From the NCBI GenBank assembly GCA_029262115.1, contig JAJCZZ010000101.1, forward strand, positions 124,001 through 188,000: a stretch of DNA of 64,000 nucleotides. Direction: 5' to 3'. A program made the position numbers and the translations under genes. This document shows, piece by piece, positions 1-64,000 of the stretch. Source of the stretch: Gemmatimonadota bacterium. GTDB taxonomy: Bacteria; Gemmatimonadota; Gemmatimonadetes; Longimicrobiales; Gaopeijiaceae. The notes under the pieces are model-generated. The model did not search any database. It worked only from the letters and a program-made list of their open reading frames with translations, and was not told where the DNA came from. The stretch's first letter is position 1; the number at the start of each line of letters is the position of its first letter.

Positions 1-2
1 TC

Positions 3-134
3 GAGAAGCGGGTCAAGCAGATCACCATGGGTCTGGCCGGCGGGGCCCTCCTCCTCATCGTTCTTGGAGCGTGGTTTACACGCCAGGTATCGGTCTCGCC
101 ATCGACCACGCACGCCGTGATGTTCGTAGCCTAA
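3..134 (+). CDS. C-terminal end of a membrane protein (5' end outside window)
   Basis: Reading frame 3 is open from the left edge to a TAA at 132-134. It encodes 43 residues with one clear hydrophobic segment (GLAGGALLLIVLGAWF) followed by a short polar tail. A basic stretch (EKRVKQ) precedes the segment, so a cytoplasmic N-side is likely. The family cannot be named from this tail. The stop codon lies inside a box (CCTAAAC) that begins an attC-like element, an arrangement seen again after the PIN gene. The call rests on frame, hydrophobicity and context only. Confidence 0.45.
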   Translation, partial: EKRVKQITMGLAGGALLLIVLGAWFTRQVSVSPSTTHAVMFVA

Positions 135-293
135 ACAAATTCGGTATTGATCGTTGACGCGTATCGAATGCTGTCCTGCCCGATCTCCTCTCAGCTTCTC
201 GAGTCGAGGCTGGCGGGTCCGAGAGTACTCGCCTGGCGGCTCGCGCTCCGGGCCGCATCTTGGTCGCGCAGCAGAATTCCAAAGTTAGAGCGC
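129..293 (+). repeat. attC-like element A (repeat copy 1)
   Basis: The last 65 bases (229-293) match 1026-1090 at 63 of 65 positions. The element opens with CCTAAACAA, overlapping the stop codon of the preceding frame, and ends with GTTAGAGCGC. These ends resemble the R'' and R' boxes of integron attC sites, which have the form RYYYAAC and GTTRRRY; the last base of the right box here is G instead of C/T. The inner part includes GCAGAATTCC, which partly pairs with the left arm. No integron integrase is present in the window, so the identity is inferred from structure. Confidence 0.45.
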
Positions 294-330
294 GCGGCCG
301 ACTCCCGGAGAACCTTGCGTAGCCCGCTTT

Positions 331-351
331 ATGTAGTACATTGTACGACAT
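331..351 (+). promoter_or_regulatory. Palindromic operator at the start of the RHH antitoxin gene
   Basis: A 21-bp near-perfect inverted repeat has the form ATGT-N-GTAC-N3-GTAC-N-ACAT. It runs into the ATG of the ribbon-helix-helix gene at 350. RHH antitoxins typically bind short palindromes at their own promoter, so this is a likely autoregulatory operator. The assignment to this protein is inferred from position. Confidence 0.6.
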
Positions 352-571
352 GAAGACCGCAGCCGTGACCATCCGCCTCGATCCCAGCCTCGAGGAGCTC
401 CTCGATGAGGTCTGTCGCGAAACCGGCCGATCACGCAGCGAGGTGGTGCGCGATGCACTCCGGCGACAGCTGACTCTCCGTCTTTTCGAGGAGGCGCGCC
501 GCAAGGTCATTCCCTTCGCGGAGGCCCAAGGGGTCTACACTGACGAGGATGTCTTCAAGCTGATGTCGTGA
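350..571 (+). CDS. Ribbon-helix-helix (CopG/ParD-type) antitoxin
   Basis: This 73-residue protein has a classic RHH DNA-binding fold: an N-terminal beta strand (KTAAVTIRLDPSL), helix A (EELLDEVCRETG) and helix B after the turn (RSRSEVVRDALRRQL). The C-terminal third, acidic and ending DVFKLMS, would be the toxin-neutralising tail. ATG 350 is preferred; a TTG at 341 adds only three residues and lies inside the operator palindrome. The stop overlaps the GTG of the PIN toxin by 4 bases, the usual coupling of type II toxin-antitoxin pairs. Autoregulation is expected through the 331-351 palindrome. Confidence 0.85.
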   Translation: MKTAAVTIRLDPSLEELLDEVCRETGRSRSEVVRDALRRQLTLRLFEEARRKVIPFAEAQGVYTDEDVFKLMS

Positions 572-978
572 TCCGCGTCTGCCTGGACTCGAACGTCCTC
601 GTGGCGGCCTTCGCCGCCCGTGGCCTCTGCTCGGACCTCTTGGCTCACGTTCTCAGCGAACAGCACTTGGTGATCCCCGACGTCGTGAGAGAGGAAACGC
701 TTCGGGTGCTGTCCGCGAAGTTCAAGCTGTCCTCCGAAGCTTTGGAGTCCGTCACGGCGGTCCTGGACCGGTGCGAAGGGGCTTCGGCATCTCATGAGTC
801 CAGCCCCATCCCAGTCCGAGACCCTGACGACGAGAGGATCCTGGCCGATACCGTGGCCGCAGGCGTCCAGATCCTCGTTACCGGCGACAAGGACCTGCTG
901 GACGTCGCGGAACAGTCGCCGATCCCGATTCTGTCTCCTCGTGCTTTCATGATGCTGACCCGTGGGGGCGCACTCTAA
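568..978 (+). CDS. PIN-domain ribonuclease toxin (VapC-like)
   Basis: This 136-residue protein is a PIN-domain nuclease, predicted to cleave RNA with metal ions held by acidic residues. Visible acidic positions are Asp7 in CLDSNVLV, Glu42/Glu43 in VREE, Asp83-Asp85 in RDPDDERI and Asp104/Asp107 in TGDKDLL. These fit the PIN signature of the COG1569-type (putative toxin) subgroup. It starts with GTG at 568, overlapping the antitoxin stop by 4 bases, so the pair is translationally coupled. The TAA stop (976-978) falls inside the left box of attC-like element B, which supports a mobile-cassette origin. Confidence 0.85.
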   Translation: MIRVCLDSNVLVAAFAARGLCSDLLAHVLSEQHLVIPDVVREETLRVLSAKFKLSSEALESVTAVLDRCEGASASHESSPIPVRDPDDERILADTVAAGVQILVTGDKDLLDVAEQSPIPILSPRAFMMLTRGGAL

Positions 979-1090
979 CAAGGGGTTTGCTGCTGACGCG
1001 GTAGGCTCGGAGGCTCCGGAGCCGTTCGCCTGGCGGCTCGCGCTCCGGGCCGCATCTTGGTCGCGCGGCAGAATTCCAAAGTTGGAGCGC
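973..1090 (+). repeat. attC-like element B (repeat copy 2)
   Basis: This element begins CTCTAACAA, with the toxin stop codon inside it, and ends GTTGGAGCGC. Its two ends form an imperfect inverted repeat: the left arm has GGTTTGCTGC and the reverse complement of the right arm has GGAATTCTGC, both following AAC. The right half (1026-1090) is a 63/65 match to 229-293. The hicB stop codon on the opposite strand lies five bases to its right. Length (118 bp) and layout fit an attC site. The identity is inferred. Confidence 0.5.
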
Positions 1091-1095
1091 TTCGT

Positions 1096-1509
1096 CTACT
1101 TCGAGTGCTTGCCGACTTTGGAAGCCGTTGACTTCCGGCGTCGTGAGGTCCGTGACTTGGTTCCGAGCTTTCGGGCGTTCTCCGGGTTGCGCGCTGCCTC
1201 GTCCACGATGCGAGCGAGCCAGGCATTCAGACTCTCCCCCTCTGCGGCCGCTGCGACCGTAGCTGCCCTGTGTAGCTCTGAGCCCAATCGGAGGTTCAAC
1301 TTCCCGGAGAAGGGCCGCTCAGGTTCCTCGCCACGAGCCTCGCAAACCTCGAGATACTGGTCGATGGCTCGGCCCATGGACGCCTCAAGCGCCTCGACGG
1401 AGTCTCCTTCGAAGTAGATCTCATCCCGAAGATCGACCACATGCCCTGTGAACAGCCGGAGTTCCGGGTCGAACTCAAAAACCCCTGTGTATCCCTTGTA
1501 GTCGATCAT
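1096..1509 (-). CDS. hicB: HicB-family antitoxin
   Basis: This 137-residue protein has the HicB two-part layout. The N-terminal half is a degenerate RNase-H-like fold (YKGYTGVFEFDPELRLFTGHV... DEIYFEGDSVEALE). A ribbon-helix-helix DNA-binding part follows (FSGKLNLRLGSELHRAATVAAAAEGESLNAWLARIVDEA). The last 25 residues are basic (SRTSRRRKSTASK) and look like an added tail. It lies 21 bases downstream of the hicA remnant on the same strand, as in standard hicAB operons. Orientation is opposite to the neighbouring PIN cassette. It should bind the promoter palindrome upstream of hicA. Confidence 0.85.
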   Translation of the reverse strand: MIDYKGYTGVFEFDPELRLFTGHVVDLRDEIYFEGDSVEALEASMGRAIDQYLEVCEARGEEPERPFSGKLNLRLGSELHRAATVAAAAEGESLNAWLARIVDEAARNPENARKLGTKSRTSRRRKSTASKVGKHSK

Positions 1510-1530
1510 CTCAGAACCTCGTCGTCATGT

Positions 1531-1772
1531 TCACAGGTGTCCCCGCCCCTCAAGGAAGCTCCGTACCCTCTTTACGAGGCCCCGACCGCACTCCCGGCGC
1601 GGATGCGGTCGGTCCACCGTGAGCTTGCGACCGTCGAGGACGAAGGTCACCGTGGAGCCACTGCCCTCGTACACCTCAGCGGCTAACTTCTTGAGTAGGC
1701 CTCCACCTTCGTCCAGTGGAGCCCAGCGTTGAGGCGCCAAATCTGGTCGAGTGTCACGTCCCCTGAGGTCAC
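1531..1772 (-). pseudogene. hicA: hicA toxin gene, apparently frameshifted
   Basis: The C-terminal two thirds read as a HicA mRNA interferase: KKLAAEVYEGSGSTVTFVL, then DGRKLTVDRPHPRR and GLVKRVRSFLEGRG. In the frame from TTG 1740 the N-terminus (MAPQRWAPLDEGGG) does not look like the family. A second frame starting at GTG 1772 gives VTLDQIWRLNAGLHWTKVEA and then hits a stop. Joining the two at about 1690-1700 restores a normal HicA N-terminus (TLxxIW...LxWxKVEALLKKL). A single-base indel, or a sequencing error, therefore probably separates the halves. If real, the toxin is inactive while the antitoxin hicB stays intact. Confidence 0.65.
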
Positions 1773-1791
1773 GGTACTATAATATGGTACC
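1773..1791 (-). promoter_or_regulatory. Inverted repeat in the hicAB promoter region
   Basis: GGTAC and GTACC are separated by nine A/T-rich bases (TATAATATG on the plus strand). This sits immediately upstream of the likely GTG start of hicA, and the A/T core can serve as a -10 region in either direction. HicB antitoxins usually repress from such palindromes. Function is inferred from position and symmetry. Confidence 0.5.
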
Positions 1792-1954
1792 ACGAGTCGA
1801 GGTCAAGGAGGTTCCGTGATCGTCCAGGGAAGCGCTCCGGGAGCAGGAACAACAAGAACCTCCCGGCCGACTTTTGTATGGCGCATCTTGGGCGTCGACT
1901 ACGAGTTGGTATGGCGCGATTCGTTTAGGCCGTTCCGACCGCTCAGGAGGTAGA

Positions 1955-2659
1955 GTGAGGTTGGAGATTAGAACGGTCCTCTTCGATCTGGATGGAACAC
2001 TCCTCGACCGCCGAGCCACCTTCCGCCTTCATCTTGAGGATCAGGTCCGGCGCCACCCAGGTTTATTCCAATCCGCCGACGGCGCTCGGTTCATCGAAAC
2101 GCTCCTCGCCCTGGATGAGAACGGAACGCTGGATCGCCGGGAGTTCCATCGCAGGGTTGAGTCCGATTTCGGCCTACCCCCAGGGAGTGCATCCGTACTC
2201 CACTCTGACTTCGAGTCGAGATTCCCCGAGCAGTGCGTTCCGATGGCTGGACTCGTCGAGACACTTGAGGCCCTGCGTGCGCACGGCATCCCCCTGGGGA
2301 TCATCACCAATGGACGGGCGCTGATCCAAGATCGGAAGATCGACGGACTGGGCATCCGGCACTACTTCGCGACGGTGGTGATCTCGGACTCGGTCGGGAT
2401 CCGGAAGCCAGACCGCCGGATTTTCGACCATGCCCTCCAGGCCCTGGGCGCACCAGCGGCTTCGACGGCCTATGTCGGCGACAACCCGGAGCCAGATATC
2501 CGGGGAGCTCGGGCGGTGGGGATGATCGCGATCTGGCAGCGGGACCCGTTTTGGGAGCCGCCGGCTGAAGCTGATCTTATCATTGAAGAACTGTCCGACC
2601 TGGTCCGGATTGTCGTAGGAGAGAGCGGTGTGCTCGATCTCGACGGGCCGCTCACGTAG
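1955..2659 (+). CDS. HAD-superfamily hydrolase (phosphatase-like)
   Basis: This 234-residue protein carries the HAD motifs in order: motif I FDLDGTLLDR (nucleophile and acid/base Asp), motif II as Thr-Asn in GIITNG, motif III Lys in RKPDRRIFDHAL, and motif IV in YVGDNPEPDIRGARAVG. The helical cap between motifs I and II fits the subgroup of phosphoglycolate phosphatase and haloacid dehalogenase-like enzymes. The substrate cannot be told. GTG at 1955 is chosen because AGGAGG lies at 1945-1950. The longer open frame upstream (from 1874) has no comparable ribosome site and reads as low-complexity sequence. Confidence 0.85.
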   Translation: MRLEIRTVLFDLDGTLLDRRATFRLHLEDQVRRHPGLFQSADGARFIETLLALDENGTLDRREFHRRVESDFGLPPGSASVLHSDFESRFPEQCVPMAGLVETLEALRAHGIPLGIITNGRALIQDRKIDGLGIRHYFATVVISDSVGIRKPDRRIFDHALQALGAPAASTAYVGDNPEPDIRGARAVGMIAIWQRDPFWEPPAEADLIIEELSDLVRIVVGESGVLDLDGPLT

Positions 2660-2738
2660 CAAAACTGCCATCGGTTGGAGTGCGTGAACGTAGGCCGTTC
2701 AGGGCAACCAACGGAGACGCGTTGTTGTCGAAAGAAGT

Positions 2739-3923
2739 ATGCGACCACTCTTCCTCCGTGTCGTTATGCTGCTTGCGAGCCTGGCCGCGTGTGATGGCGG
2801 GGCCTCGTCCTCCTCGGTTGTCGAACGCACGGTGTCCGGCGACACCACCACCGTTGTCGTCCCGCTGGATGCCGCCACCGGGGCCACCCGACTTGATTCT
2901 CTCCTCATACTGTGGCGGGACCCATCCCTTTCCCGCCCGCAGGGGCTCATCCAGTTGGGCAGCAGGCTTGTGATCAACGACCGCACAAGGCTGCATCTCG
3001 TCGGGTCGGATGGCTCGGACCCTGTTGCAGTCGGTCGGGAGGGTGAGGGCCCTGGAGAGTTCGGTGCGGTTTCGGCGATCGGTGCATGGGGTGACACCCT
3101 TGCCGCTCTGGATCCCAGGAATCGACGGTTCGTCCTGTTCAATGGGAATGGGAAGTTGGAGGGTACGCACCCGTTGGTTCGGATTCCGGACTTCATCAAT
3201 CCGCGAGCGGACGGGACTCCTCTGGTCGGCAGCGACGACGGGGTGTTGGTGGTGCAAAACGAGGTGTTCCGAACGGACCGGATCACAAGAGTCGCATTGG
3301 TGTGGCACCCCCTCGGTGTCGGAGAGCCGCGGGTCCTGCGAACCTGGGATCACATCGAGTGGGTTTCCGCCGGCCAGATGATCGTTCCGAGGGTGAGCAA
3401 CGGCCCCGTGGGCCTGGTAGCCGTGAGCGTCGACGGCAGAGTGGCTTGGGGCGACGGCCAAGCGTACGAGGTTCTTATAGAGAGCGTAGCGGAACCCTCG
3501 GTACTGAAGCTGGTTCGCGAGAGTACACGCGTTCGAGTCACGCCAGGAGCTCGAAGCACCGCGAGAACAGACTCTGATATGGAAGAGGAGTTGGCATCGC
3601 TACTCCAAGCTGGCATGGCGGAGCAGGAGTACGCGGAGTTCTTCCCCAGCTTCGATCGGATGCTGTTTGGAGTGGACGGACGTCTCTGGGTGCGCACACT
3701 TGGTGCCGACGCTCCAGATGTGAATCCTTTTTTTGCGAGACGAGAAGATGAACCGGCTGAGCGTCGCTGGGAGTCCTTCGACTCGGTCGGCGAGCCCGCG
3801 GGAGGCCTTCTCGTCCCACGGGAGTTCACGCCCTACGTATTCGATGAAGCCAGCGCTACCGGGATCTTGGAGACTGAGTCGGGAGAACTGGTGCTTGCCA
3901 AGGCTTTCTGGACCGCGCGCTGA
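2739..3923 (+). CDS. Six-bladed beta-propeller lipoprotein (paralogue 1)
   Basis: This 394-residue exported protein starts with a lipoprotein signal (LRVVMLLASLAAC, lipid-modified Cys at about 18). The body repeats propeller-blade patterns: RLVINDRTRLHLVGSDG, then VGREGEGPGEFGAV, then DTLAALDPRNRRFVLFNGNG. The GxGEGPGEF motif is typical of the 6-bladed beta-propeller family that is abundant in Gemmatimonadota and Bacteroidota. No catalytic residues are recognised; such proteins are thought to bind ligands at the cell surface. A second family member lies at 7744-8997. The gene stands alone on its strand. Confidence 0.75.
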   Translation: MRPLFLRVVMLLASLAACDGGASSSSVVERTVSGDTTTVVVPLDAATGATRLDSLLILWRDPSLSRPQGLIQLGSRLVINDRTRLHLVGSDGSDPVAVGREGEGPGEFGAVSAIGAWGDTLAALDPRNRRFVLFNGNGKLEGTHPLVRIPDFINPRADGTPLVGSDDGVLVVQNEVFRTDRITRVALVWHPLGVGEPRVLRTWDHIEWVSAGQMIVPRVSNGPVGLVAVSVDGRVAWGDGQAYEVLIESVAEPSVLKLVRESTRVRVTPGARSTARTDSDMEEELASLLQAGMAEQEYAEFFPSFDRMLFGVDGRLWVRTLGADAPDVNPFFARREDEPAERRWESFDSVGEPAGGLLVPREFTPYVFDEASATGILETESGELVLAKAFWTAR

Positions 3924-4060
3924 CTGTCAGTTTCTCCAGCCGCGTGAGTCCGGCCATGGCGTCACTTGGCTCTTTGGTCCAATGTGCTGACGTCGTCCGA
4001 TGGGTTACGACTTCCCCCGACCCGGCGTTCGGACCTGAGCCGAACTAGCTGGACGTTCCG

Positions 4061-4759
4061 ATGAGCCGCCCCAATCTCGAAATCCTCGCGTACGAAGCGA
4101 CACCCCTCGGTGACCTCTGCCTGCGTCGCCGCGAACTACTCTCTCGGCCGGGCACCGTGATCACCGAGATCACCCTCGATCATCAGCTCCTGATGAGCAG
4201 CCACAACACGGTGTCCGAACGGGCTCTGGCTACCGAGGCGTTGACGCGTCACCCCGGGGACGACTTATCTGTGCTCGTGGCGGGGTTGGGCCTTGGCTAC
4301 ACCGCGGCCGCCGTGCTGAAGTCCGAGCGTGTGAAACGGGTCGAGGTGATCGAACTCTTGCCCGCGGTGGTCGGGTTCGTGACCGAAGGCTTGGTACCGC
4401 TCTCGTCAGAGTTGCTTGGCGACGCCCGCTTCGGCGTGCGCCAAGGCGACGCATACTCGATGCTCGAAGGGGAGGTCACTCAACCGTGGGACCTCCTACT
4501 CATCGACGTCGACCATTCTCCAGACGATCATCTCGGAGCCGGTAACGGGTCGTTCTACACGCAATCCGGACTCGAGCGCGCGAAGCGTCACCTTGCGCCA
4601 GGCGGGATATTGGCCGTCTGGTCGTACGCGGACAGCTCGCCGTTCGTTGACGCGTTGCGCGCGGCCTTCGGTGTCGTCGAGGTTGTTCGGGTGAGCTACG
4701 TCAACGACCTGGTCGATGAGGAGCACACTGACTGGCTCTTCCTCGCCGGAGACGACTAA
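4061..4759 (+). CDS. Spermidine-synthase-like / class I SAM-fold protein
   Basis: This 232-residue protein has a Rossmann methyltransferase-type core: motif I LVAGLGLGYTAAAVL, acidic end of strand 2 VEVIELLPAVVGF, then FGVRQGDAYSML and DLLLIDVDHSPDDHL. This order matches polyamine aminopropyltransferase (SpeE)-like proteins. It lacks the full N-terminal beta domain of true SpeE, and many such proteins have no polyamine activity. Substrate is therefore unknown. The TAA stop lies in the box GACTAAC, followed by repeat element C, which parallels the attC-like pattern seen after the PIN gene. Confidence 0.7.
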   Translation: MSRPNLEILAYEATPLGDLCLRRRELLSRPGTVITEITLDHQLLMSSHNTVSERALATEALTRHPGDDLSVLVAGLGLGYTAAAVLKSERVKRVEVIELLPAVVGFVTEGLVPLSSELLGDARFGVRQGDAYSMLEGEVTQPWDLLLIDVDHSPDDHLGAGNGSFYTQSGLERAKRHLAPGGILAVWSYADSSPFVDALRAAFGVVEVVRVSYVNDLVDEEHTDWLFLAGDD

Positions 4760-4817
4760 CAGGGGGCGACCTCGGGGGGTCGAGCATTGTAGTCGCGCAG
4801 CAAAGTTCGAAGGAAGG
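4754..4817 (+). repeat. attC-like element C
   Basis: It begins GACTAAC, with the preceding stop codon inside. Its core at 4781-4817 (CGAGCATTGTAG then CGCGCAGCA) matches element D at 5176-5212 at 32 of 37 positions. It also resembles the right halves of elements A and B (GCAT-TTGGTCGCGCAGCAGAATTCCAA). The right box would be GTTCGAA. It is shorter and more degenerate than A and B. Confidence 0.35.
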
Positions 4818-4851
4818 CGACACTTCCCACAACCGCAGCGCAGGAGTAGCC

Positions 4852-5169
4852 TTGGCGTCTCACCTTGAGGTACTCGTTGGCCTAGACGTGTCGGACGAGG
4901 TCGCCTACTCCACATACCGTGAGGGGATGATGCCGATCCTCGACTCCTATGGCGGGGGCTTCGGCTACGACTTCCGGATTTCTGAGGTTCTGAAGTCGGA
5001 GTCTCGTGTCGAGATCAATCGCGTTTTCACGATCAGATTTCCGGATGAAGAGGCGATGAAATGCTTCTTCGAGGATCCGTCCTACCTGGACGTAAAGGGA
5101 CGATTCTTTGCGCCCAGCGTCCGGGGCACTGAAATCATTTCGCAGTATCGAGTTGAGTCCGACGCGTAG
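4852..5169 (+). CDS. DUF1330-family small protein
   Basis: This 105-residue protein has the ferredoxin-like alpha-beta pattern of DUF1330: an N-terminal strand LEVLVGLDV, a helix around AYSTYREGMMPILDSYGG, a strand VEINRVFTIRFPDEEAMKCFF and a C-terminal REIISQY-like strand. It starts with TTG at 4852, six bases after CAGGAG; no ATG occurs at a suitable place. The biochemical role of DUF1330 is not established. The gene sits between repeat elements C and D, like a cassette. Confidence 0.6.
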   Translation: MASHLEVLVGLDVSDEVAYSTYREGMMPILDSYGGGFGYDFRISEVLKSESRVEINRVFTIRFPDEEAMKCFFEDPSYLDVKGRFFAPSVRGTEIISQYRVESDA

Positions 5170-5175
5170 CCCGAC

Positions 5176-5212
5176 CGAGCATTGTAGGCGCGCAGCAGAA
5201 TCCCAAGGAAGG
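5176..5212 (+). repeat. Repeat element D (degenerate relative of element C)
   Basis: This is the 37-bp sequence matching 4781-4817 at 32 positions, starting seven bases after the DUF1330 stop codon. It keeps the GCGCGCAGCAGAAT core shared with elements A and B but has no GTT right box. It is probably a decayed copy of the same element. Confidence 0.4.
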
Positions 5213-5318
5213 TAGAGTAGCCTCGGAGGTGTGATGTGGTCACATACCTGTTTTCTGCGATCGGCTACGTCCTCATGGAGGCCGCGCTCCACCCCGCGAT
5301 TCGACGGGTGTGGGACGC

Positions 5319-5954
5319 ATGAAGCCATCGCCTAGTACCGACGTTTGCAGAATGTACGAAGCGTCTGCGGACTCGTACGCGGAAATGATGGACCAGGAAA
5401 TCAACCTCCCGGTCTATTCCGACGTGCTGGGTCGACTCGATGCCCGCATCGCGAACAAGCCGGGCACATTGATCGATACGGCGTGTGGTTCGGGGCACAT
5501 GCTGTCCATGTACCATGAGCGCTATGACCCAACTCGACCGCTCCTGGGCATCGACCTGTCGCCGAGCATGGTTGCCATCGCGCGCGAACGGCTTGGACCT
5601 GACGGCGAAGTGTTGGTCTGCGACATGCGCCACCTGTCTACGGTGGAATCGGACTCCGCCATGGGTGTGGTGAACTTCTTCGCCGTTCATCACCTTGACC
5701 CGGAAGGGCTGCACAGGGCCCTCGGAGAGTGGTACCGAGTCGTGCGGTGTGGCGGGCAGTTGGTGATCGCGGCCTGGGAGGGGGAGGGCATGATCGACTA
5801 CGGAGACGAGTCCGACATCGTGGCTCTCAGATACCGCGGCAGTGAGTTGACAGCGTGGGCTGAGGAGGTCGGGTTCGAAGTCACGCGATGCGTCATCGAG
5901 CCCGTAGAGGAATTCCCGATGGACGCGGTCTATCTTGAAGCCGTGAGGAACTGA
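5319..5954 (+). CDS. Class I SAM-dependent methyltransferase
   Basis: This 211-residue protein has the standard motifs: motif I TLIDTACGSGHML, motif II acidic LLGIDLSPSMVAIARERL, motif III VLVCDMRHLS and motif IV MGVVNFFAVHHLDPEGLHRAL, followed by GGQLVIAAWEGEG. This fits the Methyltransf_11/25 type. The substrate is not evident. ATG 5319 is chosen; an in-frame GTG at 5310 would add three residues. It is the last gene of the left accessory stretch; the 259 bases after it hold no recognised gene. Confidence 0.8.
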   Translation: MKPSPSTDVCRMYEASADSYAEMMDQEINLPVYSDVLGRLDARIANKPGTLIDTACGSGHMLSMYHERYDPTRPLLGIDLSPSMVAIARERLGPDGEVLVCDMRHLSTVESDSAMGVVNFFAVHHLDPEGLHRALGEWYRVVRCGGQLVIAAWEGEGMIDYGDESDIVALRYRGSELTAWAEEVGFEVTRCVIEPVEEFPMDAVYLEAVRN

Positions 5955-6213
5955 GCGGACAAAGTCAGCGCGTGGTCTTTGGGTATGGTGGACCGACAGG
6001 TCCGCAACGGAATTCCGGGGTAGTTGAGCGGAGGTCGGAGTGGCGGGAAGACGTCGGCTGCGGGTAATTGCGCTATTCGTCGGCGCCTACTCACCCGACT
6101 CCGCTGCGAATCCCCGCTCATGTTCGATGGTTGTGGGCGCTCGACCAGGGGTATACCACGGATCCGGAGCGATGTGCAACGCTGTTTCACTGGCTCCAGC
6201 GGGGGATGGGAGG

Positions 6214-6612
6214 CTAGCGCGCCCGCCCCGCGAGATGCTTCTTCATCGGTTCCCAGTACATCGTGTGCCACCCGCCGTCGATGTGCTCCTTGGCGTCCGT
6301 CGGCACGCCCGCGTGATCCAACACGAGTCGGGTGCCGTCGCCTTCGGGCTTGAGCTCCATGCGCACGAGTGAGTATTGCCCGGGCTCCCAGTTGGCGACT
6401 CTCCACGCCTGCACGATGAGCGCGTCCCGACCGATTTCGATATTCCGTCCGCTGATCTGGCCGCTGTGGCAGGAGAATGCGTCCCCGTCGCCAGCCCCGA
6501 TTTCGGCCGGGCCTCCTGTGAATGCGGTGTGCTCAGCGCTGTCCATGTACGCCTTGAAAACACGGTGAGGGGGTGCGTCCAGAAGGACTTCTTGGTGGAT
6601 GTGGCCCGTCAT
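6214..6612 (-). CDS. SRPBCC / AHSA1-type protein
   Basis: This 132-residue protein has the START-like SRPBCC fold used by AHSA1-domain proteins: it begins IHQEVLLDAPPHRVFKAYMDSAEH, has the central strand pair (DALIVQAWRVANWEPGQYSLVRMEL), and ends in a long helix (DGGWHTMYWEPMKKHLAG). Members bind hydrophobic ligands or act as co-chaperones; no specific ligand is visible. It is divergent from the ArsR gene at 6671 and shares a 58-base intergenic region containing a perfect 8-bp inverted repeat. Co-regulation by ArsR is likely. Confidence 0.8.
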   Translation of the reverse strand: MTGHIHQEVLLDAPPHRVFKAYMDSAEHTAFTGGPAEIGAGDGDAFSCHSGQISGRNIEIGRDALIVQAWRVANWEPGQYSLVRMELKPEGDGTRLVLDHAGVPTDAKEHIDGGWHTMYWEPMKKHLAGRAR

Positions 6613-6643
6613 GGTATCGCCTGGAGAAGGATGTGTTGAAAAT

Positions 6644-6663
6644 ACTTAACCAAAAGGTTAAGT
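6644..6663. promoter_or_regulatory. ArsR operator between divergent genes
   Basis: A perfect inverted repeat has the form ACTTAACC-AAAA-GGTTAAGT. It lies midway between the divergent SRPBCC gene (start 6612) and arsR-type gene (start 6671). Such 8-4-8 palindromes are typical binding sites for ArsR winged-helix dimers. It would control both directions. Confidence 0.75.
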
Positions 6664-6670
6664 CTTAGAC

Positions 6671-7042
6671 ATGATCGCGTCAATCAACCCGCCCCGGCCG
6701 AAGCCCGTCCTCAACGACGACCACCTGGATCAGGTGCTCGGGGCGCTGGCCGACCGTACTCGCCGAGGCATGCTGGAGCGCCTCTCGGTGGGGCCCGCCA
6801 TCGTGACGGAGTTGGCCGAGCCCTTCGACATGTCGCTTCCCGCTGTCTCCAAGCACCTGAAGATCTTGGAGCGCGCTGGCCTCGTGGAGCGGGTCAAGGA
6901 GGGGAGGACCCATCTGTGCTCCATGCGCCCCGAAGCGTATGAAAACGTCGAGGCCTGGCTCCGTTTCTACCGGACGTTCTGGGAGGGCACGCTGGAGTCC
7001 CTGGCCGCGTTCGCAGAAGGCGAGGAAGGGGGGGAGGTGTGA
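6671..7042 (+). CDS. ArsR-family winged-helix regulator
   Basis: This 123-residue regulator has a winged-helix domain: LGALADRTRRGMLERLS, then IVTELAEPFDMSLPAVSKHLKIL and the wing ERAGLVERVKEGRTHLC. It lacks the metal-binding Cys box of arsenic sensors. It belongs to the subgroup commonly paired with SRPBCC/AHSA1 genes, and both neighbours here are of that class. Its stop overlaps the start of the next SRPBCC gene (TGATG), so the two are coupled. It probably represses itself and the divergent gene through the 6644-6663 palindrome. Confidence 0.9.
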   Translation: MIASINPPRPKPVLNDDHLDQVLGALADRTRRGMLERLSVGPAIVTELAEPFDMSLPAVSKHLKILERAGLVERVKEGRTHLCSMRPEAYENVEAWLRFYRTFWEGTLESLAAFAEGEEGGEV

Positions 7043-7581
7043 TGCAAGGGGAGGGTGGGGGCAGGGATGCTTTCGACGGCGACGATCATCCGGACGGCGA
7101 CGATTTCGACGGGGACTCTTTCGACGAAGAGGGCTCTGCCGACCTGGTTGTCCGGCGCTTCATCGCCTCAGATCCCACTCGGCTCTTCCGTTTCTGGACC
7201 GAGCCCGAGAGTCTGCGCCGCTGGTGGGGGCCGAAGGGTGTGACGTGCCCCGCCGCCCAGATTGATCTCCAGCCCGGCGGTTCCTACACCATCGACAATC
7301 TCCTCCCGGACGGGAGCGTGATCCGCATCTCCGGGGAGTTCGAACGCGTGGATCCGCCGCACGAGTTGGTCTTCTCGTGGCGGGTCTCCGCAGGCGATGC
7401 CTCCCCACCCCAGTCCCGCCAGCGCGTGACCGTGCGCTTCGAGACCGCGGCGGGCGGCACCGATGTTGTCGTTCGCCACCAGCGCATCCCTGACGAGGCG
7501 ACTCGGGTGAACCACCGGGAGGGCTGGATCGGTTGCCTCGAGGGACTGGAGCGCTACGCTGGTACCGAAGGATCGGCCTGA
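7042..7581 (+). CDS. SRPBCC / AHSA1-type protein with acidic N-terminal extension
   Basis: This 179-residue protein has an SRPBCC core from about residue 35 (DLVVRRFIASDPTRLFRFWTEPESLRRWWGPKG), with the family motif GGSYTIDNLLPDGS and a C-terminal helix (REGWIGCLEGLERY). The first 34 residues are rich in Asp and Gly (DGDDHPDGDDFDGDSFDEE) and look disordered, which is unusual for the family. ATG 7042 overlaps the ArsR stop by one base. Role: probably ligand-binding or stress-related under ArsR control. No catalytic activity is inferred. Confidence 0.8.
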   Translation: MQGEGGGRDAFDGDDHPDGDDFDGDSFDEEGSADLVVRRFIASDPTRLFRFWTEPESLRRWWGPKGVTCPAAQIDLQPGGSYTIDNLLPDGSVIRISGEFERVDPPHELVFSWRVSAGDASPPQSRQRVTVRFETAAGGTDVVVRHQRIPDEATRVNHREGWIGCLEGLERYAGTEGSA

Positions 7582-7743
7582 CCGAAAGCGCGTGCCTTGC
7601 CGCTGGCTCGTGAGGGCGACTCCGTGTGGCGGCGGCCCAGCACCTTGAGCCGGCTGCCTCCTCCTTGCACCGCACTGCTTGGAACGGCATCCTAGCCGCC
7701 CAGCAGTACTTCCCAGAAGCCAAGGGCGAACCCGGAGACAGCG

Positions 7744-8997
7744 ATGCGACACCGGTTCAGCGGTTTCGGACGTGCAGGGGCGGCGGTCCTCACCGTGATA
7801 GCTGCTGGCGCGTGCGGAAGTGAATCGCCTACGACCGGATGGCGATCCATCGTCGACACGAGTGGCTCCGTGGTCCGGGTGGTCAATACCGCACCGAGTG
7901 ATGGTGCCGGTCCCACGATGACGGCGGAGGTCGAGCTTCGGGTCGGGACCGTCGAGGGAAACGGACCGGATGCTTTCGGCCGGATCCGGTCCGTTGCGGT
8001 CCTCGAGGACGGGCGCTTCGCCGTGGCGGATGCTCAGGCAGAGGAGGTTCGGCTCTTCGACCGAAACGGCCGGCATCTCGTCACCTTCGGAGGGAAGGGC
8101 GAGGGCCCCGGCGAACTGATGGGAATGCAAGGCGTTCACACCGACCACCAGGGGCTGCTGAGAGTCGCCGAGCAGGGAAACGCGAGGCTTTCGGTGTTTC
8201 ACGCCGACAGCGGATTCGTCACCTCCTATCCGCTCCGACTGTTCAGCTACTCGTTCGCGGGCCCGTGGAGCGCGGCGATCGATGAGGTGGGCCGAACGAT
8301 GGTGGCGTCGTCGGGTCAGTACGGTGAAGGGCGGTTCTGGAACATGCTCCGCGTCTACGACCGGACCATGACCCAGGTGGACTCGATCCCCTATGACGAA
8401 TACACCGACGATGCAGAGGACGAGGAGCCAGAGGGAGCGTGGCGGATCACGCTGGCGCGGGGGTGGACATACGCCCAGATCCCTTTCTACGCGTTCTACG
8501 CGCGGCCGTATGCGGTACTCACATCGACGGGAGAGTTCTGGAGCACTTCTTCCGGAGCGGGCCAGCTCGAGATCGCACGCTGGACGCCTCCCGGCGACAC
8601 ATCGCTGATCGTCATCAGCGAACGCGCGACACTCCCCGTCACGAGGAGTGAGCGTGACTCGGCGATGACGGCACTGAGGGCCAGTCTGTCCGAGTGGGTG
8701 ACCGATGTGCCGGCGCTGGATCCGTCGAGGGTTCCCGGGAGCAAGCCGCCACTGTATGGCTTGGCTCTCGACGACCACGGACGCGTATGGGCCCTGATTA
8801 CCGATTTCGACGCCGATACGACCGTGTACGACGTGTTCGGTCCCGAGGGGCGTCACTCCGAGAGTGTCGTTCTCCGATTCCCGGTCGACCAGTGGATTCC
8901 GCCGGTGATACGCGGCGATACGGTGTGGGCGGTCTCGACCGACGACCTGGACGTCCAGTATGTGGTCCGGGCGCGCCTGCGCCGTCCCGTCACGTGA
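7744..8997 (+). CDS. Six-bladed beta-propeller lipoprotein (paralogue 2)
   Basis: This 417-residue protein has a lipoprotein signal (AAVLTVIAAGAC, Cys at about 24). Propeller blades include VLEDGRFAVADAQAEEVRLFDRNG followed by FGGKGEGPGEL. It resembles the product of 2739-3923 in size, signal type and the GEGPGE motif, so the two are paralogues. Later blades show LDDHGRVWALITDFD and TVWAVSTDDLDVQYV. It is predicted to be anchored in a membrane facing the periplasm or outside. No enzymatic residues are recognised. Confidence 0.75.
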   Translation: MRHRFSGFGRAGAAVLTVIAAGACGSESPTTGWRSIVDTSGSVVRVVNTAPSDGAGPTMTAEVELRVGTVEGNGPDAFGRIRSVAVLEDGRFAVADAQAEEVRLFDRNGRHLVTFGGKGEGPGELMGMQGVHTDHQGLLRVAEQGNARLSVFHADSGFVTSYPLRLFSYSFAGPWSAAIDEVGRTMVASSGQYGEGRFWNMLRVYDRTMTQVDSIPYDEYTDDAEDEEPEGAWRITLARGWTYAQIPFYAFYARPYAVLTSTGEFWSTSSGAGQLEIARWTPPGDTSLIVISERATLPVTRSERDSAMTALRASLSEWVTDVPALDPSRVPGSKPPLYGLALDDHGRVWALITDFDADTTVYDVFGPEGRHSESVVLRFPVDQWIPPVIRGDTVWAVSTDDLDVQYVVRARLRRPVT

Positions 8998-9103
8998 GGG
9001 AGGTCGCCCCTGGGGCCTCTTCCGGTCTCACGCTGATCGACCCCCGGTGCCACATTCCTTCTCACATCTCTCTTTGCTTCCGCTCTCCCGTCCGCCGCCT
9101 CGC

Positions 9104-10117
9104 ATGCCCCCTCCGCTCTCCCTCGGTATCGTCGATCAGTCCCCCGTTCCCAACGGGAGCAACGCGGGTGAGGCCTTCCGAGCGACGCTGGACCTGGCCG
9201 CCCTGTGCGACCGCCTCGGATACCATCGTTATTGGCTGGCGGAGCACCACAGCACGAATTCGTTCGCCGGATCCGCGCCCGAGGTGCTTATCGGACGGGT
9301 GGCCTCCGTCACCGAACGCATCCGGGTTGGTTCGGGCGGGGTCATGCTCACCCACTACTCCCCGTACAAGGTGGCCGAGCAGTTCCGCGTGCTGGAAACG
9401 CTCTTTCCCGGGCGCATCGATCTGGGCGTCGGCCGCGCGCCCGGCGGGACGGGTGGGGCGGCGGCGGCGCTGCGATGGGGCCGCCCTGGCATCCCGGTCG
9501 AACGTTTTTCCGAGCAGTTGGCTGAGCTGATCGGCTGGGTGGGCGAGCGCTTCCCGGACGACCACCCCTGGCGCAGAGTGCGGGCCACACCGAGGGGGAC
9601 CGACTTACCCGAAATCTGGGTCCTGGGGTCGGGCGGCGGTACGGCGGACGTGGCGGCGGCCGCGGGGAGTGGTTACTCGTTCGCCCAGTTCATCGCCGGC
9701 ATCGACGGCGCGGAGGCGGTTGCGCGGTATCGACGGGCGTTCCGGTCGGGCGCGCTCAGTTCGCCCCACGCCCACGTGGCGGTCGGCGTCGTGTGCGCCG
9801 AAAGCCGCGAGGAAGCGCTGCGGCTATCGCTCAGCACCCATCTGTGGCGCATGCGCATCATTCGGGGAATTGATCGCGGTATCCCCTCGCCCGAGGAGGC
9901 TGAACGTGAGTTTGCCGACGCTGGTATCCCCCTGCAGTCGCTCCACGGGGAAGGAAAGGCGGTGGTCGGCGATCCCGACGAGGTCCGCCGCGAGTTGATC
10001 GCTCTGGCTGAGCGCTACGGCGTCGACGAGGTGATGACTGTCACGGTCACGCACGACCTGGCGGCGCGGCGGCGGTCGTACGAGTTGCTTGCCGACGTGA
10101 TGGGGTTGGGCGCGTAG
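9104..10117 (+). CDS. LLM-class (luciferase-like) flavin-dependent oxidoreductase
   Basis: This 337-residue TIM-barrel protein has hallmarks of the single-component group related to bacterial luciferase: LGIVDQSPVPNGSNAGEA at the N-terminus, YHRYWLAEHHS, RIRVGSGGVMLTHYSPYKVAEQF and the FPGRIDLGVGRAPGG segment. It likely uses FMN; substrate is unknown. ATG 9104 is the natural start because the family begins a few residues before LGIVDQS. A longer open frame upstream overlaps the propeller gene and is not credible. It is the only redox enzyme in this stretch and has no obvious operon partner. Confidence 0.88.
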   Translation: MPPPLSLGIVDQSPVPNGSNAGEAFRATLDLAALCDRLGYHRYWLAEHHSTNSFAGSAPEVLIGRVASVTERIRVGSGGVMLTHYSPYKVAEQFRVLETLFPGRIDLGVGRAPGGTGGAAAALRWGRPGIPVERFSEQLAELIGWVGERFPDDHPWRRVRATPRGTDLPEIWVLGSGGGTADVAAAAGSGYSFAQFIAGIDGAEAVARYRRAFRSGALSSPHAHVAVGVVCAESREEALRLSLSTHLWRMRIIRGIDRGIPSPEEAEREFADAGIPLQSLHGEGKAVVGDPDEVRRELIALAERYGVDEVMTVTVTHDLAARRRSYELLADVMGLGA

Positions 10118-10206
10118 AGAGCGGTAGGGCGGCGCGTGCAGCTCTATACAAGCGGCCCGCTGGGTGGAGCAGGCCCTTTACAGGGTCCCTCCAATTGATA
10201 TTATGC

Positions 10207-10218
10207 AGTATGCATACT
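10207..10218. promoter_or_regulatory. Palindrome upstream of padR (likely PadR operator)
   Basis: The perfect 12-bp palindrome AGTATGCATACT lies 15 bases upstream of the padR-type start codon. A TTGATA at 10195-10200 could be a -35 box. PadR regulators usually bind palindromes at their own promoters. The match to this protein is inferred from position. Confidence 0.55.
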
Positions 10219-10232
10219 ATTTCGGAGGACAG

Positions 10233-10574
10233 ATGACCACCCGACGTCCGCTCAAGCCGACGCACCACATCGTGCTGCTGCTGCTGGCGGAGGAGCCGAC
10301 CTATGGAGTGGCGCTTCTCGAGCGCCTCGAGGAGCGCACGGCCGGTGCCATCAGCCTCAACGCGGGGTCGCTCTATCGGACCATCGCCGTCCTTGTTTCA
10401 GACGGGTTGGTGCAACCACTCGAAGAGAACTCACGGCCGGATGGCGCCGGGGCGCCGCGCAAGCTGTATGGGATCACCGAACGCGGTATGGTTGCGCTGA
10501 GGGCGGAAGCGAGTCGACAGGCGGAGCTTCTCGAGATGGCTCGGGAGCTCGACCTGCTTGAAGACCCTTCGTGA
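10233..10574 (+). CDS. PadR-family transcriptional regulator
   Basis: This 113-residue winged-helix protein shows the PadR pattern: HHIVLLLLAEEPTYGVALLERLEE, then LNAGSLYRTIAVLVSDGLVQPLE and the basic wing GAPRKLYGITERG. ATG 10233 follows GGAGG at 10224-10228. Its stop overlaps the start of the downstream permease (TGATG), a PadR-permease coupling common in Acidobacteriota and Gemmatimonadota. The regulator probably controls its own operon via the palindrome at 10207-10218. Confidence 0.9.
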   Translation: MTTRRPLKPTHHIVLLLLAEEPTYGVALLERLEERTAGAISLNAGSLYRTIAVLVSDGLVQPLEENSRPDGAGAPRKLYGITERGMVALRAEASRQAELLEMARELDLLEDPS

Positions 10575-13195
10575 TGAAGCGAGCGACGGCCCTCGAGGCG
10601 CTGCTCTGGCTCTATCCGCCGTCGCACCGACGGCTCTACGGCCAGGAGATGATCAATGTGGCCCGCCACCGCATCGACAGGGCGGGTGGTGGCCTCGTGT
10701 CGAAGCTGGCGGCTGCAGGGGGCCTGGTGCGAGGTGCGGCAGGCGTTTGGAAAGACCAACTGGGGAGGAAAATGGCGGGCGTGGGCAGAGGGTGGGGACT
10801 CGACGTGCGGTTCGTGGCGAGGTCCTTGTGGCGGTCGCGGGGCTACGTGCTCACGACTCTCGTGGTTCTTGCGGCCGCGGTCGCCGCGAACGCGACGGTG
10901 TTCAGCTACGTGCGCGGCACGCTCATGACCGAACCGTCCTATCCCGATGCGGAGTCGGTCCTGGTCGTGTGGGGCAGCAACGTCGCAAACGGCCAACTCC
11001 GCGACGTGGTCTCCGGTCCCAACTTCATCGACCTGCAGCGGCGCTCGTCAACGTTCGAGAAATTGGCCGCATTGCACGAGGACGGCGCGTACGTTCTGGT
11101 GAACGGCCGGCCCGAGGTCATCTCGGCGCTCGAGGTCTCGGTGGACTTCTTTGACATCGTCCGGGTCGTGCCCGCGATGGGACGCGTTTTCGACACGCGC
11201 GATCGGATGTCGGGCGAGGCCGAAACGGTGGTCATCACCCACGGCTTCTGGCGCGACCGACTGGGTGCCGACCCGGGCATCATCGGACGTCCGCTCGACT
11301 TCGAAGGTGACCCGCGAACGGTCATCGGTGTGCTGCCGGAGGGATTCGAGTTCATCCAGCCGGTGTCGCTGTTCATACCGCTGCACGACGACGAGCTTGC
11401 CGTGGACGAGCGAATGCGCATTCACTACCACCTGATCGGTCGCCTGCGGCCTGGGGCCTCACTGGCGGACGGATCCCGGGAGTTGGGAGTGATCGCCGGC
11501 GAACTCGCTGCCGAGTACCCAGCCTTCACGGGCTGGGGCTTCCTGGCGGAGCCACTCCACGACGTTTCCGTGGCCGCGGTCCGCCCGGTCATTCTCATAC
11601 TGACTGTGACGGTTGGGCTCGTGCTGGTCGTGGCCCTCGTGAACCTCGCGACGCTCTTTCGTATACGGGCCCACACCCGCGCGGCCGAAATCAGCGTCCG
11701 GGCTGCGCTCGGGGCCGGTCGTGCGCGGCTCATCCGTGTGCTGGCCTTGGAGACCACGGGCCTTTCGGCTCTTGGGGCTGCAGCCGGGCTGGCGGTGACG
11801 CCGTTCATTCTGGCGTACGTGGCCCAACTCGTTCCCGCGTGGATTACGATTCCGCAGTCCGCAGTCCGTGTCCCCGTGCTCGTGGCGGTGCTCGACCGGC
11901 CAGTCGCCATGGTCGCGTTCGCCGGTGCGGTACTCGGGGCCCTCCTGCTGACCGTGCCCGGTGTCGTGTCCACCTTGAGGGTGTCCAACAACCTGACAGG
12001 TGGCTCGGGGCGTCGCGTTCACGGACCAATGCGCAGCATGCGGGTGCTCGTTGGCGTCGAGTTGGTGGTTGCAACCGTGCTGTGCGTGGGTGCGGCTCTC
12101 ACCGCCCGTAGCGCCGCCCACCTTCTTTCTGAAGAGGTTGGCATCAATGCCGACGGCCTGCTGACCCTCTACTTCGGGGACGTGTGGGGGCTCGATGCCG
12201 AGGGCAAGGTCCAGTATTTCCGTGAGGCGGTGGACGCGGTGGAGGGCGTACCAGGGGTGGTGAGCGCGGGAGTGATCGACTACGTCGACTTCCGGGCGGA
12301 AGACGACTACGCACATGTGTACCTGCTCGACCGTTCGTTCGAGCCCGTCTTCGACATGCGAGAGGAGTGGAGGCGGGTCGACACGGGGCTCTTCGAGACC
12401 GCTGGGATGAGGATGGTGGCCGGGCGTGGCTTTGAGGAGCTGGACTTCCAGAACACACCGCGGACCGCCGTCGTGAACGAGGCTTTCGCCACGAAGCATT
12501 ATCCGGGGCGGAGCCCGGTCGGCGAGTACCTCAGCACCCACGACGACGCGTACCGCGACATGGAGATCGTCGGTATCGTGGCGGACGTACGCTCGCTCGG
12601 CCCGGCGTCACCTCCTCCTCCGATGCTGTACGTGCCAAACCATGGATCCCCCCGAGGCACCCAGGGGATGTACGTCAGAGTCGCCGGTGCGCCGATGTCG
12701 GTCGCCGGTGCCGTGCGGGAAGCGATCTGGTCGGTCGATCCGAGCCAGCCCATTCAGGCCGCGCAGCCGATGGCCGGGCTCGTGGACTCCTGGGTCGCTA
12801 TTCCCAGGGCGACTCGGCTGTTGGTCTTTGCCCTCGCGACGCTCGCGTGGCTGCTGTCCGCCGTGGGGGTATTCGGGGTCGTTTCCTACGTGGTCCGAAC
12901 CCGTCGTTCTGAAATGGGAATCCGGCTCGCGTTGGGCGCGTCCCCCAAGCGGCTGAGGTCCGACCTCTTACGTACGATTTCACCCGTGGTCGTGGTGGGA
13001 GTAGGGATCGGATTGACACTCGGGGTCCTCGGCGCCCGCGCTGCCGCGACCATCCTCTATTCTGTGAGCCCGGCTGACACGCTGTCTCTGCTGTCGGCGC
13101 TGTTGGCCATGTGCGTGGCTGCCTTCCTCGCGGCGTATGTGCCGGCCTGCCGGGTGGGAAGGGTCGATCCCGCAGAGGTTATTCGCGCCGAGTAG
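10574..13195 (+). CDS. ADOP-type ABC permease (MacB/FtsX-like, duplicated)
   Basis: This 873-residue membrane protein has the ADOP layout. A short N-terminal amphipathic region is followed by TM1 (YVLTTLVVLAAAVAANATVF), then a MacB-like periplasmic domain with VSGPNFIDLQ and FEGDPRTVIGVLPEGFEF. A three-TM FtsX block comes next (VILILTVTVGLVLVVALVNLATLFRIRA), then a second periplasmic domain and a C-terminal FtsX block (MGIRLALGASPKRLR). It starts with ATG 10574 overlapping the padR stop. No ATPase gene is adjacent, as is usual for these orphan permeases. Substrate is unknown. Confidence 0.88.
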   Translation: MKRATALEALLWLYPPSHRRLYGQEMINVARHRIDRAGGGLVSKLAAAGGLVRGAAGVWKDQLGRKMAGVGRGWGLDVRFVARSLWRSRGYVLTTLVVLAAAVAANATVFSYVRGTLMTEPSYPDAESVLVVWGSNVANGQLRDVVSGPNFIDLQRRSSTFEKLAALHEDGAYVLVNGRPEVISALEVSVDFFDIVRVVPAMGRVFDTRDRMSGEAETVVITHGFWRDRLGADPGIIGRPLDFEGDPRTVIGVLPEGFEFIQPVSLFIPLHDDELAVDERMRIHYHLIGRLRPGASLADGSRELGVIAGELAAEYPAFTGWGFLAEPLHDVSVAAVRPVILILTVTVGLVLVVALVNLATLFRIRAHTRAAEISVRAALGAGRARLIRVLALETTGLSALGAAAGLAVTPFILAYVAQLVPAWITIPQSAVRVPVLVAVLDRPVAMVAFAGAVLGALLLTVPGVVSTLRVSNNLTGGSGRRVHGPMRSMRVLVGVELVVATVLCVGAALTARSAAHLLSEEVGINADGLLTLYFGDVWGLDAEGKVQYFREAVDAVEGVPGVVSAGVIDYVDFRAEDDYAHVYLLDRSFEPVFDMREEWRRVDTGLFETAGMRMVAGRGFEELDFQNTPRTAVVNEAFATKHYPGRSPVGEYLSTHDDAYRDMEIVGIVADVRSLGPASPPPPMLYVPNHGSPRGTQGMYVRVAGAPMSVAGAVREAIWSVDPSQPIQAAQPMAGLVDSWVAIPRATRLLVFALATLAWLLSAVGVFGVVSYVVRTRRSEMGIRLALGASPKRLRSDLLRTISPVVVVGVGIGLTLGVLGARAAATILYSVSPADTLSLLSALLAMCVAAFLAAYVPACRVGRVDPAEVIRAE

Positions 13196-13398
13196 GTTGT
13201 GGGGCGATCCTCGGCCATTCGGGCGAGGGCCAGTGAACCGGCCGCCGTTCCCGCGCCGGCGGCTGAGAAGATCGGACCCAGGACCAGCAGGTTCGACAGG
13301 AAAGCGGGGTCCTCGATCAGGGCGACGGCCAGAACGAAGATCGCGGCGAGTAAGAGGCCGCCTGCCGCCCCCCACCCCGCGAAGCGAAGCAAGGACAT
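13057..13398 (-). CDS. Possible small membrane protein overlapping the permease 3' end
   Basis: The first 65 residues from ATG 13398 look genuine: FAGWGAAGGLLLAAIFVLAV, LGPIFSAAGAGTAAGSLALAR and MAEDR. This two-helix pattern is common in small Gemmatimonadota membrane proteins. The last 50 residues lie antisense to the end of the permease gene and look like non-coding sequence (TTYSARITSAGSTLPTRQ). The gene may therefore be a 3'-truncated remnant that now reads through into its neighbour. Together with its upstream bases it fills the 318-base gap between the permease and the next plus-strand gene. Confidence 0.4.
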   Translation of the reverse strand: MSLLRFAGWGAAGGLLLAAIFVLAVALIEDPAFLSNLLVLGPIFSAAGAGTAAGSLALARMAEDRPTTYSARITSAGSTLPTRQAGTYAARKAATHMANSADSRDSVSAGLTE

Positions 13399-13513
13399 CT
13401 GATAAAGAACACTGTCGGAACCGCCAGGCCAAGGAGATGGCGCGACCCGGGGGATGATCGCCATTCTCCGAGTTCAACGCTCACCCCTATTCGTGTCCGT
13501 CGGAGGTCAGAAC

Positions 13514-14032
13514 ATGATGAAAAAGCGCCCGCTTCAAGCCGCCCTGATGCTCCTTGCCCTGGCCGGGTGCGTGGCCAGCGAGGCGGACAACTCCGAGGCG
13601 GACAACTCCGAGGTGGACGCCGCCGACCATGACCCCGCCCTTCTCGAGGCGGCGTTGGAAGACATCCGGCGCGGGTGGGAGGAGGGGAGCGGTGAGCCCT
13701 TCTTCACCCACTTCCTCGACTGGGACGGCGCACGGTATTTCGAGGGCGGCGGGCAGAATCTTGGCCTACAGGATCTCGTTGAAAACCACGTGGAGCCCGA
13801 GGCCGAGTTGGGCCTTCAGTTGGCCTTCTCGAACATCCAGACCCACTTCGAGGGAAACTTCGCGTGGGCCGTGGTCGACACGGATATTCAACTGACGACC
13901 GCCGACGGGCGCGACATCCACAACCAGGGTCATGGCACGTACCTCTTCCGGTGGGTGGACGGTGCGTGGAAGGTCGTGCACACGCAGTCGGCCAGCTCGC
14001 CGGTGAGGACCGGCGCGCCAGGGGCGGATTGA
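13514..14032 (+). CDS. NTF2/DUF4440-like lipoprotein
   Basis: This 172-residue protein has a lipoprotein signal (ALMLLALAGC). After the lipidated Cys, an acidic linker contains two copies of EADNS encoded by a perfect 15-bp direct repeat. The rest has the cone-shaped NTF2-like pattern of DUF4440/SnoaL proteins: ALLEAALEDIRRGWEEGSGEPFFTH near the start and GHGTYLFRWVDGAWKVVHTQ at the end. Proteins of this type often lack known activity. ATG 13514 follows GGAGGT at 13502-13507. Confidence 0.75.
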   Translation: MMKKRPLQAALMLLALAGCVASEADNSEADNSEVDAADHDPALLEAALEDIRRGWEEGSGEPFFTHFLDWDGARYFEGGGQNLGLQDLVENHVEPEAELGLQLAFSNIQTHFEGNFAWAVVDTDIQLTTADGRDIHNQGHGTYLFRWVDGAWKVVHTQSASSPVRTGAPGAD

Positions 14033-14102
14033 AGGTCGGTCGGGCCGGGTGGCAGGCGTAGGCTCCTGACCGTCTGCTCCCAGAAAATGGCCGCTGCCCA
14101 GC

Positions 14103-15211
14103 CTACCTGCCGGACCTGGCCGCGTACTTCTTGACAACGTAATAGGCAGGCTTGGGACGATGGGTCTCCCTGCTGATCAGCCCGCTTTCGGCATAGGCCG
14201 ACGGCGTTCCGAACTCGTTCAACTCCTCCGGCTCCACCAACTTGAAGTAGTAGATTTCGGTCACGTCCAACGCCATCAGCGTGCTCAGGTATACTTCGAC
14301 GCGCTCCGTGTGGTGGTCGTCGTCGCGTGATTCGCTCTTGGCGTCCGGACCCCCGAACTCGGTTAGCACGATGGGGATGTCACGCTTCGCCCTGGGCAAC
14401 ACATGGGTCCGTAAGGCGTCGAGATAGACGTTCCAGTTCTTGGGGTCGAAGTAGAGGTGCTGGTCCACCATGTCGTAGCGCCCGTAATGGAAGACGTGGG
14501 TCAGGCGCTCCATCTTGGCCGCGAAGGCTGAGCCCTTGCAGTAGGCATCGCGTCTCCGGGCGAGCCCAGCGGAGGTGGCGCTCGAGCGGTGCCCAGTCGA
14601 AGCTTCCGCGCTCGGGCTCGATGAGATTCCAGCGCACGCTGAGTCGCGCGCGCTGCACGCCCAGTTCCTCGAAGTGTCGAGCTGACCGAGTCCGCTCGGC
14701 GCTTGTCCCGACCGGGGAAAAGCGATCCCGAGTTCGGGGCCCGAGCCGACGACCGGACGGGACAGCGGGACGGGCTCGACGCGGTGCCATGCCCCCAATC
14801 TGAGGTCGGGGGCGCCGAGGTCGCGGAGCATGAGCTCGAAGGTCGGTTTCTGGCCTTCGTCGCTACATTCCGTGCGGGGCCCGGCGATGGTAACCGCAGG
14901 CCGACGGAGGGAATTCTCGGGGCCGCTCCCGAACAGGATCACCGCGTAGCTGCTATCGGGGCAGCGGTTCGACTCCCGATGCCAGAGCATGCGCACGCCA
15001 TCGATGATGTACACCCGGTTGACCCGGTCCGCGCACTGCGCGCCAGTGATGCGCGCCACCAATCTATTCTATCGAGAGCCAGCGGCGCTCCCTGCGCCAT
15101 GGCGAGCGTCGGGATACCCAGCGTGAGGGTGAGCACGACCAGCATGAGTCCCCCAGGGGCACCCTTCCGTCGGGCCGCCGCATCTCGACATGAGCTCGGG
15201 CTTCTCGTCAC
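14103..15211 (-). pseudogene. Decayed TIM-barrel glycoside hydrolase (multiple frameshifts)
   Basis: Pieces of one exported protein lie in different frames. A signal peptide (LMLVVLTLTLGIPTLAMAQ) reads from about 15145. The next piece, in a second frame from about 15065, has RVNRVYIIDGVRMLW. A third frame gives HFEELGVQRARLSVRWNLI and FDWAPLERHLRWARPE. The second frame then resumes with VFHYGRYDMVDQHLYFDP and PIVLTEFGGPD. The TEFGG segment resembles the strand carrying the nucleophile Glu of clan-A glycoside hydrolases. The region expected to hold the acid/base Glu is missing between the third and last pieces. At least three frame changes make this a pseudogene. Confidence 0.7.
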
Positions 15212-15475
15212 ACACGCGGTCGCGCGTTCTCGATCGGTTGTTCACTCGATTCTCCGGGAAGGTCCGGTGCACTGACGAGAGGATGGGTAGGGACCCCGGA
15301 TCGTTATGCCTCGTCGGAGGAGGCGGGGGGTCGACGACCCGGACACGGTCCTGGGCCGCGAGAGTGCCGGAGGAGGCCGTGCCACCGGGCACGTTTTCTT
15401 CTTGACCTGACCGCGACCGGGCCTTATCGAGAGATCCGAGGCGTCTGACGTGTCCCCCCCCACTGGAGGGCTGTC

Positions 15476-16609
15476 GTGGATCGAGAACAGGCCCTCCTAC
15501 AGCTGGTCGGCGACGTCTACGCCGCAGGCTTCGGTGCGGTCTCGTGGGACCGCGTCACGTACCAGGTGCGTGACCTCCTGGGGTGCTCGGTAGTGGCGAT
15601 CCATGCCGACGACCCGATCAGCGGTGAGGGCCTGGTGCTCTCCAACCCGGGGCTGGATCCCGACGAGGCGGCCAAGTACGAGGCGTACTACATCAGCCAA
15701 AACCCCTGGCTGGCCCGGGCTGCTTCGGTCGTCAGCACCGGAACCCTCTTCCACGGAGAGGACCTGGTTCCACAGCGCGAACTCCGCCGGTCGGAGTACT
15801 ACAACGACTTCGCGCGACCCAACGCAATCGACCGTGCGCTGGCCGTGTGCCTGCACTGCGAGCCCGATCTCATCGCGTTCTTCAGCCTCTTCAAGCCGCC
15901 GGACCGGGAGGCCTTCTCCGAGGACGAGGTCGAGATCGTCCGCCTCCTGAGCCCTCACCTAAGACGGGCGGCGTCAGCGAGCCGTACCTTTCAGCTTCTG
16001 CGGGGCGAGCGGCGGCTGGCCCTGGAAGCGCTGGACCTGCTGCCGCGTGGGGTGGCCCTCCTCGATGCGGTGGGTCAGGTGGTCTTCATCAACCGGCAGA
16101 TGCACTCCATCCTGTTCGACGACGACGGGATCTTCATCTCTGGAGGCAGACTACGGTTCTCGGACAGCCCTAGCCAGAAGACCTTCGCCTCCCTCCTCGG
16201 CCGTCCCCGACTGGACGCTAGCGGCGGCGCTCGGCGGGTGCCCCGGCCCTCGTACGGCTCGCCGTACGAGGTGGTTCTCACGCCCCTGCCGGGATCGGAC
16301 GGGAGGTCCGCTTTCGCTCCACTCGAGGGGCGACGGGGATGGCTCCTTCTGGTCGTCGACCCAGACCTCCGACGTCGGCGACCGCTGGGGCGGCTCAAGC
16401 GGATCTATGGGCTCACCGATGCCGAAGCCCACGTGGCGGATCTTCTGGCTGCCGGAAGGACCGTTCGCCAGGTGGCTGGGATTCGGGGCACCAGCGTCAA
16501 CACGATCAAGAGTCAGGCCCGTGCAGTCTACGGCAAGACCCGAGTGAGCAGCCGGGCCGAGCTGGTCGGTCGATTGAGTGAACTGGAGGTAGGCGCAGGG
16601 CTCGAATGA
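15476..16609 (+). CDS. LuxR-type transcriptional regulator
   Basis: This 377-residue protein ends in a LuxR-type helix-turn-helix (YGLTDAEAHVADLLAAGRTV then TSVNTIKSQARAVYGKTRVS). The N-terminal 190 residues look like a GAF/autoinducer-type sensory domain (VAIHADDPISGEGLVLSN... YISQNPWLARA), followed by a PAS-like segment (LDLLPRGVALLDAVGQVVFINRQM). The ligand is unknown and no LuxI synthase is nearby. GTG 15476 has GGAGG about nine bases upstream. The next gene, 16715, is on the same strand after 105 bases and might be a target, but nothing in the sequence proves it. Confidence 0.85.
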   Translation: MDREQALLQLVGDVYAAGFGAVSWDRVTYQVRDLLGCSVVAIHADDPISGEGLVLSNPGLDPDEAAKYEAYYISQNPWLARAASVVSTGTLFHGEDLVPQRELRRSEYYNDFARPNAIDRALAVCLHCEPDLIAFFSLFKPPDREAFSEDEVEIVRLLSPHLRRAASASRTFQLLRGERRLALEALDLLPRGVALLDAVGQVVFINRQMHSILFDDDGIFISGGRLRFSDSPSQKTFASLLGRPRLDASGGARRVPRPSYGSPYEVVLTPLPGSDGRSAFAPLEGRRGWLLLVVDPDLRRRRPLGRLKRIYGLTDAEAHVADLLAAGRTVRQVAGIRGTSVNTIKSQARAVYGKTRVSSRAELVGRLSELEVGAGLE

Positions 16610-16714
16610 GTCGTGGTGTCGTGGCGCGTCACCCGTTCGGGTGATGCGGGCTCCAGGGCCGAGAACGTAGGGTGGAAGTGGTACGGATCGGCCATCCCCC
16701 CGTGAGGAGCCCCC

Positions 16715-18280
16715 ATGATGTACACGTTCATTCACAGCATCCAGACAGGTGCGTCTCTGTCGACTCGTCTCCTCGCGGTCGCACTGGTGCCTTGGGCGGC
16801 CGGGTGTATGGAGGCCAGCGTGACGGAGCCGGTCGGTCGGGATCTTCCTCGGTATGAGTCTGCTCCGACCGTGGCCTCGGTCTCGCCCGCGACCCTCGCG
16901 TACGACCTGAGGGAGGCCTGGAGCGACGCCGACAACCCGAATGGGCCGTGGTCGGTCTACGCAGGTGACGTCCTGCTGAGTCCCGTGTCGGATCTGTCCT
17001 CGACGGGGATCGATGGCTGGCCCACCGCTCAGCCAGGCTTTTCCGGGCAGCCGGTCCTCGGCGACATCACTCCGGTCTGGTTTCGGGCCGTCGTCCCCCT
17101 GGCGAACGGCGATCCCGACTACGAGATCGGTGACATCGTGACCCACACCAGCCGTCCGGGGGTGCCGAACTCCAACCTCCGCTGGACCAGCGAGTTGGAT
17201 GGGTTGATCGACATCTCCGGCAGCGTATGGGCTGCTCGCGAGTTCGGCCGGACGAATGACTGGTTCCTGTACCACAACGACCAGCTCCTGACGAGCGGCA
17301 CGGTCGCCAGCGGTGACCCCTACGACCGGGAGAACCCCTTTCACCTCGACACGGGGTCGGGAGGCGCGGCTCCCTTGACGTTTGTCACCGTGTCGGTCGG
17401 GGATGTGCTCAAGCTCGAGTTCGAACAGAAGTTCGGGTTCGGCGAGGACTACGTGGGGGTCGACCTCACGATTTCCGTTGCGGCGCCCACCACGATGGAT
17501 GACTGCAAGAACGGTGGCTGGAAGCTCTTCGGCTTCCGCAACTACGGCCAGTGCGTTCGCTCGGTGGCCTCGGATGGGGCCGGAGGGGGCAAGGTCGCCG
17601 TTTGCCACCTCCACGATGGGGGCGCCTATCAACTCATCGAGGTTTCGCAGAATGCGCTTCCCGCCCATTTCCAGCACGGAGATGGCGTTCCCGGAGCCGA
17701 GGCTCCGAATGGAGGCGGCGTGTTCGACGACGGCTGTGCGCTGGTGGAGCAGGGCGTCTCGTACGCCTTTGAGTTCCAGGTTACGACCAGCCGGTACTTC
17801 GGCAGCGATCCGACAATTGAGGCTGCCTTGCCAGCCCCCGGCCTTGCTCGCGGAGTGCTCACGTACGATCCGGGAGCTGAGGGTGCTCCGAGCACTTCGC
17901 CTGCCTTCGGAACCGTGTACGACATGGGCCCGGCCGGTAGCAACGGGATGCGGTTCACCTTCGACAATGGGCTCGTCTGGGAGACGGACCCACTCGGGCA
18001 CTTCGACACGTGGGTCGTTGATCGTGTCCAAGGTGGTGGGCCCGATGCGGTCCGTTTCCGATCGGACGACGCGATCCTCAAGGTGCCTGGACTCGCCACC
18101 GACTTCGCGTGGCTCACCTTCTTCGAATCCAACGCATCCCTACTCGATGACGAAACCCTCCCAGCGAGCCTGGACCTGACCGACTGGACGTTCGCCAGGC
18201 TCGACCTCCGGGCGGTGGACTCCAACAACTCGGAGTTCCGGGTCTTCGGCACCCTCACGAGCCTGACTGAAGTGCCCTGA
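16715..18280 (+). CDS. Exported lipoprotein of unknown function
   Basis: This 521-residue protein has an N-terminal lipoprotein-like signal (LLAVALVPWAAGC). The middle contains DDCKNGGWKLFGFRNYGQC, a short Cys/Gly-rich motif found in many secreted bacterial proteins. It is followed by KVAVCHLHDGGAYQLIEVSQ and ALPAHFQHGDGVPG, a second motif of secreted proteins with paired Cys and His. Flanking parts are beta-rich. The four Cys suggest disulfides outside the cytoplasm. No enzyme family is recognised. Confidence 0.6.
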   Translation: MMYTFIHSIQTGASLSTRLLAVALVPWAAGCMEASVTEPVGRDLPRYESAPTVASVSPATLAYDLREAWSDADNPNGPWSVYAGDVLLSPVSDLSSTGIDGWPTAQPGFSGQPVLGDITPVWFRAVVPLANGDPDYEIGDIVTHTSRPGVPNSNLRWTSELDGLIDISGSVWAAREFGRTNDWFLYHNDQLLTSGTVASGDPYDRENPFHLDTGSGGAAPLTFVTVSVGDVLKLEFEQKFGFGEDYVGVDLTISVAAPTTMDDCKNGGWKLFGFRNYGQCVRSVASDGAGGGKVAVCHLHDGGAYQLIEVSQNALPAHFQHGDGVPGAEAPNGGGVFDDGCALVEQGVSYAFEFQVTTSRYFGSDPTIEAALPAPGLARGVLTYDPGAEGAPSTSPAFGTVYDMGPAGSNGMRFTFDNGLVWETDPLGHFDTWVVDRVQGGGPDAVRFRSDDAILKVPGLATDFAWLTFFESNASLLDDETLPASLDLTDWTFARLDLRAVDSNNSEFRVFGTLTSLTEVP

Positions 18281-18286
18281 GACGGT

Positions 18287-18334
18287 AGTAGGGGCGGTGC
18301 TGACGTTGTGTAGCCCAGGCGCCGTGCCCCTACT
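18287..18334. terminator. Weak stem-loop between convergent genes
   Basis: AGTAGGGGC (18287-18295) pairs with GCCCCTACT (18326-18334) across a 30-base loop. It lies between the ends of the exported lipoprotein gene and the MBL-fold gene. The long loop and missing T-tract make it a weak terminator candidate. Confidence 0.3.
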
Positions 18335-19499
18335 CCTCCCGGATCCGCCCCGCCAGCGCATGCGCCCCCGCTCGCCGCATTCCGTCCACGTCCACCTCGA
18401 AGCGGTCGAAGTACTGCACCGGCGGGAGAAGCGTGATGCCGGCGTCCGACAGGTACCGGGCGAGCGAGCCCTCGCTCGGGTAGCTCCGGTTCGCTCCGAG
18501 CCAGAAGTTGCGCCAGAAGTCATCCCAATGATGTGGCACCAGGACCTTCGGGCGGACCATCGAGAGGACCTGATCGACATGGGCGACGTTTCCGAAGCCG
18601 ATCCACACGTTGATCGTGTCGGCCCCCTCTGCCCCCACCGCCGCTTGCAATGCTTCGCGGGTGGTCGACGTCGGCGCCGTCCACACCAGGTGGTCGATCG
18701 GTGGAGCGTCGACGCCGACAAAGGCCTCGGGGTCCGCTTCCAGACGGTCCTCCCAGAGCTGCGGGTTGCCACTGTTCGACCAGAGGATGCGCACCGGGCC
18801 CCTCCTCGTCTCCACGGTGAAGAGGTACGCCATCCCACCGCCGCCGTTCGGGAAGTCCTCCAGGAAGCCGGGCCTCAACCCCTCGTCGGTCACCGTGGGA
18901 GGGGCGGGCAGCCCCAGGGGTGCTCGGAGACGCCGACCCGCGATCTCCGCACCGTCTCCGGAGTGGTGCCACCGGACTGCGCGGACCGATACGTGCGGCC
19001 CAAGCTCGATCTGCTCCCCTCCCTCGAGCCCCATGCACCGGCCATGGTCGAGGCCCAGGGCTTCCGCGACATGGCAAACTGTCGGTGCGCCCGCGAGCCG
19101 CCCGCCGCCGACGAGCGCCCAGGACGGGGCGTCCCACGCGTGATCCCAGTGGGTATGGCCAACCAGCACCCAGTCCGGGCCACCCTCGGCGAGCAGTCCG
19201 TCCCGGATCTCACGAACGGCCGCTGAGTCGGGCAGGGCCCGGGCCGTTGAGGTTCCGTCGTCCAGCAACGTCGAGCGGTCGAGGCGCGTTACGTACCCAT
19301 CGAGCACGACGCTGGTCGCCCCCGCTTCGAGCAGCCATCCCGTGACGGACAGCCAGGTCAGCTCGACTCGTTCCGGCTGGGCTGCGGAGGGGTTGGCGGT
19401 CGGCTCGCGCTGCGGGCTTTCAGAACACGCGAGCGTGGCGACCAGGAGGCCAAAGGGGATGGCCGCTCGCTGGCGGCAGGCAGCGGATATTCCCCGCAT
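18330..19499 (-). CDS. MBL-fold metallo-hydrolase lipoprotein
   Basis: This 389-residue protein has a lipoprotein signal ending GLLVATLAC. The metallo-beta-lactamase fold is shown by the zinc motif VGHTHWDHAWD (HxHxDH), an upstream strand TSVVLDGYVTRLD, and downstream metal-site histidines in VRWHHSGD and VPHHWDD. These fit metallo-hydrolases of the lactonase/ribonuclease-Z-like group; substrate cannot be assigned. ATG 19499 is chosen because the signal peptide starts there; the frame upstream lacks signal-like sequence. It is convergent with the exported lipoprotein gene. Confidence 0.8.
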   Translation of the reverse strand: MRGISAACRQRAAIPFGLLVATLACSESPQREPTANPSAAQPERVELTWLSVTGWLLEAGATSVVLDGYVTRLDRSTLLDDGTSTARALPDSAAVREIRDGLLAEGGPDWVLVGHTHWDHAWDAPSWALVGGGRLAGAPTVCHVAEALGLDHGRCMGLEGGEQIELGPHVSVRAVRWHHSGDGAEIAGRRLRAPLGLPAPPTVTDEGLRPGFLEDFPNGGGGMAYLFTVETRRGPVRILWSNSGNPQLWEDRLEADPEAFVGVDAPPIDHLVWTAPTSTTREALQAAVGAEGADTINVWIGFGNVAHVDQVLSMVRPKVLVPHHWDDFWRNFWLGANRSYPSEGSLARYLSDAGITLLPPVQYFDRFEVDVDGMRRAGAHALAGRIREE

Positions 19500-19629
19500 G
19501 ACATTGCTTCGCGTTCCTGCCGGTATCTCACGACAGTCCCCGCGGACCGGCGATCGAAGTAGACCGAGATGGTCTTGTGGGGAGTGAGGTCCGCCTCGTT
19601 GCGCGGTCGTCTTTGGCTGTCTCATGCGC

Positions 19630-20229
19630 CTACCGGCCGCCGACCTCCCGGTTCACGATCGTGATCGGGCTGGGATACCGGATGCCTCCGAGTGGCGTGT
19701 CGATAACCGGGGTGGCCCGCAACGCCACATTTTTGGGTGCTCCGCCCGCGCCCGCAACCGAGAGGGCCAACTCGAACAGGTCCTTGGCGCCTCCGTCGAA
19801 AAACTCGAGAAGGTCGAGGCTCACGGAAATCGGGAAGGTGTTGGGCTGACCCGCCGGAAAGAGAACCTCGTCATTGAACACGCCGCTGACGGTCTCACGG
19901 TTCTCCAGAAGGAGCGTCCAATCCATGCGCACCATACGGGCGTCGACGCTGTTCTCCGGCGGATTTTCCCCGGTGATGTGGACCCGGAAATCGAGCGGCA
20001 ACTCCTCGCGGCTGATGGCCAGAGTGAGGCGAGCGATTTCCGCAAGGCTGAGATCGTCGTAGGAGTCGATCCGCCGCATGTCCACTCCCGCCAGTCGAAG
20101 GTCGCTCACCCGGTCGAGGTCGAAGTCCACGTTGCGCAGCGCCGCGATTTGCTGCAGTGTGGCGCATCCGGAGGTGCCCACGGTCAGAAAGGCGACGGCG
20201 GCGAGGCGAAGAGAAAGGGGCGGACGCAT
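19630..20229 (-). CDS. LEA14-like lipoprotein
   Basis: This 199-residue protein has a strong lipoprotein signal (LRLAAVAFLTVGTSGC). The mature part is beta-rich, with LRNVDFDLDRVSDLRLAGVD, LPLDFRVHITGENPPE and a C-terminal strand pair, resembling LEA14/WHy-domain proteins that adopt an immunoglobulin-like fold. Function in bacteria is not known. ATG 20229 follows a GGAG on the minus strand. It is 130 bases upstream of the MBL-fold gene on the same strand, so they could share a transcript. Confidence 0.65.
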   Translation of the reverse strand: MRPPLSLRLAAVAFLTVGTSGCATLQQIAALRNVDFDLDRVSDLRLAGVDMRRIDSYDDLSLAEIARLTLAISREELPLDFRVHITGENPPENSVDARMVRMDWTLLLENRETVSGVFNDEVLFPAGQPNTFPISVSLDLLEFFDGGAKDLFELALSVAGAGGAPKNVALRATPVIDTPLGGIRYPSPITIVNREVGGR

Positions 20230-20362
20230 GGTGCCGGTCTCCTGTCGGTACGTCCGAGTCGACGAACGTGAACCGTTGGTTGTTCGCTGAGTGGCTGGTA
20301 TCGGACCGAAAAGCAGCAAGAAGTCTGCCGAAACGACGACCGGAGCCCGCGTGGCAAGGACG

Positions 20363-20944
20363 ATGGAACCTACGAACATCACCTACTTCGAAACGCCGGC
20401 CGCTTTCGGGTCGTGGCTCGCAGCCAACCACAACCGGTCTGACGAGCTCTGGGTGGGTTTCTGGAAGAAGGCGACCGGTCGGCCGAGCGTGACGTGGCCT
20501 GAGTCGGTCGACGAGGCTTTGTGCTATGGATGGATCGACGGGATCCGAAAGCGCGTGGATGATGAGGCCTACACGATCCGCTTTACTCCCCGCCGTGCAC
20601 GCAGCACGTGGAGTCACCGCAACATGGAGCGCTTCGCGGCGTTGGACGCGGAGGATCGCATCGCGCCTCCGGGGCGTGAAGCGTATGAGGCTCGTACAGA
20701 GGAGAACTCGGGCATCTATTCGTTCGAGCAGGAGCAGCCCGTCGAGCTTTCGCCCGAGTTCAAGGCGCTTCTGAGGGCGGTGGATGAGGCCCACGCCTAT
20801 TGGCGGGCAGAGCCACCGGGGTACCGGCGGACGGCCACCTTCTGGGTCATGAGCGCGAAGCGTCAGGAGACCCGCCGGCGCCGGATGGATCAACTCATCG
20901 GGGACTCGGCAGCAGGACGAAGAGTGCCACCGCTCCAAAGGTAG
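20363..20944 (+). CDS. YdeI/OmpD-associated family protein
   Basis: This 193-residue protein matches the YdeI/OmpD-associated family by ITYFETPAAFGSWLAANH, ELWVGFWKKATGRPSVTWPE, the strongly conserved ALCYGWIDGIRKRVD and the following RFTPRRARSTWSHRN. The family has no firmly established biochemical role; some members affect resistance to antimicrobial peptides. ATG 20363 begins just before the conserved N-terminus. The C-terminus carries a YWRAEPPGYRRTATFWVMSAKR segment typical of the family. Confidence 0.8.
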   Translation: MEPTNITYFETPAAFGSWLAANHNRSDELWVGFWKKATGRPSVTWPESVDEALCYGWIDGIRKRVDDEAYTIRFTPRRARSTWSHRNMERFAALDAEDRIAPPGREAYEARTEENSGIYSFEQEQPVELSPEFKALLRAVDEAHAYWRAEPPGYRRTATFWVMSAKRQETRRRRMDQLIGDSAAGRRVPPLQR

Positions 20945-21039
20945 GAACGAATCGGGGGCTCGATGGATTCGCCCGACGTGGGCCCGATGTGTAGGGCGCG
21001 GTCGTCAGGATCTTCCTCGAAGGACGGAGATTGGAACGG

Positions 21040-21468
21040 ATGAATGTGAACTTCGGAAAAGCTGTGCTCGCGGGGATCGTGGGAACGATCGCCATGACCC
21101 TGGTGGGACTGTACGTCGCGCCGATCATGGGTATGCCGGCCATGAACCCCGCGGCGATGCTGGCCGGGCCCATGGGCGGCAGCATGGCGCTCGGGTGGGT
21201 TGGCCACTTCATGATCGGGATCATCCTTGCGGTCATCTACGCGGCCGTGGCCGGGAACCTGCCGGGTTCTGGAGCGCTTCGTGGGGCGATCTACGGAATC
21301 GCGCCGTGGCTTATGGCGCAACTCATCGTCATGCCGATGATGGGGATGCCCGTATTCTCCGGCTCAATGATGATGGCGATGGGTAGCCTGATCGGGCACC
21401 TCGTCTACGGTGCCACCGTGGGTGCGATCTACGGCGACCCGGTGAACACGGTGGCCGCGAGCGTTTGA
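21040..21468 (+). CDS. Small Met/Gly-rich integral membrane protein (DUF6789-like)
   Basis: This 142-residue protein has four predicted membrane helices: AVLAGIVGTIAMTLVGLYVA, LGWVGHFMIGIILAVIYAAV, an interior Met-rich helix around LIVMPMMGMPVFSG, and MMMAMGSLIGHLVYGATVGAI. Methionine is frequent (for example MGMPAMNPAAML). It resembles the DUF6789-type membrane proteins; no transport function is established. ATG 21040 is chosen; an in-frame TTG nine bases earlier is an alternative. A terminator follows 14 bases after the stop. Confidence 0.65.
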   Translation: MNVNFGKAVLAGIVGTIAMTLVGLYVAPIMGMPAMNPAAMLAGPMGGSMALGWVGHFMIGIILAVIYAAVAGNLPGSGALRGAIYGIAPWLMAQLIVMPMMGMPVFSGSMMMAMGSLIGHLVYGATVGAIYGDPVNTVAASV

Positions 21469-21482
21469 GGTTCTTCGAGGTC

Positions 21483-21507
21483 CTGGGGCGGGCGTCTCCC
21501 GCCCCAG
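21483..21507 (+). terminator. Rho-independent-like hairpin
   Basis: CTGGGGCGGG pairs perfectly with CCCGCCCCAG around a five-base loop, 14 bases after the stop of the small membrane protein gene. A weak T-containing tract (CACCTTATG) follows. The hairpin separates this gene from the TetR/SDR unit. Confidence 0.65.
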
Positions 21508-21557
21508 CACCTTATGAAGCATCGAAATGCATAGTGGAGAGTTCTTTCAGAGTGAGC

Positions 21558-21573
21558 TTGACTGAATAGTCAA
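21558..21573. promoter_or_regulatory. Operator 1 for the TetR-type regulator
   Basis: A perfect inverted repeat TTGACT-GAAT-AGTCAA lies 18 bases upstream of the tetR-type start. A near copy (TTGACT-AATC-ATTCAA) lies before the SDR gene at 22257-22272. The pair suggests one regulator controlling both genes. Confidence 0.7.
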
Positions 21574-21591
21574 AAATACCCAGACTCTGTC

Positions 21592-22182
21592 ATGGCTGCT
21601 CGACCGAGGAAGTTCGATGAGGACGCGGTCCTCGACGGCGCGACCGAAGTGTTTTGGCGCCGCGGCTACGAGGGAACCACCGTGGACGCCCTTGAGGAGC
21701 ACCTCGGAGTCGGGCGCCAAAGCCTCTACAACACCTTCGGTGACAAGCGAGCGCTTTTCAGGCGAGTAGTAGCTCGGTATGCGGCGTCCTCACATGGCGT
21801 TCGATCCTTTCTGGAGGCCGACCCGTCCGGTCTACCGGGCATCCGCCGGTATTTCGAGGGGCTCGTGGACTTTCTCGCGGGGAAGTCGGGTGGGCTCGGT
21901 TGCCTTCTGGTTCGGAGCATGACGTCGGCCGAGTCGGGTGACGAGCAGGTGGCGCGGACCTGTGGCGTTTCGGACGAGGCTCTCCGGAGTGCCTTTCGAA
22001 GCGCTCTATCGGTGGCGGTGGAGCGTGGCGAGGTACGCCCCGACCTCCCTCTGGAGGCGGCCGTCCTCATGTTGACAGCTCAGGCGTATGGGCTTTCCAC
22101 GCTCACGTCGCATGGTGCGTCCCGTGAGGAGTTGGCGGCCGCGGCGGCGATGGCGGTCGCAGGGCTGGACCTGGTGGGCTGA
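21592..22182 (+). CDS. TetR/AcrR-family regulator
   Basis: This 196-residue protein has an N-terminal TetR HTH: RKFDEDAVLDGATEVFWRRG, then TTVDALEEHLGVGRQSLYNT and FGDKRALFRRVV. The C-terminal helical part holds LGCLLVRSMTSAES and resembles the TetR_C_16/AefR-like group; the ligand is unknown. Two matching palindromes flank the gene, one before itself and one before the downstream SDR gene, so it probably represses both. The SDR gene lies 106 bases further on the same strand. Confidence 0.9.
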   Translation: MAARPRKFDEDAVLDGATEVFWRRGYEGTTVDALEEHLGVGRQSLYNTFGDKRALFRRVVARYAASSHGVRSFLEADPSGLPGIRRYFEGLVDFLAGKSGGLGCLLVRSMTSAESGDEQVARTCGVSDEALRSAFRSALSVAVERGEVRPDLPLEAAVLMLTAQAYGLSTLTSHGASREELAAAAAMAVAGLDLVG

Positions 22183-22256
22183 GGCGGGGAAATACGCCTG
22201 GCCCGTTCCGATGAGGTGGGGAGCAGAAGCAGAGTTCGAAGTTCGGTGTATTTTTT

Positions 22257-22272
22257 TTGACTAATCATTCAA
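22257..22272. promoter_or_regulatory. Operator 2 in front of the SDR gene
   Basis: TTGACT-AATC-ATTCAA matches operator 1 in its left half and spacing, with one mismatch in the symmetry. It lies 16 bases before the SDR start codon, after a run of T residues. Probably bound by the TetR-type protein encoded at 21592. Confidence 0.65.
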
Positions 22273-22288
22273 AATCGAGGAACATACG

Positions 22289-23053
22289 ATGGCGGTTTCA
22301 ATCAAGGAAAGCGTTGCGCTGGTCACGGGAGCCAACCGGGGTATCGGACGGGCGTTCGTCGACGAACTGTTGGCGAGGGGTGCCCGGAAGGTTTACGCAG
22401 GCGCGCGGCGTCCGGAGTCACTCGCGACTCTGGTGGATGAGTACGGAGACCGGGTCGTCCCCCTTCGGCTGGACGTCACGAGCGCGGCCGAGGTGGACCA
22501 GGCGGCGGCGCTCGCCGGCGACGTCGACGTCCTGGTGAACAATGCGGGGGTGGCCACGGACGCCACGCTCATCCACTCCGACGCGCTCGACGGGCTGCGG
22601 CATGAACTCGAAGTGAATGTGCTCGGCCTCCTCCGGGTGACCCAAGCGTTCACGCCGGCTCTCCGTCGGAACGGCCCGGGCGCGATCGTCAACCTGGCCT
22701 CCGTCGCGTCGTTCGCGAACTTCTTCATGTTTCCCACCTACAGCGCCTCCAAGGCCGCGGTACATTCGCTCACCCAGGCGCTTCGGGTTGTCTTCGCTGG
22801 GGACGACATCGTGGTGACGGCGGTGTATCCCGGTCCCGTCGACACCGACATGGCCGAGGCGATCCCATTCGAGAAGACGCCGCCGGATACGATCGCTCGG
22901 ATGGTGCTCGATGGAGTCGAGGCTGGAGAGGAGACCGTGCTGCCGGACCCGATGTCGAAAGAGATGGGCGGCGCGTATTACTCCGATCCTCGTGGTCTGG
23001 AGGACCAGGTTGCGCAGATGGCGGCCGAGTTCTCCCGGCAGGCGGCGAACTGA
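22289..23053 (+). CDS. SDR-family oxidoreductase
   Basis: This 254-residue protein is a classical short-chain dehydrogenase. It has the NAD(P) motif TGANRGIG, the Asp region LRLDVTS, NNAG in VLVNNAGVAT, the catalytic Ser in NLASVASF and the YSASK catalytic pair, and a VYPGPVDTDM loop. Basic residues after the second strand (GARRPE) favour NADPH. Substrate is unknown. It is likely controlled by the upstream TetR through operator 2. A hairpin terminator follows 17 bases after the stop. Confidence 0.9.
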   Translation: MAVSIKESVALVTGANRGIGRAFVDELLARGARKVYAGARRPESLATLVDEYGDRVVPLRLDVTSAAEVDQAAALAGDVDVLVNNAGVATDATLIHSDALDGLRHELEVNVLGLLRVTQAFTPALRRNGPGAIVNLASVASFANFFMFPTYSASKAAVHSLTQALRVVFAGDDIVVTAVYPGPVDTDMAEAIPFEKTPPDTIARMVLDGVEAGEETVLPDPMSKEMGGAYYSDPRGLEDQVAQMAAEFSRQAAN

Positions 23054-23070
23054 GGCTGGAACAGGTTTGC

Positions 23071-23109
23071 GCCAAAGAGGGTGCGTCTGGGATAGGCGCC
23101 CTCTTTGGC
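23071..23109 (+). terminator. Hairpin terminator after the SDR gene
   Basis: GCCAAAGAGGGTGC (23071-23084) pairs with GCGCCCTCTTTGGC (23096-23109) with a single T/G wobble. It is a long stem without a distinct T-tract, 17 bases after the SDR stop. Confidence 0.6.
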
Positions 23110-23184
23110 CAGGCCGACTCGGTACGGGAGTTGCACTCTCGCCCATCTCCAGGAAAACATGCGAACCGAGATGGAGCGAACGAG

Positions 23185-23457
23185 ATGGCCGAGCATCAGG
23201 GCAAGGCGCGGAAGAAGCGGAATCTCCCCGGCGGCGCGCCGTCAGGCGATATCGAGGAGATTGAAGCTCCCGGCGCCGATGACAATGTCGAGCCCGTAGA
23301 GGCCCCCAGCGCGGATGACCTCCCGCGCGGGCAGGGCCCCGACCCCGACGACGCGATCACCCGGAAGAAGGCCGAGGAAGCCAACCAGGAGAACCCACAA
23401 CCGACCGGTGGACGTCTGTCGCACGGAGGGTGGAAGAATCAGGGCGGTGCGGGCTGA
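23185..23457 (+). CDS. Small charged, probably disordered protein
   Basis: This 90-residue open frame starts MAEHQGKARKKRNLPGG and is rich in Asp, Glu, Pro and Gly, with a repeated EAPGADD/EAPSADD motif. It ends with GGRLSHGGWKNQGGAG. No fold or family is recognised and no hydrophobic core is evident. The codon pattern is consistent with coding sequence, but the case rests mostly on an open frame with a plausible start between two other genes on the same strand. Confidence 0.45.
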   Translation: MAEHQGKARKKRNLPGGAPSGDIEEIEAPGADDNVEPVEAPSADDLPRGQGPDPDDAITRKKAEEANQENPQPTGGRLSHGGWKNQGGAG

Positions 23458-23608
23458 CGGCGGGCATTGACGTGCGCCGTGTGTCGGGCTCTTTGTGTCG
23501 TGATTCGACGTAGCAACGTCGTATGGTATGACAGCGCCCCCGTCCGCCGTCACACCCGGCGGCCACCGGGGTATCGAAGGCTCGTCCCACCACGCACTTC
23601 AGGAAGAC

Positions 23609-24532
23609 ATGGCTCGAAGCCCCGCACTGCGGTTCCTGTTCTCGACGATTTTGATCGCCGCCCTCGGCGGGGTCATGGTGGGCCATGGGGGTCAGCGTGG
23701 ATCGCTTCCCTTCTTCTACGACGTGTACTCCTTCCGTGGGCCTGACGGTCAGACGGATGTCGTTGCGGCGTTCACGGTCCGTACCGGGGAGCTCGACCGG
23801 GAGCGCGTCGACGGCACCGTACGGTACCGTTTCAACGTCACGCTCGTGCTAGCGGACACCGTACGAGGCGGAGTCTCGCGCGCCGACGATTCCGTTTTCG
23901 TGGCGTTCGATCGATCTCCGTCCAGCGATCATCTCCTCCACACGCATGTGGAGACGCGCGCTCGCCCGTCTGCGTCCACGGCCTTGCGGGTTGTGATGAT
24001 CGATGCCCCGGACCCCGGCACGGGGCAACTCTACACGGAGCCCTACGAGGTTCCTGACTATTCGGGACGCCGGATGATGCTCAGCGATCTGGCGCTCGGC
24101 CTTCCAGAACCCCGGGGAGGATGGAGCCGGCGGGGTCGTACGCTTACGCTGCTCCCGGGCAACTATCTGCCCGGGGGACTGTTCGATGTCTACTACGAGG
24201 TGTACAACCTTCCCGAGGGCCGGCCCTACTCGACCGAGATGAGCCTCCAAGCCCTGGATCGAGACGGCCACGCCCTCGACGGCACGGCTCCTATTCGGGT
24301 TCAGTTCGAGGACGAGGCGGTCTCGGGCGCGGATGATACCGTCGTGGAACTCCGTCGAGTGGACGCTCCGCTCGAGGAAGGTGCGTACCGGATGACGATC
24401 ACCGTGACCGATCTCGCGAATGGACGCACGGCTGTACGGTCGAGGCACATTACCGTTCGGGAGTGGGAGGAGGGGGCTACCCTGGTCGCGACGTGTCCTA
24501 TTCGCAAAGACGGTGACATCTGCTCGGAATGA
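23609..24532 (+). CDS. Exported beta-rich protein of unknown function
   Basis: This 307-residue protein begins with a signal peptide-like stretch (LRFLFSTILIAALGGVMVGHG). The rest is beta-rich, with a segment GLFDVYYEVYNLPEGRPYST that resembles the middle domain of Gemmatimonadota GWxTD-type exported proteins, but no GWxTD motif is present. Two cysteines near the C-terminus (ATCPIRKDGDIC) may form a disulfide. ATG 23609 follows AGGAAG at 23601. Its stop overlaps the murI start by four bases (ATGA), so the two genes are translationally coupled. Confidence 0.6.
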   Translation: MARSPALRFLFSTILIAALGGVMVGHGGQRGSLPFFYDVYSFRGPDGQTDVVAAFTVRTGELDRERVDGTVRYRFNVTLVLADTVRGGVSRADDSVFVAFDRSPSSDHLLHTHVETRARPSASTALRVVMIDAPDPGTGQLYTEPYEVPDYSGRRMMLSDLALGLPEPRGGWSRRGRTLTLLPGNYLPGGLFDVYYEVYNLPEGRPYSTEMSLQALDRDGHALDGTAPIRVQFEDEAVSGADDTVVELRRVDAPLEEGAYRMTITVTDLANGRTAVRSRHITVREWEEGATLVATCPIRKDGDICSE

Positions 24533-25395
24533 CGGAAGCGCCGGCGGGGTCACTCGACGCGGCCGATCGGCCGGTCGGCGTGTTCGATTCAGGGCTCGGA
24601 GGGCTGACGGTGGCGCGCGCCATCTTTCGTCGGATGCCTCGGGAAGCGCTCCTCTACTTCGGCGACACGGCGCGAGTCCCGTACGGGTCGAAGTCCCCCG
24701 ATGCCGTTCGCCACTTCTCTCGTGAGGCCGTCCACTATCTGTACTCGCAGGGCGTGAAGGCGGTGGTCGTGGCGTGCAACACGGCCACGGCTCACGCGCT
24801 CCACGTGCTTCGCGCCGAGGCCCCGGTACCCGTCGTGGGGGTGGTGGCGGCGGGTGCGCGGGCGGCGGCCGCCGCGACTCGAAGTCGCCGGGTCGGCATC
24901 ATCGGGACTGCCGGGACCATCGACTCCGGTGCCTACGATCTGGCGCTCCGGCATCTGGTCGGCGGTGAGGCCGTCAAAGTTTATGCGCAGCCCTGCCCGC
25001 TATTCGTACCACTGGTCGAGGAGGGTCTGGGGGATCACCCGGCGGCGGCGTTGATCGCGGCGGAGTACCTGCAGCCGCTCAAGGAGATGGCGGTCGATGT
25101 CCTGGTCCTCGGCTGCACGCACTACCCGATCCTCGCCCCGCTGATTGCGGAGGTCATGGGCCCCGAGGTGATACTGGTCGACTCGGCGGAGGAGGCCGCT
25201 GCCGAACTGGAGAGCGTCCTGGCAGCGCACGGACTCCAGTCATGGCGAGTAGAGTCGCCCACACACAGGTTCACCGTAAGCGACCTGCCGATCCGGTTCG
25301 GCAGCATCGGTTCCCGCTTCTTCGGCGACTCGATGGGCCGGGTCGAGCAGGTGCATGTGGAGGGGTGCTTGAGCGAGGGGCCGGCGCTCTGGTAG
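24529..25395 (+). CDS. murI: Glutamate racemase
   Basis: This 288-residue enzyme interconverts L- and D-glutamate, supplying D-Glu for peptidoglycan. The family motifs are complete: FDSGLGGLTVARAIF with the conserved Asp-Ser, FGDTARVPYG, the first catalytic Cys in VVACNTATAHAL, and the second in VLGCTHYPIL. Length is typical. The start overlaps the stop of the upstream exported protein. The N-terminal 12 residues before PVGVFDSG are slightly longer than usual. It is the only essential envelope gene in this part of the window. Confidence 0.95.
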   Translation: MTEAPAGSLDAADRPVGVFDSGLGGLTVARAIFRRMPREALLYFGDTARVPYGSKSPDAVRHFSREAVHYLYSQGVKAVVVACNTATAHALHVLRAEAPVPVVGVVAAGARAAAAATRSRRVGIIGTAGTIDSGAYDLALRHLVGGEAVKVYAQPCPLFVPLVEEGLGDHPAAALIAAEYLQPLKEMAVDVLVLGCTHYPILAPLIAEVMGPEVILVDSAEEAAAELESVLAAHGLQSWRVESPTHRFTVSDLPIRFGSIGSRFFGDSMGRVEQVHVEGCLSEGPALW

Positions 25396-25424
25396 GGGAG
25401 ACGAGCCGGACGAGCCCGTTTCCC

Positions 25425-25910
25425 TTAGTTCCCAGGGCCGAGGATGAGCGTTCCGAGAACGTCCGCGGCCTGAGCGAGTCCGAGTACGTACTCATCCCAC
25501 CGCTCTGCCATTTCCGCGTCGGAGTGCCACGCTGAGTTGCCGGCGTCGACGTAGACGCTGGCGCCGCTGCCCTCGAGCAACTCTACGGCGCTCGCGATCA
25601 ACCCGATCCGCTCCGAGCGTAGCCTCAGGGGTAGACAGTCCCAACCGGCAACAGCGTCGGGCTCCAGGATGACGGCCGCCGTTCGTCCATTGATGCCCCG
25701 GGCCAGGTCTGCGATCCAACGGAGGTAGTTCCGAGCTCCTGCGGTACTGCCCACAGTCCCGGTTGGGAATGTTGTACGCGACGTAGACGCCAAGGGCACC
25801 GACCGCCTCGGCCGCCGAGACTCGTCGATCCATCTCTGCGCGGACGTCGCCAACCCATTCACTCAACCACACCGCAGTCGGTTGTGCCGCGACGATCCGG
25901 AGGAGTCGTG
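25425..25910 (-). pseudogene. GH6 cellulase/cellobiohydrolase fragment, frameshifted and truncated
   Basis: Two frames together read as a GH6 family enzyme. The N-terminal piece gives AAQPTAVWLSEWVGDVRAEM and GVYVAYNIPNRDCGQY. After a frame change near 25745 come NYLRWIADLARGINGR, the GH6 signature AAVILEPDAVAGWDCL and YVDAGNSAWHSD. The catalytic Asp of EPDA is present. The protein stops after ADVLGTLILGPGN, so the C-terminal third of a normal GH6 domain is lost, and the 5' end runs into an in-frame stop near 25915. It is a relic, not a working cellulase. Confidence 0.8.
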
Positions 25911-25969
25911 AACCGAAGGGTCACGCTCCGTCTCGCTACGTTCGCTGGTGGTCGGGCTCCAATATGGCA

Positions 25970-26002
25970 AAAGCGCCCCCACCGTCATGGGAGGGGCGCT
26001 TT
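25970..26002 (-). terminator. Strong hairpin terminator
   Basis: AAAGCGCCCC (25970-25979) pairs perfectly with GGGGCGCTTT (25993-26002). On the minus strand the stem ends with a short T-run, fitting a terminator for the small lipoprotein gene that ends at 26029. Confidence 0.75.
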
Positions 26003-26028
26003 GTGCCTGCAAGAAACGTCAGCCATCG

Positions 26029-26253
26029 TTACCGGATGAAGGTCAGTGCCAGCCCGTTCTCTTCGGCCTGGGAGATCTTGGTCGGGGTCGACTCGGCCGT
26101 TTCCTCGTCGAAGGACAGGATCAGCGCATCGCTGTCGTCCGTGCTGGCGGTCGGGCTGCAACCGGCGGCGAGCCAAGTCACGAGGGCGACCAACAGGAGC
26201 TGAATCCAGGGAGTCCGCGTGTCCTTCGCCTTGACTGTCAGCGTGCGTGTCAT
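26029..26253 (-). CDS. Small lipoprotein
   Basis: This 74-residue protein has a lipoprotein signal (IQLLLVALVTWLAAGC). The mature part is only about 40 residues and acidic (STDDSDALILSFDEETAES). A minus-strand GAGGAAG precedes the ATG and a clear hairpin terminator follows the stop by 26 bases, which supports a real monocistronic gene. It is divergent from the pfa operon, sharing about 280 bases of upstream DNA. No family is recognised. Confidence 0.65.
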   Translation of the reverse strand: MTRTLTVKAKDTRTPWIQLLLVALVTWLAAGCSPTASTDDSDALILSFDEETAESTPTKISQAEENGLALTFIR

Positions 26254-26532
26254 CGTTCTGTCTTCCTCTATATTTGTCGGGCCCCGGAGGGCTCTGGTTC
26301 GTCCGTGCTTCGTTCCGTCTTCTGGTCATGTGTAGTGCAATGGTCGTGCCACTTTTTTCGTGGTGTCCGCTGGCCCTGGCACGGCACGATCCCTGTTGAT
26401 CGGGGTGCTGACATTGCCCCATCCAACCGATGGTCGATTCGTTCGGGAGTCGCCCGTGTTGCACGCTTTCTGCCCCAATCATCCTGAAATCCAGAGTCGG
26501 AAGTGCTCTCTTCTGCGTCCGTAGGTCATGTG

Positions 26533-28068
26533 ATGGCCGTGCCCTTTCGGTCACCAGTGGGGCTGGTTTCCGGGCCGCGCGGCGTCCGCGCGGTGCCGGT
26601 CGACGGGTCGGGTACGCCGAAGGAGGTCGTGCGTCCGCCGGAGTCGCTGGTCGGAGTATTCCCTCCGGTCTATCCGGAGTGGCTGGGCGACCGGGATTTT
26701 CTGGTCCGCCATGGCTGTCGCTTCCCCTACGTGGTCGGCGAGATGGCCCGAGGAATCGCATCGGCGGAGATGGTCGTCGCGTCGGCGCGTGCCGGCTTCA
26801 TGGCGTTCTTCGGCAGTGCGGGGCTGACCATATCGAGCGTGGATGAGGGTATCACCGCCATCCAGTCGGAGCTGGGTCCCACCATCCGGAACTGGGGCGC
26901 CAACCTGATCCACAGCCCTCAAGAACCCCACATGGAAATGGAGTTCGCCGAGTTGATGCTCGCTCGGGGGGTCACCAACATCTCAGCGTCCGCATTCATG
27001 CGACTCGCGCCAGCCGTGGTCTACCTCTCGGCCAAGGGACTCCACCGCGATGCGAACGGAGCCATTCGACGCCGGACGCACATCTTCGGCAAGGTTTCAC
27101 GCGTCGAAGTGGCCCGCCCCTTCATGTCGCCGGCTCCGGACAGCCTCCTTATGCCTCTGGTGTCCCAGGGTCTGATCTCGGACCAGGAGGCTGCGCTGGC
27201 TCGCCAGGTCCCGGTGGCGGGCGATATCACGGTCGAGGCGGATTCGGGCGGGCACACGGACAACCGACCGCTGTCGGTCCTCCTCCCGCTCATTCTGTCC
27301 CTCGCGGCCGAGTGTGCGCGTGAGCACGGCTTCGCCTCGCCGGCTCGTGTCGGCGCTGGCGGCGGACTCGGTACTCCGGCGGCGTTGGCGGCGGCCTTCG
27401 CCGCCGGCGCGGCCTACGTGGTCACGGGCTCGGTCAACCAGGCGACCCTCGAATCGGCCCTGTCACCAGACGGACGAGCCATGCTGGCCCTGGCCAGCAG
27501 TACCGACGTCGCCATGGCGCCCGCGGCCGACATGTTCGAGATGGGTGTGGAGGTCCAGGTGCTGAAGCGAGGTACGCTCTTCGCACAGCGTGGCAAAGAG
27601 CTCTACAAGGTGTTTCGCACCTACCCCTCGATCGAGGCGATACCGGATCGGGTTCGGTCGGCGCTGGAGAACAACGTCCTCGGCCGTCCGATCGACGACA
27701 TCTGGGACGACACCCGGGAATTCTTCCTGCGCCGTGATCCGCCGCAGTTGGAGCGGGCCGAAGCTGACCCGAAGCACCGTATGGCACTGGTGTTTCGGTG
27801 GTATCTTTTCATGGGCGCCCAGTGGGCTCGCTCGGGCGAGGTGACGCGCCGTGCCGATTATCAGATCTGGTGCGGCCCCGCCATGGGCGCGTTCAACGAG
27901 TGGGTGAAGGGGAGTTTCCTCGAGCCCGTCGAAAATCGGTCCGTCGTTCAGGTGGGTCTGAACCTTCTCGAAGGAGCAGCCCATGTGACGCGTGTCCAGC
28001 AGCTACGGCTAGCGGGTGTCCCCCGACGGCCCGAGGACCTCGAGTTCTCGCCACGTCCACTCCGATGA
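26533..28068 (+). CDS. pfaD: PfaD-type enoyl reductase of a PUFA/secondary-lipid synthase
   Basis: This 511-residue flavoprotein is the trans-acting enoyl reductase of Pfa synthases. It has the TIM-barrel of nitronate-monooxygenase-like reductases with PfaD hallmarks: VGEMARGIASAEMVVASARAG, NLIHSPQEPHMEMEF, ITVEADSGGHTDNRP, RVGAGGGLGTPAALAAAF, VTGSVNQATLESA and the diagnostic APAADMFEMGVEVQVLKRG. Flavin (FMN) binding is inferred from the family. ATG 26533 is chosen; a GTG at 26503 in the same frame is possible and neither has a strong ribosome site. Its stop overlaps the pfaA start (ATGA), making it the first gene of the four-gene operon. Confidence 0.93.
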   Translation: MAVPFRSPVGLVSGPRGVRAVPVDGSGTPKEVVRPPESLVGVFPPVYPEWLGDRDFLVRHGCRFPYVVGEMARGIASAEMVVASARAGFMAFFGSAGLTISSVDEGITAIQSELGPTIRNWGANLIHSPQEPHMEMEFAELMLARGVTNISASAFMRLAPAVVYLSAKGLHRDANGAIRRRTHIFGKVSRVEVARPFMSPAPDSLLMPLVSQGLISDQEAALARQVPVAGDITVEADSGGHTDNRPLSVLLPLILSLAAECAREHGFASPARVGAGGGLGTPAALAAAFAAGAAYVVTGSVNQATLESALSPDGRAMLALASSTDVAMAPAADMFEMGVEVQVLKRGTLFAQRGKELYKVFRTYPSIEAIPDRVRSALENNVLGRPIDDIWDDTREFFLRRDPPQLERAEADPKHRMALVFRWYLFMGAQWARSGEVTRRADYQIWCGPAMGAFNEWVKGSFLEPVENRSVVQVGLNLLEGAAHVTRVQQLRLAGVPRRPEDLEFSPRPLR

Positions 28069-31000
28069 GAAAAGCGATGCAGCCGTCTCCCCCGGTCGCC
28101 GTGGTCGGCATGAGTTCCATCTTCGCCGGTAGCCACGATGTCCTCGGCTTCTGGCGAGATATCGTTTCGGCTACGGATCGCCTAACGGACGTTCCCCCCG
28201 AGCACTGGCTGATCCAGGACTACTACGATCCGGATCCGACGGCTCCGGACATGACGTACGCGAAGCGGGGTGGGTACCTGGATCCGCTTTCCTTCAATCC
28301 GATGGAGTTCGGGCTGCCTCCGAACTCGATTCCGGCCACCGACACCGCCCAACTTCTGGCGCTCATCGCTGCCAAGCGTGTCCTGGAAGACGCCGGGCGC
28401 TTCCGTGACGGCGAGATGGACCAGACCCGCACCAGCGTGATCCTGGGGGTCGCTTCCGCGACGGAGTTGGTCGTGCAGATGGGCGCTCGGCTACAGCACC
28501 CGATCTGGAAGAAGGCCCTTCGTGACGCCGGTCTGCCCGAGTCTCGCGTGCAGGAGATCGTCCAGCGCATCAAGGACCACTATCAGCCGTGGCAGGAAAG
28601 CACGTTTCCGGGCCTTCTCGGCAACGTGGTGGCGGGTCGGATCGCCAACCGCTTGAATCTCGGGGGCTCGAACTACGTGACCGACGCCGCGTGCGCGAGT
28701 TCACTGTCCGCGGTGAAGGCGGGCCTTGCCGAGTTGTATCTGGGGGATAGCGATACGGTCATAGCCGGGGGCGTCGACGCTCTGAACGACATCCTCATGT
28801 ACATGTGCTTCTCGAAGACGCCGGCCTTTTCTCCGACAGGTGACTGCCGTCCGTTCTCCGAGGATGCCGACGGAACGCTGATCGGCGAAGGCGTCGGCAT
28901 GGTTGTCCTGCGTCGGCTTGAGGACGCCGAGGCGGACGGTGACCCGATCTACGCGGTCATCCGGGGGCTCGGGTCATCGTCCGACGGGAAAGGCTCCAGT
29001 GTGTACGCTCCCCGTCCGGAAGGGCAGGCCTACGCCCTTCGGCGGGCGTACGAACGGGCCGACTACAGCCCCGCTACGGTCGAGTTGGTGGAAGGGCATG
29101 GGACGGCGACGAAGGCCGGGGACGTCGCCGAGGCCCGCGGTCTCGCATCGGTATTCGCCACGTCCGAGATTGACGAAGAGCAGTGGTGCGCTCTGGGCTC
29201 CGTGAAGTCCCAGATCGGACACACGAAGGCCGCGGCTGGCTCGGCTGGCATGATCAAGGTGGCGCTTGCGCTGCATCACAAGATCCTTCCTCCGACCCTC
29301 AAGGTGTCAAAGCCGAACGGCAAGCTCGCCTTGGCGGACAGCCCGATCTACATCAATACGGAGGCTCGGCCCTGGATCCGCGGAAGCGAGCACCCTCGGC
29401 GCGGCTCGGTGAGCTCGTTCGGGTTTGGCGGCTCGAACTTCCACGTGGCCCTCGAGGAGTACGTCGGCCCAGGACGTCGTCCGCTCAAGCTGCGCTTCTG
29501 GGAGGACGAACTCTTCCTCGCTTCCGCGGACGATGCGGCGGGGTTGGAGAATGAACTCGGGCGATTGGCCAACAAGGTCGAGGGCGGCTATCCGCTCGCA
29601 AGACTCGCCCACGAGACGGCGGCAGCATTCGACTCCAAGGCGGGAGCACGCGTCGCCATCGTGGCCGCCGGTGCCGAGGATTTCTCGGCCCGAGTTCACA
29701 AGGCTCGCAAGGCGTTGAAGGATGGTCAGGCCCGGGCGCTACCCGATCCCGACATCTCCTTCGGCTTTGGCGCGCCGACCGAGGGCAAGGTCGCGTTCGT
29801 ATTCCCCGGCCAGGGAAGTCAGTACGTCGGTATGGGTTCGGCGGCGGCCATGGCGTTCGACAGGGTGCGCGAGGTCTGGGACCGCGTTGCGGACATGGAC
29901 GTCTTCGCGGGCGACCGCCTCGACCGTGCGGTCTTCCCCCGTCCCGCCTTCACGGCCGAAGAGCGCTCCGCGCAGGCCGAGCAGGTAACGAAGATGACCA
30001 CGGCACAGCCTGCCATTGCCGCCGTCAGCCTCGGCTACCTCCGGCTCCTGCGCCTTGCCGGCGTCGAGGCCCAGGCGGTGGCTGGCCACAGCTTCGGCGA
30101 GTTGACCGCGCTCGCGGCGGCGGGCCGCATCGACGAAGCCGAGCTCCTCGCCACGGCGCGCAAGCGCGGTGAGTTGATGGCCGAGGCGGCCGACAGTCGG
30201 GCGGGGGCCATGATCGCGGTCGCGTCAGACGCCGAGACAGTCGCGGCCCACCTCGACCGGAGCGGAGTCGTCATCGCCAATGACAACGCGCCGAATGAGG
30301 TCGTGCTCGCCGGCTCCGTCGATGCGATCGACGCCATGAGCCGGAAGCTCTCCGAGGCGGGACTCCGCTCCGTGCGCCTTCCCGTCGCCTCCGCGTTCCA
30401 CTCCGAGATCGTCGCAGACAGTTGCGAGCCGTTCCACGATCACCTTCAGGGGGTGGACTTCCACGACACCTCAGTCGCCGTGTTCGCGAACAAGACGGCG
30501 GGCGTCTATCCGACGGAGGCCGACCGGGCCCGGCGGATCCTTGCCGATCAGTTGGCCTCGCCCGTTCGGTTCAGGGAGATGGTCGAAGCCATGTACGAGT
30601 CGGGCGTCACCCACTTCGTCGAGGTCGGACCGGGCCGGGTGCTGACCAAGTTGGTCGGTCGGATCCTCGGCGATCGGCCTCACCTTGCCGCGGCGCTCGA
30701 CGACAAGAAAGGAAGTGGACTTCGCGCCTTGTGGCGTGGCCTCGGGCAGTTGGCGACGGCCGGAGTGTCCGTTGACGTCAACGCCCTCACCGAGGGCTAT
30801 CGGGTGCCGGATGCGCCCAGCGAAGCGATGCCGTTCGAGGTCATGATCTCGGGCACCAACAGCGAGAAGCCCTACCCCCCGGCGAACGGTGCCGCGGGCC
30901 TTCCCGCTCCGAATCCGGAGGTGCCAGAGTCGTCTCCGACCGCTTTGAATACGCCTACGTCGTCGGCCTCGACGGCACGTATGGCGGCCGCTCCGGACTC

Positions 31001-34000
31001 AAACGGGTCGGCCCCTGCTTCTGTGCCATCGGCTCCCTCGGGTGCCCCGGCCTCGGTCTCACCCGCACCCGCACCGGTCCCTGTTATGGCTGATCGACCC
31101 TCGTCCGCGCCTTCTCCGCACGTTCAGACTGCCGCGATCGCCGCGCACCAACGGTACATGGAGTTGATGGCCGAGAGCCATCGCTCCTTCCTTCAGATGG
31201 CGGCGGGCGCCATGGGTGCGGGTGCGAGTGTGCCGACACCGACCACCACGACACCGACCACCACGGCGCCGGTTTCCGTGGCCGCAATGGCGGTTGCGCC
31301 GAGCGTCAGTGAGCCGGCCGCTGTGGCCGAGCCGAAGCCCGAACGTGTACCGCAGCCGGCTGCGGTATCGCCCCCTGCGCCGTCCTGGGCCGCAGAGCCG
31401 GAGACCTCTTCCACAGCGGCATCGCCTGCACCGACCATTCCCGTTGAGGCGGTGGCTCCTGCCCCGGCCGTCGATGTGACCGCGGTAGCCTTGGAAGTGG
31501 TGTCGGAGAAGACGGGGTACCCGGTCGAGATGCTCGACCTCGACATGGAGATGGAAGCCGGCCTCGGCATCGATTCCATCAAGCAGGTCGAGATCCTGTC
31601 CGAGCTCCAGGCGCGGATCCCGGGCGTGCCGGAGATCGAGCCGTCGGAACTGGCCACCCTACGGACGTTGCGCGATGTCGCGGATAAATTGTCGACAGGG
31701 ATGGGCGCTGCTGCTGCGGGGGCCGGAGTGGCGGTGGTCGGCGCCGCGGCCGGAAGCGTTTCGGTGCCTGCCGCCGCTGCGACCGTGGCCGGCGAAGGGA
31801 CCGCCCTGGCAGCCGTCGATGTGACTGCGATTGCCCTGGAGGTCGTGTCCGAGAAGACTGGATACCCGATCGAGATGCTGGATCTCGACATGGAGATGGA
31901 GGCCGGGCTCGGCATCGATTCGATCAAGCAGGTCGAGATTCTCTCCGAGTTGCAAGAGCGGATTCCGGGCGTCCCCGAGATCGAGCCGTCCGAACTCGCG
32001 ACGCTCCGCACGCTCAGGGACGTAGCGGACAAGCTGTCCGCGGGGATGGGGTCCGTTGCGGTGGCTGCGACCGGCGCGGCAGATGCCGTGGCATCGTCCG
32101 CCGCGCCCGCCGAAGCGCCGTCCCCCCTGCCCAGTGAGGCCCCTTCCGGGACAGGGGGTGCGGAAGCCGCGGTTGACGTGACCGCCATTGCGCTTCAGGT
32201 GGTGGCCGAAAAGACGGGGTACCCGGTCGAGATGCTCGACCTGGACATGGAAATGGAAGCCGGCCTGGGTATCGACTCCATCAAGCAGGTCGAGATTCTT
32301 TCGGAACTGCAGGAGCGGATCCCGGGCGTCCCGGAAATTCAGCCGGCCGAACTGGCGCAGCTCCGTACGCTCCGGGATGTGGCGGACAAGTTGGCGATGG
32401 GCGGCGCACCGACGACAGCTGGTGAGGCGGCGTCTGGTGAGGCTCCTTCACGGAAGGTGGCCTCCCCCTCGGCTGCTTCGCGAAAGGTCGTGGCGTCCGG
32501 ATCGCCGTCGGCCGAACCGGACGCACCCGAAGGCGAGCCGGCCCGACCAGGCGCCGTCGCGCCGGCGACGCCCCACCCCGCTGCTGGCGCGTCTCGACGA
32601 GGCCCCCCTGCTGTCGAGCAGACGACGGTTCCGTCCGTCTCGGTTTTCGTGCCCCACATGGTCACGGAAGAGCGTCCGGGCTTCGGGATGCTGGGCCTGA
32701 CGCCGGGCATGCGCGTCGAGGTGACCGACGAGGCGCCCGAGCTTGCAGCGGCCATCGTGGAGGGGCTTGAGGCCGGTGGCGCGAGCGCTCGGATGGTGGC
32801 GACCCCTTCTCACGCGGCATCGGCGGTGGTGAGCCTGGCTGCCCTCGCGGCCGATCCGGGGTCGACCTCGTCTCTCTCCGTTCACACCCGCATCATCGAG
32901 GCCGCCCGGGCGGTTTCTGCCCTTCAGGAGGTGGAGGAACGCCTCTTCGTCACTGTACAGTCGACGGGAGGTGACTTCGGGCTCGATTCAGATCCGGGCG
33001 CGAGTAGCTGGACCGGTGGCGCCGCGGGAGTCGTGAAGACGGCCGCTCGCGAGTGGCCCGGTGCAGCAGTCAAAGCCATCGACGTCGCCAACGTGTCGGG
33101 CGCCGCCGCCTACATCGTCGAGGAACTCTTCGCGGGGGGGCCTGCGCTTGAAGTAGGCTACGCAGCCGACGGAACGCGTGCGGTGGTCCACATCGAGCCG
33201 CTGACGCTGTCGAGCCCAGACGGGCCGGCACTCGAACCGGGCGACGTCGTCGTCGTTTCTGGTGGCGCCCGGGGTGTGACCGCGACCTCCGTCTCCCGTC
33301 TGGCCGAGAGGTGGGGCGTTCGCCTGGTGCTCCTTGGCCGCTCCAGCCTCGGCGAATGGCCGCGGGAAATGCCGCTGTCCACCGATGTTGTGGAACTCAC
33401 CGCGGCCCTTGCGGCTGGTGCGCGGAGTCGGGGGGAGACCATCGACCTGCCGAGCCTCCAGAAGGAAGCTCGATCGCTCGCGGCCGCGGCCGAGGTTCGG
33501 CTTACGCTGGCCGGCATGGAGGAGCGGGGCGTACAGGCGAAGTACGTGAGCGCCGATGTGTCGGATGCCGGGCAGGTCGCCGCGGCCCTCGCTTCGGTTC
33601 GTGAGACGTGGGGTCCGATCCGTGGCATCGTTCACGGCGCCGGCGTACTGAGGGATAAGGCGCTCGCCGGGATGACCCCCGACCGGGTCGCCGAGGTCTT
33701 CGGTCCGAAGGTCGAGGGTCTCTCGGTTCTTCTCGAAGAAACGAGGGATGATCCCCTGGGGATGATCGCGCTCTTCTCATCGGTGGCGGCGCGTGCCGGG
33801 AACTCAGGGCAGTCGGCCTACGCGGCTGCCAACGAGGTTCTGAACAAGGTCGGCGCCGCGGAGGCGCACCGGCGCGGCGACTCTTGCACCGTGCGATCCT
33901 ACAACTGGGGTCCGTGGGATGGCGGCATGGTCGACGCGGGCCTGGCCGCGCACTTCGCCAAACAGGGCGTCGCCCTGTTGAATGTGGACGACGGTGCCGA

Positions 34001-34862
34001 CTACTTCGTCGAGGACCTCGGTCGGAAGGGCGGGAGCGTGGAGCGCGTCGTCCTGGCGTCACCCTCCTTTGCTACCCGGTCGCAGCGGTTGTGTGCGGAT
34101 ACGCAGCGCGGCGGCATGAAGACCGACGATTCCGGTGCCGGGCGGGACTACGGCGACTCGGCGGTCGTGGCCGACACGGCGCTCCGGCTCGGCGAGTCCC
34201 TCAAGCCGGTCGGGACCATGAGCGTCACGCTCGAAGACTTCGTCATCACCCGCCCGGGCTGGGGAGCGGTGGGCGAGCCATCGAGGCCGCACACCGTCGA
34301 TATCATACCGCTCGAGGACAATGGCGCGGGCCACCGGCTGGTGTTCTCGGGGCCGGACGGCCAGCCTCACCACGAAGCGGTCCTTCGCTACTCGGATGCA
34401 GGTACGATGCCTCCCCCGGAGGTGCCATCGGGTGGACTCGAGCCGTGGCCGTTCGATGTCGGGGCGGCTCTGGAGTCTCTGCTCGATTCGATCGGCGAAG
34501 CGCGTTCGATCCTCCACCTGGAGGGCGTCTCGGCCGAGGGGGGAATGGCTCTGCTGAGGAGCGTCGCGCCGTCGTGGCCCGTGTCCAAGGGGCGTCCGGC
34601 CGGCTTCAATCCGGCACTCTTCGCGGGGCTTCTGCAGCTCGGGACCTTGTGGACGCACCAGCGGTCTGGAGCGGCGCAGTCGCTCGCACGGATGGGGACG
34701 ATGGTGGTGCATCGCCTCGAGGCGATCCCGGAGCGGGTGAGGTCGGCCTTCCGGGCGCGTCAGACCGAGCGGGGCACGCTCTTCGACTTCGTGCTGGCAA
34801 CGGAGGACGGGCGTCTCCTGGCTCAATTGCATGAGGTCCAATTCGAGGCGCCAGGTGTCTGA
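28065..34862 (+). CDS. pfaA: PfaA-type multidomain synthase: KS-MAT-ACPx3-KR-DH-like
   Basis: This 2265-residue iterative type I synthase has, in order: ketosynthase (about 7-460; Cys210 in DAACASS, His345 in EGHGTAT, His386 in IGHTKAAAG); malonyl transferase (about 570-880; FVFPGQGSQYVGMG, Ser676 in GHSFGE); a Pro/Ala linker; three acyl carrier proteins (LGIDSIKQVEI at Ser1171, Ser1286 and Ser1405); a ketoreductase (SGGARG from 1732, Ser1906, Tyr1919 in YAAANEVLN); and a C-terminal hotdog/DH-like region (about 2030-2265). All catalytic residues looked for are present. It would load malonyl units, condense and reduce them while the chain stays on the ACPs. ATG 28065 overlaps the pfaD stop; the open frame continues upstream but lies antisense-like over pfaD. 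Three ACPs is fewer than many marine PfaA proteins. Confidence 0.95.
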   Translation: MRKAMQPSPPVAVVGMSSIFAGSHDVLGFWRDIVSATDRLTDVPPEHWLIQDYYDPDPTAPDMTYAKRGGYLDPLSFNPMEFGLPPNSIPATDTAQLLALIAAKRVLEDAGRFRDGEMDQTRTSVILGVASATELVVQMGARLQHPIWKKALRDAGLPESRVQEIVQRIKDHYQPWQESTFPGLLGNVVAGRIANRLNLGGSNYVTDAACASSLSAVKAGLAELYLGDSDTVIAGGVDALNDILMYMCFSKTPAFSPTGDCRPFSEDADGTLIGEGVGMVVLRRLEDAEADGDPIYAVIRGLGSSSDGKGSSVYAPRPEGQAYALRRAYERADYSPATVELVEGHGTATKAGDVAEARGLASVFATSEIDEEQWCALGSVKSQIGHTKAAAGSAGMIKVALALHHKILPPTLKVSKPNGKLALADSPIYINTEARPWIRGSEHPRRGSVSSFGFGGSNFHVALEEYVGPGRRPLKLRFWEDELFLASADDAAGLENELGRLANKVEGGYPLARLAHETAAAFDSKAGARVAIVAAGAEDFSARVHKARKALKDGQARALPDPDISFGFGAPTEGKVAFVFPGQGSQYVGMGSAAAMAFDRVREVWDRVADMDVFAGDRLDRAVFPRPAFTAEERSAQAEQVTKMTTAQPAIAAVSLGYLRLLRLAGVEAQAVAGHSFGELTALAAAGRIDEAELLATARKRGELMAEAADSRAGAMIAVASDAETVAAHLDRSGVVIANDNAPNEVVLAGSVDAIDAMSRKLSEAGLRSVRLPVASAFHSEIVADSCEPFHDHLQGVDFHDTSVAVFANKTAGVYPTEADRARRILADQLASPVRFREMVEAMYESGVTHFVEVGPGRVLTKLVGRILGDRPHLAAALDDKKGSGLRALWRGLGQLATAGVSVDVNALTEGYRVPDAPSEAMPFEVMISGTNSEKPYPPANGAAGLPAPNPEVPESSPTALNTPTSSASTARMAAAPDSNGSAPASVPSAPSGAPASVSPAPAPVPVMADRPSSAPSPHVQTAAIAAHQRYMELMAESHRSFLQMAAGAMGAGASVPTPTTTTPTTTAPVSVAAMAVAPSVSEPAAVAEPKPERVPQPAAVSPPAPSWAAEPETSSTAASPAPTIPVEAVAPAPAVDVTAVALEVVSEKTGYPVEMLDLDMEMEAGLGIDSIKQVEILSELQARIPGVPEIEPSELATLRTLRDVADKLSTGMGAAAAGAGVAVVGAAAGSVSVPAAAATVAGEGTALAAVDVTAIALEVVSEKTGYPIEMLDLDMEMEAGLGIDSIKQVEILSELQERIPGVPEIEPSELATLRTLRDVADKLSAGMGSVAVAATGAADAVASSAAPAEAPSPLPSEAPSGTGGAEAAVDVTAIALQVVAEKTGYPVEMLDLDMEMEAGLGIDSIKQVEILSELQERIPGVPEIQPAELAQLRTLRDVADKLAMGGAPTTAGEAASGEAPSRKVASPSAASRKVVASGSPSAEPDAPEGEPARPGAVAPATPHPAAGASRRGPPAVEQTTVPSVSVFVPHMVTEERPGFGMLGLTPGMRVEVTDEAPELAAAIVEGLEAGGASARMVATPSHAASAVVSLAALAADPGSTSSLSVHTRIIEAARAVSALQEVEERLFVTVQSTGGDFGLDSDPGASSWTGGAAGVVKTAAREWPGAAVKAIDVANVSGAAAYIVEELFAGGPALEVGYAADGTRAVVHIEPLTLSSPDGPALEPGDVVVVSGGARGVTATSVSRLAERWGVRLVLLGRSSLGEWPREMPLSTDVVELTAALAAGARSRGETIDLPSLQKEARSLAAAAEVRLTLAGMEERGVQAKYVSADVSDAGQVAAALASVRETWGPIRGIVHGAGVLRDKALAGMTPDRVAEVFGPKVEGLSVLLEETRDDPLGMIALFSSVAARAGNSGQSAYAAANEVLNKVGAAEAHRRGDSCTVRSYNWGPWDGGMVDAGLAAHFAKQGVALLNVDDGADYFVEDLGRKGGSVERVVLASPSFATRSQRLCADTQRGGMKTDDSGAGRDYGDSAVVADTALRLGESLKPVGTMSVTLEDFVITRPGWGAVGEPSRPHTVDIIPLEDNGAGHRLVFSGPDGQPHHEAVLRYSDAGTMPPPEVPSGGLEPWPFDVGAALESLLDSIGEARSILHLEGVSAEGGMALLRSVAPSWPVSKGRPAGFNPALFAGLLQLGTLWTHQRSGAAQSLARMGTMVVHRLEAIPERVRSAFRARQTERGTLFDFVLATEDGRLLAQLHEVQFEAPGV

Positions 34863-37800
34863 ACGGGAGGGCTCTACAACCGTACGACCGTTTGGACCCA
34901 TCGCCGTCGTCGGGCGCGCGTGCGTGCTGCCCGGCGCCCTTTCCCCGGAAGCACTGTTCGACGCGGTTCGCGACGGACGTATCCTGGTCGACCATGCACC
35001 CGAGGGCGCATGGGGCATCGACTCCGGCTCCCTCGTGGAGGGGTGCTCCTCCGCGCCGGGGACGGAACGTGTCGTCAGCGATCGGGGGGGGTACGTCACC
35101 GGCTTCGACGAGATTTTCGACGAGGCCTTCTTCACCGAACGGGTGGAGGCGCCGAATCGGCTGGACGCGCTCACCCGCTGGCTTCTGCACTGCGCTCGGG
35201 GCGCGTTGGCGGAGGCTGGAGTAGACGAGGCTCCCGAGAAGACCGGCCTCGTGGTCGGGAATCTGTCGTACCCTTCGGTGGAACACACACGCTGGGTGCA
35301 GCGCCACTGGCTGGGCGAGGGGGAGTTCGCACCGCACGGCACTGGTTCGACATCGGGTTCGCAATCGGGCGACCGAACAGTCGACCCGCGGAATCGGTTC
35401 TCGTCCGGAGCGCCGGTTCACATCGTGGCCAACGCGTTCGGGTTGAGGGGCGATTCCTTCGCGATCGACGCCGCGTGTGCATCATCGTTGTATGCCCTCG
35501 ACATCGCGTGTCGTCGCCTTCAGGACGGCGCGGCCGACTTGATGCTGGCGGGGGGTGTGACGAGAGCCGACCCGCTGTTCATCCACCTCGGCTTCACCGC
35601 GCTCCAGGCGTTGAGCCCGACCGGTCAGTCGCGGCCGTTTCACAAGGGCGCGGATGGCCTTCTCCCGGCGGAGGGTGCGGGTCTGGTGGCGCTCAAGCGA
35701 CTCGACGACGCGGTTCGAGACGGGGACGGCATCTTCGGAGTCATCCGCGGGATCGGGCTGTCGAACGACGGGCGCCAAAGCGGCTTCCTCGCGCCCGCAT
35801 GGGAGGGACAGGTGAAGGCGATGGAGTCGGCGTATGTGTCTGCCGGCCTGTCGCCATCGGATATCGACTTCGTCGAGTGTCATGCGACCGGGACGGTCCG
35901 GGGTGACAGCGTCGAGTTGGACAGCCTCATACGAATGTGGGGCGATGCGCCCAAGCCGGTGATCGGATCTCTCAAGGGCAACATCGGCCATCCGATCACG
36001 GCGTCGGGCGTTGCGAGCCTGCTCAAGGTTCTGGCGTCGTTCGACGCGGCGCTCTACCCGCCATCGCCCTGTGACAAACCACTGGACGCCATCGCCGAGT
36101 CCGGGTTCCGCCTTCTCTCCGAGGCGGAGCCCTGGCCGTCAGAGGGCCCGCGTCGGGCCGCCATCAGCAACTTCGGCTTCGGAGGGAATAACGCACATCT
36201 AATCGTCGAGGAATGGACGGGTGAGATTTCCGATGACCTCGCCGCCCTTGCGACCCAGGGAGGGGGCGGGTCGGATGCGGCGACCAGGGAATCGGCTGTA
36301 CTCGTCGGTGAGGATGATGTCGTCATCTGTGCCATCGGCGTCATTGCCGGGGAATCCGTGGGCCTTCCCGACTTCGTCCGGCGGTTGATGGCGCCCCCCG
36401 ACGGCACGGAGACGCGAACGGACGTGGTGGAGCTGGCCGTGGCCGGTCTCGGCTTTCCGCCGAACGATCTACGCGAGAGCCTGGCACAGCAGACGTCCAT
36501 CCTGGCCGTCGTGGACGAGGCTCTCGAACAGTTTGGAGACGTCGATCCGGACCGTACCGGCGTCTACGTCGGAATGGGCGTCGACCCCGAAGTCGCTCGT
36601 CACGGTCTTCGGGTACGGCTCCGTGAGTTGACGGACGGCTCGATCGACGGCGCTGCATGGCTCGAGTTGAACAGTGCGTCGGCCCGCACGTTGACAGCGC
36701 CGGGGGTTATCGGCTGCATGCCGAATATTCCGGCGAACCGGGTGCATGCGTGGAAGGACTGGCGGGCTCCTGGCTTCACGGTGGCTTCGGAGGAGCTCTC
36801 GGGCATCCACGGGATGGGGTTGGCGGCCCGTGCGCTCCGTAAGGGCGACATCGATGTGGCGGTCGTCGGTGCATCCGACTTCTCGCACGAACGTGCGCAC
36901 CTCGGCGCTGCTGCGGCCGTCTTGCCGGGCGACCGTCAGAAGCCGGGAGACGCGGCCGTCGCGCTGATCCTCATGCGCGCGCGCCAGGCGTCCGACGAGG
37001 GGCGCCCCGTGGTGTCCGGCGTGCTGGTGGACGCTGGGCGGACGGACGGTGGGTCGGTAGACGGTGGACGGATGGACGGTGAGCCCGCCCCGGGAGATGT
37101 GGGAACCATTGACGCGGGCAACGCTGCGCGCTCCGGCACGGGGGCGTATTCGAGTGAGCCCTTGCGGCTGGCGCTCGTAAACGAGTCCGGGCCGAGCCCG
37201 GTGACCGAGCGGTTCGGGCACGCGCACGCCGCCTCTGGACTTCTGCACGTCGCCGCGGGCGCCGTGCTCGCCCATCTGGACGCGAAGGCGGACGCGGCGG
37301 GTGGGTGGCCGGCTCCGCGGCCTCGTGACCGGCCCAACGCCCTGGTGTCGATCCGGTCGTTCACGGAGCGGTCCGAGCAGGTCGCCCTGAGGGGAGCCTC
37401 GGAACCGCTCGGGGCCATCAGCCCCGTTCGGGCGCCGTGCGTGCGGTTCTTCGCGGCCGGCTCGACGGCCGCGCTCGCCGAGGCGGTCGCCGCCGACCGC
37501 GAAGGCCGGCAGGGGCGCGCGCGGCTCGCACTGGTCGGAAGGACCGAGGAGGAGATCGAGCGGTCGCGTTCCTACGCGGCCCGGGAACTCTCGGCCGACC
37601 GGGCGCCGTCGGCCCCGGGCGTCCACTTCGGCCAGGGTGACCCGGACGGTGACGTCGCGTTCTGCTACACGGGCGCCGCCGCGGCCTATCCAGGCGCGGC
37701 CCGGGACCTTCTCCTCGCCTTCCCGGAGATCGGCCGGCGACTCTGTGATCGGTTCAGCGGTACGCCCGACCTGGCCGCCCAACTGTACGGAGAGGGGATC

Positions 37801-40800
37801 GAGAGCTTCTCACCGGCGACTCAACTCACCGGGTCCTCCTTCGTGTGCCAAGCCCACACCGAGTTCATGCGGACGGTCCTGGGTGTCGCGCCCCAGGCGG
37901 CGATCGGTCTGTCGTCCGGGGAAACCAACTCGTTGATGGCGTTCGGTGTCTGGAACGACCTCGACGAGATGGTGGCCGAGATCGAGGCGTCGGAGATGTA
38001 CGCCAATCAACTGACGGCCGAGTGCCGCGCCGCGGCTGCCTTCTGGGGGCTTCCCGAGGGCGAGCTGCCCGACTGGCGGAACTATCGAATCGCGGCCCCG
38101 CGCGAGGTTGTAGAAGAGGCCGTCGCCGATGAGCCGAGGGTCTACGTCACGGTCGTGCACCACGACGAGGACGTGGTCATTGGCGGTGACGCGGCCGGAT
38201 GCGCCCGCGTTGTGGACGCGGTCGGGAGAAACCGGGCCATCGACCTCGGTCTCGACATGGTCGTCCACTGCGAGCCGCTGGCTCCGTTCGAGGCCACGTG
38301 GTACCGGATCCACGAGAGGGAGACCTACTCCGTCCCGGAGGTGCGGTTCTACACGAACGCGACCAACGCATCGTACGTGCCGACGCGCGAGTCCGCCGCG
38401 GCGGCGATCACGCGACAGGCCATCGAACCGATCGACTTTCCGAAGACGATTCTCCAAGCCTACGACGACGGCGTCCGTGTCTTCGTCGAGCACGGCCCCA
38501 GGGCCACCGTAACCGGTGCGGTCGGCCGCATCCTGGCGGGACGGCCCCATGTAGCCGTGGCGCTGGACCCCTTCGAGGGAGCGGGACTGGCCGCGGTTGC
38601 CCAGACGGTCGCCGCATTGTGGGCGGCGGGCGTGCCGATGGAGCTGGCCGGATACATCCAACGGCTCGCCGACCTCCGGGCCGGTGCGCTCCCGCGGGGC
38701 CGCCCGGCCGGAACCACCCTGGCGTTCCACGCGCATCCGCCCGACATCGTCTGGCCCGAACCGACCGACTCCGCTCCGGCCGCGACGAGTGAGCCGCCTA
38801 CCGAGATCCCGAGCATGTCCGACACCATGGACCCCGATGCACGGCCCGACCTGTTCACCGCGGCCTCCGTCATGGCGCCCCCGCCCCCCAGTGGGTTCGG
38901 ATACGACCTGAGCGCGATGTTCTCTTCAGGCGGGGAGGCCGTAGAGGACGGGGGAGGAGAGCGTGCGGGGGGACGGCGCGCAGTTGGAGCCGAAGCGCCG
39001 GTGGTGGCGGCGCCCCCGGCCTTGACTCGACCCGCCGAAGTCACGGCTCACTCCGCTCCGGACAGCCCGTTTGCAGCGGTTGCGCGAGCGCACACGGTGT
39101 TCCTGGAGGAGCAGGCGAAGACCCAGGAGGCGTTCCTTGCGTTGATGTTCGAGCCGGGGCTTCAAGCACAGCCGGGCGGACAGGGGGCCGTCGCCGCACC
39201 GTCCACCCACGCCGCTGCACCGTCCACCCACGCCGCTGCGCGAGGGACCGCCGCGGTCGCGCCGCCTCTGGCGGCCGCTTCGTCGTCGCAGGGAGGTCCG
39301 GGGCGTGGCGCGTCTGGCCCGCCGTCTCCGGTCATCGAGGTGTCACCGCCGATCGACCGGACGCTCCTTCCCGATGAGCCTTTCCTCACGCGGGAGCAGT
39401 TGGAGGTTCACGCCGGCGGGACCATTTCCGAGATCTTCGGCGACCTCTTCAAGCAGCAGGACTGCCATGCGCGTCAGGTACGCATGCCGGAGCCGCCGCT
39501 TCTGTTCGCGGAGCGTGCGCTCCTCATCGAGGGCGAGCCGGGTTCGATGAAGAAGGGGCGGGTCGTCACCGAGACCGACGTGCACCCCGGTGCGTGGTAT
39601 TTGCACTCGGGGAGGATGGCGCCCGGTGTGGTCATCGAGTCCGGACAGGCTGACTTGCTGCTGATCTCGTGGCTCGGCGCTGACTTCCTGAACAAGGGCG
39701 AGCGCGTCTATCGCCTCCTGGGGTGCGATCTGACCTTCCATGGCGGGCTGCCCGCCCCGGGAGAGACGCTCACCTACGACATCCACGTGGATGGGCACGC
39801 CAGGACCGGCGACGTCAGGCTGTTCTTCTTCCACTACGACTGCTACATCGGCGACCGCTTACTCATTTCTGTGCGGAACGGACAGGCGGGTTTCTTCACG
39901 ACCGAAGAGCTGGCGGGCTCCGGGGGCGTGTTGTGGGATGCCGAGGACGACGAGCCCGCGCCTGACGCACGTATGGATCCGCCCTTCCGACTCACCACGA
40001 AGCGCAGCTTCACTACGAACGAAGTGGCTCACTGGGTCGCAGGGGACGCCTACCGGTGTTTCGGTGAAGGCTTCGAGTTGGCCGCCAGCCATACGCGGAC
40101 TCCGAACTCACCGGACGGCCGCCTCCAACTTATCGATCACGTCCCCGAGTTCGACCCGACGGGAGGTCCGTGGGGTCGGGGCTACCTGCGTGCCGAGGCG
40201 CACGTCACGCCCGACACCTGGTTCTATGACGGCCACTTCAAGAACGACCCCTGCATGCCGGGTACACTCATGGCCGACGCCGCTACCCAGGCGCTCTCCT
40301 TCGCCATGGCCGCGATGGGCTTCACGATCCGCCGCGACGGCTGGCGTTTCGAGCCGGTGGCCGGGGAGATGGCCCGCTTCCTGTGCCGTGGTCAGGTGAT
40401 TCCGGACGGCCCACACATGCTGGAGTACGAGGTCTTCATCGAAGAGGTCGTCGGCGGGGACGAGCCCGAGATCTACGCAGCTTTGTTGTGCAAGAGCGAT
40501 GGCTTCAAAGTGTTCCAGTGCCGCCGTTTCGGCATGAAGCTCGTGCCTGACTATCCCCTGAACACGAAGCGGGAGTATCTCGGTGGGGAGATCGAGCCGC
40601 GGTTGGTCGGGCCTCCCGGAAGTGACGTCCGGGGGGACTACGAGGCGCTCCTGGCGTGTGCGTGGGGCAAGCCCAGTGACGCCTTCGGACAGATGTTCGA
40701 GAAGTTCGACGGCATCCTGAAGTGCCCCCGCCTCCCGAGCCCGCCGTATCACTTCATGAGCAGCATCGTGTCCGTGGATGTGGCGCCCGGATCGGCCGTG

Positions 40801-41748
40801 CAGGGTGGCACGGTGGTTTCGACCTTCGACGTCGATCCGGATGCCTGGTTCTTCGACGAAGGGCAGGGGCACATGCCCTTCGCCGTCCTCGTGGAAGTCC
40901 TCCTGCAACCGTGCGGATGGTTCGCGTCCTATCTGAACTTCTTCGCGGATACACCGGGGGATGTCGCTTTCCGGAATCTCGACGGCGACGACTGTGTCCT
41001 GCACAAGCCGGTTGGGCCCGGCGTGGGTACCATGAAGCTCACGACGAAGCTTACCCGCTTTGTAAAGGCGGCCGGAACGAGCATCGTCTTCTTCGAGGTC
41101 GCCTGCGAGGACGATGATGGGCCGATCATGACGCTCACGACCGATTTCGGATTCTTCAGTCCGGAAGTGCTCGAGGAGCAGCGCGGACTCACGACCTCGG
41201 ATGAGATGCGTGCCAGAAAGAACGCGCCGTCTCCCACCCCGGAGGTCAGCCTGTCCGATGGGGGTGGCCCGTTGGCCAAGCTGCCCGGCATGGTCACCGG
41301 CAAGTTGCGGATGATCGATCGGGTGACCGGTTTCTGGCCCGACGCGGGCGAGGCGAGGCTGGGCCGCATCCGGACCGCTCAGGAGATCCACCTGGACTCC
41401 TGGTACTTCAAGGCCCACTTCTTCGAAGACCCGGTACAGCCGGGTTCGCTTGGACTGGAGGCGCTGATCCAGACAGCTCGCGCACTGGCCGAGATGAAGG
41501 GCTGGCTGGACGGCATCGAGAACCCGGTCTGGGAACACCCGGTTGTCGGCACGCCGATCTCCTGGCGCTACCGCGGACAGGTGGTGCCCACCAAGAAGGA
41601 GGTCGTGACCGAGGTCGAAGCACAGGCCGTCGACATCGTGGAAGGCGAGTCCATGACGCTCACGGTGTACGGCACGCAGTGGGCGGACGGTCTAAGGATC
41701 TACGAGATGCCGTCGTTCGCCGTTCGGGTACGTTCCGGGGGCGGATGA
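34855..41748 (+). CDS. pfaC: Fused PfaC/PfaB-type synthase: KS-CLF-AT-four hotdog domains
   Basis: This 2297-residue protein combines parts that are split between PfaB and PfaC elsewhere. A second ketosynthase (about 7-455) has Cys208, His343 (ECHATGT) and His379 (GNIGHPITASG). A chain-length-factor-type KS follows, in which the Cys is replaced by Glu646 (FTVASEELSG). The acyltransferase (about 928-1260) has GLSSGE with Ser1020. After a linker come four hotdog segments: one with WYLHSGRMAPGVVIESGQA (His1584), an FabA-type with HFKNDPCMPG (His1794, Asp1808), one with GHMPFAVLVEVLLQPCG, and an FabA-type with HFFEDPVQPG (His2188, Glu2202). They pair as two double-hotdog dehydratase/isomerase units. 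GTG 34855 is preferred for its GAGG at 34845-34848; ATG 34831 is possible. No AGPAT domain follows. Two in-gene repeats sit at 37045 and 39196. Confidence 0.9.
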   Translation: MSEREGSTTVRPFGPIAVVGRACVLPGALSPEALFDAVRDGRILVDHAPEGAWGIDSGSLVEGCSSAPGTERVVSDRGGYVTGFDEIFDEAFFTERVEAPNRLDALTRWLLHCARGALAEAGVDEAPEKTGLVVGNLSYPSVEHTRWVQRHWLGEGEFAPHGTGSTSGSQSGDRTVDPRNRFSSGAPVHIVANAFGLRGDSFAIDAACASSLYALDIACRRLQDGAADLMLAGGVTRADPLFIHLGFTALQALSPTGQSRPFHKGADGLLPAEGAGLVALKRLDDAVRDGDGIFGVIRGIGLSNDGRQSGFLAPAWEGQVKAMESAYVSAGLSPSDIDFVECHATGTVRGDSVELDSLIRMWGDAPKPVIGSLKGNIGHPITASGVASLLKVLASFDAALYPPSPCDKPLDAIAESGFRLLSEAEPWPSEGPRRAAISNFGFGGNNAHLIVEEWTGEISDDLAALATQGGGGSDAATRESAVLVGEDDVVICAIGVIAGESVGLPDFVRRLMAPPDGTETRTDVVELAVAGLGFPPNDLRESLAQQTSILAVVDEALEQFGDVDPDRTGVYVGMGVDPEVARHGLRVRLRELTDGSIDGAAWLELNSASARTLTAPGVIGCMPNIPANRVHAWKDWRAPGFTVASEELSGIHGMGLAARALRKGDIDVAVVGASDFSHERAHLGAAAAVLPGDRQKPGDAAVALILMRARQASDEGRPVVSGVLVDAGRTDGGSVDGGRMDGEPAPGDVGTIDAGNAARSGTGAYSSEPLRLALVNESGPSPVTERFGHAHAASGLLHVAAGAVLAHLDAKADAAGGWPAPRPRDRPNALVSIRSFTERSEQVALRGASEPLGAISPVRAPCVRFFAAGSTAALAEAVAADREGRQGRARLALVGRTEEEIERSRSYAARELSADRAPSAPGVHFGQGDPDGDVAFCYTGAAAAYPGAARDLLLAFPEIGRRLCDRFSGTPDLAAQLYGEGIESFSPATQLTGSSFVCQAHTEFMRTVLGVAPQAAIGLSSGETNSLMAFGVWNDLDEMVAEIEASEMYANQLTAECRAAAAFWGLPEGELPDWRNYRIAAPREVVEEAVADEPRVYVTVVHHDEDVVIGGDAAGCARVVDAVGRNRAIDLGLDMVVHCEPLAPFEATWYRIHERETYSVPEVRFYTNATNASYVPTRESAAAAITRQAIEPIDFPKTILQAYDDGVRVFVEHGPRATVTGAVGRILAGRPHVAVALDPFEGAGLAAVAQTVAALWAAGVPMELAGYIQRLADLRAGALPRGRPAGTTLAFHAHPPDIVWPEPTDSAPAATSEPPTEIPSMSDTMDPDARPDLFTAASVMAPPPPSGFGYDLSAMFSSGGEAVEDGGGERAGGRRAVGAEAPVVAAPPALTRPAEVTAHSAPDSPFAAVARAHTVFLEEQAKTQEAFLALMFEPGLQAQPGGQGAVAAPSTHAAAPSTHAAARGTAAVAPPLAAASSSQGGPGRGASGPPSPVIEVSPPIDRTLLPDEPFLTREQLEVHAGGTISEIFGDLFKQQDCHARQVRMPEPPLLFAERALLIEGEPGSMKKGRVVTETDVHPGAWYLHSGRMAPGVVIESGQADLLLISWLGADFLNKGERVYRLLGCDLTFHGGLPAPGETLTYDIHVDGHARTGDVRLFFFHYDCYIGDRLLISVRNGQAGFFTTEELAGSGGVLWDAEDDEPAPDARMDPPFRLTTKRSFTTNEVAHWVAGDAYRCFGEGFELAASHTRTPNSPDGRLQLIDHVPEFDPTGGPWGRGYLRAEAHVTPDTWFYDGHFKNDPCMPGTLMADAATQALSFAMAAMGFTIRRDGWRFEPVAGEMARFLCRGQVIPDGPHMLEYEVFIEEVVGGDEPEIYAALLCKSDGFKVFQCRRFGMKLVPDYPLNTKREYLGGEIEPRLVGPPGSDVRGDYEALLACAWGKPSDAFGQMFEKFDGILKCPRLPSPPYHFMSSIVSVDVAPGSAVQGGTVVSTFDVDPDAWFFDEGQGHMPFAVLVEVLLQPCGWFASYLNFFADTPGDVAFRNLDGDDCVLHKPVGPGVGTMKLTTKLTRFVKAAGTSIVFFEVACEDDDGPIMTLTTDFGFFSPEVLEEQRGLTTSDEMRARKNAPSPTPEVSLSDGGGPLAKLPGMVTGKLRMIDRVTGFWPDAGEARLGRIRTAQEIHLDSWYFKAHFFEDPVQPGSLGLEALIQTARALAEMKGWLDGIENPVWEHPVVGTPISWRYRGQVVPTKKEVVTEVEAQAVDIVEGESMTLTVYGTQWADGLRIYEMPSFAVRVRSGGG
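37045..37083 (+). repeat. 15-bp minisatellite inside the CLF-coding region
   Basis: GACGGTGG-type units start at 37045, 37060 and 37075, a 15-bp period. They encode a Gly/Asp-rich stretch (TDGGSVDGGRMDG) interrupting the chain-length-factor domain. This looks like replication-slippage expansion of a surface loop. Confidence 0.7.
39196..39237 (+). repeat. 21-bp direct repeat in the AT-hotdog linker
   Basis: Two perfect copies of a 21-bp unit (39196-39216 and 39217-39237) encode APSTHAA twice. They fall in the Ala/Pro-rich linker between the acyltransferase and the first hotdog segment. Confidence 0.75.
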
Positions 41749-42485
41749 CGGCGGAAGATCTGGCAGCCAACACGGCGCGGCCCCCTCGTCTGGAACGAGA
41801 TCGGCCGCACGTGTGGCTCTTCGACATGACGATGTCGGCATTCGACCGACTCGCCGACATCGGAGCGCCGCCGCAGCATATCGTGGAACGAGCGGATAAG
41901 CTGACAGATCCATTTGCAGCCCGCAGCCTGGTCGCCCGTCACGGCGCCCTCCGACTGGTTTTGGCTGGTTACCGCGGTTGCGCCCCCGAGGAGGTGAGGG
42001 TGGTCGTCGCACCCGGTGGGAAGCCGATTCTCGTGCCCGGTGACGACACCTCGGCCATGCCGCTCGCGTTCTCGGTGTGCCACGCCCGCGACCTCTACTG
42101 CGTTGCAGTGGGTCGCGTATCGAGTCTGGGCGTCGATCTGGAAGCGCCAAGAGACGTCCCGCGGGCCGAGTCGATCGCTGCCAAGTGGTTCTCCACGTCG
42201 GAGGCCGCTGCGGTGGCGGGCGAGGCGCCCGAAGCCCGCACCGCCGCCTTCCTCAGGTTGTGGACGGGGAAGGAAGCGCTGGCCAAGCGACACGGAGCCG
42301 GGCTCAGGCTCATGGGGGCCGGTGGTCACGAACTGGATGTCGACCGTGCCGTCAGCGCCGGCCGGCTCCGCTTCTTCCGTGTAGGAGTGGAGGGTCCCCA
42401 CCCGGGACAGTACCAGGGCGCGGTCGCCAGCAGCGAGGTCATCGACGGCGTCGAACCGCTGCGGTGGGGTGGCGCCTCCAACTGA
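41745..42485 (+). CDS. pfaE: Sfp-type 4'-phosphopantetheinyl transferase (PfaE role)
   Basis: This 246-residue enzyme would transfer the phosphopantetheine arm of CoA to the Ser of the three PfaA ACPs. Sfp-type motifs are visible: FSVCHARDLYCVAVG, LGVDLEAPRD (metal-binding Asp and Glu) and LRLWTGKEALAKRHGAG (WxxKEA). The N-terminus (HVWLFDMTMSAFDRLAD) resembles the Sfp first subdomain. ATG 41745 overlaps the stop of the preceding synthase (ATGA), placing it as the last gene of the operon. The context makes the substrate almost certain, although such enzymes may also serve other carrier proteins. Confidence 0.92.
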   Translation: MTAEDLAANTARPPRLERDRPHVWLFDMTMSAFDRLADIGAPPQHIVERADKLTDPFAARSLVARHGALRLVLAGYRGCAPEEVRVVVAPGGKPILVPGDDTSAMPLAFSVCHARDLYCVAVGRVSSLGVDLEAPRDVPRAESIAAKWFSTSEAAAVAGEAPEARTAAFLRLWTGKEALAKRHGAGLRLMGAGGHELDVDRAVSAGRLRFFRVGVEGPHPGQYQGAVASSEVIDGVEPLRWGGASN

Positions 42486-42525
42486 GGGGGTCAGCCGGTC
42501 GTGGCGGTGGCGCGTCCGACTTCCC

Positions 42526-42708
42526 GTGCGCGGTGCCCACGACTCCATCACGCTGGATCACAAATAGTGTCGGTACGGTTGCAGTCGTGCGCGGTGCCCA
42601 CGACTCCATCACGCTGGATCACAAATAGTGCCGGTACGGTTGCAGTAGTGCGCCGTGTCCACGACTCCATCACGCTGGACCGCAAATAGTGCCGGTACGG
42701 TTGCAGTA
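42526..42708 (+). repeat. Three 61-bp tandem repeats
   Basis: Units at 42526-42586, 42587-42647 and 42648-42708 share CACGACTCCATCACGCTGGA and a downstream GGTACGGTTGCAGT. Changes between units are few and cluster in the third. They lie directly after the pfa operon and before the convergent S9 peptidase gene, in a 429-base gap that holds no gene. There are no spacers, so this is not a CRISPR array. Function unknown; it could be a recombination or transcription-end region. Confidence 0.9.
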
Positions 42709-42914
42709 GTGGGTCGTGGTCGGAGTGTCCGCCGTGTCCACACTCCCCAACGTCCGCTGTACGCGTCGCACCGCGTGCGCCCCGCCCGCCGCATCGCACC
42801 GTGTCCGCCGTATTCGCTTCGCCGATCCCCCGCATAACCACGTGCGCCGACCCCCCGCTCCGCCGTGTCGCACCACCGTCCGGCCCGCCGCTCTCACACC
42901 ATCGACGCCGGTCC
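42709..42914. other. GC-rich intergenic stretch with a small hairpin
   Basis: This remaining part of the gap has short recurring CCGTGTCC and CCGCCGTGT sequences but no credible open frame. A 7-bp stem (GGAGTGT at 42722-42728 with ACACTCC at 42740-42746) might help end transcription of the pfa operon; there is no T-tract. Nothing else is recognised. Confidence 0.4.
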
Positions 42915-45146
42915 CTACCTGTCCGAAGCCGTCCGCGGCGCGTTCTTCACCCACCGGTCGTACCAGGCCAGGTACCGTTCGTATCGGTCCTTTTGATAGC
43001 TGGGTACCCGCAATCCGTGCGGCTGGCCGGGATAGACGACCAACTGGGTCGGGACACCCCGTCGCCGGAGCACCTGGTATAGCTGCTCGGAGTTCTGGAT
43101 CGGCACGTTCCAGTCGCGTTCGCCGCCCATGATGAGCATGGGCGTCTCGATCTCGTGCGCTTGGTTGAACGGGCTGATTCGCTCCCACGCCTCGCGATTG
43201 TCGCCCTCCCACGGGAGTCCCAACTCGGCCTCCCATTGCCGCTGGTAGTGGTCGTGTCCGTAGTTGGCGATGTACAGAACCTCGCTGGCCCCGCTGATGG
43301 CTCCGTCGAATCGGTCGGTCTTTGTCACCACGTAGTTGGTGAGGATGCCCCCGTAGGACCAACCGCCGACGCCGAGCCTGTCCGGATCCGCCCATCCCCG
43401 GGAAATCGCATGATCGACTCCGGCCATCACGTCTTCGAAGTCCTCGTTGCCCCAGTCGGCCCACAGGATCCGCGAGAAGTCCTGGCTGTATCCGGAAGAT
43501 CCCCGTGGGTTGGTCGTCACGACCACGTACCCGTTCGCCGCGAAGAGTTGGGCTTCGAAGTTGAAGGAGTGCGAGTACTGCGACACGGGCCCCCCGTGGA
43601 TCCGCAGAAGTGTGGGGTAGCGCCTCCCGGGCTCATAGTCCGGCGGCAGGTAGAAGAAGCCCTCGATCTCGGTTCCGTCGTCACTGGAAAACGTCTCGTT
43701 CGGCACCTCCGCCAGCCGAAACGTCGAGAGCACGGAGTCGTTGACCGTCGTCAGCCGGGCGAGAGCCTCCCCACGGACTGAGAAGATCTCCGGGGGATGG
43801 CTCGTGCGAGCCGCGAGCGCGACGATCTGCCCACGGGGCCCGACGTCGTAGTCACCCAACGACAGCGGTCCGGACACTACGCGCTCGATCTGGTCCCCCA
43901 CGAGCGTGTAACGCGCGAGGTGGTTCTCCCCGGAGTCCTCCACTTCGAACAGAATCGACTGGCCGTTTTCGGAAAAGCGCGGATTGGACACGTTCCGGTC
44001 GAGGGACTCGGAGAGCACACGGGTTTCCGAACCGTCTGCCTGGGCGACGGCGAGGTGACTCGTCGCGTACCAGATCAGTTCGGGCTCGGTCACGGTCACG
44101 TAGGCGAGGCTCCCCCCGTCGGGGCTCCACGCCGGCGAATGGTCCGAACCGGTTCCCCGGGTGATCCGTCGGAACGTGTCGGTCGGCTCGGCCGCGTCGG
44201 CGGAAACGACCCAGATGTCGGTATCGGCGTTCCCGTCGGGCTCGTCGGTCCGATTGCTGGAGAACGCGATCCAGCGGCCGTCCGGACTCCAGGCCATTTG
44301 CCCCTCATCGCGGTCGCCAGTGGTGATCTGGCGGAGCGATCGGTCGCGGGTGTCGAACACGTAGATATGCGTGTTCCGCTCGTCCGTGAGATATCCGGTT
44401 CCGTCACGCTTGAACTGGAGGCGGTTCACCACCCACGGTTCGCGCGTCTCGGTAGTGCTCTTCGAGGAGTCCGCCCTGTCCGCGCTGTTTGCGCTGTCCG
44501 GCTCCGGGTCCCGTACCGTCAGCGCGAGACGGGAGCCGTCGGGACTCCACTCGTACCCGCTGACGCCCTGCGGGACGTCGGTCAGGGCGGTCGCCTCCCC
44601 TCCGCGGCGGTCCAGAACCCAGACCTGGGTCTTGTCGCCCCACGAAGCGAGAAACGACAGGTAACGTCCGTCGGGACTGAACGTCGGGCTGGACGCCGAC
44701 TCTCCCTCACGGGTCATGGGGATGGCGTCGCGGCTCCCCATCGGATCGGCGGATACCATCCAGATGCGGGTTTCGCTGCTCTCTTCGGCCAGATCGGTCG
44801 TGGAGACCGTGTAGGCGACCCACTCACCGTCGGGGCTCAGCCTCGGGTTGCCGACCCGAGCCAGCGCGAACTGGTCCTCTGGTGTGAGCAATCGGGGCAC
44901 GTCCGGTTCGGCGGCACCGAGCGTGGGGGCCGTCTGCGCGGACAGAAGCGCGGGACCGGTGAGGAGGACGGCCGAGGCTGCCAACGTGGCCGCCGTCCCC
45001 GCGGACGAAAGAGCCGAGGCTGCGAGCGAGAGCCCCCGACTCACGAGCGAGCGCCCCCGACCTGGGCTCGAGAACGTCGAAGTCGCAGACGAAGGCGCCG
45101 TCAGGACCGGTGTGCCGAGCCGGCATCGAAACTTGCGGGTGTTCAT
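42915..45146 (-). CDS. S9-family prolyl oligopeptidase-like exported peptidase
   Basis: This 743-residue protein has an N-terminal beta-propeller of TolB/DPP-type repeats (LSPDGEWVAYTVS, FSPDGRYLSFLAS, WSPDGRWIAFSSN) and a C-terminal alpha/beta-hydrolase domain. The catalytic Ser is in GGWSYGGILTN, the Asp probably in MGGERDWNVP, and the His in YPGQPHGLR. The first 60 residues include a signal peptide-like stretch (AATLAASAVLLTGPALLSAQ), so it is exported. ATG 45146 overlaps the stop of the S66 carboxypeptidase gene (ATGA), so the two are translated together. Substrate is probably short peptides. Confidence 0.9.
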   Translation of the reverse strand: MNTRKFRCRLGTPVLTAPSSATSTFSSPGRGRSLVSRGLSLAASALSSAGTAATLAASAVLLTGPALLSAQTAPTLGAAEPDVPRLLTPEDQFALARVGNPRLSPDGEWVAYTVSTTDLAEESSETRIWMVSADPMGSRDAIPMTREGESASSPTFSPDGRYLSFLASWGDKTQVWVLDRRGGEATALTDVPQGVSGYEWSPDGSRLALTVRDPEPDSANSADRADSSKSTTETREPWVVNRLQFKRDGTGYLTDERNTHIYVFDTRDRSLRQITTGDRDEGQMAWSPDGRWIAFSSNRTDEPDGNADTDIWVVSADAAEPTDTFRRITRGTGSDHSPAWSPDGGSLAYVTVTEPELIWYATSHLAVAQADGSETRVLSESLDRNVSNPRFSENGQSILFEVEDSGENHLARYTLVGDQIERVVSGPLSLGDYDVGPRGQIVALAARTSHPPEIFSVRGEALARLTTVNDSVLSTFRLAEVPNETFSSDDGTEIEGFFYLPPDYEPGRRYPTLLRIHGGPVSQYSHSFNFEAQLFAANGYVVVTTNPRGSSGYSQDFSRILWADWGNEDFEDVMAGVDHAISRGWADPDRLGVGGWSYGGILTNYVVTKTDRFDGAISGASEVLYIANYGHDHYQRQWEAELGLPWEGDNREAWERISPFNQAHEIETPMLIMGGERDWNVPIQNSEQLYQVLRRRGVPTQLVVYPGQPHGLRVPSYQKDRYERYLAWYDRWVKNAPRTASDR

Positions 45147-46288
45147 GTGAGAGAGTCCTCGTCCAGGTCCTGCGTGATCTTGGGAGCTGTTCGAACGCAC
45201 TTTGTGAGCGTCAGCGTGGACGCTGAGGCGTCCAGCCGTGCCCATCCTCCAACGGGAAGCGTCGAGTTGTGCTCGACATGGCCGAAGGGTAGGTCGGCCA
45301 CGGCGGGTATCCCGAGCGCTTCGGCGTACTCCGTCAGGACATCGCCGACCGGGTGCGAGCCGTCGTCGTCCGCGGGCGTCGTGAAGCGGCCGAAGGCGAG
45401 GCCGCCGACCGCGGCGAGGGCGTCTGCTCGCTGGAGTTGCAGGAGCATCCGGTCGATCCGATACGCCGGCTCACCCACATCCTCGAGGAAGAGGATCGCA
45501 CCCGTGGTGTCCGGCATGTCGCGCGTGCCGCAGAGTGAGGCCATCATGGCCAGGTTCCCTCCCAGGAGACGCCCCTCCGCCCTACCCGCCACGAGGCAGC
45601 GCGGCTGTGGGTCCTGGGGACGAGCCTTCAGAGCCCCCGGGACACCGTCGGCGAAGACGACCGATCGAAACCCGCGCTCCGTCTCGGGAGGGAAGTCGGG
45701 TGCGGCATGCGGGCCGTGGAAGGAGATCACGCCCATCATCGCGTGACGCGCGTGCAGCGCGGTGTTGTCGCTGAACCCGATGAACGGAATCGGATCCACG
45801 AGTTGACGGGCGAGGTCGAGACGATCGACGATCCGCTGTGTTCCGTAACCACCGCGGAGCGCCCAAACCGCGTCGTTCTCGGGGTCGTCGAACGCATCCT
45901 GCACGTCTTCGAGCCGCTGCGCGTCCGTGCCGGCCAGGAAGCGGTGGCTTGCCGGCGCAGATGGGTAGACCACCGCTTCGAGGCCGAGCGCCCGGCACCT
46001 CTCCACCGACTCGTCGATGCGCCCGGGCGGCAGCGGGCCGGCCGGAGCCACGAGCGCAACCCGGGCGCCGGGCACCAGTCCCCGGGGCTGGAGTGGCGCC
46101 GGAACGGAGGCTCGTGTGCCCCCGGCGTCGTAGAGACGGGTTCGGCGAGCGAGGTCGTCGGAGGGTTCGATGAGGTCGTCCGTGGGAGTGAGGAGTGTGG
46201 CGCGCGGGGGACCCTTTGTGGCAACGTGTGCCGGTCCCGCCGCGCTGTCCACTTCATGGCGCCGGCATCTATCCGTCGCATCCCCCAC
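45143..46288 (-). CDS. S66-family LD-carboxypeptidase
   Basis: This 381-residue protein is a muramoyl-tetrapeptide LD-carboxypeptidase, which removes the terminal D-Ala from recycled muropeptides. Family motifs are clear: VALVAPAGPLPPGRIDES, LRGGYGTQRIVDRLD, the Ser region FIGFSDNTALH, the Glu in LFLEDVGEPAYRIDRML and the His in PFGHVEHNSTLPVG. The first 65 residues are poorly conserved and the true start may be at GTG 46252 or further in; they overlap the region upstream of the divergent gamma-glutamyltransferase gene. It is coupled to the S9 peptidase gene downstream and may serve the same peptide-recycling role. Confidence 0.85.
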   Translation of the reverse strand: MGDATDRCRRHEVDSAAGPAHVATKGPPRATLLTPTDDLIEPSDDLARRTRLYDAGGTRASVPAPLQPRGLVPGARVALVAPAGPLPPGRIDESVERCRALGLEAVVYPSAPASHRFLAGTDAQRLEDVQDAFDDPENDAVWALRGGYGTQRIVDRLDLARQLVDPIPFIGFSDNTALHARHAMMGVISFHGPHAAPDFPPETERGFRSVVFADGVPGALKARPQDPQPRCLVAGRAEGRLLGGNLAMMASLCGTRDMPDTTGAILFLEDVGEPAYRIDRMLLQLQRADALAAVGGLAFGRFTTPADDDGSHPVGDVLTEYAEALGIPAVADLPFGHVEHNSTLPVGGWARLDASASTLTLTKCVRTAPKITQDLDEDSLT

Positions 46289-46301
46289 TGCCCAGCCGAT
46301 C

Positions 46302-48050
46302 GTGCTTCAACCCCTACCGAAGAACTGGCCGTCACGGTGGCCGCTCGAGCCCATCGGCGTTGTGGGTAGCCGGGGAATGGTCGCGTCCACCGACGTCCTG
46401 GCGAGCCGGGTCGGGAGGGACGTCCTGGTGGCAGGTGGAAACGCGGTCGATGGAGCGGTCGCCACGGCCTTGGCGCTCGCGGTGGTCAACCCCGAGGCAG
46501 GAAATCTGGGTGGGAGTGGCTACGCCGTCGTCCGCACGGCGGACGAAGAGAATCACGCCCTCGACTTCAGGTCGACCGCCCCGGCGGCGGCCACGCGTAC
46601 CATGTACCTGGACGGAGACGGGGCCCTCACCTCCGACTCGGAGCTGGGTCCGCTGGCCGCGGCGGTTCCGGGCAGCGTCCACGGACTCTGGACTCTCCAC
46701 CAGAGCTTGGGCAGCCTCCCCTGGTCCGCGGTGGTGCAGCCGGCCGTCACGCTCGCCGAGGGCTTCACCGTAGGGGAACGACTCACCCGCTCCTATCCCG
46801 CGCACATCATCGAGGGGCTGCGTGGGTTCAGAGCGAGCGCAGACATCTACCTCCCGGATGGGGCACCTCCGGCGTTGGGCTCTCGTCTGTGCCAACCCGA
46901 TCTCGCTCGGGTGCTGGCTCGGATTCGCGATCACGGTGCGGACGGCTTCTACGCGGGCGCTACCGCCGCAGACATCGAGTCCGCGATGCAGCGGCATGGG
47001 GGCATCATGACGGCTGCGGATCTCGCGGCATACCGATCGGTTTGGCGCGAGCCCCTCGAATGCGACTACCGCGACCACCGGATCGTGTCGATGCCTCCGT
47101 CTTCTTCGGGAGGAGTGGCCCTCGTACAGATCGCGAACATGCTGCACGCGTTCGATGTCACGGCGCTGCAGTGGCATGGGGCCGACCACGTGCATCTTTT
47201 CGCCGAAGTGTGGAAGAGAGCGTTCGCTGATCGGAACCACGAACTGGCGGATCCCGCCTTTCCCGACATCCCCATGGAAACGCTGCTCGCAACGCACTAC
47301 GCGGAGTGGCGCATGCGGTATGTGTCGCACGACGGTCGTGCGACCCCGGCTGATGAGGCCGGGCCGGGGGTCGGTGCGTACCTGGACGCCGCCCGTCAGG
47401 ACGGGATGCCACGAAGCGACGCCGGCCCCCCGCGACCGGCTGCGGCACGACGGCTTCCCGAAGGCGATCACACTACGCACCTCTCGGTCGTCGACGGCGA
47501 CGGGTGCGCGGTGGCGCTCACGACCACACTCAACACGTGGTACGGCAGCAAATTTGTTGCGGATGGAACGGGCGTGCTTCTGAACAACGACATGGACGAT
47601 CTGAGCGCCAAGCCGGGAGCGCCCAACCACTTCGGCCTGGTGCAGGGAGAGGCGAACGCCATCGCTCCGGGTAAGCGACCCCTGTCGGCTATGACGCCGA
47701 CCATCGTCCTCAACCCGGACGGACAACTGCGGTTGGTCGTGGGCAACGCGGGAGGGGCGACGATCCTCACCACCGTGTTCCAGCTTCTTTCGAGCGTCCT
47801 GGACCACGGATTGGCGCCGCCGGCCGCCATGGCCGCTCCGCGGATCCACCATCAGCACCTGCCGGACCGTATCCAGTACGAGCCGGGAGGACTCGCGCCG
47901 GGCGTCGTGGCCGAGCTGACCGACCGCGGACATGCGTTGGAAGAGAGGAAAGTGATGTCAGGCGACGCTCACGTGGTCGCGGTCGATCCGGATGGAGGCC
48001 TGATCGGGCTCTCCGACCCACGGCGAGGTGGCGAAGCAGTGGGGTTCTGA
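46302..48050 (+). CDS. Gamma-glutamyltransferase
   Basis: This 582-residue Ntn-hydrolase cleaves or transfers gamma-glutamyl groups, as from glutathione. It shows MVASTDVLASRVGRDVLVAG, GNAVDGAVATALALAVVNPE and GNLGGSGYA near the N-terminus. The autocleavage nucleophile is Thr391 in HTTHLSVVDGDG. The small subunit carries the substrate-binding PLSAMTPTIVL region and GNAGGATILTTVFQ. GTG 46302 is a reasonable start; an upstream continuation of the frame overlaps the divergent carboxypeptidase gene. No signal peptide is obvious, which is unusual because the family is often exported. Confidence 0.88.
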   Translation: MLQPLPKNWPSRWPLEPIGVVGSRGMVASTDVLASRVGRDVLVAGGNAVDGAVATALALAVVNPEAGNLGGSGYAVVRTADEENHALDFRSTAPAAATRTMYLDGDGALTSDSELGPLAAAVPGSVHGLWTLHQSLGSLPWSAVVQPAVTLAEGFTVGERLTRSYPAHIIEGLRGFRASADIYLPDGAPPALGSRLCQPDLARVLARIRDHGADGFYAGATAADIESAMQRHGGIMTAADLAAYRSVWREPLECDYRDHRIVSMPPSSSGGVALVQIANMLHAFDVTALQWHGADHVHLFAEVWKRAFADRNHELADPAFPDIPMETLLATHYAEWRMRYVSHDGRATPADEAGPGVGAYLDAARQDGMPRSDAGPPRPAAARRLPEGDHTTHLSVVDGDGCAVALTTTLNTWYGSKFVADGTGVLLNNDMDDLSAKPGAPNHFGLVQGEANAIAPGKRPLSAMTPTIVLNPDGQLRLVVGNAGGATILTTVFQLLSSVLDHGLAPPAAMAAPRIHHQHLPDRIQYEPGGLAPGVVAELTDRGHALEERKVMSGDAHVVAVDPDGGLIGLSDPRRGGEAVGF

Positions 48051-48073
48051 GGCGCCCCCAAATCGCGCTGACC

Positions 48074-49492
48074 TCAGGATGAAGCCCGCGCGCCCAACCT
48101 GTCCAGCAGCTTCTCGTGGATGCCACCGAATCCTCCGTTCGACATCACGAGGACCACGTCACCGGCTTGAGCGCCCTGGACCACGGACGTGACGATGGCG
48201 TCCACGTCGGCGATGTGCTCGGCGTCCACCCCGTCCGCTCGGAGTTCCGCGACGAGCTCGCCGGGATCCATTCCCGTGTCCTCGTCGTACCGCTCCGGGC
48301 GGGCGAGACCGGCCAGGACGACCCGGTCGGCCCCCGCGAGGGCTTCGCGGTACGCCGACTGGAACTCCTTCCGTTGCGCGGTATAGCTCCGCGGCTCGAA
48401 GACGGCGATGACACGTCCGCCGCCGAATCGTTGGCCCGCTGCTTCGATCGTGCCACGGACGGACGTCGGATGGTGGGCGAAGTCGTCCACCACGGTCACG
48501 CCGCCGCGCTCGCCACGCATCTCCATCCGCCTCCGTACGCTCTCGAACGTCGTCAGCCCCGCCCGGATCCCCTCCCAGGACGCGCCCGCGGCCCGTGAGG
48601 CCGCGATCGCGCTCAACGTATTCCGAACGTTGAACCCCCCCGAAAGCGTGGTCCGGAACCGGCCGACGGGTTCACCGTCGCGCGCCAGTTCGAAAGCCGT
48701 TCCGTCTCGACTGTATTCGACGTCTCGTGCCTGCCAGTAGGGGGCAGGTGACGTCGTGTCGGTGTCGAGGCCCACCGATTCGACCGGAGCGAACGAGTCC
48801 TCACTCACTTCGCGCGCGATCTCGGTGTCCCACCCGACGACGAGGGTACCGGTGCCAGGCACCAGATTGACGAAGCGCTCGAACGCGAAGCGATACGCTT
48901 CCGGGTCCCGGTAGATATCCGCATGGTCGAACTCGATGTTGGTCACCACTGCCGTCCAGGGCAGGTAATGCCACATCTTCGGACCCTTGTCGAAGTACGC
49001 CGTGTCATACTCGTCGGCCTCGATCACGAAGAACTCGCTGTCGGTCAGACGTGACGAACGGCCGAAGTTCTCCGCCACCCCTCCGATCAGGAAGGATGGG
49101 TCCATACCCGACGACTCCAGGAGCCACGCGATCAGCGAGGTCGTCGTGGTCTTGCCATGGGTGCCGGCGACCGCAATGACGTGACGCCCCCGGAGAAATT
49201 CCTCCTTGATCGTGAGGGCGGCCGACGTGAAGGGGAACCGCCGCTCGAGGACGGCCTCCAACTCTTCGTTTCCGCGCGTGATGGCATTCCCGACGATCAC
49301 CATGTCGGGCGCGGGTTCGAGGTTGGCGGGCGAGAACGAGTGGGCGTACTCGATGCCGAGGTCGTCGAGCAAGGTCGACATCGGTGGATAGACCCCTTCG
49401 TCCGAACCCGTGACGCGGTGCCCCTTCTGTCGCAGCAGGCTCGCTAACGCGGCCATGGCGGTTCCCGCGATCCCGATCAGATGGTAGTGCAT
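48074..49492 (-). CDS. mpl: UDP-N-acetylmuramate:tripeptide ligase
   Basis: This 472-residue Mur-ligase relative joins recycled L-Ala-gamma-D-Glu-meso-DAP to UDP-MurNAc. It has the MurC/Mpl N-terminal Rossmann part (MHYHLIGIAGTAMAALASLL), the ATP motif VAGTHGKTTTTSL, the EADEYDTAYFDKGPKMWHYL region typical of Mpl, and DDFAHHPTSVRGTIEA. ATG 49492 begins at the conserved N-terminus. It lies ten bases downstream of spmB on the same strand, so it is probably the third gene of an spmA-spmB-mpl operon. It fits the nearby LD-carboxypeptidase in a peptidoglycan-recycling role. Confidence 0.92.
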   Translation of the reverse strand: MHYHLIGIAGTAMAALASLLRQKGHRVTGSDEGVYPPMSTLLDDLGIEYAHSFSPANLEPAPDMVIVGNAITRGNEELEAVLERRFPFTSAALTIKEEFLRGRHVIAVAGTHGKTTTTSLIAWLLESSGMDPSFLIGGVAENFGRSSRLTDSEFFVIEADEYDTAYFDKGPKMWHYLPWTAVVTNIEFDHADIYRDPEAYRFAFERFVNLVPGTGTLVVGWDTEIAREVSEDSFAPVESVGLDTDTTSPAPYWQARDVEYSRDGTAFELARDGEPVGRFRTTLSGGFNVRNTLSAIAASRAAGASWEGIRAGLTTFESVRRRMEMRGERGGVTVVDDFAHHPTSVRGTIEAAGQRFGGGRVIAVFEPRSYTAQRKEFQSAYREALAGADRVVLAGLARPERYDEDTGMDPGELVAELRADGVDAEHIADVDAIVTSVVQGAQAGDVVLVMSNGGFGGIHEKLLDRLGARASS

Positions 49493-49502
49493 CGTCTTCC
49501 GG

Positions 49503-50045
49503 TCATCCGAAGAGAAGGCGGACGGTCCACACGGCAATGATCATGGCCGCGAAATCGGCGGTTAGGCCGGCGGGCACGGCGTGGCGGGTCTTCTTGATAT
49601 TGACCGCCCCGAAGTACACGGCAATCACGTAGAAGGTGGTTTCGGTCGACCCGAACATGGTGGCGGCCATCTTCACAAAGATCGAGTCCTCGCCGTACTG
49701 GGCGATCATGTCCACGACGATCCCGGCGGAACCGGAGCCCGTGAGCGGCCGGATGATGGCCATGGGCAGCACCTCGCCTGGGAATCCTATGAGGCTCAGA
49801 ACCGGGTTCAGGACGCCAACGAGGAACTCCATGGCCCCGCTGGCGCGGAACATCCCGATGGCGAAGAGGATGGCCACTAGGTACGGGATGATCCGGACGG
49901 CAACGCCGAAGCCCTCCTTGGCTCCTTCCACGAACGATTCGTAGACCGGCACTTTCTTGTAGAGCCCGTACATCGGGAAGCCCACTACGATGGCGGGAAT
50001 GACGAAGTACGAGAACAGGGTGATGGCACTTCGCAGAGCATCCAC
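49503..50045 (-). CDS. spmB: SpmB-like nucleoside-recognition (Gate) membrane protein
   Basis: This 180-residue membrane protein resembles Bacillus SpmB: ITLFSYFVIPAIVVGFPMYGLYK, YESFVEGAKEGFGVAVRIIPYLVAIL, FRASGAMEFLVGVL, RPLTGSGSAGIVVD and TETTFYVIAVYFGAVNIKKTRHA. The family is the Gate domain of nucleoside transporter-like proteins. SpmA/SpmB were named for spore maturation, but they occur in many non-sporulating bacteria, and the transported molecule is not established. It starts three bases after the spmA stop and is followed by mpl after ten bases. Confidence 0.9.
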   Translation of the reverse strand: MDALRSAITLFSYFVIPAIVVGFPMYGLYKKVPVYESFVEGAKEGFGVAVRIIPYLVAILFAIGMFRASGAMEFLVGVLNPVLSLIGFPGEVLPMAIIRPLTGSGSAGIVVDMIAQYGEDSIFVKMAATMFGSTETTFYVIAVYFGAVNIKKTRHAVPAGLTADFAAMIIAVWTVRLLFG

Positions 50046-50048
50046 GGA

Positions 50049-51077
50049 TCAGCCCTCCCCTTCGCTGGAGGGGGCGGGCGGCCCGGACGCCGTGGCCGGA
50101 ATCGGTGGATGGAGCAGGGGGTTGGACGCCCGAGCCCCCGGCAGCCTGCTGTAGAGCTTGGCGGCCGTGATCGCAATGACGAGCGAAAGTGAGGTCGTGA
50201 TGATGATCGCGAAGATCAGTTGGTTGATCTGGAGCCCCATCAGCGCCAGGAGAAGAACCGGCGGCACGAGCTGGACGGACGCGGTGTTGATGGCCAACAG
50301 CATGACCATGTCGTCCGTTGCCGTGTCCTCCGATGGGTTCAGCGTCTGCAACTCCTCCATCGCCTTGATCCCGAAGGGTGTCGCGGCGTTCCCCAGGCCG
50401 AAGACGTTCGCTGCCATGTTGAGCGCGATCATCCCGAGCGCGGGATGGTCATCGGGGATTCCCGGGAAGAGGGGCTTGAGCACCGGTCGGACGAGGCGGA
50501 CCAGTGCGTAGATGACGCCGGCATCCTCGGCGATCTTGAGGAGCCCGAGGAAAAGCGCCAACACACCGATCAGGCCGAGACTGATCTCAGCGGCCGTTTC
50601 CGCGAAGTCGAGGGCAGCCTGGGAGATGGCATTCATCTTCACAAAGCGGACTTCTTCGAACACAAGCCCCGCCGAGGCCGATCCTCCCACCCCCGTGAGC
50701 GGTGCGAAGTCGACGAGCGATCCCTGAAGTTCCTCATCCCGGGACTGGGACACCACCTGGATCGTCGACAGGGGATCCGGAAGGTCGGAGCCACCGTCGA
50801 AGCGGAGGACCACCCCTTCCTGTGATTGACGGAGCACACCGGAGAACGGTTCCGAGGGAGCCGCTTCGACGCCGTAGAACTCGCGGAACGTACCGGGGTC
50901 GATCCGGATCGAAACGGGGACACTCCGACGGTCCGCATCGTACCCCTCTGGGAACGCGACCTCGACAGGCAGGGGCTGGCCGTTCCGGTACGCGTCGCGT
51001 GTAAGATCGCCGACGTCGGACACGACGGCGAAGAGCAGGCTCGAGATGATCAGCCCGCCCCAGATGTAGTTCAGCAT
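50049..51077 (-). CDS. spmA: SpmA-like protein with a large inserted domain
   Basis: This 342-residue protein has SpmA features: MLNYIWGGLIISSLLFAVVSD at the start, AAEISLGLIGVLALFLGLLKIAEDAG, FPGIPDDHPALGMIALNMAANVFGLGNAATPFGIKAME and VMLLAINTASVQLVP. Bacillus SpmA is about 196 residues. Here about 130 extra residues (roughly 22-150) lie between the first helix and the Gate part and appear beta-rich (VPVSIRIDPGTFREFYG, LSTIQVVSQSRDEEL). They would lie outside the membrane. ATG 51077 fits the conserved N-terminus. It is the first gene of the spmA-spmB-mpl unit and divergent from the histidine kinase gene. Confidence 0.85.
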   Translation of the reverse strand: MLNYIWGGLIISSLLFAVVSDVGDLTRDAYRNGQPLPVEVAFPEGYDADRRSVPVSIRIDPGTFREFYGVEAAPSEPFSGVLRQSQEGVVLRFDGGSDLPDPLSTIQVVSQSRDEELQGSLVDFAPLTGVGGSASAGLVFEEVRFVKMNAISQAALDFAETAAEISLGLIGVLALFLGLLKIAEDAGVIYALVRLVRPVLKPLFPGIPDDHPALGMIALNMAANVFGLGNAATPFGIKAMEELQTLNPSEDTATDDMVMLLAINTASVQLVPPVLLLALMGLQINQLIFAIIITTSLSLVIAITAAKLYSRLPGARASNPLLHPPIPATASGPPAPSSEGEG

Positions 51078-51255
51078 GGGCTCCGGGGGTTGGGGACGGC
51101 GCCTCGGGATGGCGTATGGTCGGCGTGGCGGGGAGGTGCAGCAAGGTCGGTGCCCCTGGAACGCACCCGCCTGATTCGCCGGCTGCCCGTTGGGGAGTCT
51201 CAGGTGGCACGATCCTCGCAATCACGGTAAGGCGGAGATTCAACCACATGGGATC

Positions 51256-52455
51256 ATGAGCCAACCACTTCGGCACGAGCCATCTGAATACAGCGTCCTG
51301 ATGTTGGACGCGGGTGCGGTGGATCCGGACTTCGTCCGCCGGACACTCGATGAGTCCACCACGTCGAAGTGGAACATCACGGTCGCGAGTTCCCGTGCCG
51401 AAGCGCTTGAGAGCCGTCCCGAAGACTACGACGTCGTGTGTGTGGATTGTGGCACGGATATCCGTAGCGGATTCGAGGTTCTCGACGAGTTGGGTGGCGA
51501 CGAAGGCTTGGCTGTTCCTGTAGTGTTTTTGGCCTGTGAGCGGGCCGAAGGCGCGAGCCGTCAGGTCGTCGAGCGTGGCGCAAAGGACCTCGTCGTGAAG
51601 GACGATACGGGCCGGGCCCGGCTCGAGCCGACCCTGCTACAGGCGGTCCGAGGCCATCGTGAGGTGCAGGCCATCCGTTCTCGAAATATCCATCTCGAAC
51701 GATTCGCTGGAGTAGTTGCCCACGAGATCAAGAATTCGGTGGGTGCGGCACTGAACGCCCTCAGTGCCCGGGAGATGTTGCAGGAAGACGGGACCGCTTC
51801 AACGGAGGACCTGGAGGGTCTGGTCTCGACCGCGCAACAAGCGCTGGACCGTGCGACCCGCACGGTCGACCGCTTGCTCGACGAAGCCTCGAACGGATTG
51901 TCGGACGCGCCGGCCACCCTCGGCTCTCACGACGTCGGCGGCCTCGTCGAGTCCGTGGCCAGGGAACAGCGGCCGGCCTTCGAGAGCGGTGGTGTGGACC
52001 TGGTGGTCGAGCCGGCCGATCCGGACGTCGAGGGCTGGATCGACCCCGACCTGATGCTTCAGGTGCTGGACAACCTTCTCGACAATGCGCGTCGATTCAC
52101 CCCGGACGGGGGGCGGACCACGATCCAGGCGATTCGTTGTGGGGCACGAGTTGGCGTTCGCGTCAGTGACACCGGGCCCGGCGTGCCAGAGGACTTGAGG
52201 GACTCCGTCTTCGTGGGAAACGCCTGGGATCCGGCGGGCAAACGGGGCCTGGGGCTCGGGCTGTGGGTGGCGGGCCAGGCCGCCCACCGATTGGACGGGC
52301 AGATCCGGCTGGAGGCTTCGTCCCCGGAAGGGGGCGCCGCCTTCGTGGTCGAGGTGCCGGCGGCGGACGCGCTTTCCAACTACCGGTCGATACCAGCCAC
52401 CGGGTCCTCGTCCGGCGTTGTAGGGACGGACCTCGATTCCGGGGCCGTAGCTTGA
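51256..52455 (+). CDS. Histidine kinase with N-terminal receiver domain
   Basis: This 399-residue protein begins with a receiver-like domain (SVLMLDAGAVDPDFVRRTL; Asp64 in VVCVDCG would be the phospho-acceptor), then a HisKA helix with His156 in FAGVVAHEIKNSVG. The ATPase domain has N-box DNLLDNARRF, G1 SDTGPGVPE and G2 GLGLGLWVAG. It may work with the stand-alone receiver at 52585 and the PAS kinase at 53201. No membrane segment is seen, so the sensor is cytoplasmic. ATG 51256 is used; an upstream in-frame extension has no conserved residues. Confidence 0.88.
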   Translation: MSQPLRHEPSEYSVLMLDAGAVDPDFVRRTLDESTTSKWNITVASSRAEALESRPEDYDVVCVDCGTDIRSGFEVLDELGGDEGLAVPVVFLACERAEGASRQVVERGAKDLVVKDDTGRARLEPTLLQAVRGHREVQAIRSRNIHLERFAGVVAHEIKNSVGAALNALSAREMLQEDGTASTEDLEGLVSTAQQALDRATRTVDRLLDEASNGLSDAPATLGSHDVGGLVESVAREQRPAFESGGVDLVVEPADPDVEGWIDPDLMLQVLDNLLDNARRFTPDGGRTTIQAIRCGARVGVRVSDTGPGVPEDLRDSVFVGNAWDPAGKRGLGLGLWVAGQAAHRLDGQIRLEASSPEGGAAFVVEVPAADALSNYRSIPATGSSSGVVGTDLDSGAVA

Positions 52456-52584
52456 GCACGCAGGTAGGCCGTCGACCGGCACGACCTTTGCAAGGTTCGG
52501 CCTCGCGTCGTTACTGTCTCCACCAACGATGCGACGTCCGATGAGACCTCGCATCGAACCAATGTCACTGGGATCGGGAGCGCC

Positions 52585-52956
52585 ATGAGCGCCGAGAAGA
52601 CTGTTCTGTTGGTCGAGGACAACGAGGACAACAGAATCGTGTACGCGATGATGCTCGAGTACCACGGCTACAAGATCATCGAGGCCACGAACGGAGAAGA
52701 TGCCGTCCGTCTCGCCCACGAAGAGAAGCCCGACATCATCTTGATGGACATCTCGATTCCCGGGGTCGATGGGTGGACGGCGACGCAGCGAATCAAGGAC
52801 AACCCAGATAGCCAGGGGATTCCGATCGTGGCCGTTACCGCGCACGCTCTCCCGGAACACCGGCAAAGAGCGGAGCAACTCGGTTGCGATGGATTCCTCA
52901 CCAAGCCTTGCGAGCCCCGACGCCTGCTCGAGGAAGTCCAGAAGCTGATCGGCTGA
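52585..52956 (+). CDS. Stand-alone response regulator receiver (CheY-like)
   Basis: This 123-residue single receiver domain has the acidic pair Glu11/Asp12 (VLLVEDNEDN), phospho-acceptor Asp55 (IILMDISIPG), a Thr in VAVTAHAL and the Lys of LTKPCEP. There is no output domain, so it probably passes phosphate or acts by protein contact, as in DivK-like proteins. It lies between two histidine kinase genes on the same strand and is the likely partner of one or both. Confidence 0.92.
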   Translation: MSAEKTVLLVEDNEDNRIVYAMMLEYHGYKIIEATNGEDAVRLAHEEKPDIILMDISIPGVDGWTATQRIKDNPDSQGIPIVAVTAHALPEHRQRAEQLGCDGFLTKPCEPRRLLEEVQKLIG

Positions 52957-53023
52957 CGCCGTTCCGTCCAAAGGCAGGATACTCGCAGACTTCGAGTTGC
53001 CCCCATACTCCCAAGCCCTTTCG

Positions 53024-53194
53024 ATGGACGACCATAGTTCGGAAACCGAGTCACTGGTGGAGCCCGACGCTCACGGGCCCAGTGGAGATGGCACGTACGT
53101 CTACTGCATCATCAAGAGCGCGGACGAGCGTGGCTTCCCGAGTTACGTCGCCGTCTGGGAGAAGCCCAGGACTAGCAAGTCTGGGTACCCCTGA
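53024..53194 (+). CDS. Small protein, possibly a GvpL/GvpF N-terminal remnant
   Basis: This 56-residue frame contains TYVYCIIKSADERGFPS, which resembles the start of gas-vesicle GvpL/GvpF proteins (YVYCIIxSxExRxFG). The rest of that family is missing and the frame ends SKSGYP six bases before the start of the next kinase gene. It may be a relic, or a small real gene translated ahead of the kinase. Both the coding status and the resemblance are uncertain. Confidence 0.3.
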   Translation: MDDHSSETESLVEPDAHGPSGDGTYVYCIIKSADERGFPSYVAVWEKPRTSKSGYP

Positions 53195-53200
53195 ATCTAC

Positions 53201-55381
53201 GTGTCCGAACCCCGTGATCGAGCGCTGGACGATCGGTGGAAAGATCTCCTGGAGCGGGTGGCATTCGCGGCAGATGGTGCCGACGCCTGCCGCCGTGTGC
53301 TCGAGGAGGTTCTCAACGAGCCCGATGTAAACCGGGCTTTGGTGCTACTCCGGCACGATGGTGTGCCGTACGCTGACGGGTACGGGTTCGCTCCCGATGT
53401 CGTGAGCGAACTCGGGGATCCATCGAGCGACGTTCACCGCTACCTGGCGGAGCGGATCGACAGCGGTGATCCGGGCAGCGTCGGCTCCACGGGACCTCCA
53501 GTCCTTCAGGACGGCTCGTTTGTCGTCATTCCCTTCCCGGGGCCGTCCGGTGTCCCTGTGGGATGCGTGGTCATGGACGGGGGAGTTGAGCCCCCCGGAT
53601 TGGCGCGATCCCTTCAGTTGGTCGGGCCCGTCGTCGCTCGGGCCCGTGCGCTGGACGTGCTTGCAGAAAAGGCGGAGCGGCTCGGTCGCCGGGATCAGTT
53701 GCTCTCGACGGTGGTCGACTCCCTCTCCGATCCGGTCGTCCTTACGGATAACAGCCACGACTTCTTCTACGCGAACAAGCGAGCCGAGAAGCTGTTCGGT
53801 TCCCGAGCACACGACAGCGACGGACGGCGGCGCGCGGTTCAGGTCAACGACCTCCTCTTCTCGTCGTTCCTCATGCAATCGGTGACGAACGAGGGGCCCG
53901 CGTCGCGTGAGTTGAACCTCGTCGATCCAGGCGACGGATCGGATCTACTTTTCGAGGTGATATCGATACCGATGCCTCCCGCAGTTCGCGAGGAAGGTGC
54001 GGTCATCTCGGTGCTCCGGGACATCACCGATCTCAAGCGTGCGGTGAGCGAACTGGAGGTCCAGTTCAACCGTTCGCGGATGGCGGAGCAGGCCGCGCGG
54101 CGTGAGTCCGATCGTCTCAACGTCATCATCGGGAACGCGGGGGATCCGATCCTGGTGACGGATGGGGACTCGAAGATCATCCTCATGAACGTGGAAGCGG
54201 AGCGGTTGTTCGATGTTCCGGAGAGCGAAGAAAACGGCGAGGGAGCCGCTGCTGGACGCGCTGTCCGAGCGAACGACACGAAGTTCACCACTCTGATCTC
54301 CGATTTTCTCCTTCAGGATTACGAGGATCACGCGCGCAGGGTGCAGGAGCTCGTCCTGACCGATCCAGTCACCCATGAGGAACTACCGGTAGAAGTGGTC
54401 AGTTCGAAGATCAGCGATCATCACGGCGGCGTCTCGGCCATCGTGAGCGTCCTCCACGACCTCACGCAGGTGGTCGAGAACAAGCGCCTGGCTTGGGAAC
54501 TCCGCGCGCTCAACGAAGGATTGGAGGAGCGCATCCGGCTTGCGACCGAGGAGCTCGAGGAGCGGAACCGACGGCTGGAGTGGCAGAGCCGAGAACTCGA
54601 AAAGGCCTCGCGCCTCAAGAGTGAATTCCTGGCGAGCATGAGCCACGAACTGCGAACTCCGATCAATGCGATGCTCGGCTACACGGCCCTGGTCCGCGAG
54701 GAGATCTACGGGCCGTTGAACGACCAGCAACACAACGCTCTGAAGAAGGTTCATGGGTCGTCGCAGCACCTCCTCGCCTTGATCAACGACATCCTCGATC
54801 TCTCGAAGATCGAGGCCGGCCGGATGCCTCTCTGGTTGGAGGATGTGAGGATCGAAGGGATCGTGGAAGAACTGATCCAGACGGTAGAACCCATGATCCG
54901 GGAGAAGGACGTCGACCTCTCGACGACCGTGCCGGAGGACCTCCCGACTCTGCACACGGATCGCACGAAGGTGAAGCAGATCGTCCTGAATCTTCTCTCC
55001 AACGCCGTGAAGTTCACCCATGAGGGAGGCGTCTCGTTGGAGCTCGGTACCATGGACGACGGAGCACGCGTGTCGATCGTGGTCAAAGACACGGGGATCG
55101 GGATCGACGAGGCGCACCTTCACTCGATCTTCGACGATTTCCGGCAGGTCGACCAGTCGTCCACGCGGAAGTACGGCGGGACGGGCCTGGGCCTCTCGAT
55201 TACCCGCAAGCTGGTAGATCTGATGGGTGGGTCCATCTCGGTGGAGAGCCATGAGGGCGAGGGGTCGACCTTCCGGGTCGAGCTTCCCGTCCGTGTTTCA
55301 CCGCTCCAGGACGAGGATGAACGGCGGGAGATGGCGTTCCGGAGCGAATCGTCGCGGAAGTCGGACGAGGCCGGAGGATAG
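53201..55381 (+). CDS. PAS-domain sensor histidine kinase
   Basis: This 726-residue soluble kinase has a GAF-like N-terminal part (about 1-160), PAS1 (LLSTVVDSLSDPVVLTDNSH) and PAS2 (NVIIGNAGDPILVTDGDSK). A coiled coil follows (EERIRLATEELEERNRRLEW), then HisKA with His482 in LASMSHELRTPINAMLGY. The ATPase domain has NLLSNAVKFTHEGG, VKDTGIGIDE and GTGLGLSITRKL. It starts with GTG 53201. The two PAS domains may sense light, oxygen or redox state, but no ligand-binding residue such as a flavin Cys motif is recognised. The stand-alone receiver upstream is a likely partner. Confidence 0.9.
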   Translation: MSEPRDRALDDRWKDLLERVAFAADGADACRRVLEEVLNEPDVNRALVLLRHDGVPYADGYGFAPDVVSELGDPSSDVHRYLAERIDSGDPGSVGSTGPPVLQDGSFVVIPFPGPSGVPVGCVVMDGGVEPPGLARSLQLVGPVVARARALDVLAEKAERLGRRDQLLSTVVDSLSDPVVLTDNSHDFFYANKRAEKLFGSRAHDSDGRRRAVQVNDLLFSSFLMQSVTNEGPASRELNLVDPGDGSDLLFEVISIPMPPAVREEGAVISVLRDITDLKRAVSELEVQFNRSRMAEQAARRESDRLNVIIGNAGDPILVTDGDSKIILMNVEAERLFDVPESEENGEGAAAGRAVRANDTKFTTLISDFLLQDYEDHARRVQELVLTDPVTHEELPVEVVSSKISDHHGGVSAIVSVLHDLTQVVENKRLAWELRALNEGLEERIRLATEELEERNRRLEWQSRELEKASRLKSEFLASMSHELRTPINAMLGYTALVREEIYGPLNDQQHNALKKVHGSSQHLLALINDILDLSKIEAGRMPLWLEDVRIEGIVEELIQTVEPMIREKDVDLSTTVPEDLPTLHTDRTKVKQIVLNLLSNAVKFTHEGGVSLELGTMDDGARVSIVVKDTGIGIDEAHLHSIFDDFRQVDQSSTRKYGGTGLGLSITRKLVDLMGGSISVESHEGEGSTFRVELPVRVSPLQDEDERREMAFRSESSRKSDEAGG

Positions 55382-55564
55382 GGCGGACACGCTGAGCCAG
55401 CCGACCGGCGACACGCGCCTCGAGACGTTCGTCGCGATGGGCTGAGGGTCAGACTTCGAGGTGTGACTGAGAGCGAGCGCGGTTGGCCCACTTCTGTTCC
55501 GAGGCGGGTCCTCTCCCCTACATTGGCCGCCGATCCACTGTCCCGCGAACCCAAGGAACCGCCG

Positions 55565-58500
55565 ATGCTCGCGACCCGTTTTCTACCTTCGGCCACGGCA
55601 TGCACGCTGGTAGCCGGCGCCCTCTTCCTCTCCCCTCCGACCCCCGTCTCGGCCCAGGCCACGTGGAACGCGGTCATCGACTCCGCGATGATGGCGGGGT
55701 ACCGGTGGCGCAATCTGGGTCCTGATCGTGGAGGGCGCTCGATTGCCGTGTCCGGTGTCGTCGGGCAACCGGATGTCGCGTACTTCGGGGCGGTCGGCGG
55801 CGGGCTGTGGAAGACCACGAACGGCGGGGAAGATTGGCGCCCCGTGACCGACTACCAGATCACGTCGGCGTCGGTCGGTGCCGTGGCGGTCAGCGAGACC
55901 AACCCCGACATCGTGTTCATCGGCACGGGAGAGACGTGCATCCGGGGCAATATCCTACCCGGTGACGGGGTTTATCGGAGCCTCGACGCGGGCGAGACCT
56001 GGGAGCACATCGGATTCCGGGACTCCCACGGGATCTCCAAGATCAGGATCCACCCGACCAATCCGGACATCATCTATGTGGCGTCGTTCGGGAAGTACTC
56101 GGTCCCGAGCGAACAGCGCGGCGTTTTCAAGAGCACCGACGGCGGGGACACGTGGCGGCGCGTGCTCTACCGGAACGACGAGACGGGGGCCATCGATCTG
56201 GTCATCGACAGGAACGACCCCAACGTCCTCTACGCCTCGCTGTGGCAGGCCTTCCGCAAGGAGTACACGATGTCGTCCGGCGGCCCGGGCAGCGGCATGT
56301 TCAAGAGCACGGACGGCGGTGAGACCTGGACGGAGATGACCCGGAACCCGGGGATGCCGCAGAGCGGATTGGTCGGACGGATCGGCCTGGCCGTCTCGAG
56401 CGCGGACTCCGACCGCGTATACGCGCTGTACGAGAACGACGACGGCGGACTCTTCCGGAGTGACGACGCGGGCGCGACGTGGGAGTTGGTCAACGACAAC
56501 CGTGCCATCCGCCAGCGCGCGTTCTACTACACGCACGTCTTCGCCGACCATCAGGACCCGGACGTGGTCTACATGGAGAACACGTCGATCTTCCGGTCGA
56601 CGGACGGTGGCGAGACGTACGAGACCATCAACAACGGCACGCACGGCGATTTCCACGATCTGTGGATCGATCCGAGTGACCCGTCCCACCTGGTCGTCGG
56701 GAATGACGGCGGCGGCGCGGTCAGCTTCGAAACGGGGGAGGAGTGGACGGACCAGGAGTACTCCACGGCACAGTTCTACCATGCGGTGACGACGGCGCAC
56801 ATCCCCTTCCACGTGTGTGGGTCGCAGCAGGACAACAGCACATTGTGCCTACCCTCGGACTGGAACGCCGGACGCTTCGGCTTCGGGGGCGGGGGCAACG
56901 TCTTCGGCGGTGGCGGGGCCGACGATCGGAGTATCACCGAAGGCTCGATGAATGTGGCGTACCGCGTCGGAGGCGGCGAGCCGGGGTACATCGCACCGGA
57001 TCCGCAGGACCTGAACGTGTACTACTCCGGCACGAACAACGGGCGGTACGTCGACAAGTACAACCGGACGCTCGACATGGGGCGCGAGGTGAACCCCTAC
57101 CCATGGTTCTATTCGGGCGAGCCCGCTCTGGACATGGTCGAGCGGTGGCAGTGGACGTTTCCGATCCTCTTCTCGCCGCTCGACCCGAACACGCTGTACG
57201 TATCGTCGAATCGGCTGTGGCGAACGAAGGATGGGGGCCTCACCTGGGATCGCCTCAGCCCGGACCTGACGCGGGCCGACCCCATGACACTCGGCCATTC
57301 CGGCGGTCCGATCACCGGGGACATGAACGGACCGGAGGTCTACGCCACCATCTTCTCGGTGGGTCCGAGCAAGGTCGACATGGACGTCATCTGGACCGGA
57401 TCGGATGATGGTCTGGTCCATGTGACGCGCAACGGCACGGCCACGGGCGATGCGGTCGGGTGGGAGAATGTGACACCGCCCGACATGCCGGACTTCGGGC
57501 GCGTCAGCCAGATCGACGCGTCGGCGTTCTCCGCCGGAAAAGCGTACGTCTCGGCACGGTTGCCGCTGCTCGACGACTTCCGCCCCTACATCTGGAAGAC
57601 CGACGACTACGGTCGCACGTGGACCAAGATCGTGAACGGACTGCGGGACGACGCCTACGTGAACGCCGTCCGTGAGGACAGCAATCGCGAGGGGCTGCTG
57701 TACGCGGCGACCAACCACGGTGTGTACATCACCCACGATGACGGCGCCCACTGGCAGGAGCTGAACCCCAACCTGCCGGACATGCCAATTACCGACCTGA
57801 TCGTGGAGCACGATGAGCTGGCCATCGCCAGCCATGGGCGGGGCTTCTGGGTGCTGGACAACATGGCGCCGCTGCGGCAGGCACGGGCGGGCCTTACCGA
57901 TGAGGACATGGTGCTGTTCGACCCGGCCGTGGCCTACCGCTCCGCGGACGGTGCCACGCTGTCGTGGTGGTGGGACGAGGTACCGTCGGACGCGCGGATG
58001 GAGATCCTCGACGCCAGCGGGTCGGTGGTGCGCACGTTCGAGCCTCAGGATACGACCGTCGAGCGTGACCGCTGGAGCGGTGCGGCGCTTCCCATGAAGG
58101 AGGGTCTGAACTACCTGCAGTGGGATCTACTCACAGACCCGTGGACGTCGTTCCCGGGCATGATCCTGTGGGGCGTGCGCACCACGGGGCCGGCCGTCCC
58201 ACCCGGCACCTACACGATTCGGCTGATGGCGGACGGGCGTACCGACACGTCGCGGATTGAGGTGCGCGCGAACCCGTGGCTCACCGACATCTCTGTCGCG
58301 GACATGCAGGAGCAGTACACGTTCGGCCGGGCCATCTGGGAGAAGGTCGACGAGGCGAACCGAGCGGTCGTGGCCATCCGTCGCGCGAAGGCACAGATCG
58401 ACGCCCGCCTGGAGGAGTCGGATGATCGGCGCCTGGCGGACGTGGCCGAGCGGTTGGTGAACAACGCGTCCGAGGTGGAGTCGGACCTGTACCAGGTGCG

Positions 58501-58786
58501 GAACCGGTCGGGTCAGGACCCGCTCAACTTCCCGATCAAGGTGAACAACCGGCTGGCGAACCTGCTGTCGATGACCGAGCGCGGAGATGGTCCGCCGAAT
58601 GCCGGCATGCGCGAGGTCTTGCAGATCATGGTGGACGAGTTGGCTGGCTATACCAGCCGGTTGGAGGAGATCTGGCAGACGGATCTGGCGGCGGTGAACC
58701 GTGAGCTGGATCGCCTCGACATGGACGAGATCGATCCGTGGGACGAGGATGTCGTGGTGCCCAATCCGCTGGTTTCCCAGCAGTAG
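55565..58786 (+). CDS. Exported BNR/sortilin-like beta-propeller protein
   Basis: This 1073-residue protein has a signal peptide ending PTPVSAQA. The first two thirds repeat Asp-box (BNR) units such as KTTNGGEDW, KSTDGGDTW, RSDDAGATW and KTDDYGRTW, giving the large propeller shape of sortilin/VPS10 and GH74 proteins. The C-terminal part has an FlgD-like segment and a helical tail (WEKVDEANRAVVAIRRAKAQIDARL). Such proteins are common in Gemmatimonadota and often linked to glycan or peptide binding; catalytic residues are not recognised. A long perfect hairpin follows the stop. Confidence 0.85.
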   Translation: MLATRFLPSATACTLVAGALFLSPPTPVSAQATWNAVIDSAMMAGYRWRNLGPDRGGRSIAVSGVVGQPDVAYFGAVGGGLWKTTNGGEDWRPVTDYQITSASVGAVAVSETNPDIVFIGTGETCIRGNILPGDGVYRSLDAGETWEHIGFRDSHGISKIRIHPTNPDIIYVASFGKYSVPSEQRGVFKSTDGGDTWRRVLYRNDETGAIDLVIDRNDPNVLYASLWQAFRKEYTMSSGGPGSGMFKSTDGGETWTEMTRNPGMPQSGLVGRIGLAVSSADSDRVYALYENDDGGLFRSDDAGATWELVNDNRAIRQRAFYYTHVFADHQDPDVVYMENTSIFRSTDGGETYETINNGTHGDFHDLWIDPSDPSHLVVGNDGGGAVSFETGEEWTDQEYSTAQFYHAVTTAHIPFHVCGSQQDNSTLCLPSDWNAGRFGFGGGGNVFGGGGADDRSITEGSMNVAYRVGGGEPGYIAPDPQDLNVYYSGTNNGRYVDKYNRTLDMGREVNPYPWFYSGEPALDMVERWQWTFPILFSPLDPNTLYVSSNRLWRTKDGGLTWDRLSPDLTRADPMTLGHSGGPITGDMNGPEVYATIFSVGPSKVDMDVIWTGSDDGLVHVTRNGTATGDAVGWENVTPPDMPDFGRVSQIDASAFSAGKAYVSARLPLLDDFRPYIWKTDDYGRTWTKIVNGLRDDAYVNAVREDSNREGLLYAATNHGVYITHDDGAHWQELNPNLPDMPITDLIVEHDELAIASHGRGFWVLDNMAPLRQARAGLTDEDMVLFDPAVAYRSADGATLSWWWDEVPSDARMEILDASGSVVRTFEPQDTTVERDRWSGAALPMKEGLNYLQWDLLTDPWTSFPGMILWGVRTTGPAVPPGTYTIRLMADGRTDTSRIEVRANPWLTDISVADMQEQYTFGRAIWEKVDEANRAVVAIRRAKAQIDARLEESDDRRLADVAERLVNNASEVESDLYQVRNRSGQDPLNFPIKVNNRLANLLSMTERGDGPPNAGMREVLQIMVDELAGYTSRLEEIWQTDLAAVNRELDRLDMDEIDPWDEDVVVPNPLVSQQ

Positions 58787-58805
58787 GGTATCTGACCGCT
58801 CGACC

Positions 58806-58848
58806 GTGAAGAGCCCCGGGGCGCTCGATGCGTTCCGGGGCTCTTCAC
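58806..58848. terminator. Bidirectional hairpin between convergent genes
   Basis: GTGAAGAGCCCCGG (58806-58819) pairs perfectly with CCGGGGCTCTTCAC (58835-58848). It lies between the end of the BNR protein gene and the end of the convergent YjbQ-family gene. No clear T-run follows on the plus strand. Confidence 0.7.
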
Positions 58849-58887
58849 GTTGGTCCGAGCCGCCACAGTCGACTGGGCGGCGGCTCC

Positions 58888-59295
58888 CTACCCTCCCACG
58901 TGCACGACGCACCGCCTCTGGGTGCCCCGCGCACGGTGCTCCCACAGGTAGATCCCCTGCCAGGTGCCCAGGGCCAGCCGACCGTTCACGATGGGAATCG
59001 ACAGCGTTGTCGACGTGAGCGCCGCCCGGATATGCGACGGCATGTCGTCCGGCCCTTCGTGGATGTGCGTGAAGGCGGGGTCGTTCTCCGGCACGTTGCG
59101 CTCCATCCATGCCTGAAGGTCGTGGCGGGCGGACGGGTCGGCGTTTTCCTGAATGGTCAGGCTCGCGGACGTGTGCTGGATCATGACCGTACACAGCCCT
59201 TCGGTAAGGCCGGCACTTCGTACGACACCGGCAACCCGGTCGGTGATCTCGTGGAGGCCCTTCCCTCCCGTGCGGACGTCCAGATGGCCAACCAT
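58888..59295 (-). CDS. YjbQ-family protein (UPF0047)
   Basis: This 135-residue protein matches the YjbQ/UPF0047 family: GLHEITDRVAGVVRSAGLTEG, the conserved HTSASLTIQENAD, HIRAALTSTTLSIPIVNGRLALGTWQGIYLWEHR. Some members have been linked to thiamine-phosphate synthase-like activity, but the natural role is not settled. ATG 59295 is chosen because the conserved part begins shortly after. It lies 11 bases downstream of the zinc-ribbon gene on the same strand, so they are probably co-transcribed. Confidence 0.88.
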   Translation of the reverse strand: MVGHLDVRTGGKGLHEITDRVAGVVRSAGLTEGLCTVMIQHTSASLTIQENADPSARHDLQAWMERNVPENDPAFTHIHEGPDDMPSHIRAALTSTTLSIPIVNGRLALGTWQGIYLWEHRARGTQRRCVVHVGG

Positions 59296-59306
59296 GGCGG
59301 TGTGCG

Positions 59307-60299
59307 CTACTCCGCTCGGTGTGTGCGGATGAAGTCCTCGGTCGATTCCGGGAGGAGCAGGTCGTCCGAGATCGAGGCGATCTCTTCGGCCGCTTCCCAG
59401 GCGCGTTCGAGGCGCCATAGTTCCCCCTCGAGAGCGCGGCGCTCGTCTTCCTCGTGGAGGGCCATCTCCACGGCGAGCTTCGTCGGCTTCGGCATCTTGT
59501 TCACGTACCCGGGCACGCCCTTCTTGTCCGTGAAGCGCTCTCCCGACGCGATCGAACGGAGAAACGTGTCCGGATGGCCGTGGTTTTCGATGTGGCGGAC
59601 GGCGTTGGTCACCGTATCCTGCTTGCCTCCCGATGCGTTCATCTTCGGAAGGACGAGTCCCGCCACCCGAGTCGCTTCTTCTCCGGTGAACCGGTGTTTC
59701 TTCTTGCCCTTCCGAACCTCCACGGAGAACCCGACGTCATCGTCGGTCGCGCGGAGGCGAGTGCCCAGGAGGTCGGGCCGTTTAAGCTTCAGGACGCCGT
59801 TGGAGGTGCGCAGCTTCACCTGTGTTCGCCCGTTCACCCACAGGTTGTAGAAATTCCCGCTCTGGGCGAGAACCGCGCCGCTGATGACACCGGTGGCGAG
59901 GCCTCCCGCAAGAACTCCTCCCAGCACGACGACACCTCCCACGCCGTACATGAGCGCCCTCTTCCGGCGCCGGCCGAACTGGTCGCCGTACCTCCAGGCC
60001 GCGAATTCGGTGCGCATAGGCTGGCCGATGCGAACCAACTCGAGGCCCTCGGGATGTCGGGCCAGTCCGACGTTCTCCGTGGATACGCGTAGCTTCGTCT
60101 CCCGGAAGATCCGCTCGAGGTCTTCGACGGCCTCCCACCGCTCCTCCAGGGGAGTGAGATTCCAGCGCTCGCACTTCCGGCACACGACCCACAACCGTCC
60201 TCGCCCGGAGTCGAACGCGAGACGGCGCCCGACCGGGAAGGTTTCGACGATCTCGTTTTCGCCGAGCGACTGGTTGCAGAACATGCAGGTCCGGTACAC
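59307..60299 (-). CDS. Zinc-ribbon membrane protein of unknown function
   Basis: This 330-residue protein begins with two Cys pairs (Cys5/Cys8 in TCMFC and Cys40/Cys43 in CRKC), a zinc-ribbon. A glycine-rich membrane segment follows at about 115-145 (ALMYGVGGVVVLGGVLAGGL). The C-terminal half is soluble, mixed alpha/beta, with a charged helical end (EGELWRLERAWEAAEEIASI). No enzyme family is recognised. It precedes the YjbQ-family gene on the minus strand and lies 90 bases downstream of argG. Confidence 0.7.
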   Translation of the reverse strand: MYRTCMFCNQSLGENEIVETFPVGRRLAFDSGRGRLWVVCRKCERWNLTPLEERWEAVEDLERIFRETKLRVSTENVGLARHPEGLELVRIGQPMRTEFAAWRYGDQFGRRRKRALMYGVGGVVVLGGVLAGGLATGVISGAVLAQSGNFYNLWVNGRTQVKLRTSNGVLKLKRPDLLGTRLRATDDDVGFSVEVRKGKKKHRFTGEEATRVAGLVLPKMNASGGKQDTVTNAVRHIENHGHPDTFLRSIASGERFTDKKGVPGYVNKMPKPTKLAVEMALHEEDERRALEGELWRLERAWEAAEEIASISDDLLLPESTEDFIRTHRAE

Positions 60300-60389
60300 G
60301 GGGTCCTCCCGGGTGGTAACGGTCTCCCCAGAATACGTGGTGAAGCCCCGCGCCCTTCACGATCAAGCGGCGGAACGACGTGGTTTGAC

Positions 60390-61625
60390 TTACTCCTCTC
60401 CGGTCTTTCGCAGGATCAGCTTGTGCGCCTTCAGCCGTAGGGCGTTGATGCGGATAAAGCCACGCGCATCTTCCTGATCGTAGCCTCCGGCCACGTCCAT
60501 CGACGACAGTTCCTGATCGTAGAGGGAGCTGGTGGATTCCCGTCCGCGGCAGATGATGTTGCCCTTGAACAGCCGCAGATCCACGCGTCCGCTGATGAGC
60601 CGCTCGGACTGCTGGAAGGCGGCCCGGATGAAGTCCATTTCCGGGCTGAACCAGAAGCCGTTGTAGATGATCTCCGCGAAGCGCGGCGAGAGCATGTCCC
60701 GCAGACGCAGGACCTCCCGATCCATCGCGATCCCCTCCAGGTCCCGGAGCGCCGCGTGCAGGATCGTGCCGCCGGGCGTCTCGTACACACCCCTCGACTT
60801 GATGCCGACGAAGCGGTTCTCGACCATGTCGATACGCCCGATCCCGTGCATTCCTCCGATGTCGTTCAGGTAGGAGAACAGGGAGACCGGATCCGTCAGG
60901 TCGACGCCTTCCGAGGGGGCCTCCACCCGAACCGGCACCGCGTCTTCGAAGTGGACCGTGACGTCGGTCCACACGTCAGGGGTCTCTTCGAGACTGCGAG
61001 TGAGCTTGAACATGTCATCCAGGGGAGGGCTCGCCGGGTCCTCCAACATGCCCGCCTCGTACGAGCGGTGCATGAGGTTCTCGTCGCTCGAGTACGGCTT
61101 TTCCGCCGTCGCCTCCACGGGGATGCCGTGTTGCTTCGCGAACGCCAGAAGATCCGTCCGCCCCTGGAAGCGCTGGAGGAAGTCCGGCTCCTTCCACGGG
61201 GCGATCACCTCGAGCCTCGGTGCCAGCGCCGCGAACGCCAGCTCGAAGCGTACCTGGTCGTTGCCCTTTCCTGTGGCCCCGTGGGCCACCGCATGGGCAT
61301 CCTCGGCGAGGGCGACCTCCACCTGTCCGCGTGCGATGACCGGGCGCGCGAGCGATGTGCCCAGGAGGTAGCGGTTCTCATACACGGCGTTCCCGGCGAT
61401 AGCCGGGAAGATGAATTCGGTTACGAAGTCCGGGGTCAGGTCGACCACGAAGACCTTGCTGGCGCCCGTGGCCCTCGCCCGGTCCGCGATCTCGTCGAAG
61501 TCCTCTTGCTGACCGACGTTCGCTATATAGGCGATCACATCGTACCCGCGCATCAGCAGGTCTTTCAGGATGCAGGCGGTATCGAGTCCGCCACTGTACG
61601 CCAGGACGACTTTTTTCTTCGACAA
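60390..61625 (-). CDS. argG: Argininosuccinate synthase
   Basis: This 411-residue enzyme joins citrulline and aspartate with ATP in arginine synthesis. It has the P-loop-type motif [15 protein letters not shown], the aspartate/citrulline region [15 protein letters not shown] and [14 protein letters not shown], and [18 protein letters not shown]. Length and motif order are standard. The ATG at 61625 has an A-rich, Lys-rich start ([13 protein letters not shown]). No other arginine genes are in the window. Confidence 0.96.
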
Positions 61626-61729
61626 GTTCGGGTGCTCCGGTCACCGGGTGGGATGTGTCGTCCACAACGGTCGTGCTTCCGGAGGCGTCCCGCCACTGGC
61701 GACACCGTCGGTAGCACGCCGCCTCACCC

Positions 61730-62065
61730 TCAAGCGCCGACCGCACCCTCCGAGTCCGCGAGTTCCAGGAGGGTCCGCAGTCGCGATGACTCGGCGCCCG
61801 CGACAGCCCGACCCAGCTCCGTTGCCCTGTAGAACCGCCGCCGCCGAGCATCGCCCGAGTCGGGCTTTTCTACTTCTTCGAGAAGCCCCTGCTCGATCAT
61901 GCGACCGATCGTGTTGTACAGCGACCCGGGCAGGAGGAGGCCCTCCTGCCCGGTCGTCTCTTCGAACGTCCGGATGATGCCATATCCGTGCATGGCCGAC
62001 TGGCTCAGCGTGATCAGGATCGCGTAGGTCGGCGCACTCAGCGGGAGGAAGCTCTGCGGCTTCAT
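61730..62065 (-). CDS. PadR-family transcriptional regulator (second copy)
   Basis: This 111-residue winged-helix protein shows the PadR pattern: TYAILITLSQSAMHGYGIIRTFEE, LLPGSLYNTIGRMIEQGLLEEVE and a basic wing DARRRRFYRATELG. Its ATG overlaps the stop of the permease gene (ATGA). Here the regulator follows the permease, the reverse of the pair at 10233-13195. The C-terminal helix (LELADSEGA) is short. Confidence 0.88.
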   Translation of the reverse strand: MKPQSFLPLSAPTYAILITLSQSAMHGYGIIRTFEETTGQEGLLLPGSLYNTIGRMIEQGLLEEVEKPDSGDARRRRFYRATELGRAVAGAESSRLRTLLELADSEGAVGA

Positions 62066-64000
62066 TCGGTCCTCAGCGCTTCGACCGGGTCGAGGCGACT
62101 GGCGCGCATGGCCGGCAGGAAGGCCGCCGCCAGCGACACGACCGCCAGGACGGCAGCCGTCGCTCCGAGGGTCGGTGCATCCGTCGTCCCCATATCGAAC
62201 ATGAGGCCGCCGAGCACTGGGCCGAGCGCCACCGCCCCGAGCAGTCCGATCAACAGACCGACGAAGGTCAGGCGCGCCCCCTGCGAGAGGACCATTGAGC
62301 CGATCGCTTTGGAGGGGGCCCCCAGGGCCAGTCGCACGCCGATCTCCCGCGTCCTCTGCTGAACCGTCGTGGAGATGACTCCGTAAAGGCCAACGGCCGC
62401 GAGCACGAGCGCGACGGCGGCGAACAGTCCGAGAAGCATCAGCGCGTATCGGTTGCGAGCCGTGGACGCCTTCAGATCGTCGGTCAGGTAGCGGACTCCG
62501 TAGACCGGCACTCCAGGATCCAGGCCTCTGAGAATCTCTCGAACCTGATTCGCCGCGACCGCCGGATCTCCCGGCCCCCGGAGGACGACGGAAAGCTCGA
62601 GGGGCGCGTTGTCGTTGAATGGGATCCAGATGTGGGGCTCGGGCTCCGCCCGCAGGTCGTCATAGCGGATCGGCCTGATGACGCCCACCACGCGAGCAGT
62701 CGCCTGCCGTCCGGGGCCGATGTAGCCCGCCACCAGGACATCTGCCGAGCGCCCGACGGCCGACTCGCCAGGCCACGCTCGTTCCGCCAGCGCCTGGTCG
62801 ACGACGACGGCCAACTCCTGGCCGGGCAGACCGTCGCCGTCGACGAAGGAACGGCCCTCGACCAGTGTGGCGCCCAACGCTTCGAAGTACCCGCTCGATG
62901 CGATCCGGTAGCGGGCCCTGGGGGCGGTCTCGGATTGCAGATCGTCACCCGGTTCGCCGAAGGGGGCCGACCAGGTGAATCCTCCGCCGGTGAGCGGAGT
63001 CCCGGACGTGATGCCGGCAGCGGAGACGCCCGGGATCGATCGTGCCTCGGCCAGAAGTTGTCCGAAGAACGTTTGACGCACTTCGAGTTGACGGTAGGTG
63101 AAGAACGGCAGGGCAAGGTCCACGGCCACGGCGGAAGCAGGTTCGTATCCCGGGTCCACCGCCAGGATCTTGCCGAAGCTGCGCAGAAGAAGACCCGATC
63201 CGGCGACGAGGACCACGGAAAGCGCCAGTTCGCCTACGATCAGCGCGTTCCGGAGACGAACGATGCCTCGATTCGCTCCACGGCCCCCCCGGTCGGCGAG
63301 GAGGGCTGCCCCTCCGACCCTACTGGAGGAAAAGGCGGGCGCCATCCCGAAGAGCACAGCGGAGCCGATGGAAACCGCAAGCGCGAAGATGAGAACCCGA
63401 CCGTCGATCCCGACTCCCTCCAGACGGGGCAGATCCGCGGGGGCGAGCGCCACCAGCGCCTCGACACCCCACGCCGCGAGGATGAGACCCGCCGCCGCCC
63501 CGATGAGCGCGACCGTCGTGCTCTCCGTCAGGAGCTGGCGAACCACCCGTCCGCGCCCCACACCCAGGGCGGAGCGAATGGCGAATTCCCGCCGGCGACC
63601 GTGGGCGCGTACGAGCATGAGGTTCGCGACGTTGATCACACTGATCAGGAGCACGAGCCCGACAGCTCCGAAGAGGGTCCAGAGGAGCGGACGTACGTCC
63701 GCGACCATCCCGTCGAGCAGTGGCGTCACCACGACCCGTGTCCCGAAGCGAGCGTGGTTCTCGTAGGACTCCACGAGCGACGTCGCCACCGCGGTCGCCT
63801 CGCCGCGGAGCTGGTCCAGGGTTGCACCGTCACGGAGGCGCGCCAAGGTGACCCCGCCGGTGCCCCCGCGTGCGCCGTCCGTCAGCGGAACGGGCAGATA
63901 CCCGAACGCGTCGATGCGCTCCGTCAGTTCAGCGGAGGCGGGGGAGTGCAACCGGAAGCCTTCCGCCAACACGCCCACAACGTTCATGCGCGTGCCGTTG
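62062..64000 (-). CDS. ADOP-type ABC permease (5' end outside window)
   Basis: The visible 646 residues cover the C-terminal three quarters of a MacB/FtsX-like ADOP permease. They include GVLAEGFRLHSPA from the first periplasmic domain, an FtsX block (LLWTLFGAVGLVLLISVINVANLMLVRAHGRRREFAIRSALG), a second periplasmic domain, and a C-terminal FtsX block (TREIGVRLALGAPSKAIGSMVL). The frame is open to the right edge. It ends by overlapping the PadR start. It is related in design to the permease at 10574-13195. No ATPase gene is adjacent in the window. Confidence 0.88.
   Translation of the reverse strand, partial: NGTRMNVVGVLAEGFRLHSPASAELTERIDAFGYLPVPLTDGARGGTGGVTLARLRDGATLDQLRGEATAVATSLVESYENHARFGTRVVVTPLLDGMVADVRPLLWTLFGAVGLVLLISVINVANLMLVRAHGRRREFAIRSALGVGRGRVVRQLLTESTTVALIGAAAGLILAAWGVEALVALAPADLPRLEGVGIDGRVLIFALAVSIGSAVLFGMAPAFSSSRVGGAALLADRGGRGANRGIVRLRNALIVGELALSVVLVAGSGLLLRSFGKILAVDPGYEPASAVAVDLALPFFTYRQLEVRQTFFGQLLAEARSIPGVSAAGITSGTPLTGGGFTWSAPFGEPGDDLQSETAPRARYRIASSGYFEALGATLVEGRSFVDGDGLPGQELAVVVDQALAERAWPGESAVGRSADVLVAGYIGPGRQATARVVGVIRPIRYDDLRAEPEPHIWIPFNDNAPLELSVVLRGPGDPAVAANQVREILRGLDPGVPVYGVRYLTDDLKASTARNRYALMLLGLFAAVALVLAAVGLYGVISTTVQQRTREIGVRLALGAPSKAIGSMVLSQGARLTFVGLLIGLLGAVALGPVLGGLMFDMGTTDAPTLGATAAVLAVVSLAAAFLPAMRASRLDPVEALRTE

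Follow-up and report, generated by a model that had tools for sequence, protein, structure and literature searches.

Here we describe a four-gene operon within a 64,000-nucleotide stretch of DNA from the Gemmatimonadota (hereafter the window, to which all positions refer). It most probably encodes an iterative Pfa-type synthase that belongs to a clade specific to the Gemmatimonadota and retains the PKS-type dehydratase (PS-DH) of PfaA as a non-catalytic structural remnant, a reading to which we give a probability of about 0.7. This reading draws on sequence throughout: the genes present, the order of their domains, the state of the active sites, the phylogeny and the selection acting on the remnant. 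The source genome is 5.45 Mb in size and 95.7% complete.

The four genes are co-oriented on the + strand, overlap end to start and follow the order D-A-(C+B)-E. The overlap is 4 bp between pfaD and pfaA (28065-28068) and 4 bp between pfaC+B and the phosphopantetheinyl transferase (PPTase) gene (41745-41748). Between pfaA and pfaC+B it is 8 bp with the GTG start at 34855 and 32 bp with the ATG start at 34831. The original prediction of four genes overlapping by 4, 8 and 4 bases agrees with these coordinates and this order, its middle figure needing the GTG start. Scans for promoters and terminators gave no signals above chance level.

The first gene, pfaD (26533-28068), encodes an FMN enoyl reductase (ER) of 511 residues that scores 612 bits against the curated profile TIGR02814 (cut-off 449). 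Its best solved relatives are the Shewanella PfaD structures 6lkc and 4yx6. In the comparison with the PDB, Shewanella PfaD and the ER domains of thraustochytrid PUFA synthases rank above PKS trans-ERs, and on these scores we rejected assignment to the latter. The second gene, pfaA (28065-34862), encodes 2265 residues arranged as KS-MAT-ACPx3-KR followed by the degenerate PS-DH, and scores 1435 bits against TIGR02813 (cut-off 1010). A profile search against Pfa families, proposed with the original prediction, thus placed PfaD and PfaA over their curated cut-offs; because the operon also recurs in other genomes, chance resemblance is excluded. The PfaA ketosynthase (KS; 28092-29306) carries its Cys in DAACASS (28683-28703) and its His sites at 29091-29111 and 29205-29225. 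It is followed by the malonyl acyltransferase (MAT; 29796-30659; PF00698, 122 bits), with GHSFGE at 30084-30101 and AFHSE at 30393-30407, and by three tandem ACP phosphopantetheine sites (31563-32282; PF00550 in three stretches), with LGIDSI at 31563, 31908 and 32265. The ketoreductase (KR; 33249-33920; PF08659, 125 bits) has SGGARG at 33258 and SAYAAAN at 33813.

The third gene (34831-41748) is a fusion of pfaC and pfaB and encodes 2305 residues (8 fewer from the GTG at 34855) in the order KS-CLF-AT-DH'-DH1-DH'-DH2. Pfam recognizes a KS, two FabA-like domains and a weak acyltransferase match. The KS (34897-36066) has DAACASS at 35467 and His sites at 35875 and 35974. The chain length factor (CLF; 36298-37410), a weak second KS match, has its active Cys replaced (TVASEELSG, 36778-36804). 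Among solved structures, the PfaB-like acyltransferase (AT; 37645-38706), with GLSSGE at 37906 and a His in MVVHCEP at 38257, is closest to Shewanella baltica PfaB (9ry8, E 8.7e-18), and the alignment pairs the catalytic Ser and His of the two; it scores 40 bits against TIGR02816 (cut-off 144) and has GLSSG in place of GYSMG. The remainder alternates non-catalytic hotdogs with FabA-like dehydratases: a DH' at 39331-39930 (WYLHSGRMAPGVVIESGQADL), DH1 at 39931-40560 (GHFKNDPCMPGTLMADA, His-Asp), a second DH' at 40561-41160 (WFFDEGQGHMPFAVLVEVLLQPCGW) and DH2 at 41299-41709 (AHFFEDPVQPGSLGLEA, His-Glu; PF07977). Both dyads are intact by Pfam and motif check.

The last gene (41745-42485) encodes an Sfp/HetI-type PPTase of 246 residues in the pfaE role (PF01648, 48.7 bits; motifs GVDLE and WTGKEALAK). 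Its best profile is HetI, at 82 bits well under the cut-off of 370. In PMC3098273, PUFA-type PPTases (PfaE) are described by the motifs P0 hRxhLS, P1a x(G/D)xP and P1b (F/S)NxSH. Here P1a (GGKP) fits; P0 (LRLVLA) lacks the final Ser; and P1b (FSVCH) is the hShxH variant. The enzyme therefore combines a PUFA-type P1a with a non-PUFA-type P1b, FSxxH being the variant of types M-T in that paper. The motifs and Pfam domains of all four proteins bear out the predicted layout of PfaD, a KS-MAT-ACPx3-KR PfaA, a KS-CLF-AT-hotdog PfaC+B and a PPTase, and the operon is, judged by sequence, a genuine Pfa-type (PUFA or secondary-lipid) synthase.

The exception to the expected inventory is the double-hotdog PS-DH at the C terminus of PfaA (34038-34859). 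The synthase had been predicted to be complete, with all active-site residues searched for present; this domain contradicts that, because it has neither the catalytic His nor the LFHG motif, and the Asp is replaced by Ala in PALFAGLLQ (34611-34637). Pfam finds no PKS_DH_N match in the domain, and PF14765 reaches 19.8 bits, below its cut-off of 23.7; a mycobacterial homologue scores 49 and 51 bits, respectively. Among PfaA C termini, the catalytic His and the LFHG motif are lost in all six distinct genomes of the clade and in none of 28 outside it; in those 28, three residues are kept throughout, namely the catalytic His, the LFHGP His and the D-x-x-x-Q Asp. The Asp position within the clade is Ala in the window, Glu in four genomes and Asp in one, the last being the earliest-branching in the KS tree. 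A frameshift in the window as the source of the lost site was rejected, because six distinct genomes have the same loss.

The fold, by contrast with the active site, appears to be kept. An AlphaFold model of the domain (pLDDT 79, pTM 0.80) retains the double hotdog and aligns to the CurF and CurK dehydratases with Z of about 23. Pairwise dN/dS in the domain is about 0.1-0.2, a rough value since dS is high; being well below 1, it indicates that the domain is retained under constraint (purifying selection). From the sequence comparison and the model, we take the PS-DH to be catalytically degenerate yet structurally retained. In principle, a non-homologous residue could take over some of the activity. 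A search elsewhere in the genome found no intact PS-DH over the cut-off; at 95.7% completeness, a dehydratase acting in trans may still exist.

We next consider how such a synthase could work, with the reaction order, a polyunsaturated product and the terminal role of the AT inferred from characterised relatives. The PPTase would arm the three ACPs of PfaA, and the MAT would load malonyl units for chain extension by the PfaA KS and by the KS-CLF pair of PfaC, with the KR reducing each keto group. In characterised systems, the trans-2-enoyl group that the ER saturates comes from the PKS-type DH, and FabA-like DHs dehydrate and isomerise to cis double bonds (PMC9667614, PMC9702510). With the PS-DH dead, DH1 and DH2 must supply both outcomes, the saturation path and the cis bonds, so that all dehydrations would fall to these two domains of PfaC. 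Part of the enoyl groups would be isomerised to cis double bonds and retained, and the remainder would pass to PfaD and be saturated. The PfaB-like AT would then transfer or release the finished long-chain polyunsaturated acyl group; chain transfer or release has been shown for PfaB of Shewanella and Moritella (PMC12895367). As the active site is lost in every close relative examined, the machine probably takes an altered route to its lipid.

Whether the altered route leads to an altered product is where the main alternative enters. The operon could encode a Pfa synthase of the ordinary kind whose product is a standard LC-PUFA (EPA, ARA or DHA-like), the loss of the PS-DH being neutral and the FabA-like DHs or host FabZ covering all steps. 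The intact FabA-like dyads, ER, KS/CLF and AT are consistent with this, as is the finding that three DH domains of PUFA synthases can each substitute for E. coli FabA (PMC9702510). Moreover, no PS-DH was seen in either PfaA or PfaC of a sampled Hyphomonas operon, whose group neighbours the clade in the PfaD tree, and PS-DH-free synthases therefore seem viable. Against it, the PS-DH fold is under selection although its catalytic site is lost in six of six genomes. In addition, swapping DH domains alters the product, and because the DH set influences the product in characterised systems (PMC6731297), an unchanged product is not expected. We regard an ordinary LC-PUFA synthase as possible but doubtful. 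We propose, equally tentatively, that the degenerate PS-DH marks a PUFA synthase lineage that relies on FabA-like dehydratases only and retains the dead domain in a scaffolding role. Its product would then lie outside the known range of PUFAs. If so, the Gemmatimonadota would hold a lipid class not yet described, for example one that keeps hydroxyl groups or is saturated in another pattern.

In each cycle, a PUFA synthase either keeps or saturates a double bond. What governs this choice is understood only in part; the present model has the PS-DH and the ER together carry out the saturating cycles. A lineage found in nature, with a PS-DH that is still under selection but no longer has its active site, offers a ready test of that model. 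In the open-access literature searched we found no report of Pfa synthases with a catalytically degenerate but retained PS-DH, nor any of PUFA-type synthases in Gemmatimonadota, and we do not claim priority for either. The operon suggests synthesis of polyunsaturated-type lipids in the Gemmatimonadota, a phylum from which no such lipids are reported in the literature searched.

The predicted placement of the operon in a Gemmatimonadota genome was upheld by its relatives. In a scan of named genomes, the closest PfaD sequences come from eight Gemmatimonadota/Longimicrobiales metagenome-assembled genomes (MAGs; 71-77% identity), followed by mycobacteria (58-61%). The same operon, with PfaD identity of 70-77%, is found in independently binned MAGs of that group. 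In a sample of 298 Gemmatimonadota genomes, PfaD exceeds the curated cut-off in 16. Ten of these, the window's own included, hold the window type, defined as PfaD identity of at least 70%, and the other six hold other types (48-54% identity). In the PfaA KS tree, a Gemmatimonadota clade of 14 rows (support 100/100) is sister to a mycobacterial clade (99/96). The same pairing appears in the PfaC KS tree (97/97), and the PfaD tree, the only one that marine references entered (taken from PDB alignments), agrees in outline, with the mycobacterial sister node weakly supported (95/59). Contaminating or misbinned myxobacterial DNA, to which the gene order equal to pfa1-2-3 might point, is thus barely conceivable: nine other genomes in the phylum sample hold the same type, a recurrence that excludes contamination, and the KS trees, which left out Aetherobacter and Minicystis, put the operon with mycobacteria and outside the Myxococcota.

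The same trees bear on a heterocyst-glycolipid-like (hgl) synthase, which would make saturated hydroxylated chains. HetI is the best-scoring profile of the PPTase, albeit far under its cut-off. However, two intact FabA-like DHs are present here, and hgl clusters are without them (PMC3098273). The KS phylogeny suggested with the original prediction points the same way: in the PfaA KS tree, two sampled cyanobacterial rows, Nostoc and Roholtiella, stand-ins that may not be heterocyst-glycolipid genes, are remote from the Pfa clade, across long and strongly supported branches. The PfaA KS tree and the FabA-like DHs together disfavour an hgl-type synthase, which we consider highly improbable.

In the PfaD tree, the other Gemmatimonadota Pfa types (genomes G020/G143, G004/G276, G275 and G044; loci L112-L118 and L122) lie apart from the window type, close to sequences from Planctomycetota and Acidobacteriota and to Shewanella-like ones, giving at least five separate types in the phylum. 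From these placements, the Gemmatimonadota seem to have acquired Pfa genes at least five times, with repeated transfer, as inferred from the tree, the simplest explanation. A TIGR02816 search of 369 Gammaproteobacteria returned two weak fused matches, and in plasmid and phage collections an operon of Azospirillum lipoferum was the only useful match. Separately, the Pfa genes on MAG contigs titled Bifidobacterium breve and Klebsiella pneumoniae (L023, L050) cluster with those of Myxococcota and proteobacterial MAGs; the titles of these contigs are therefore probably wrong.

The genes flanking the operon encode a glutamate racemase, an S9 peptidase, an LD-carboxypeptidase, a gamma-glutamyltranspeptidase, a Mur ligase, kinases and an argininosuccinate synthase, with no evident role in lipids. 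A 1107-residue Sortilin/BNR-repeat protein is encoded at 55463-58786, downstream of two histidine kinases. In three Gemmatimonadota relatives, a Glyoxalase_3 gene (PF13468) directly follows the PPTase gene (L107:5182-5904, L110:5098-5787 and L124:128-784). It is absent from the window and is possibly a lost or optional member of the operon. It is also the only downstream neighbour that recurs among the relatives. Synteny of the window flanks with relatives is almost nil, and a conserved neighbourhood was rejected as a clue to the product.

The neighbourhood bears, too, on a specialised-lipid synthase, in which the acyl chain would be built into a secondary metabolite such as a lipopeptide or glycolipid and not into a membrane phospholipid. 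The mycobacterial sister operons are suggestive here: that of M. simulans is followed by an NRPS condensation-domain gene, and those of M. fortunisiensis and Mycolicibacterium sp. CBMA 234 by an RmlA-type nucleotidyltransferase gene. PMC13291983 reports the latter two as PKS-NRPS-PUFA hybrid clusters and describes a related one from M. simulans. The lack of an AGPAT domain for phospholipid loading and the FSxxH P1b of the PPTase (see above) point the same way. By contrast, no NRPS or PKS genes such as mark the hybrid clusters, and no ligase or glycosyl genes, were recognized among the 20 flanking window genes scanned, and the near absence of synteny also counts against a specialised product, which we consider rather unlikely.

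Of the known systems, the Pfa-like operons of mycobacteria (M. simulans, M. gastri, M. fortunisiensis and Mycolicibacterium sp. CBMA 234) share with the window the order D-A-C, the KS-CLF-AT-DH-DH fusion and the FabA-like His-Asp DH1 motif MADAATQ, and the C-terminal halves of their PfaC proteins are 55-59% identical to that of the window. They differ in that their PS-DH is intact and no PPTase gene was seen directly downstream, whereas the window has a degenerate PS-DH and a PPTase within the operon. M. simulans (L145, L126) carries two distinct Pfa-type PfaC genes, whose products are 59% and 46% identical to that of the window in the C-terminal half.

The likeness to myxobacterial pfa1-pfa2-pfa3 that had been predicted holds for gene order: the operons of Aetherobacter, Minicystis and Sorangium (PMC8436480, PMC6731297) also run D-A-C, and in Aetherobacter and Minicystis the AT is likewise fused into PfaC. 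It does not extend further. Myxobacterial Pfa3 ends in an AGPAT and the PPTase gene lies elsewhere (PMC8436480, PMC4882568); the operon in the window is the opposite on both counts, and its KS domains group with mycobacteria. Minicystis Pfa3 has a PS-DH-type DH4. Pfam found no AGPAT (PF01553) in the 2305-residue PfaC+B. In the plasmid operon of Azospirillum lipoferum (L165), the same search detected an AGPAT and a DH that resembles the PS-DH, so its failure to find an AGPAT here is not one of method. The Azospirillum operon resembles the myxobacterial type and, unlike the operon in the window, has a C-terminal AGPAT.

Marine pfaABCDE systems (Shewanella, EPA type A; Moritella, DHA type B) have the domain inventory of the operon in the window, whose PfaD and AT match solved Shewanella proteins. 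This operon differs from them in the fusion of PfaB into PfaC, the gene order, the number of ACPs (three versus four to six) and the degenerate PS-DH. Shulse and Allen (PMC3098273) describe a Type L that begins with pfaD and has KS-CLF-DH-DH-AT, and a Type C that has KS-CLF-AT-DH-DH and ends with pfaD. With pfaD first and KS-CLF-AT-DH-DH, the operon in the window matches neither exactly when the types are compared by these descriptions.

The Pfa operons of Hyphomonas and Henriciella, near neighbours in the PfaD tree, likewise lack a working PS-DH at the PfaA end; in these operons it has disappeared instead of decaying, and PfaA is divided, with the KR as a gene of its own. The PS-DH is also absent from the PfaA end in Azospirillum, and in Ilumatobacter and Azospirillum it sits after DH2 in PfaC (loci L138, L038, L137 and L165 show the varied placement). 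Characterised synthases do include a PS-DH, but since the domain is missing in the Hyphomonas sampled and moved in Azospirillum and Ilumatobacter, we do not take it as defining the Pfa family. A working PS-DH in PfaA is thus not universal, and what is distinctive in the window is a copy that is decayed but conserved.
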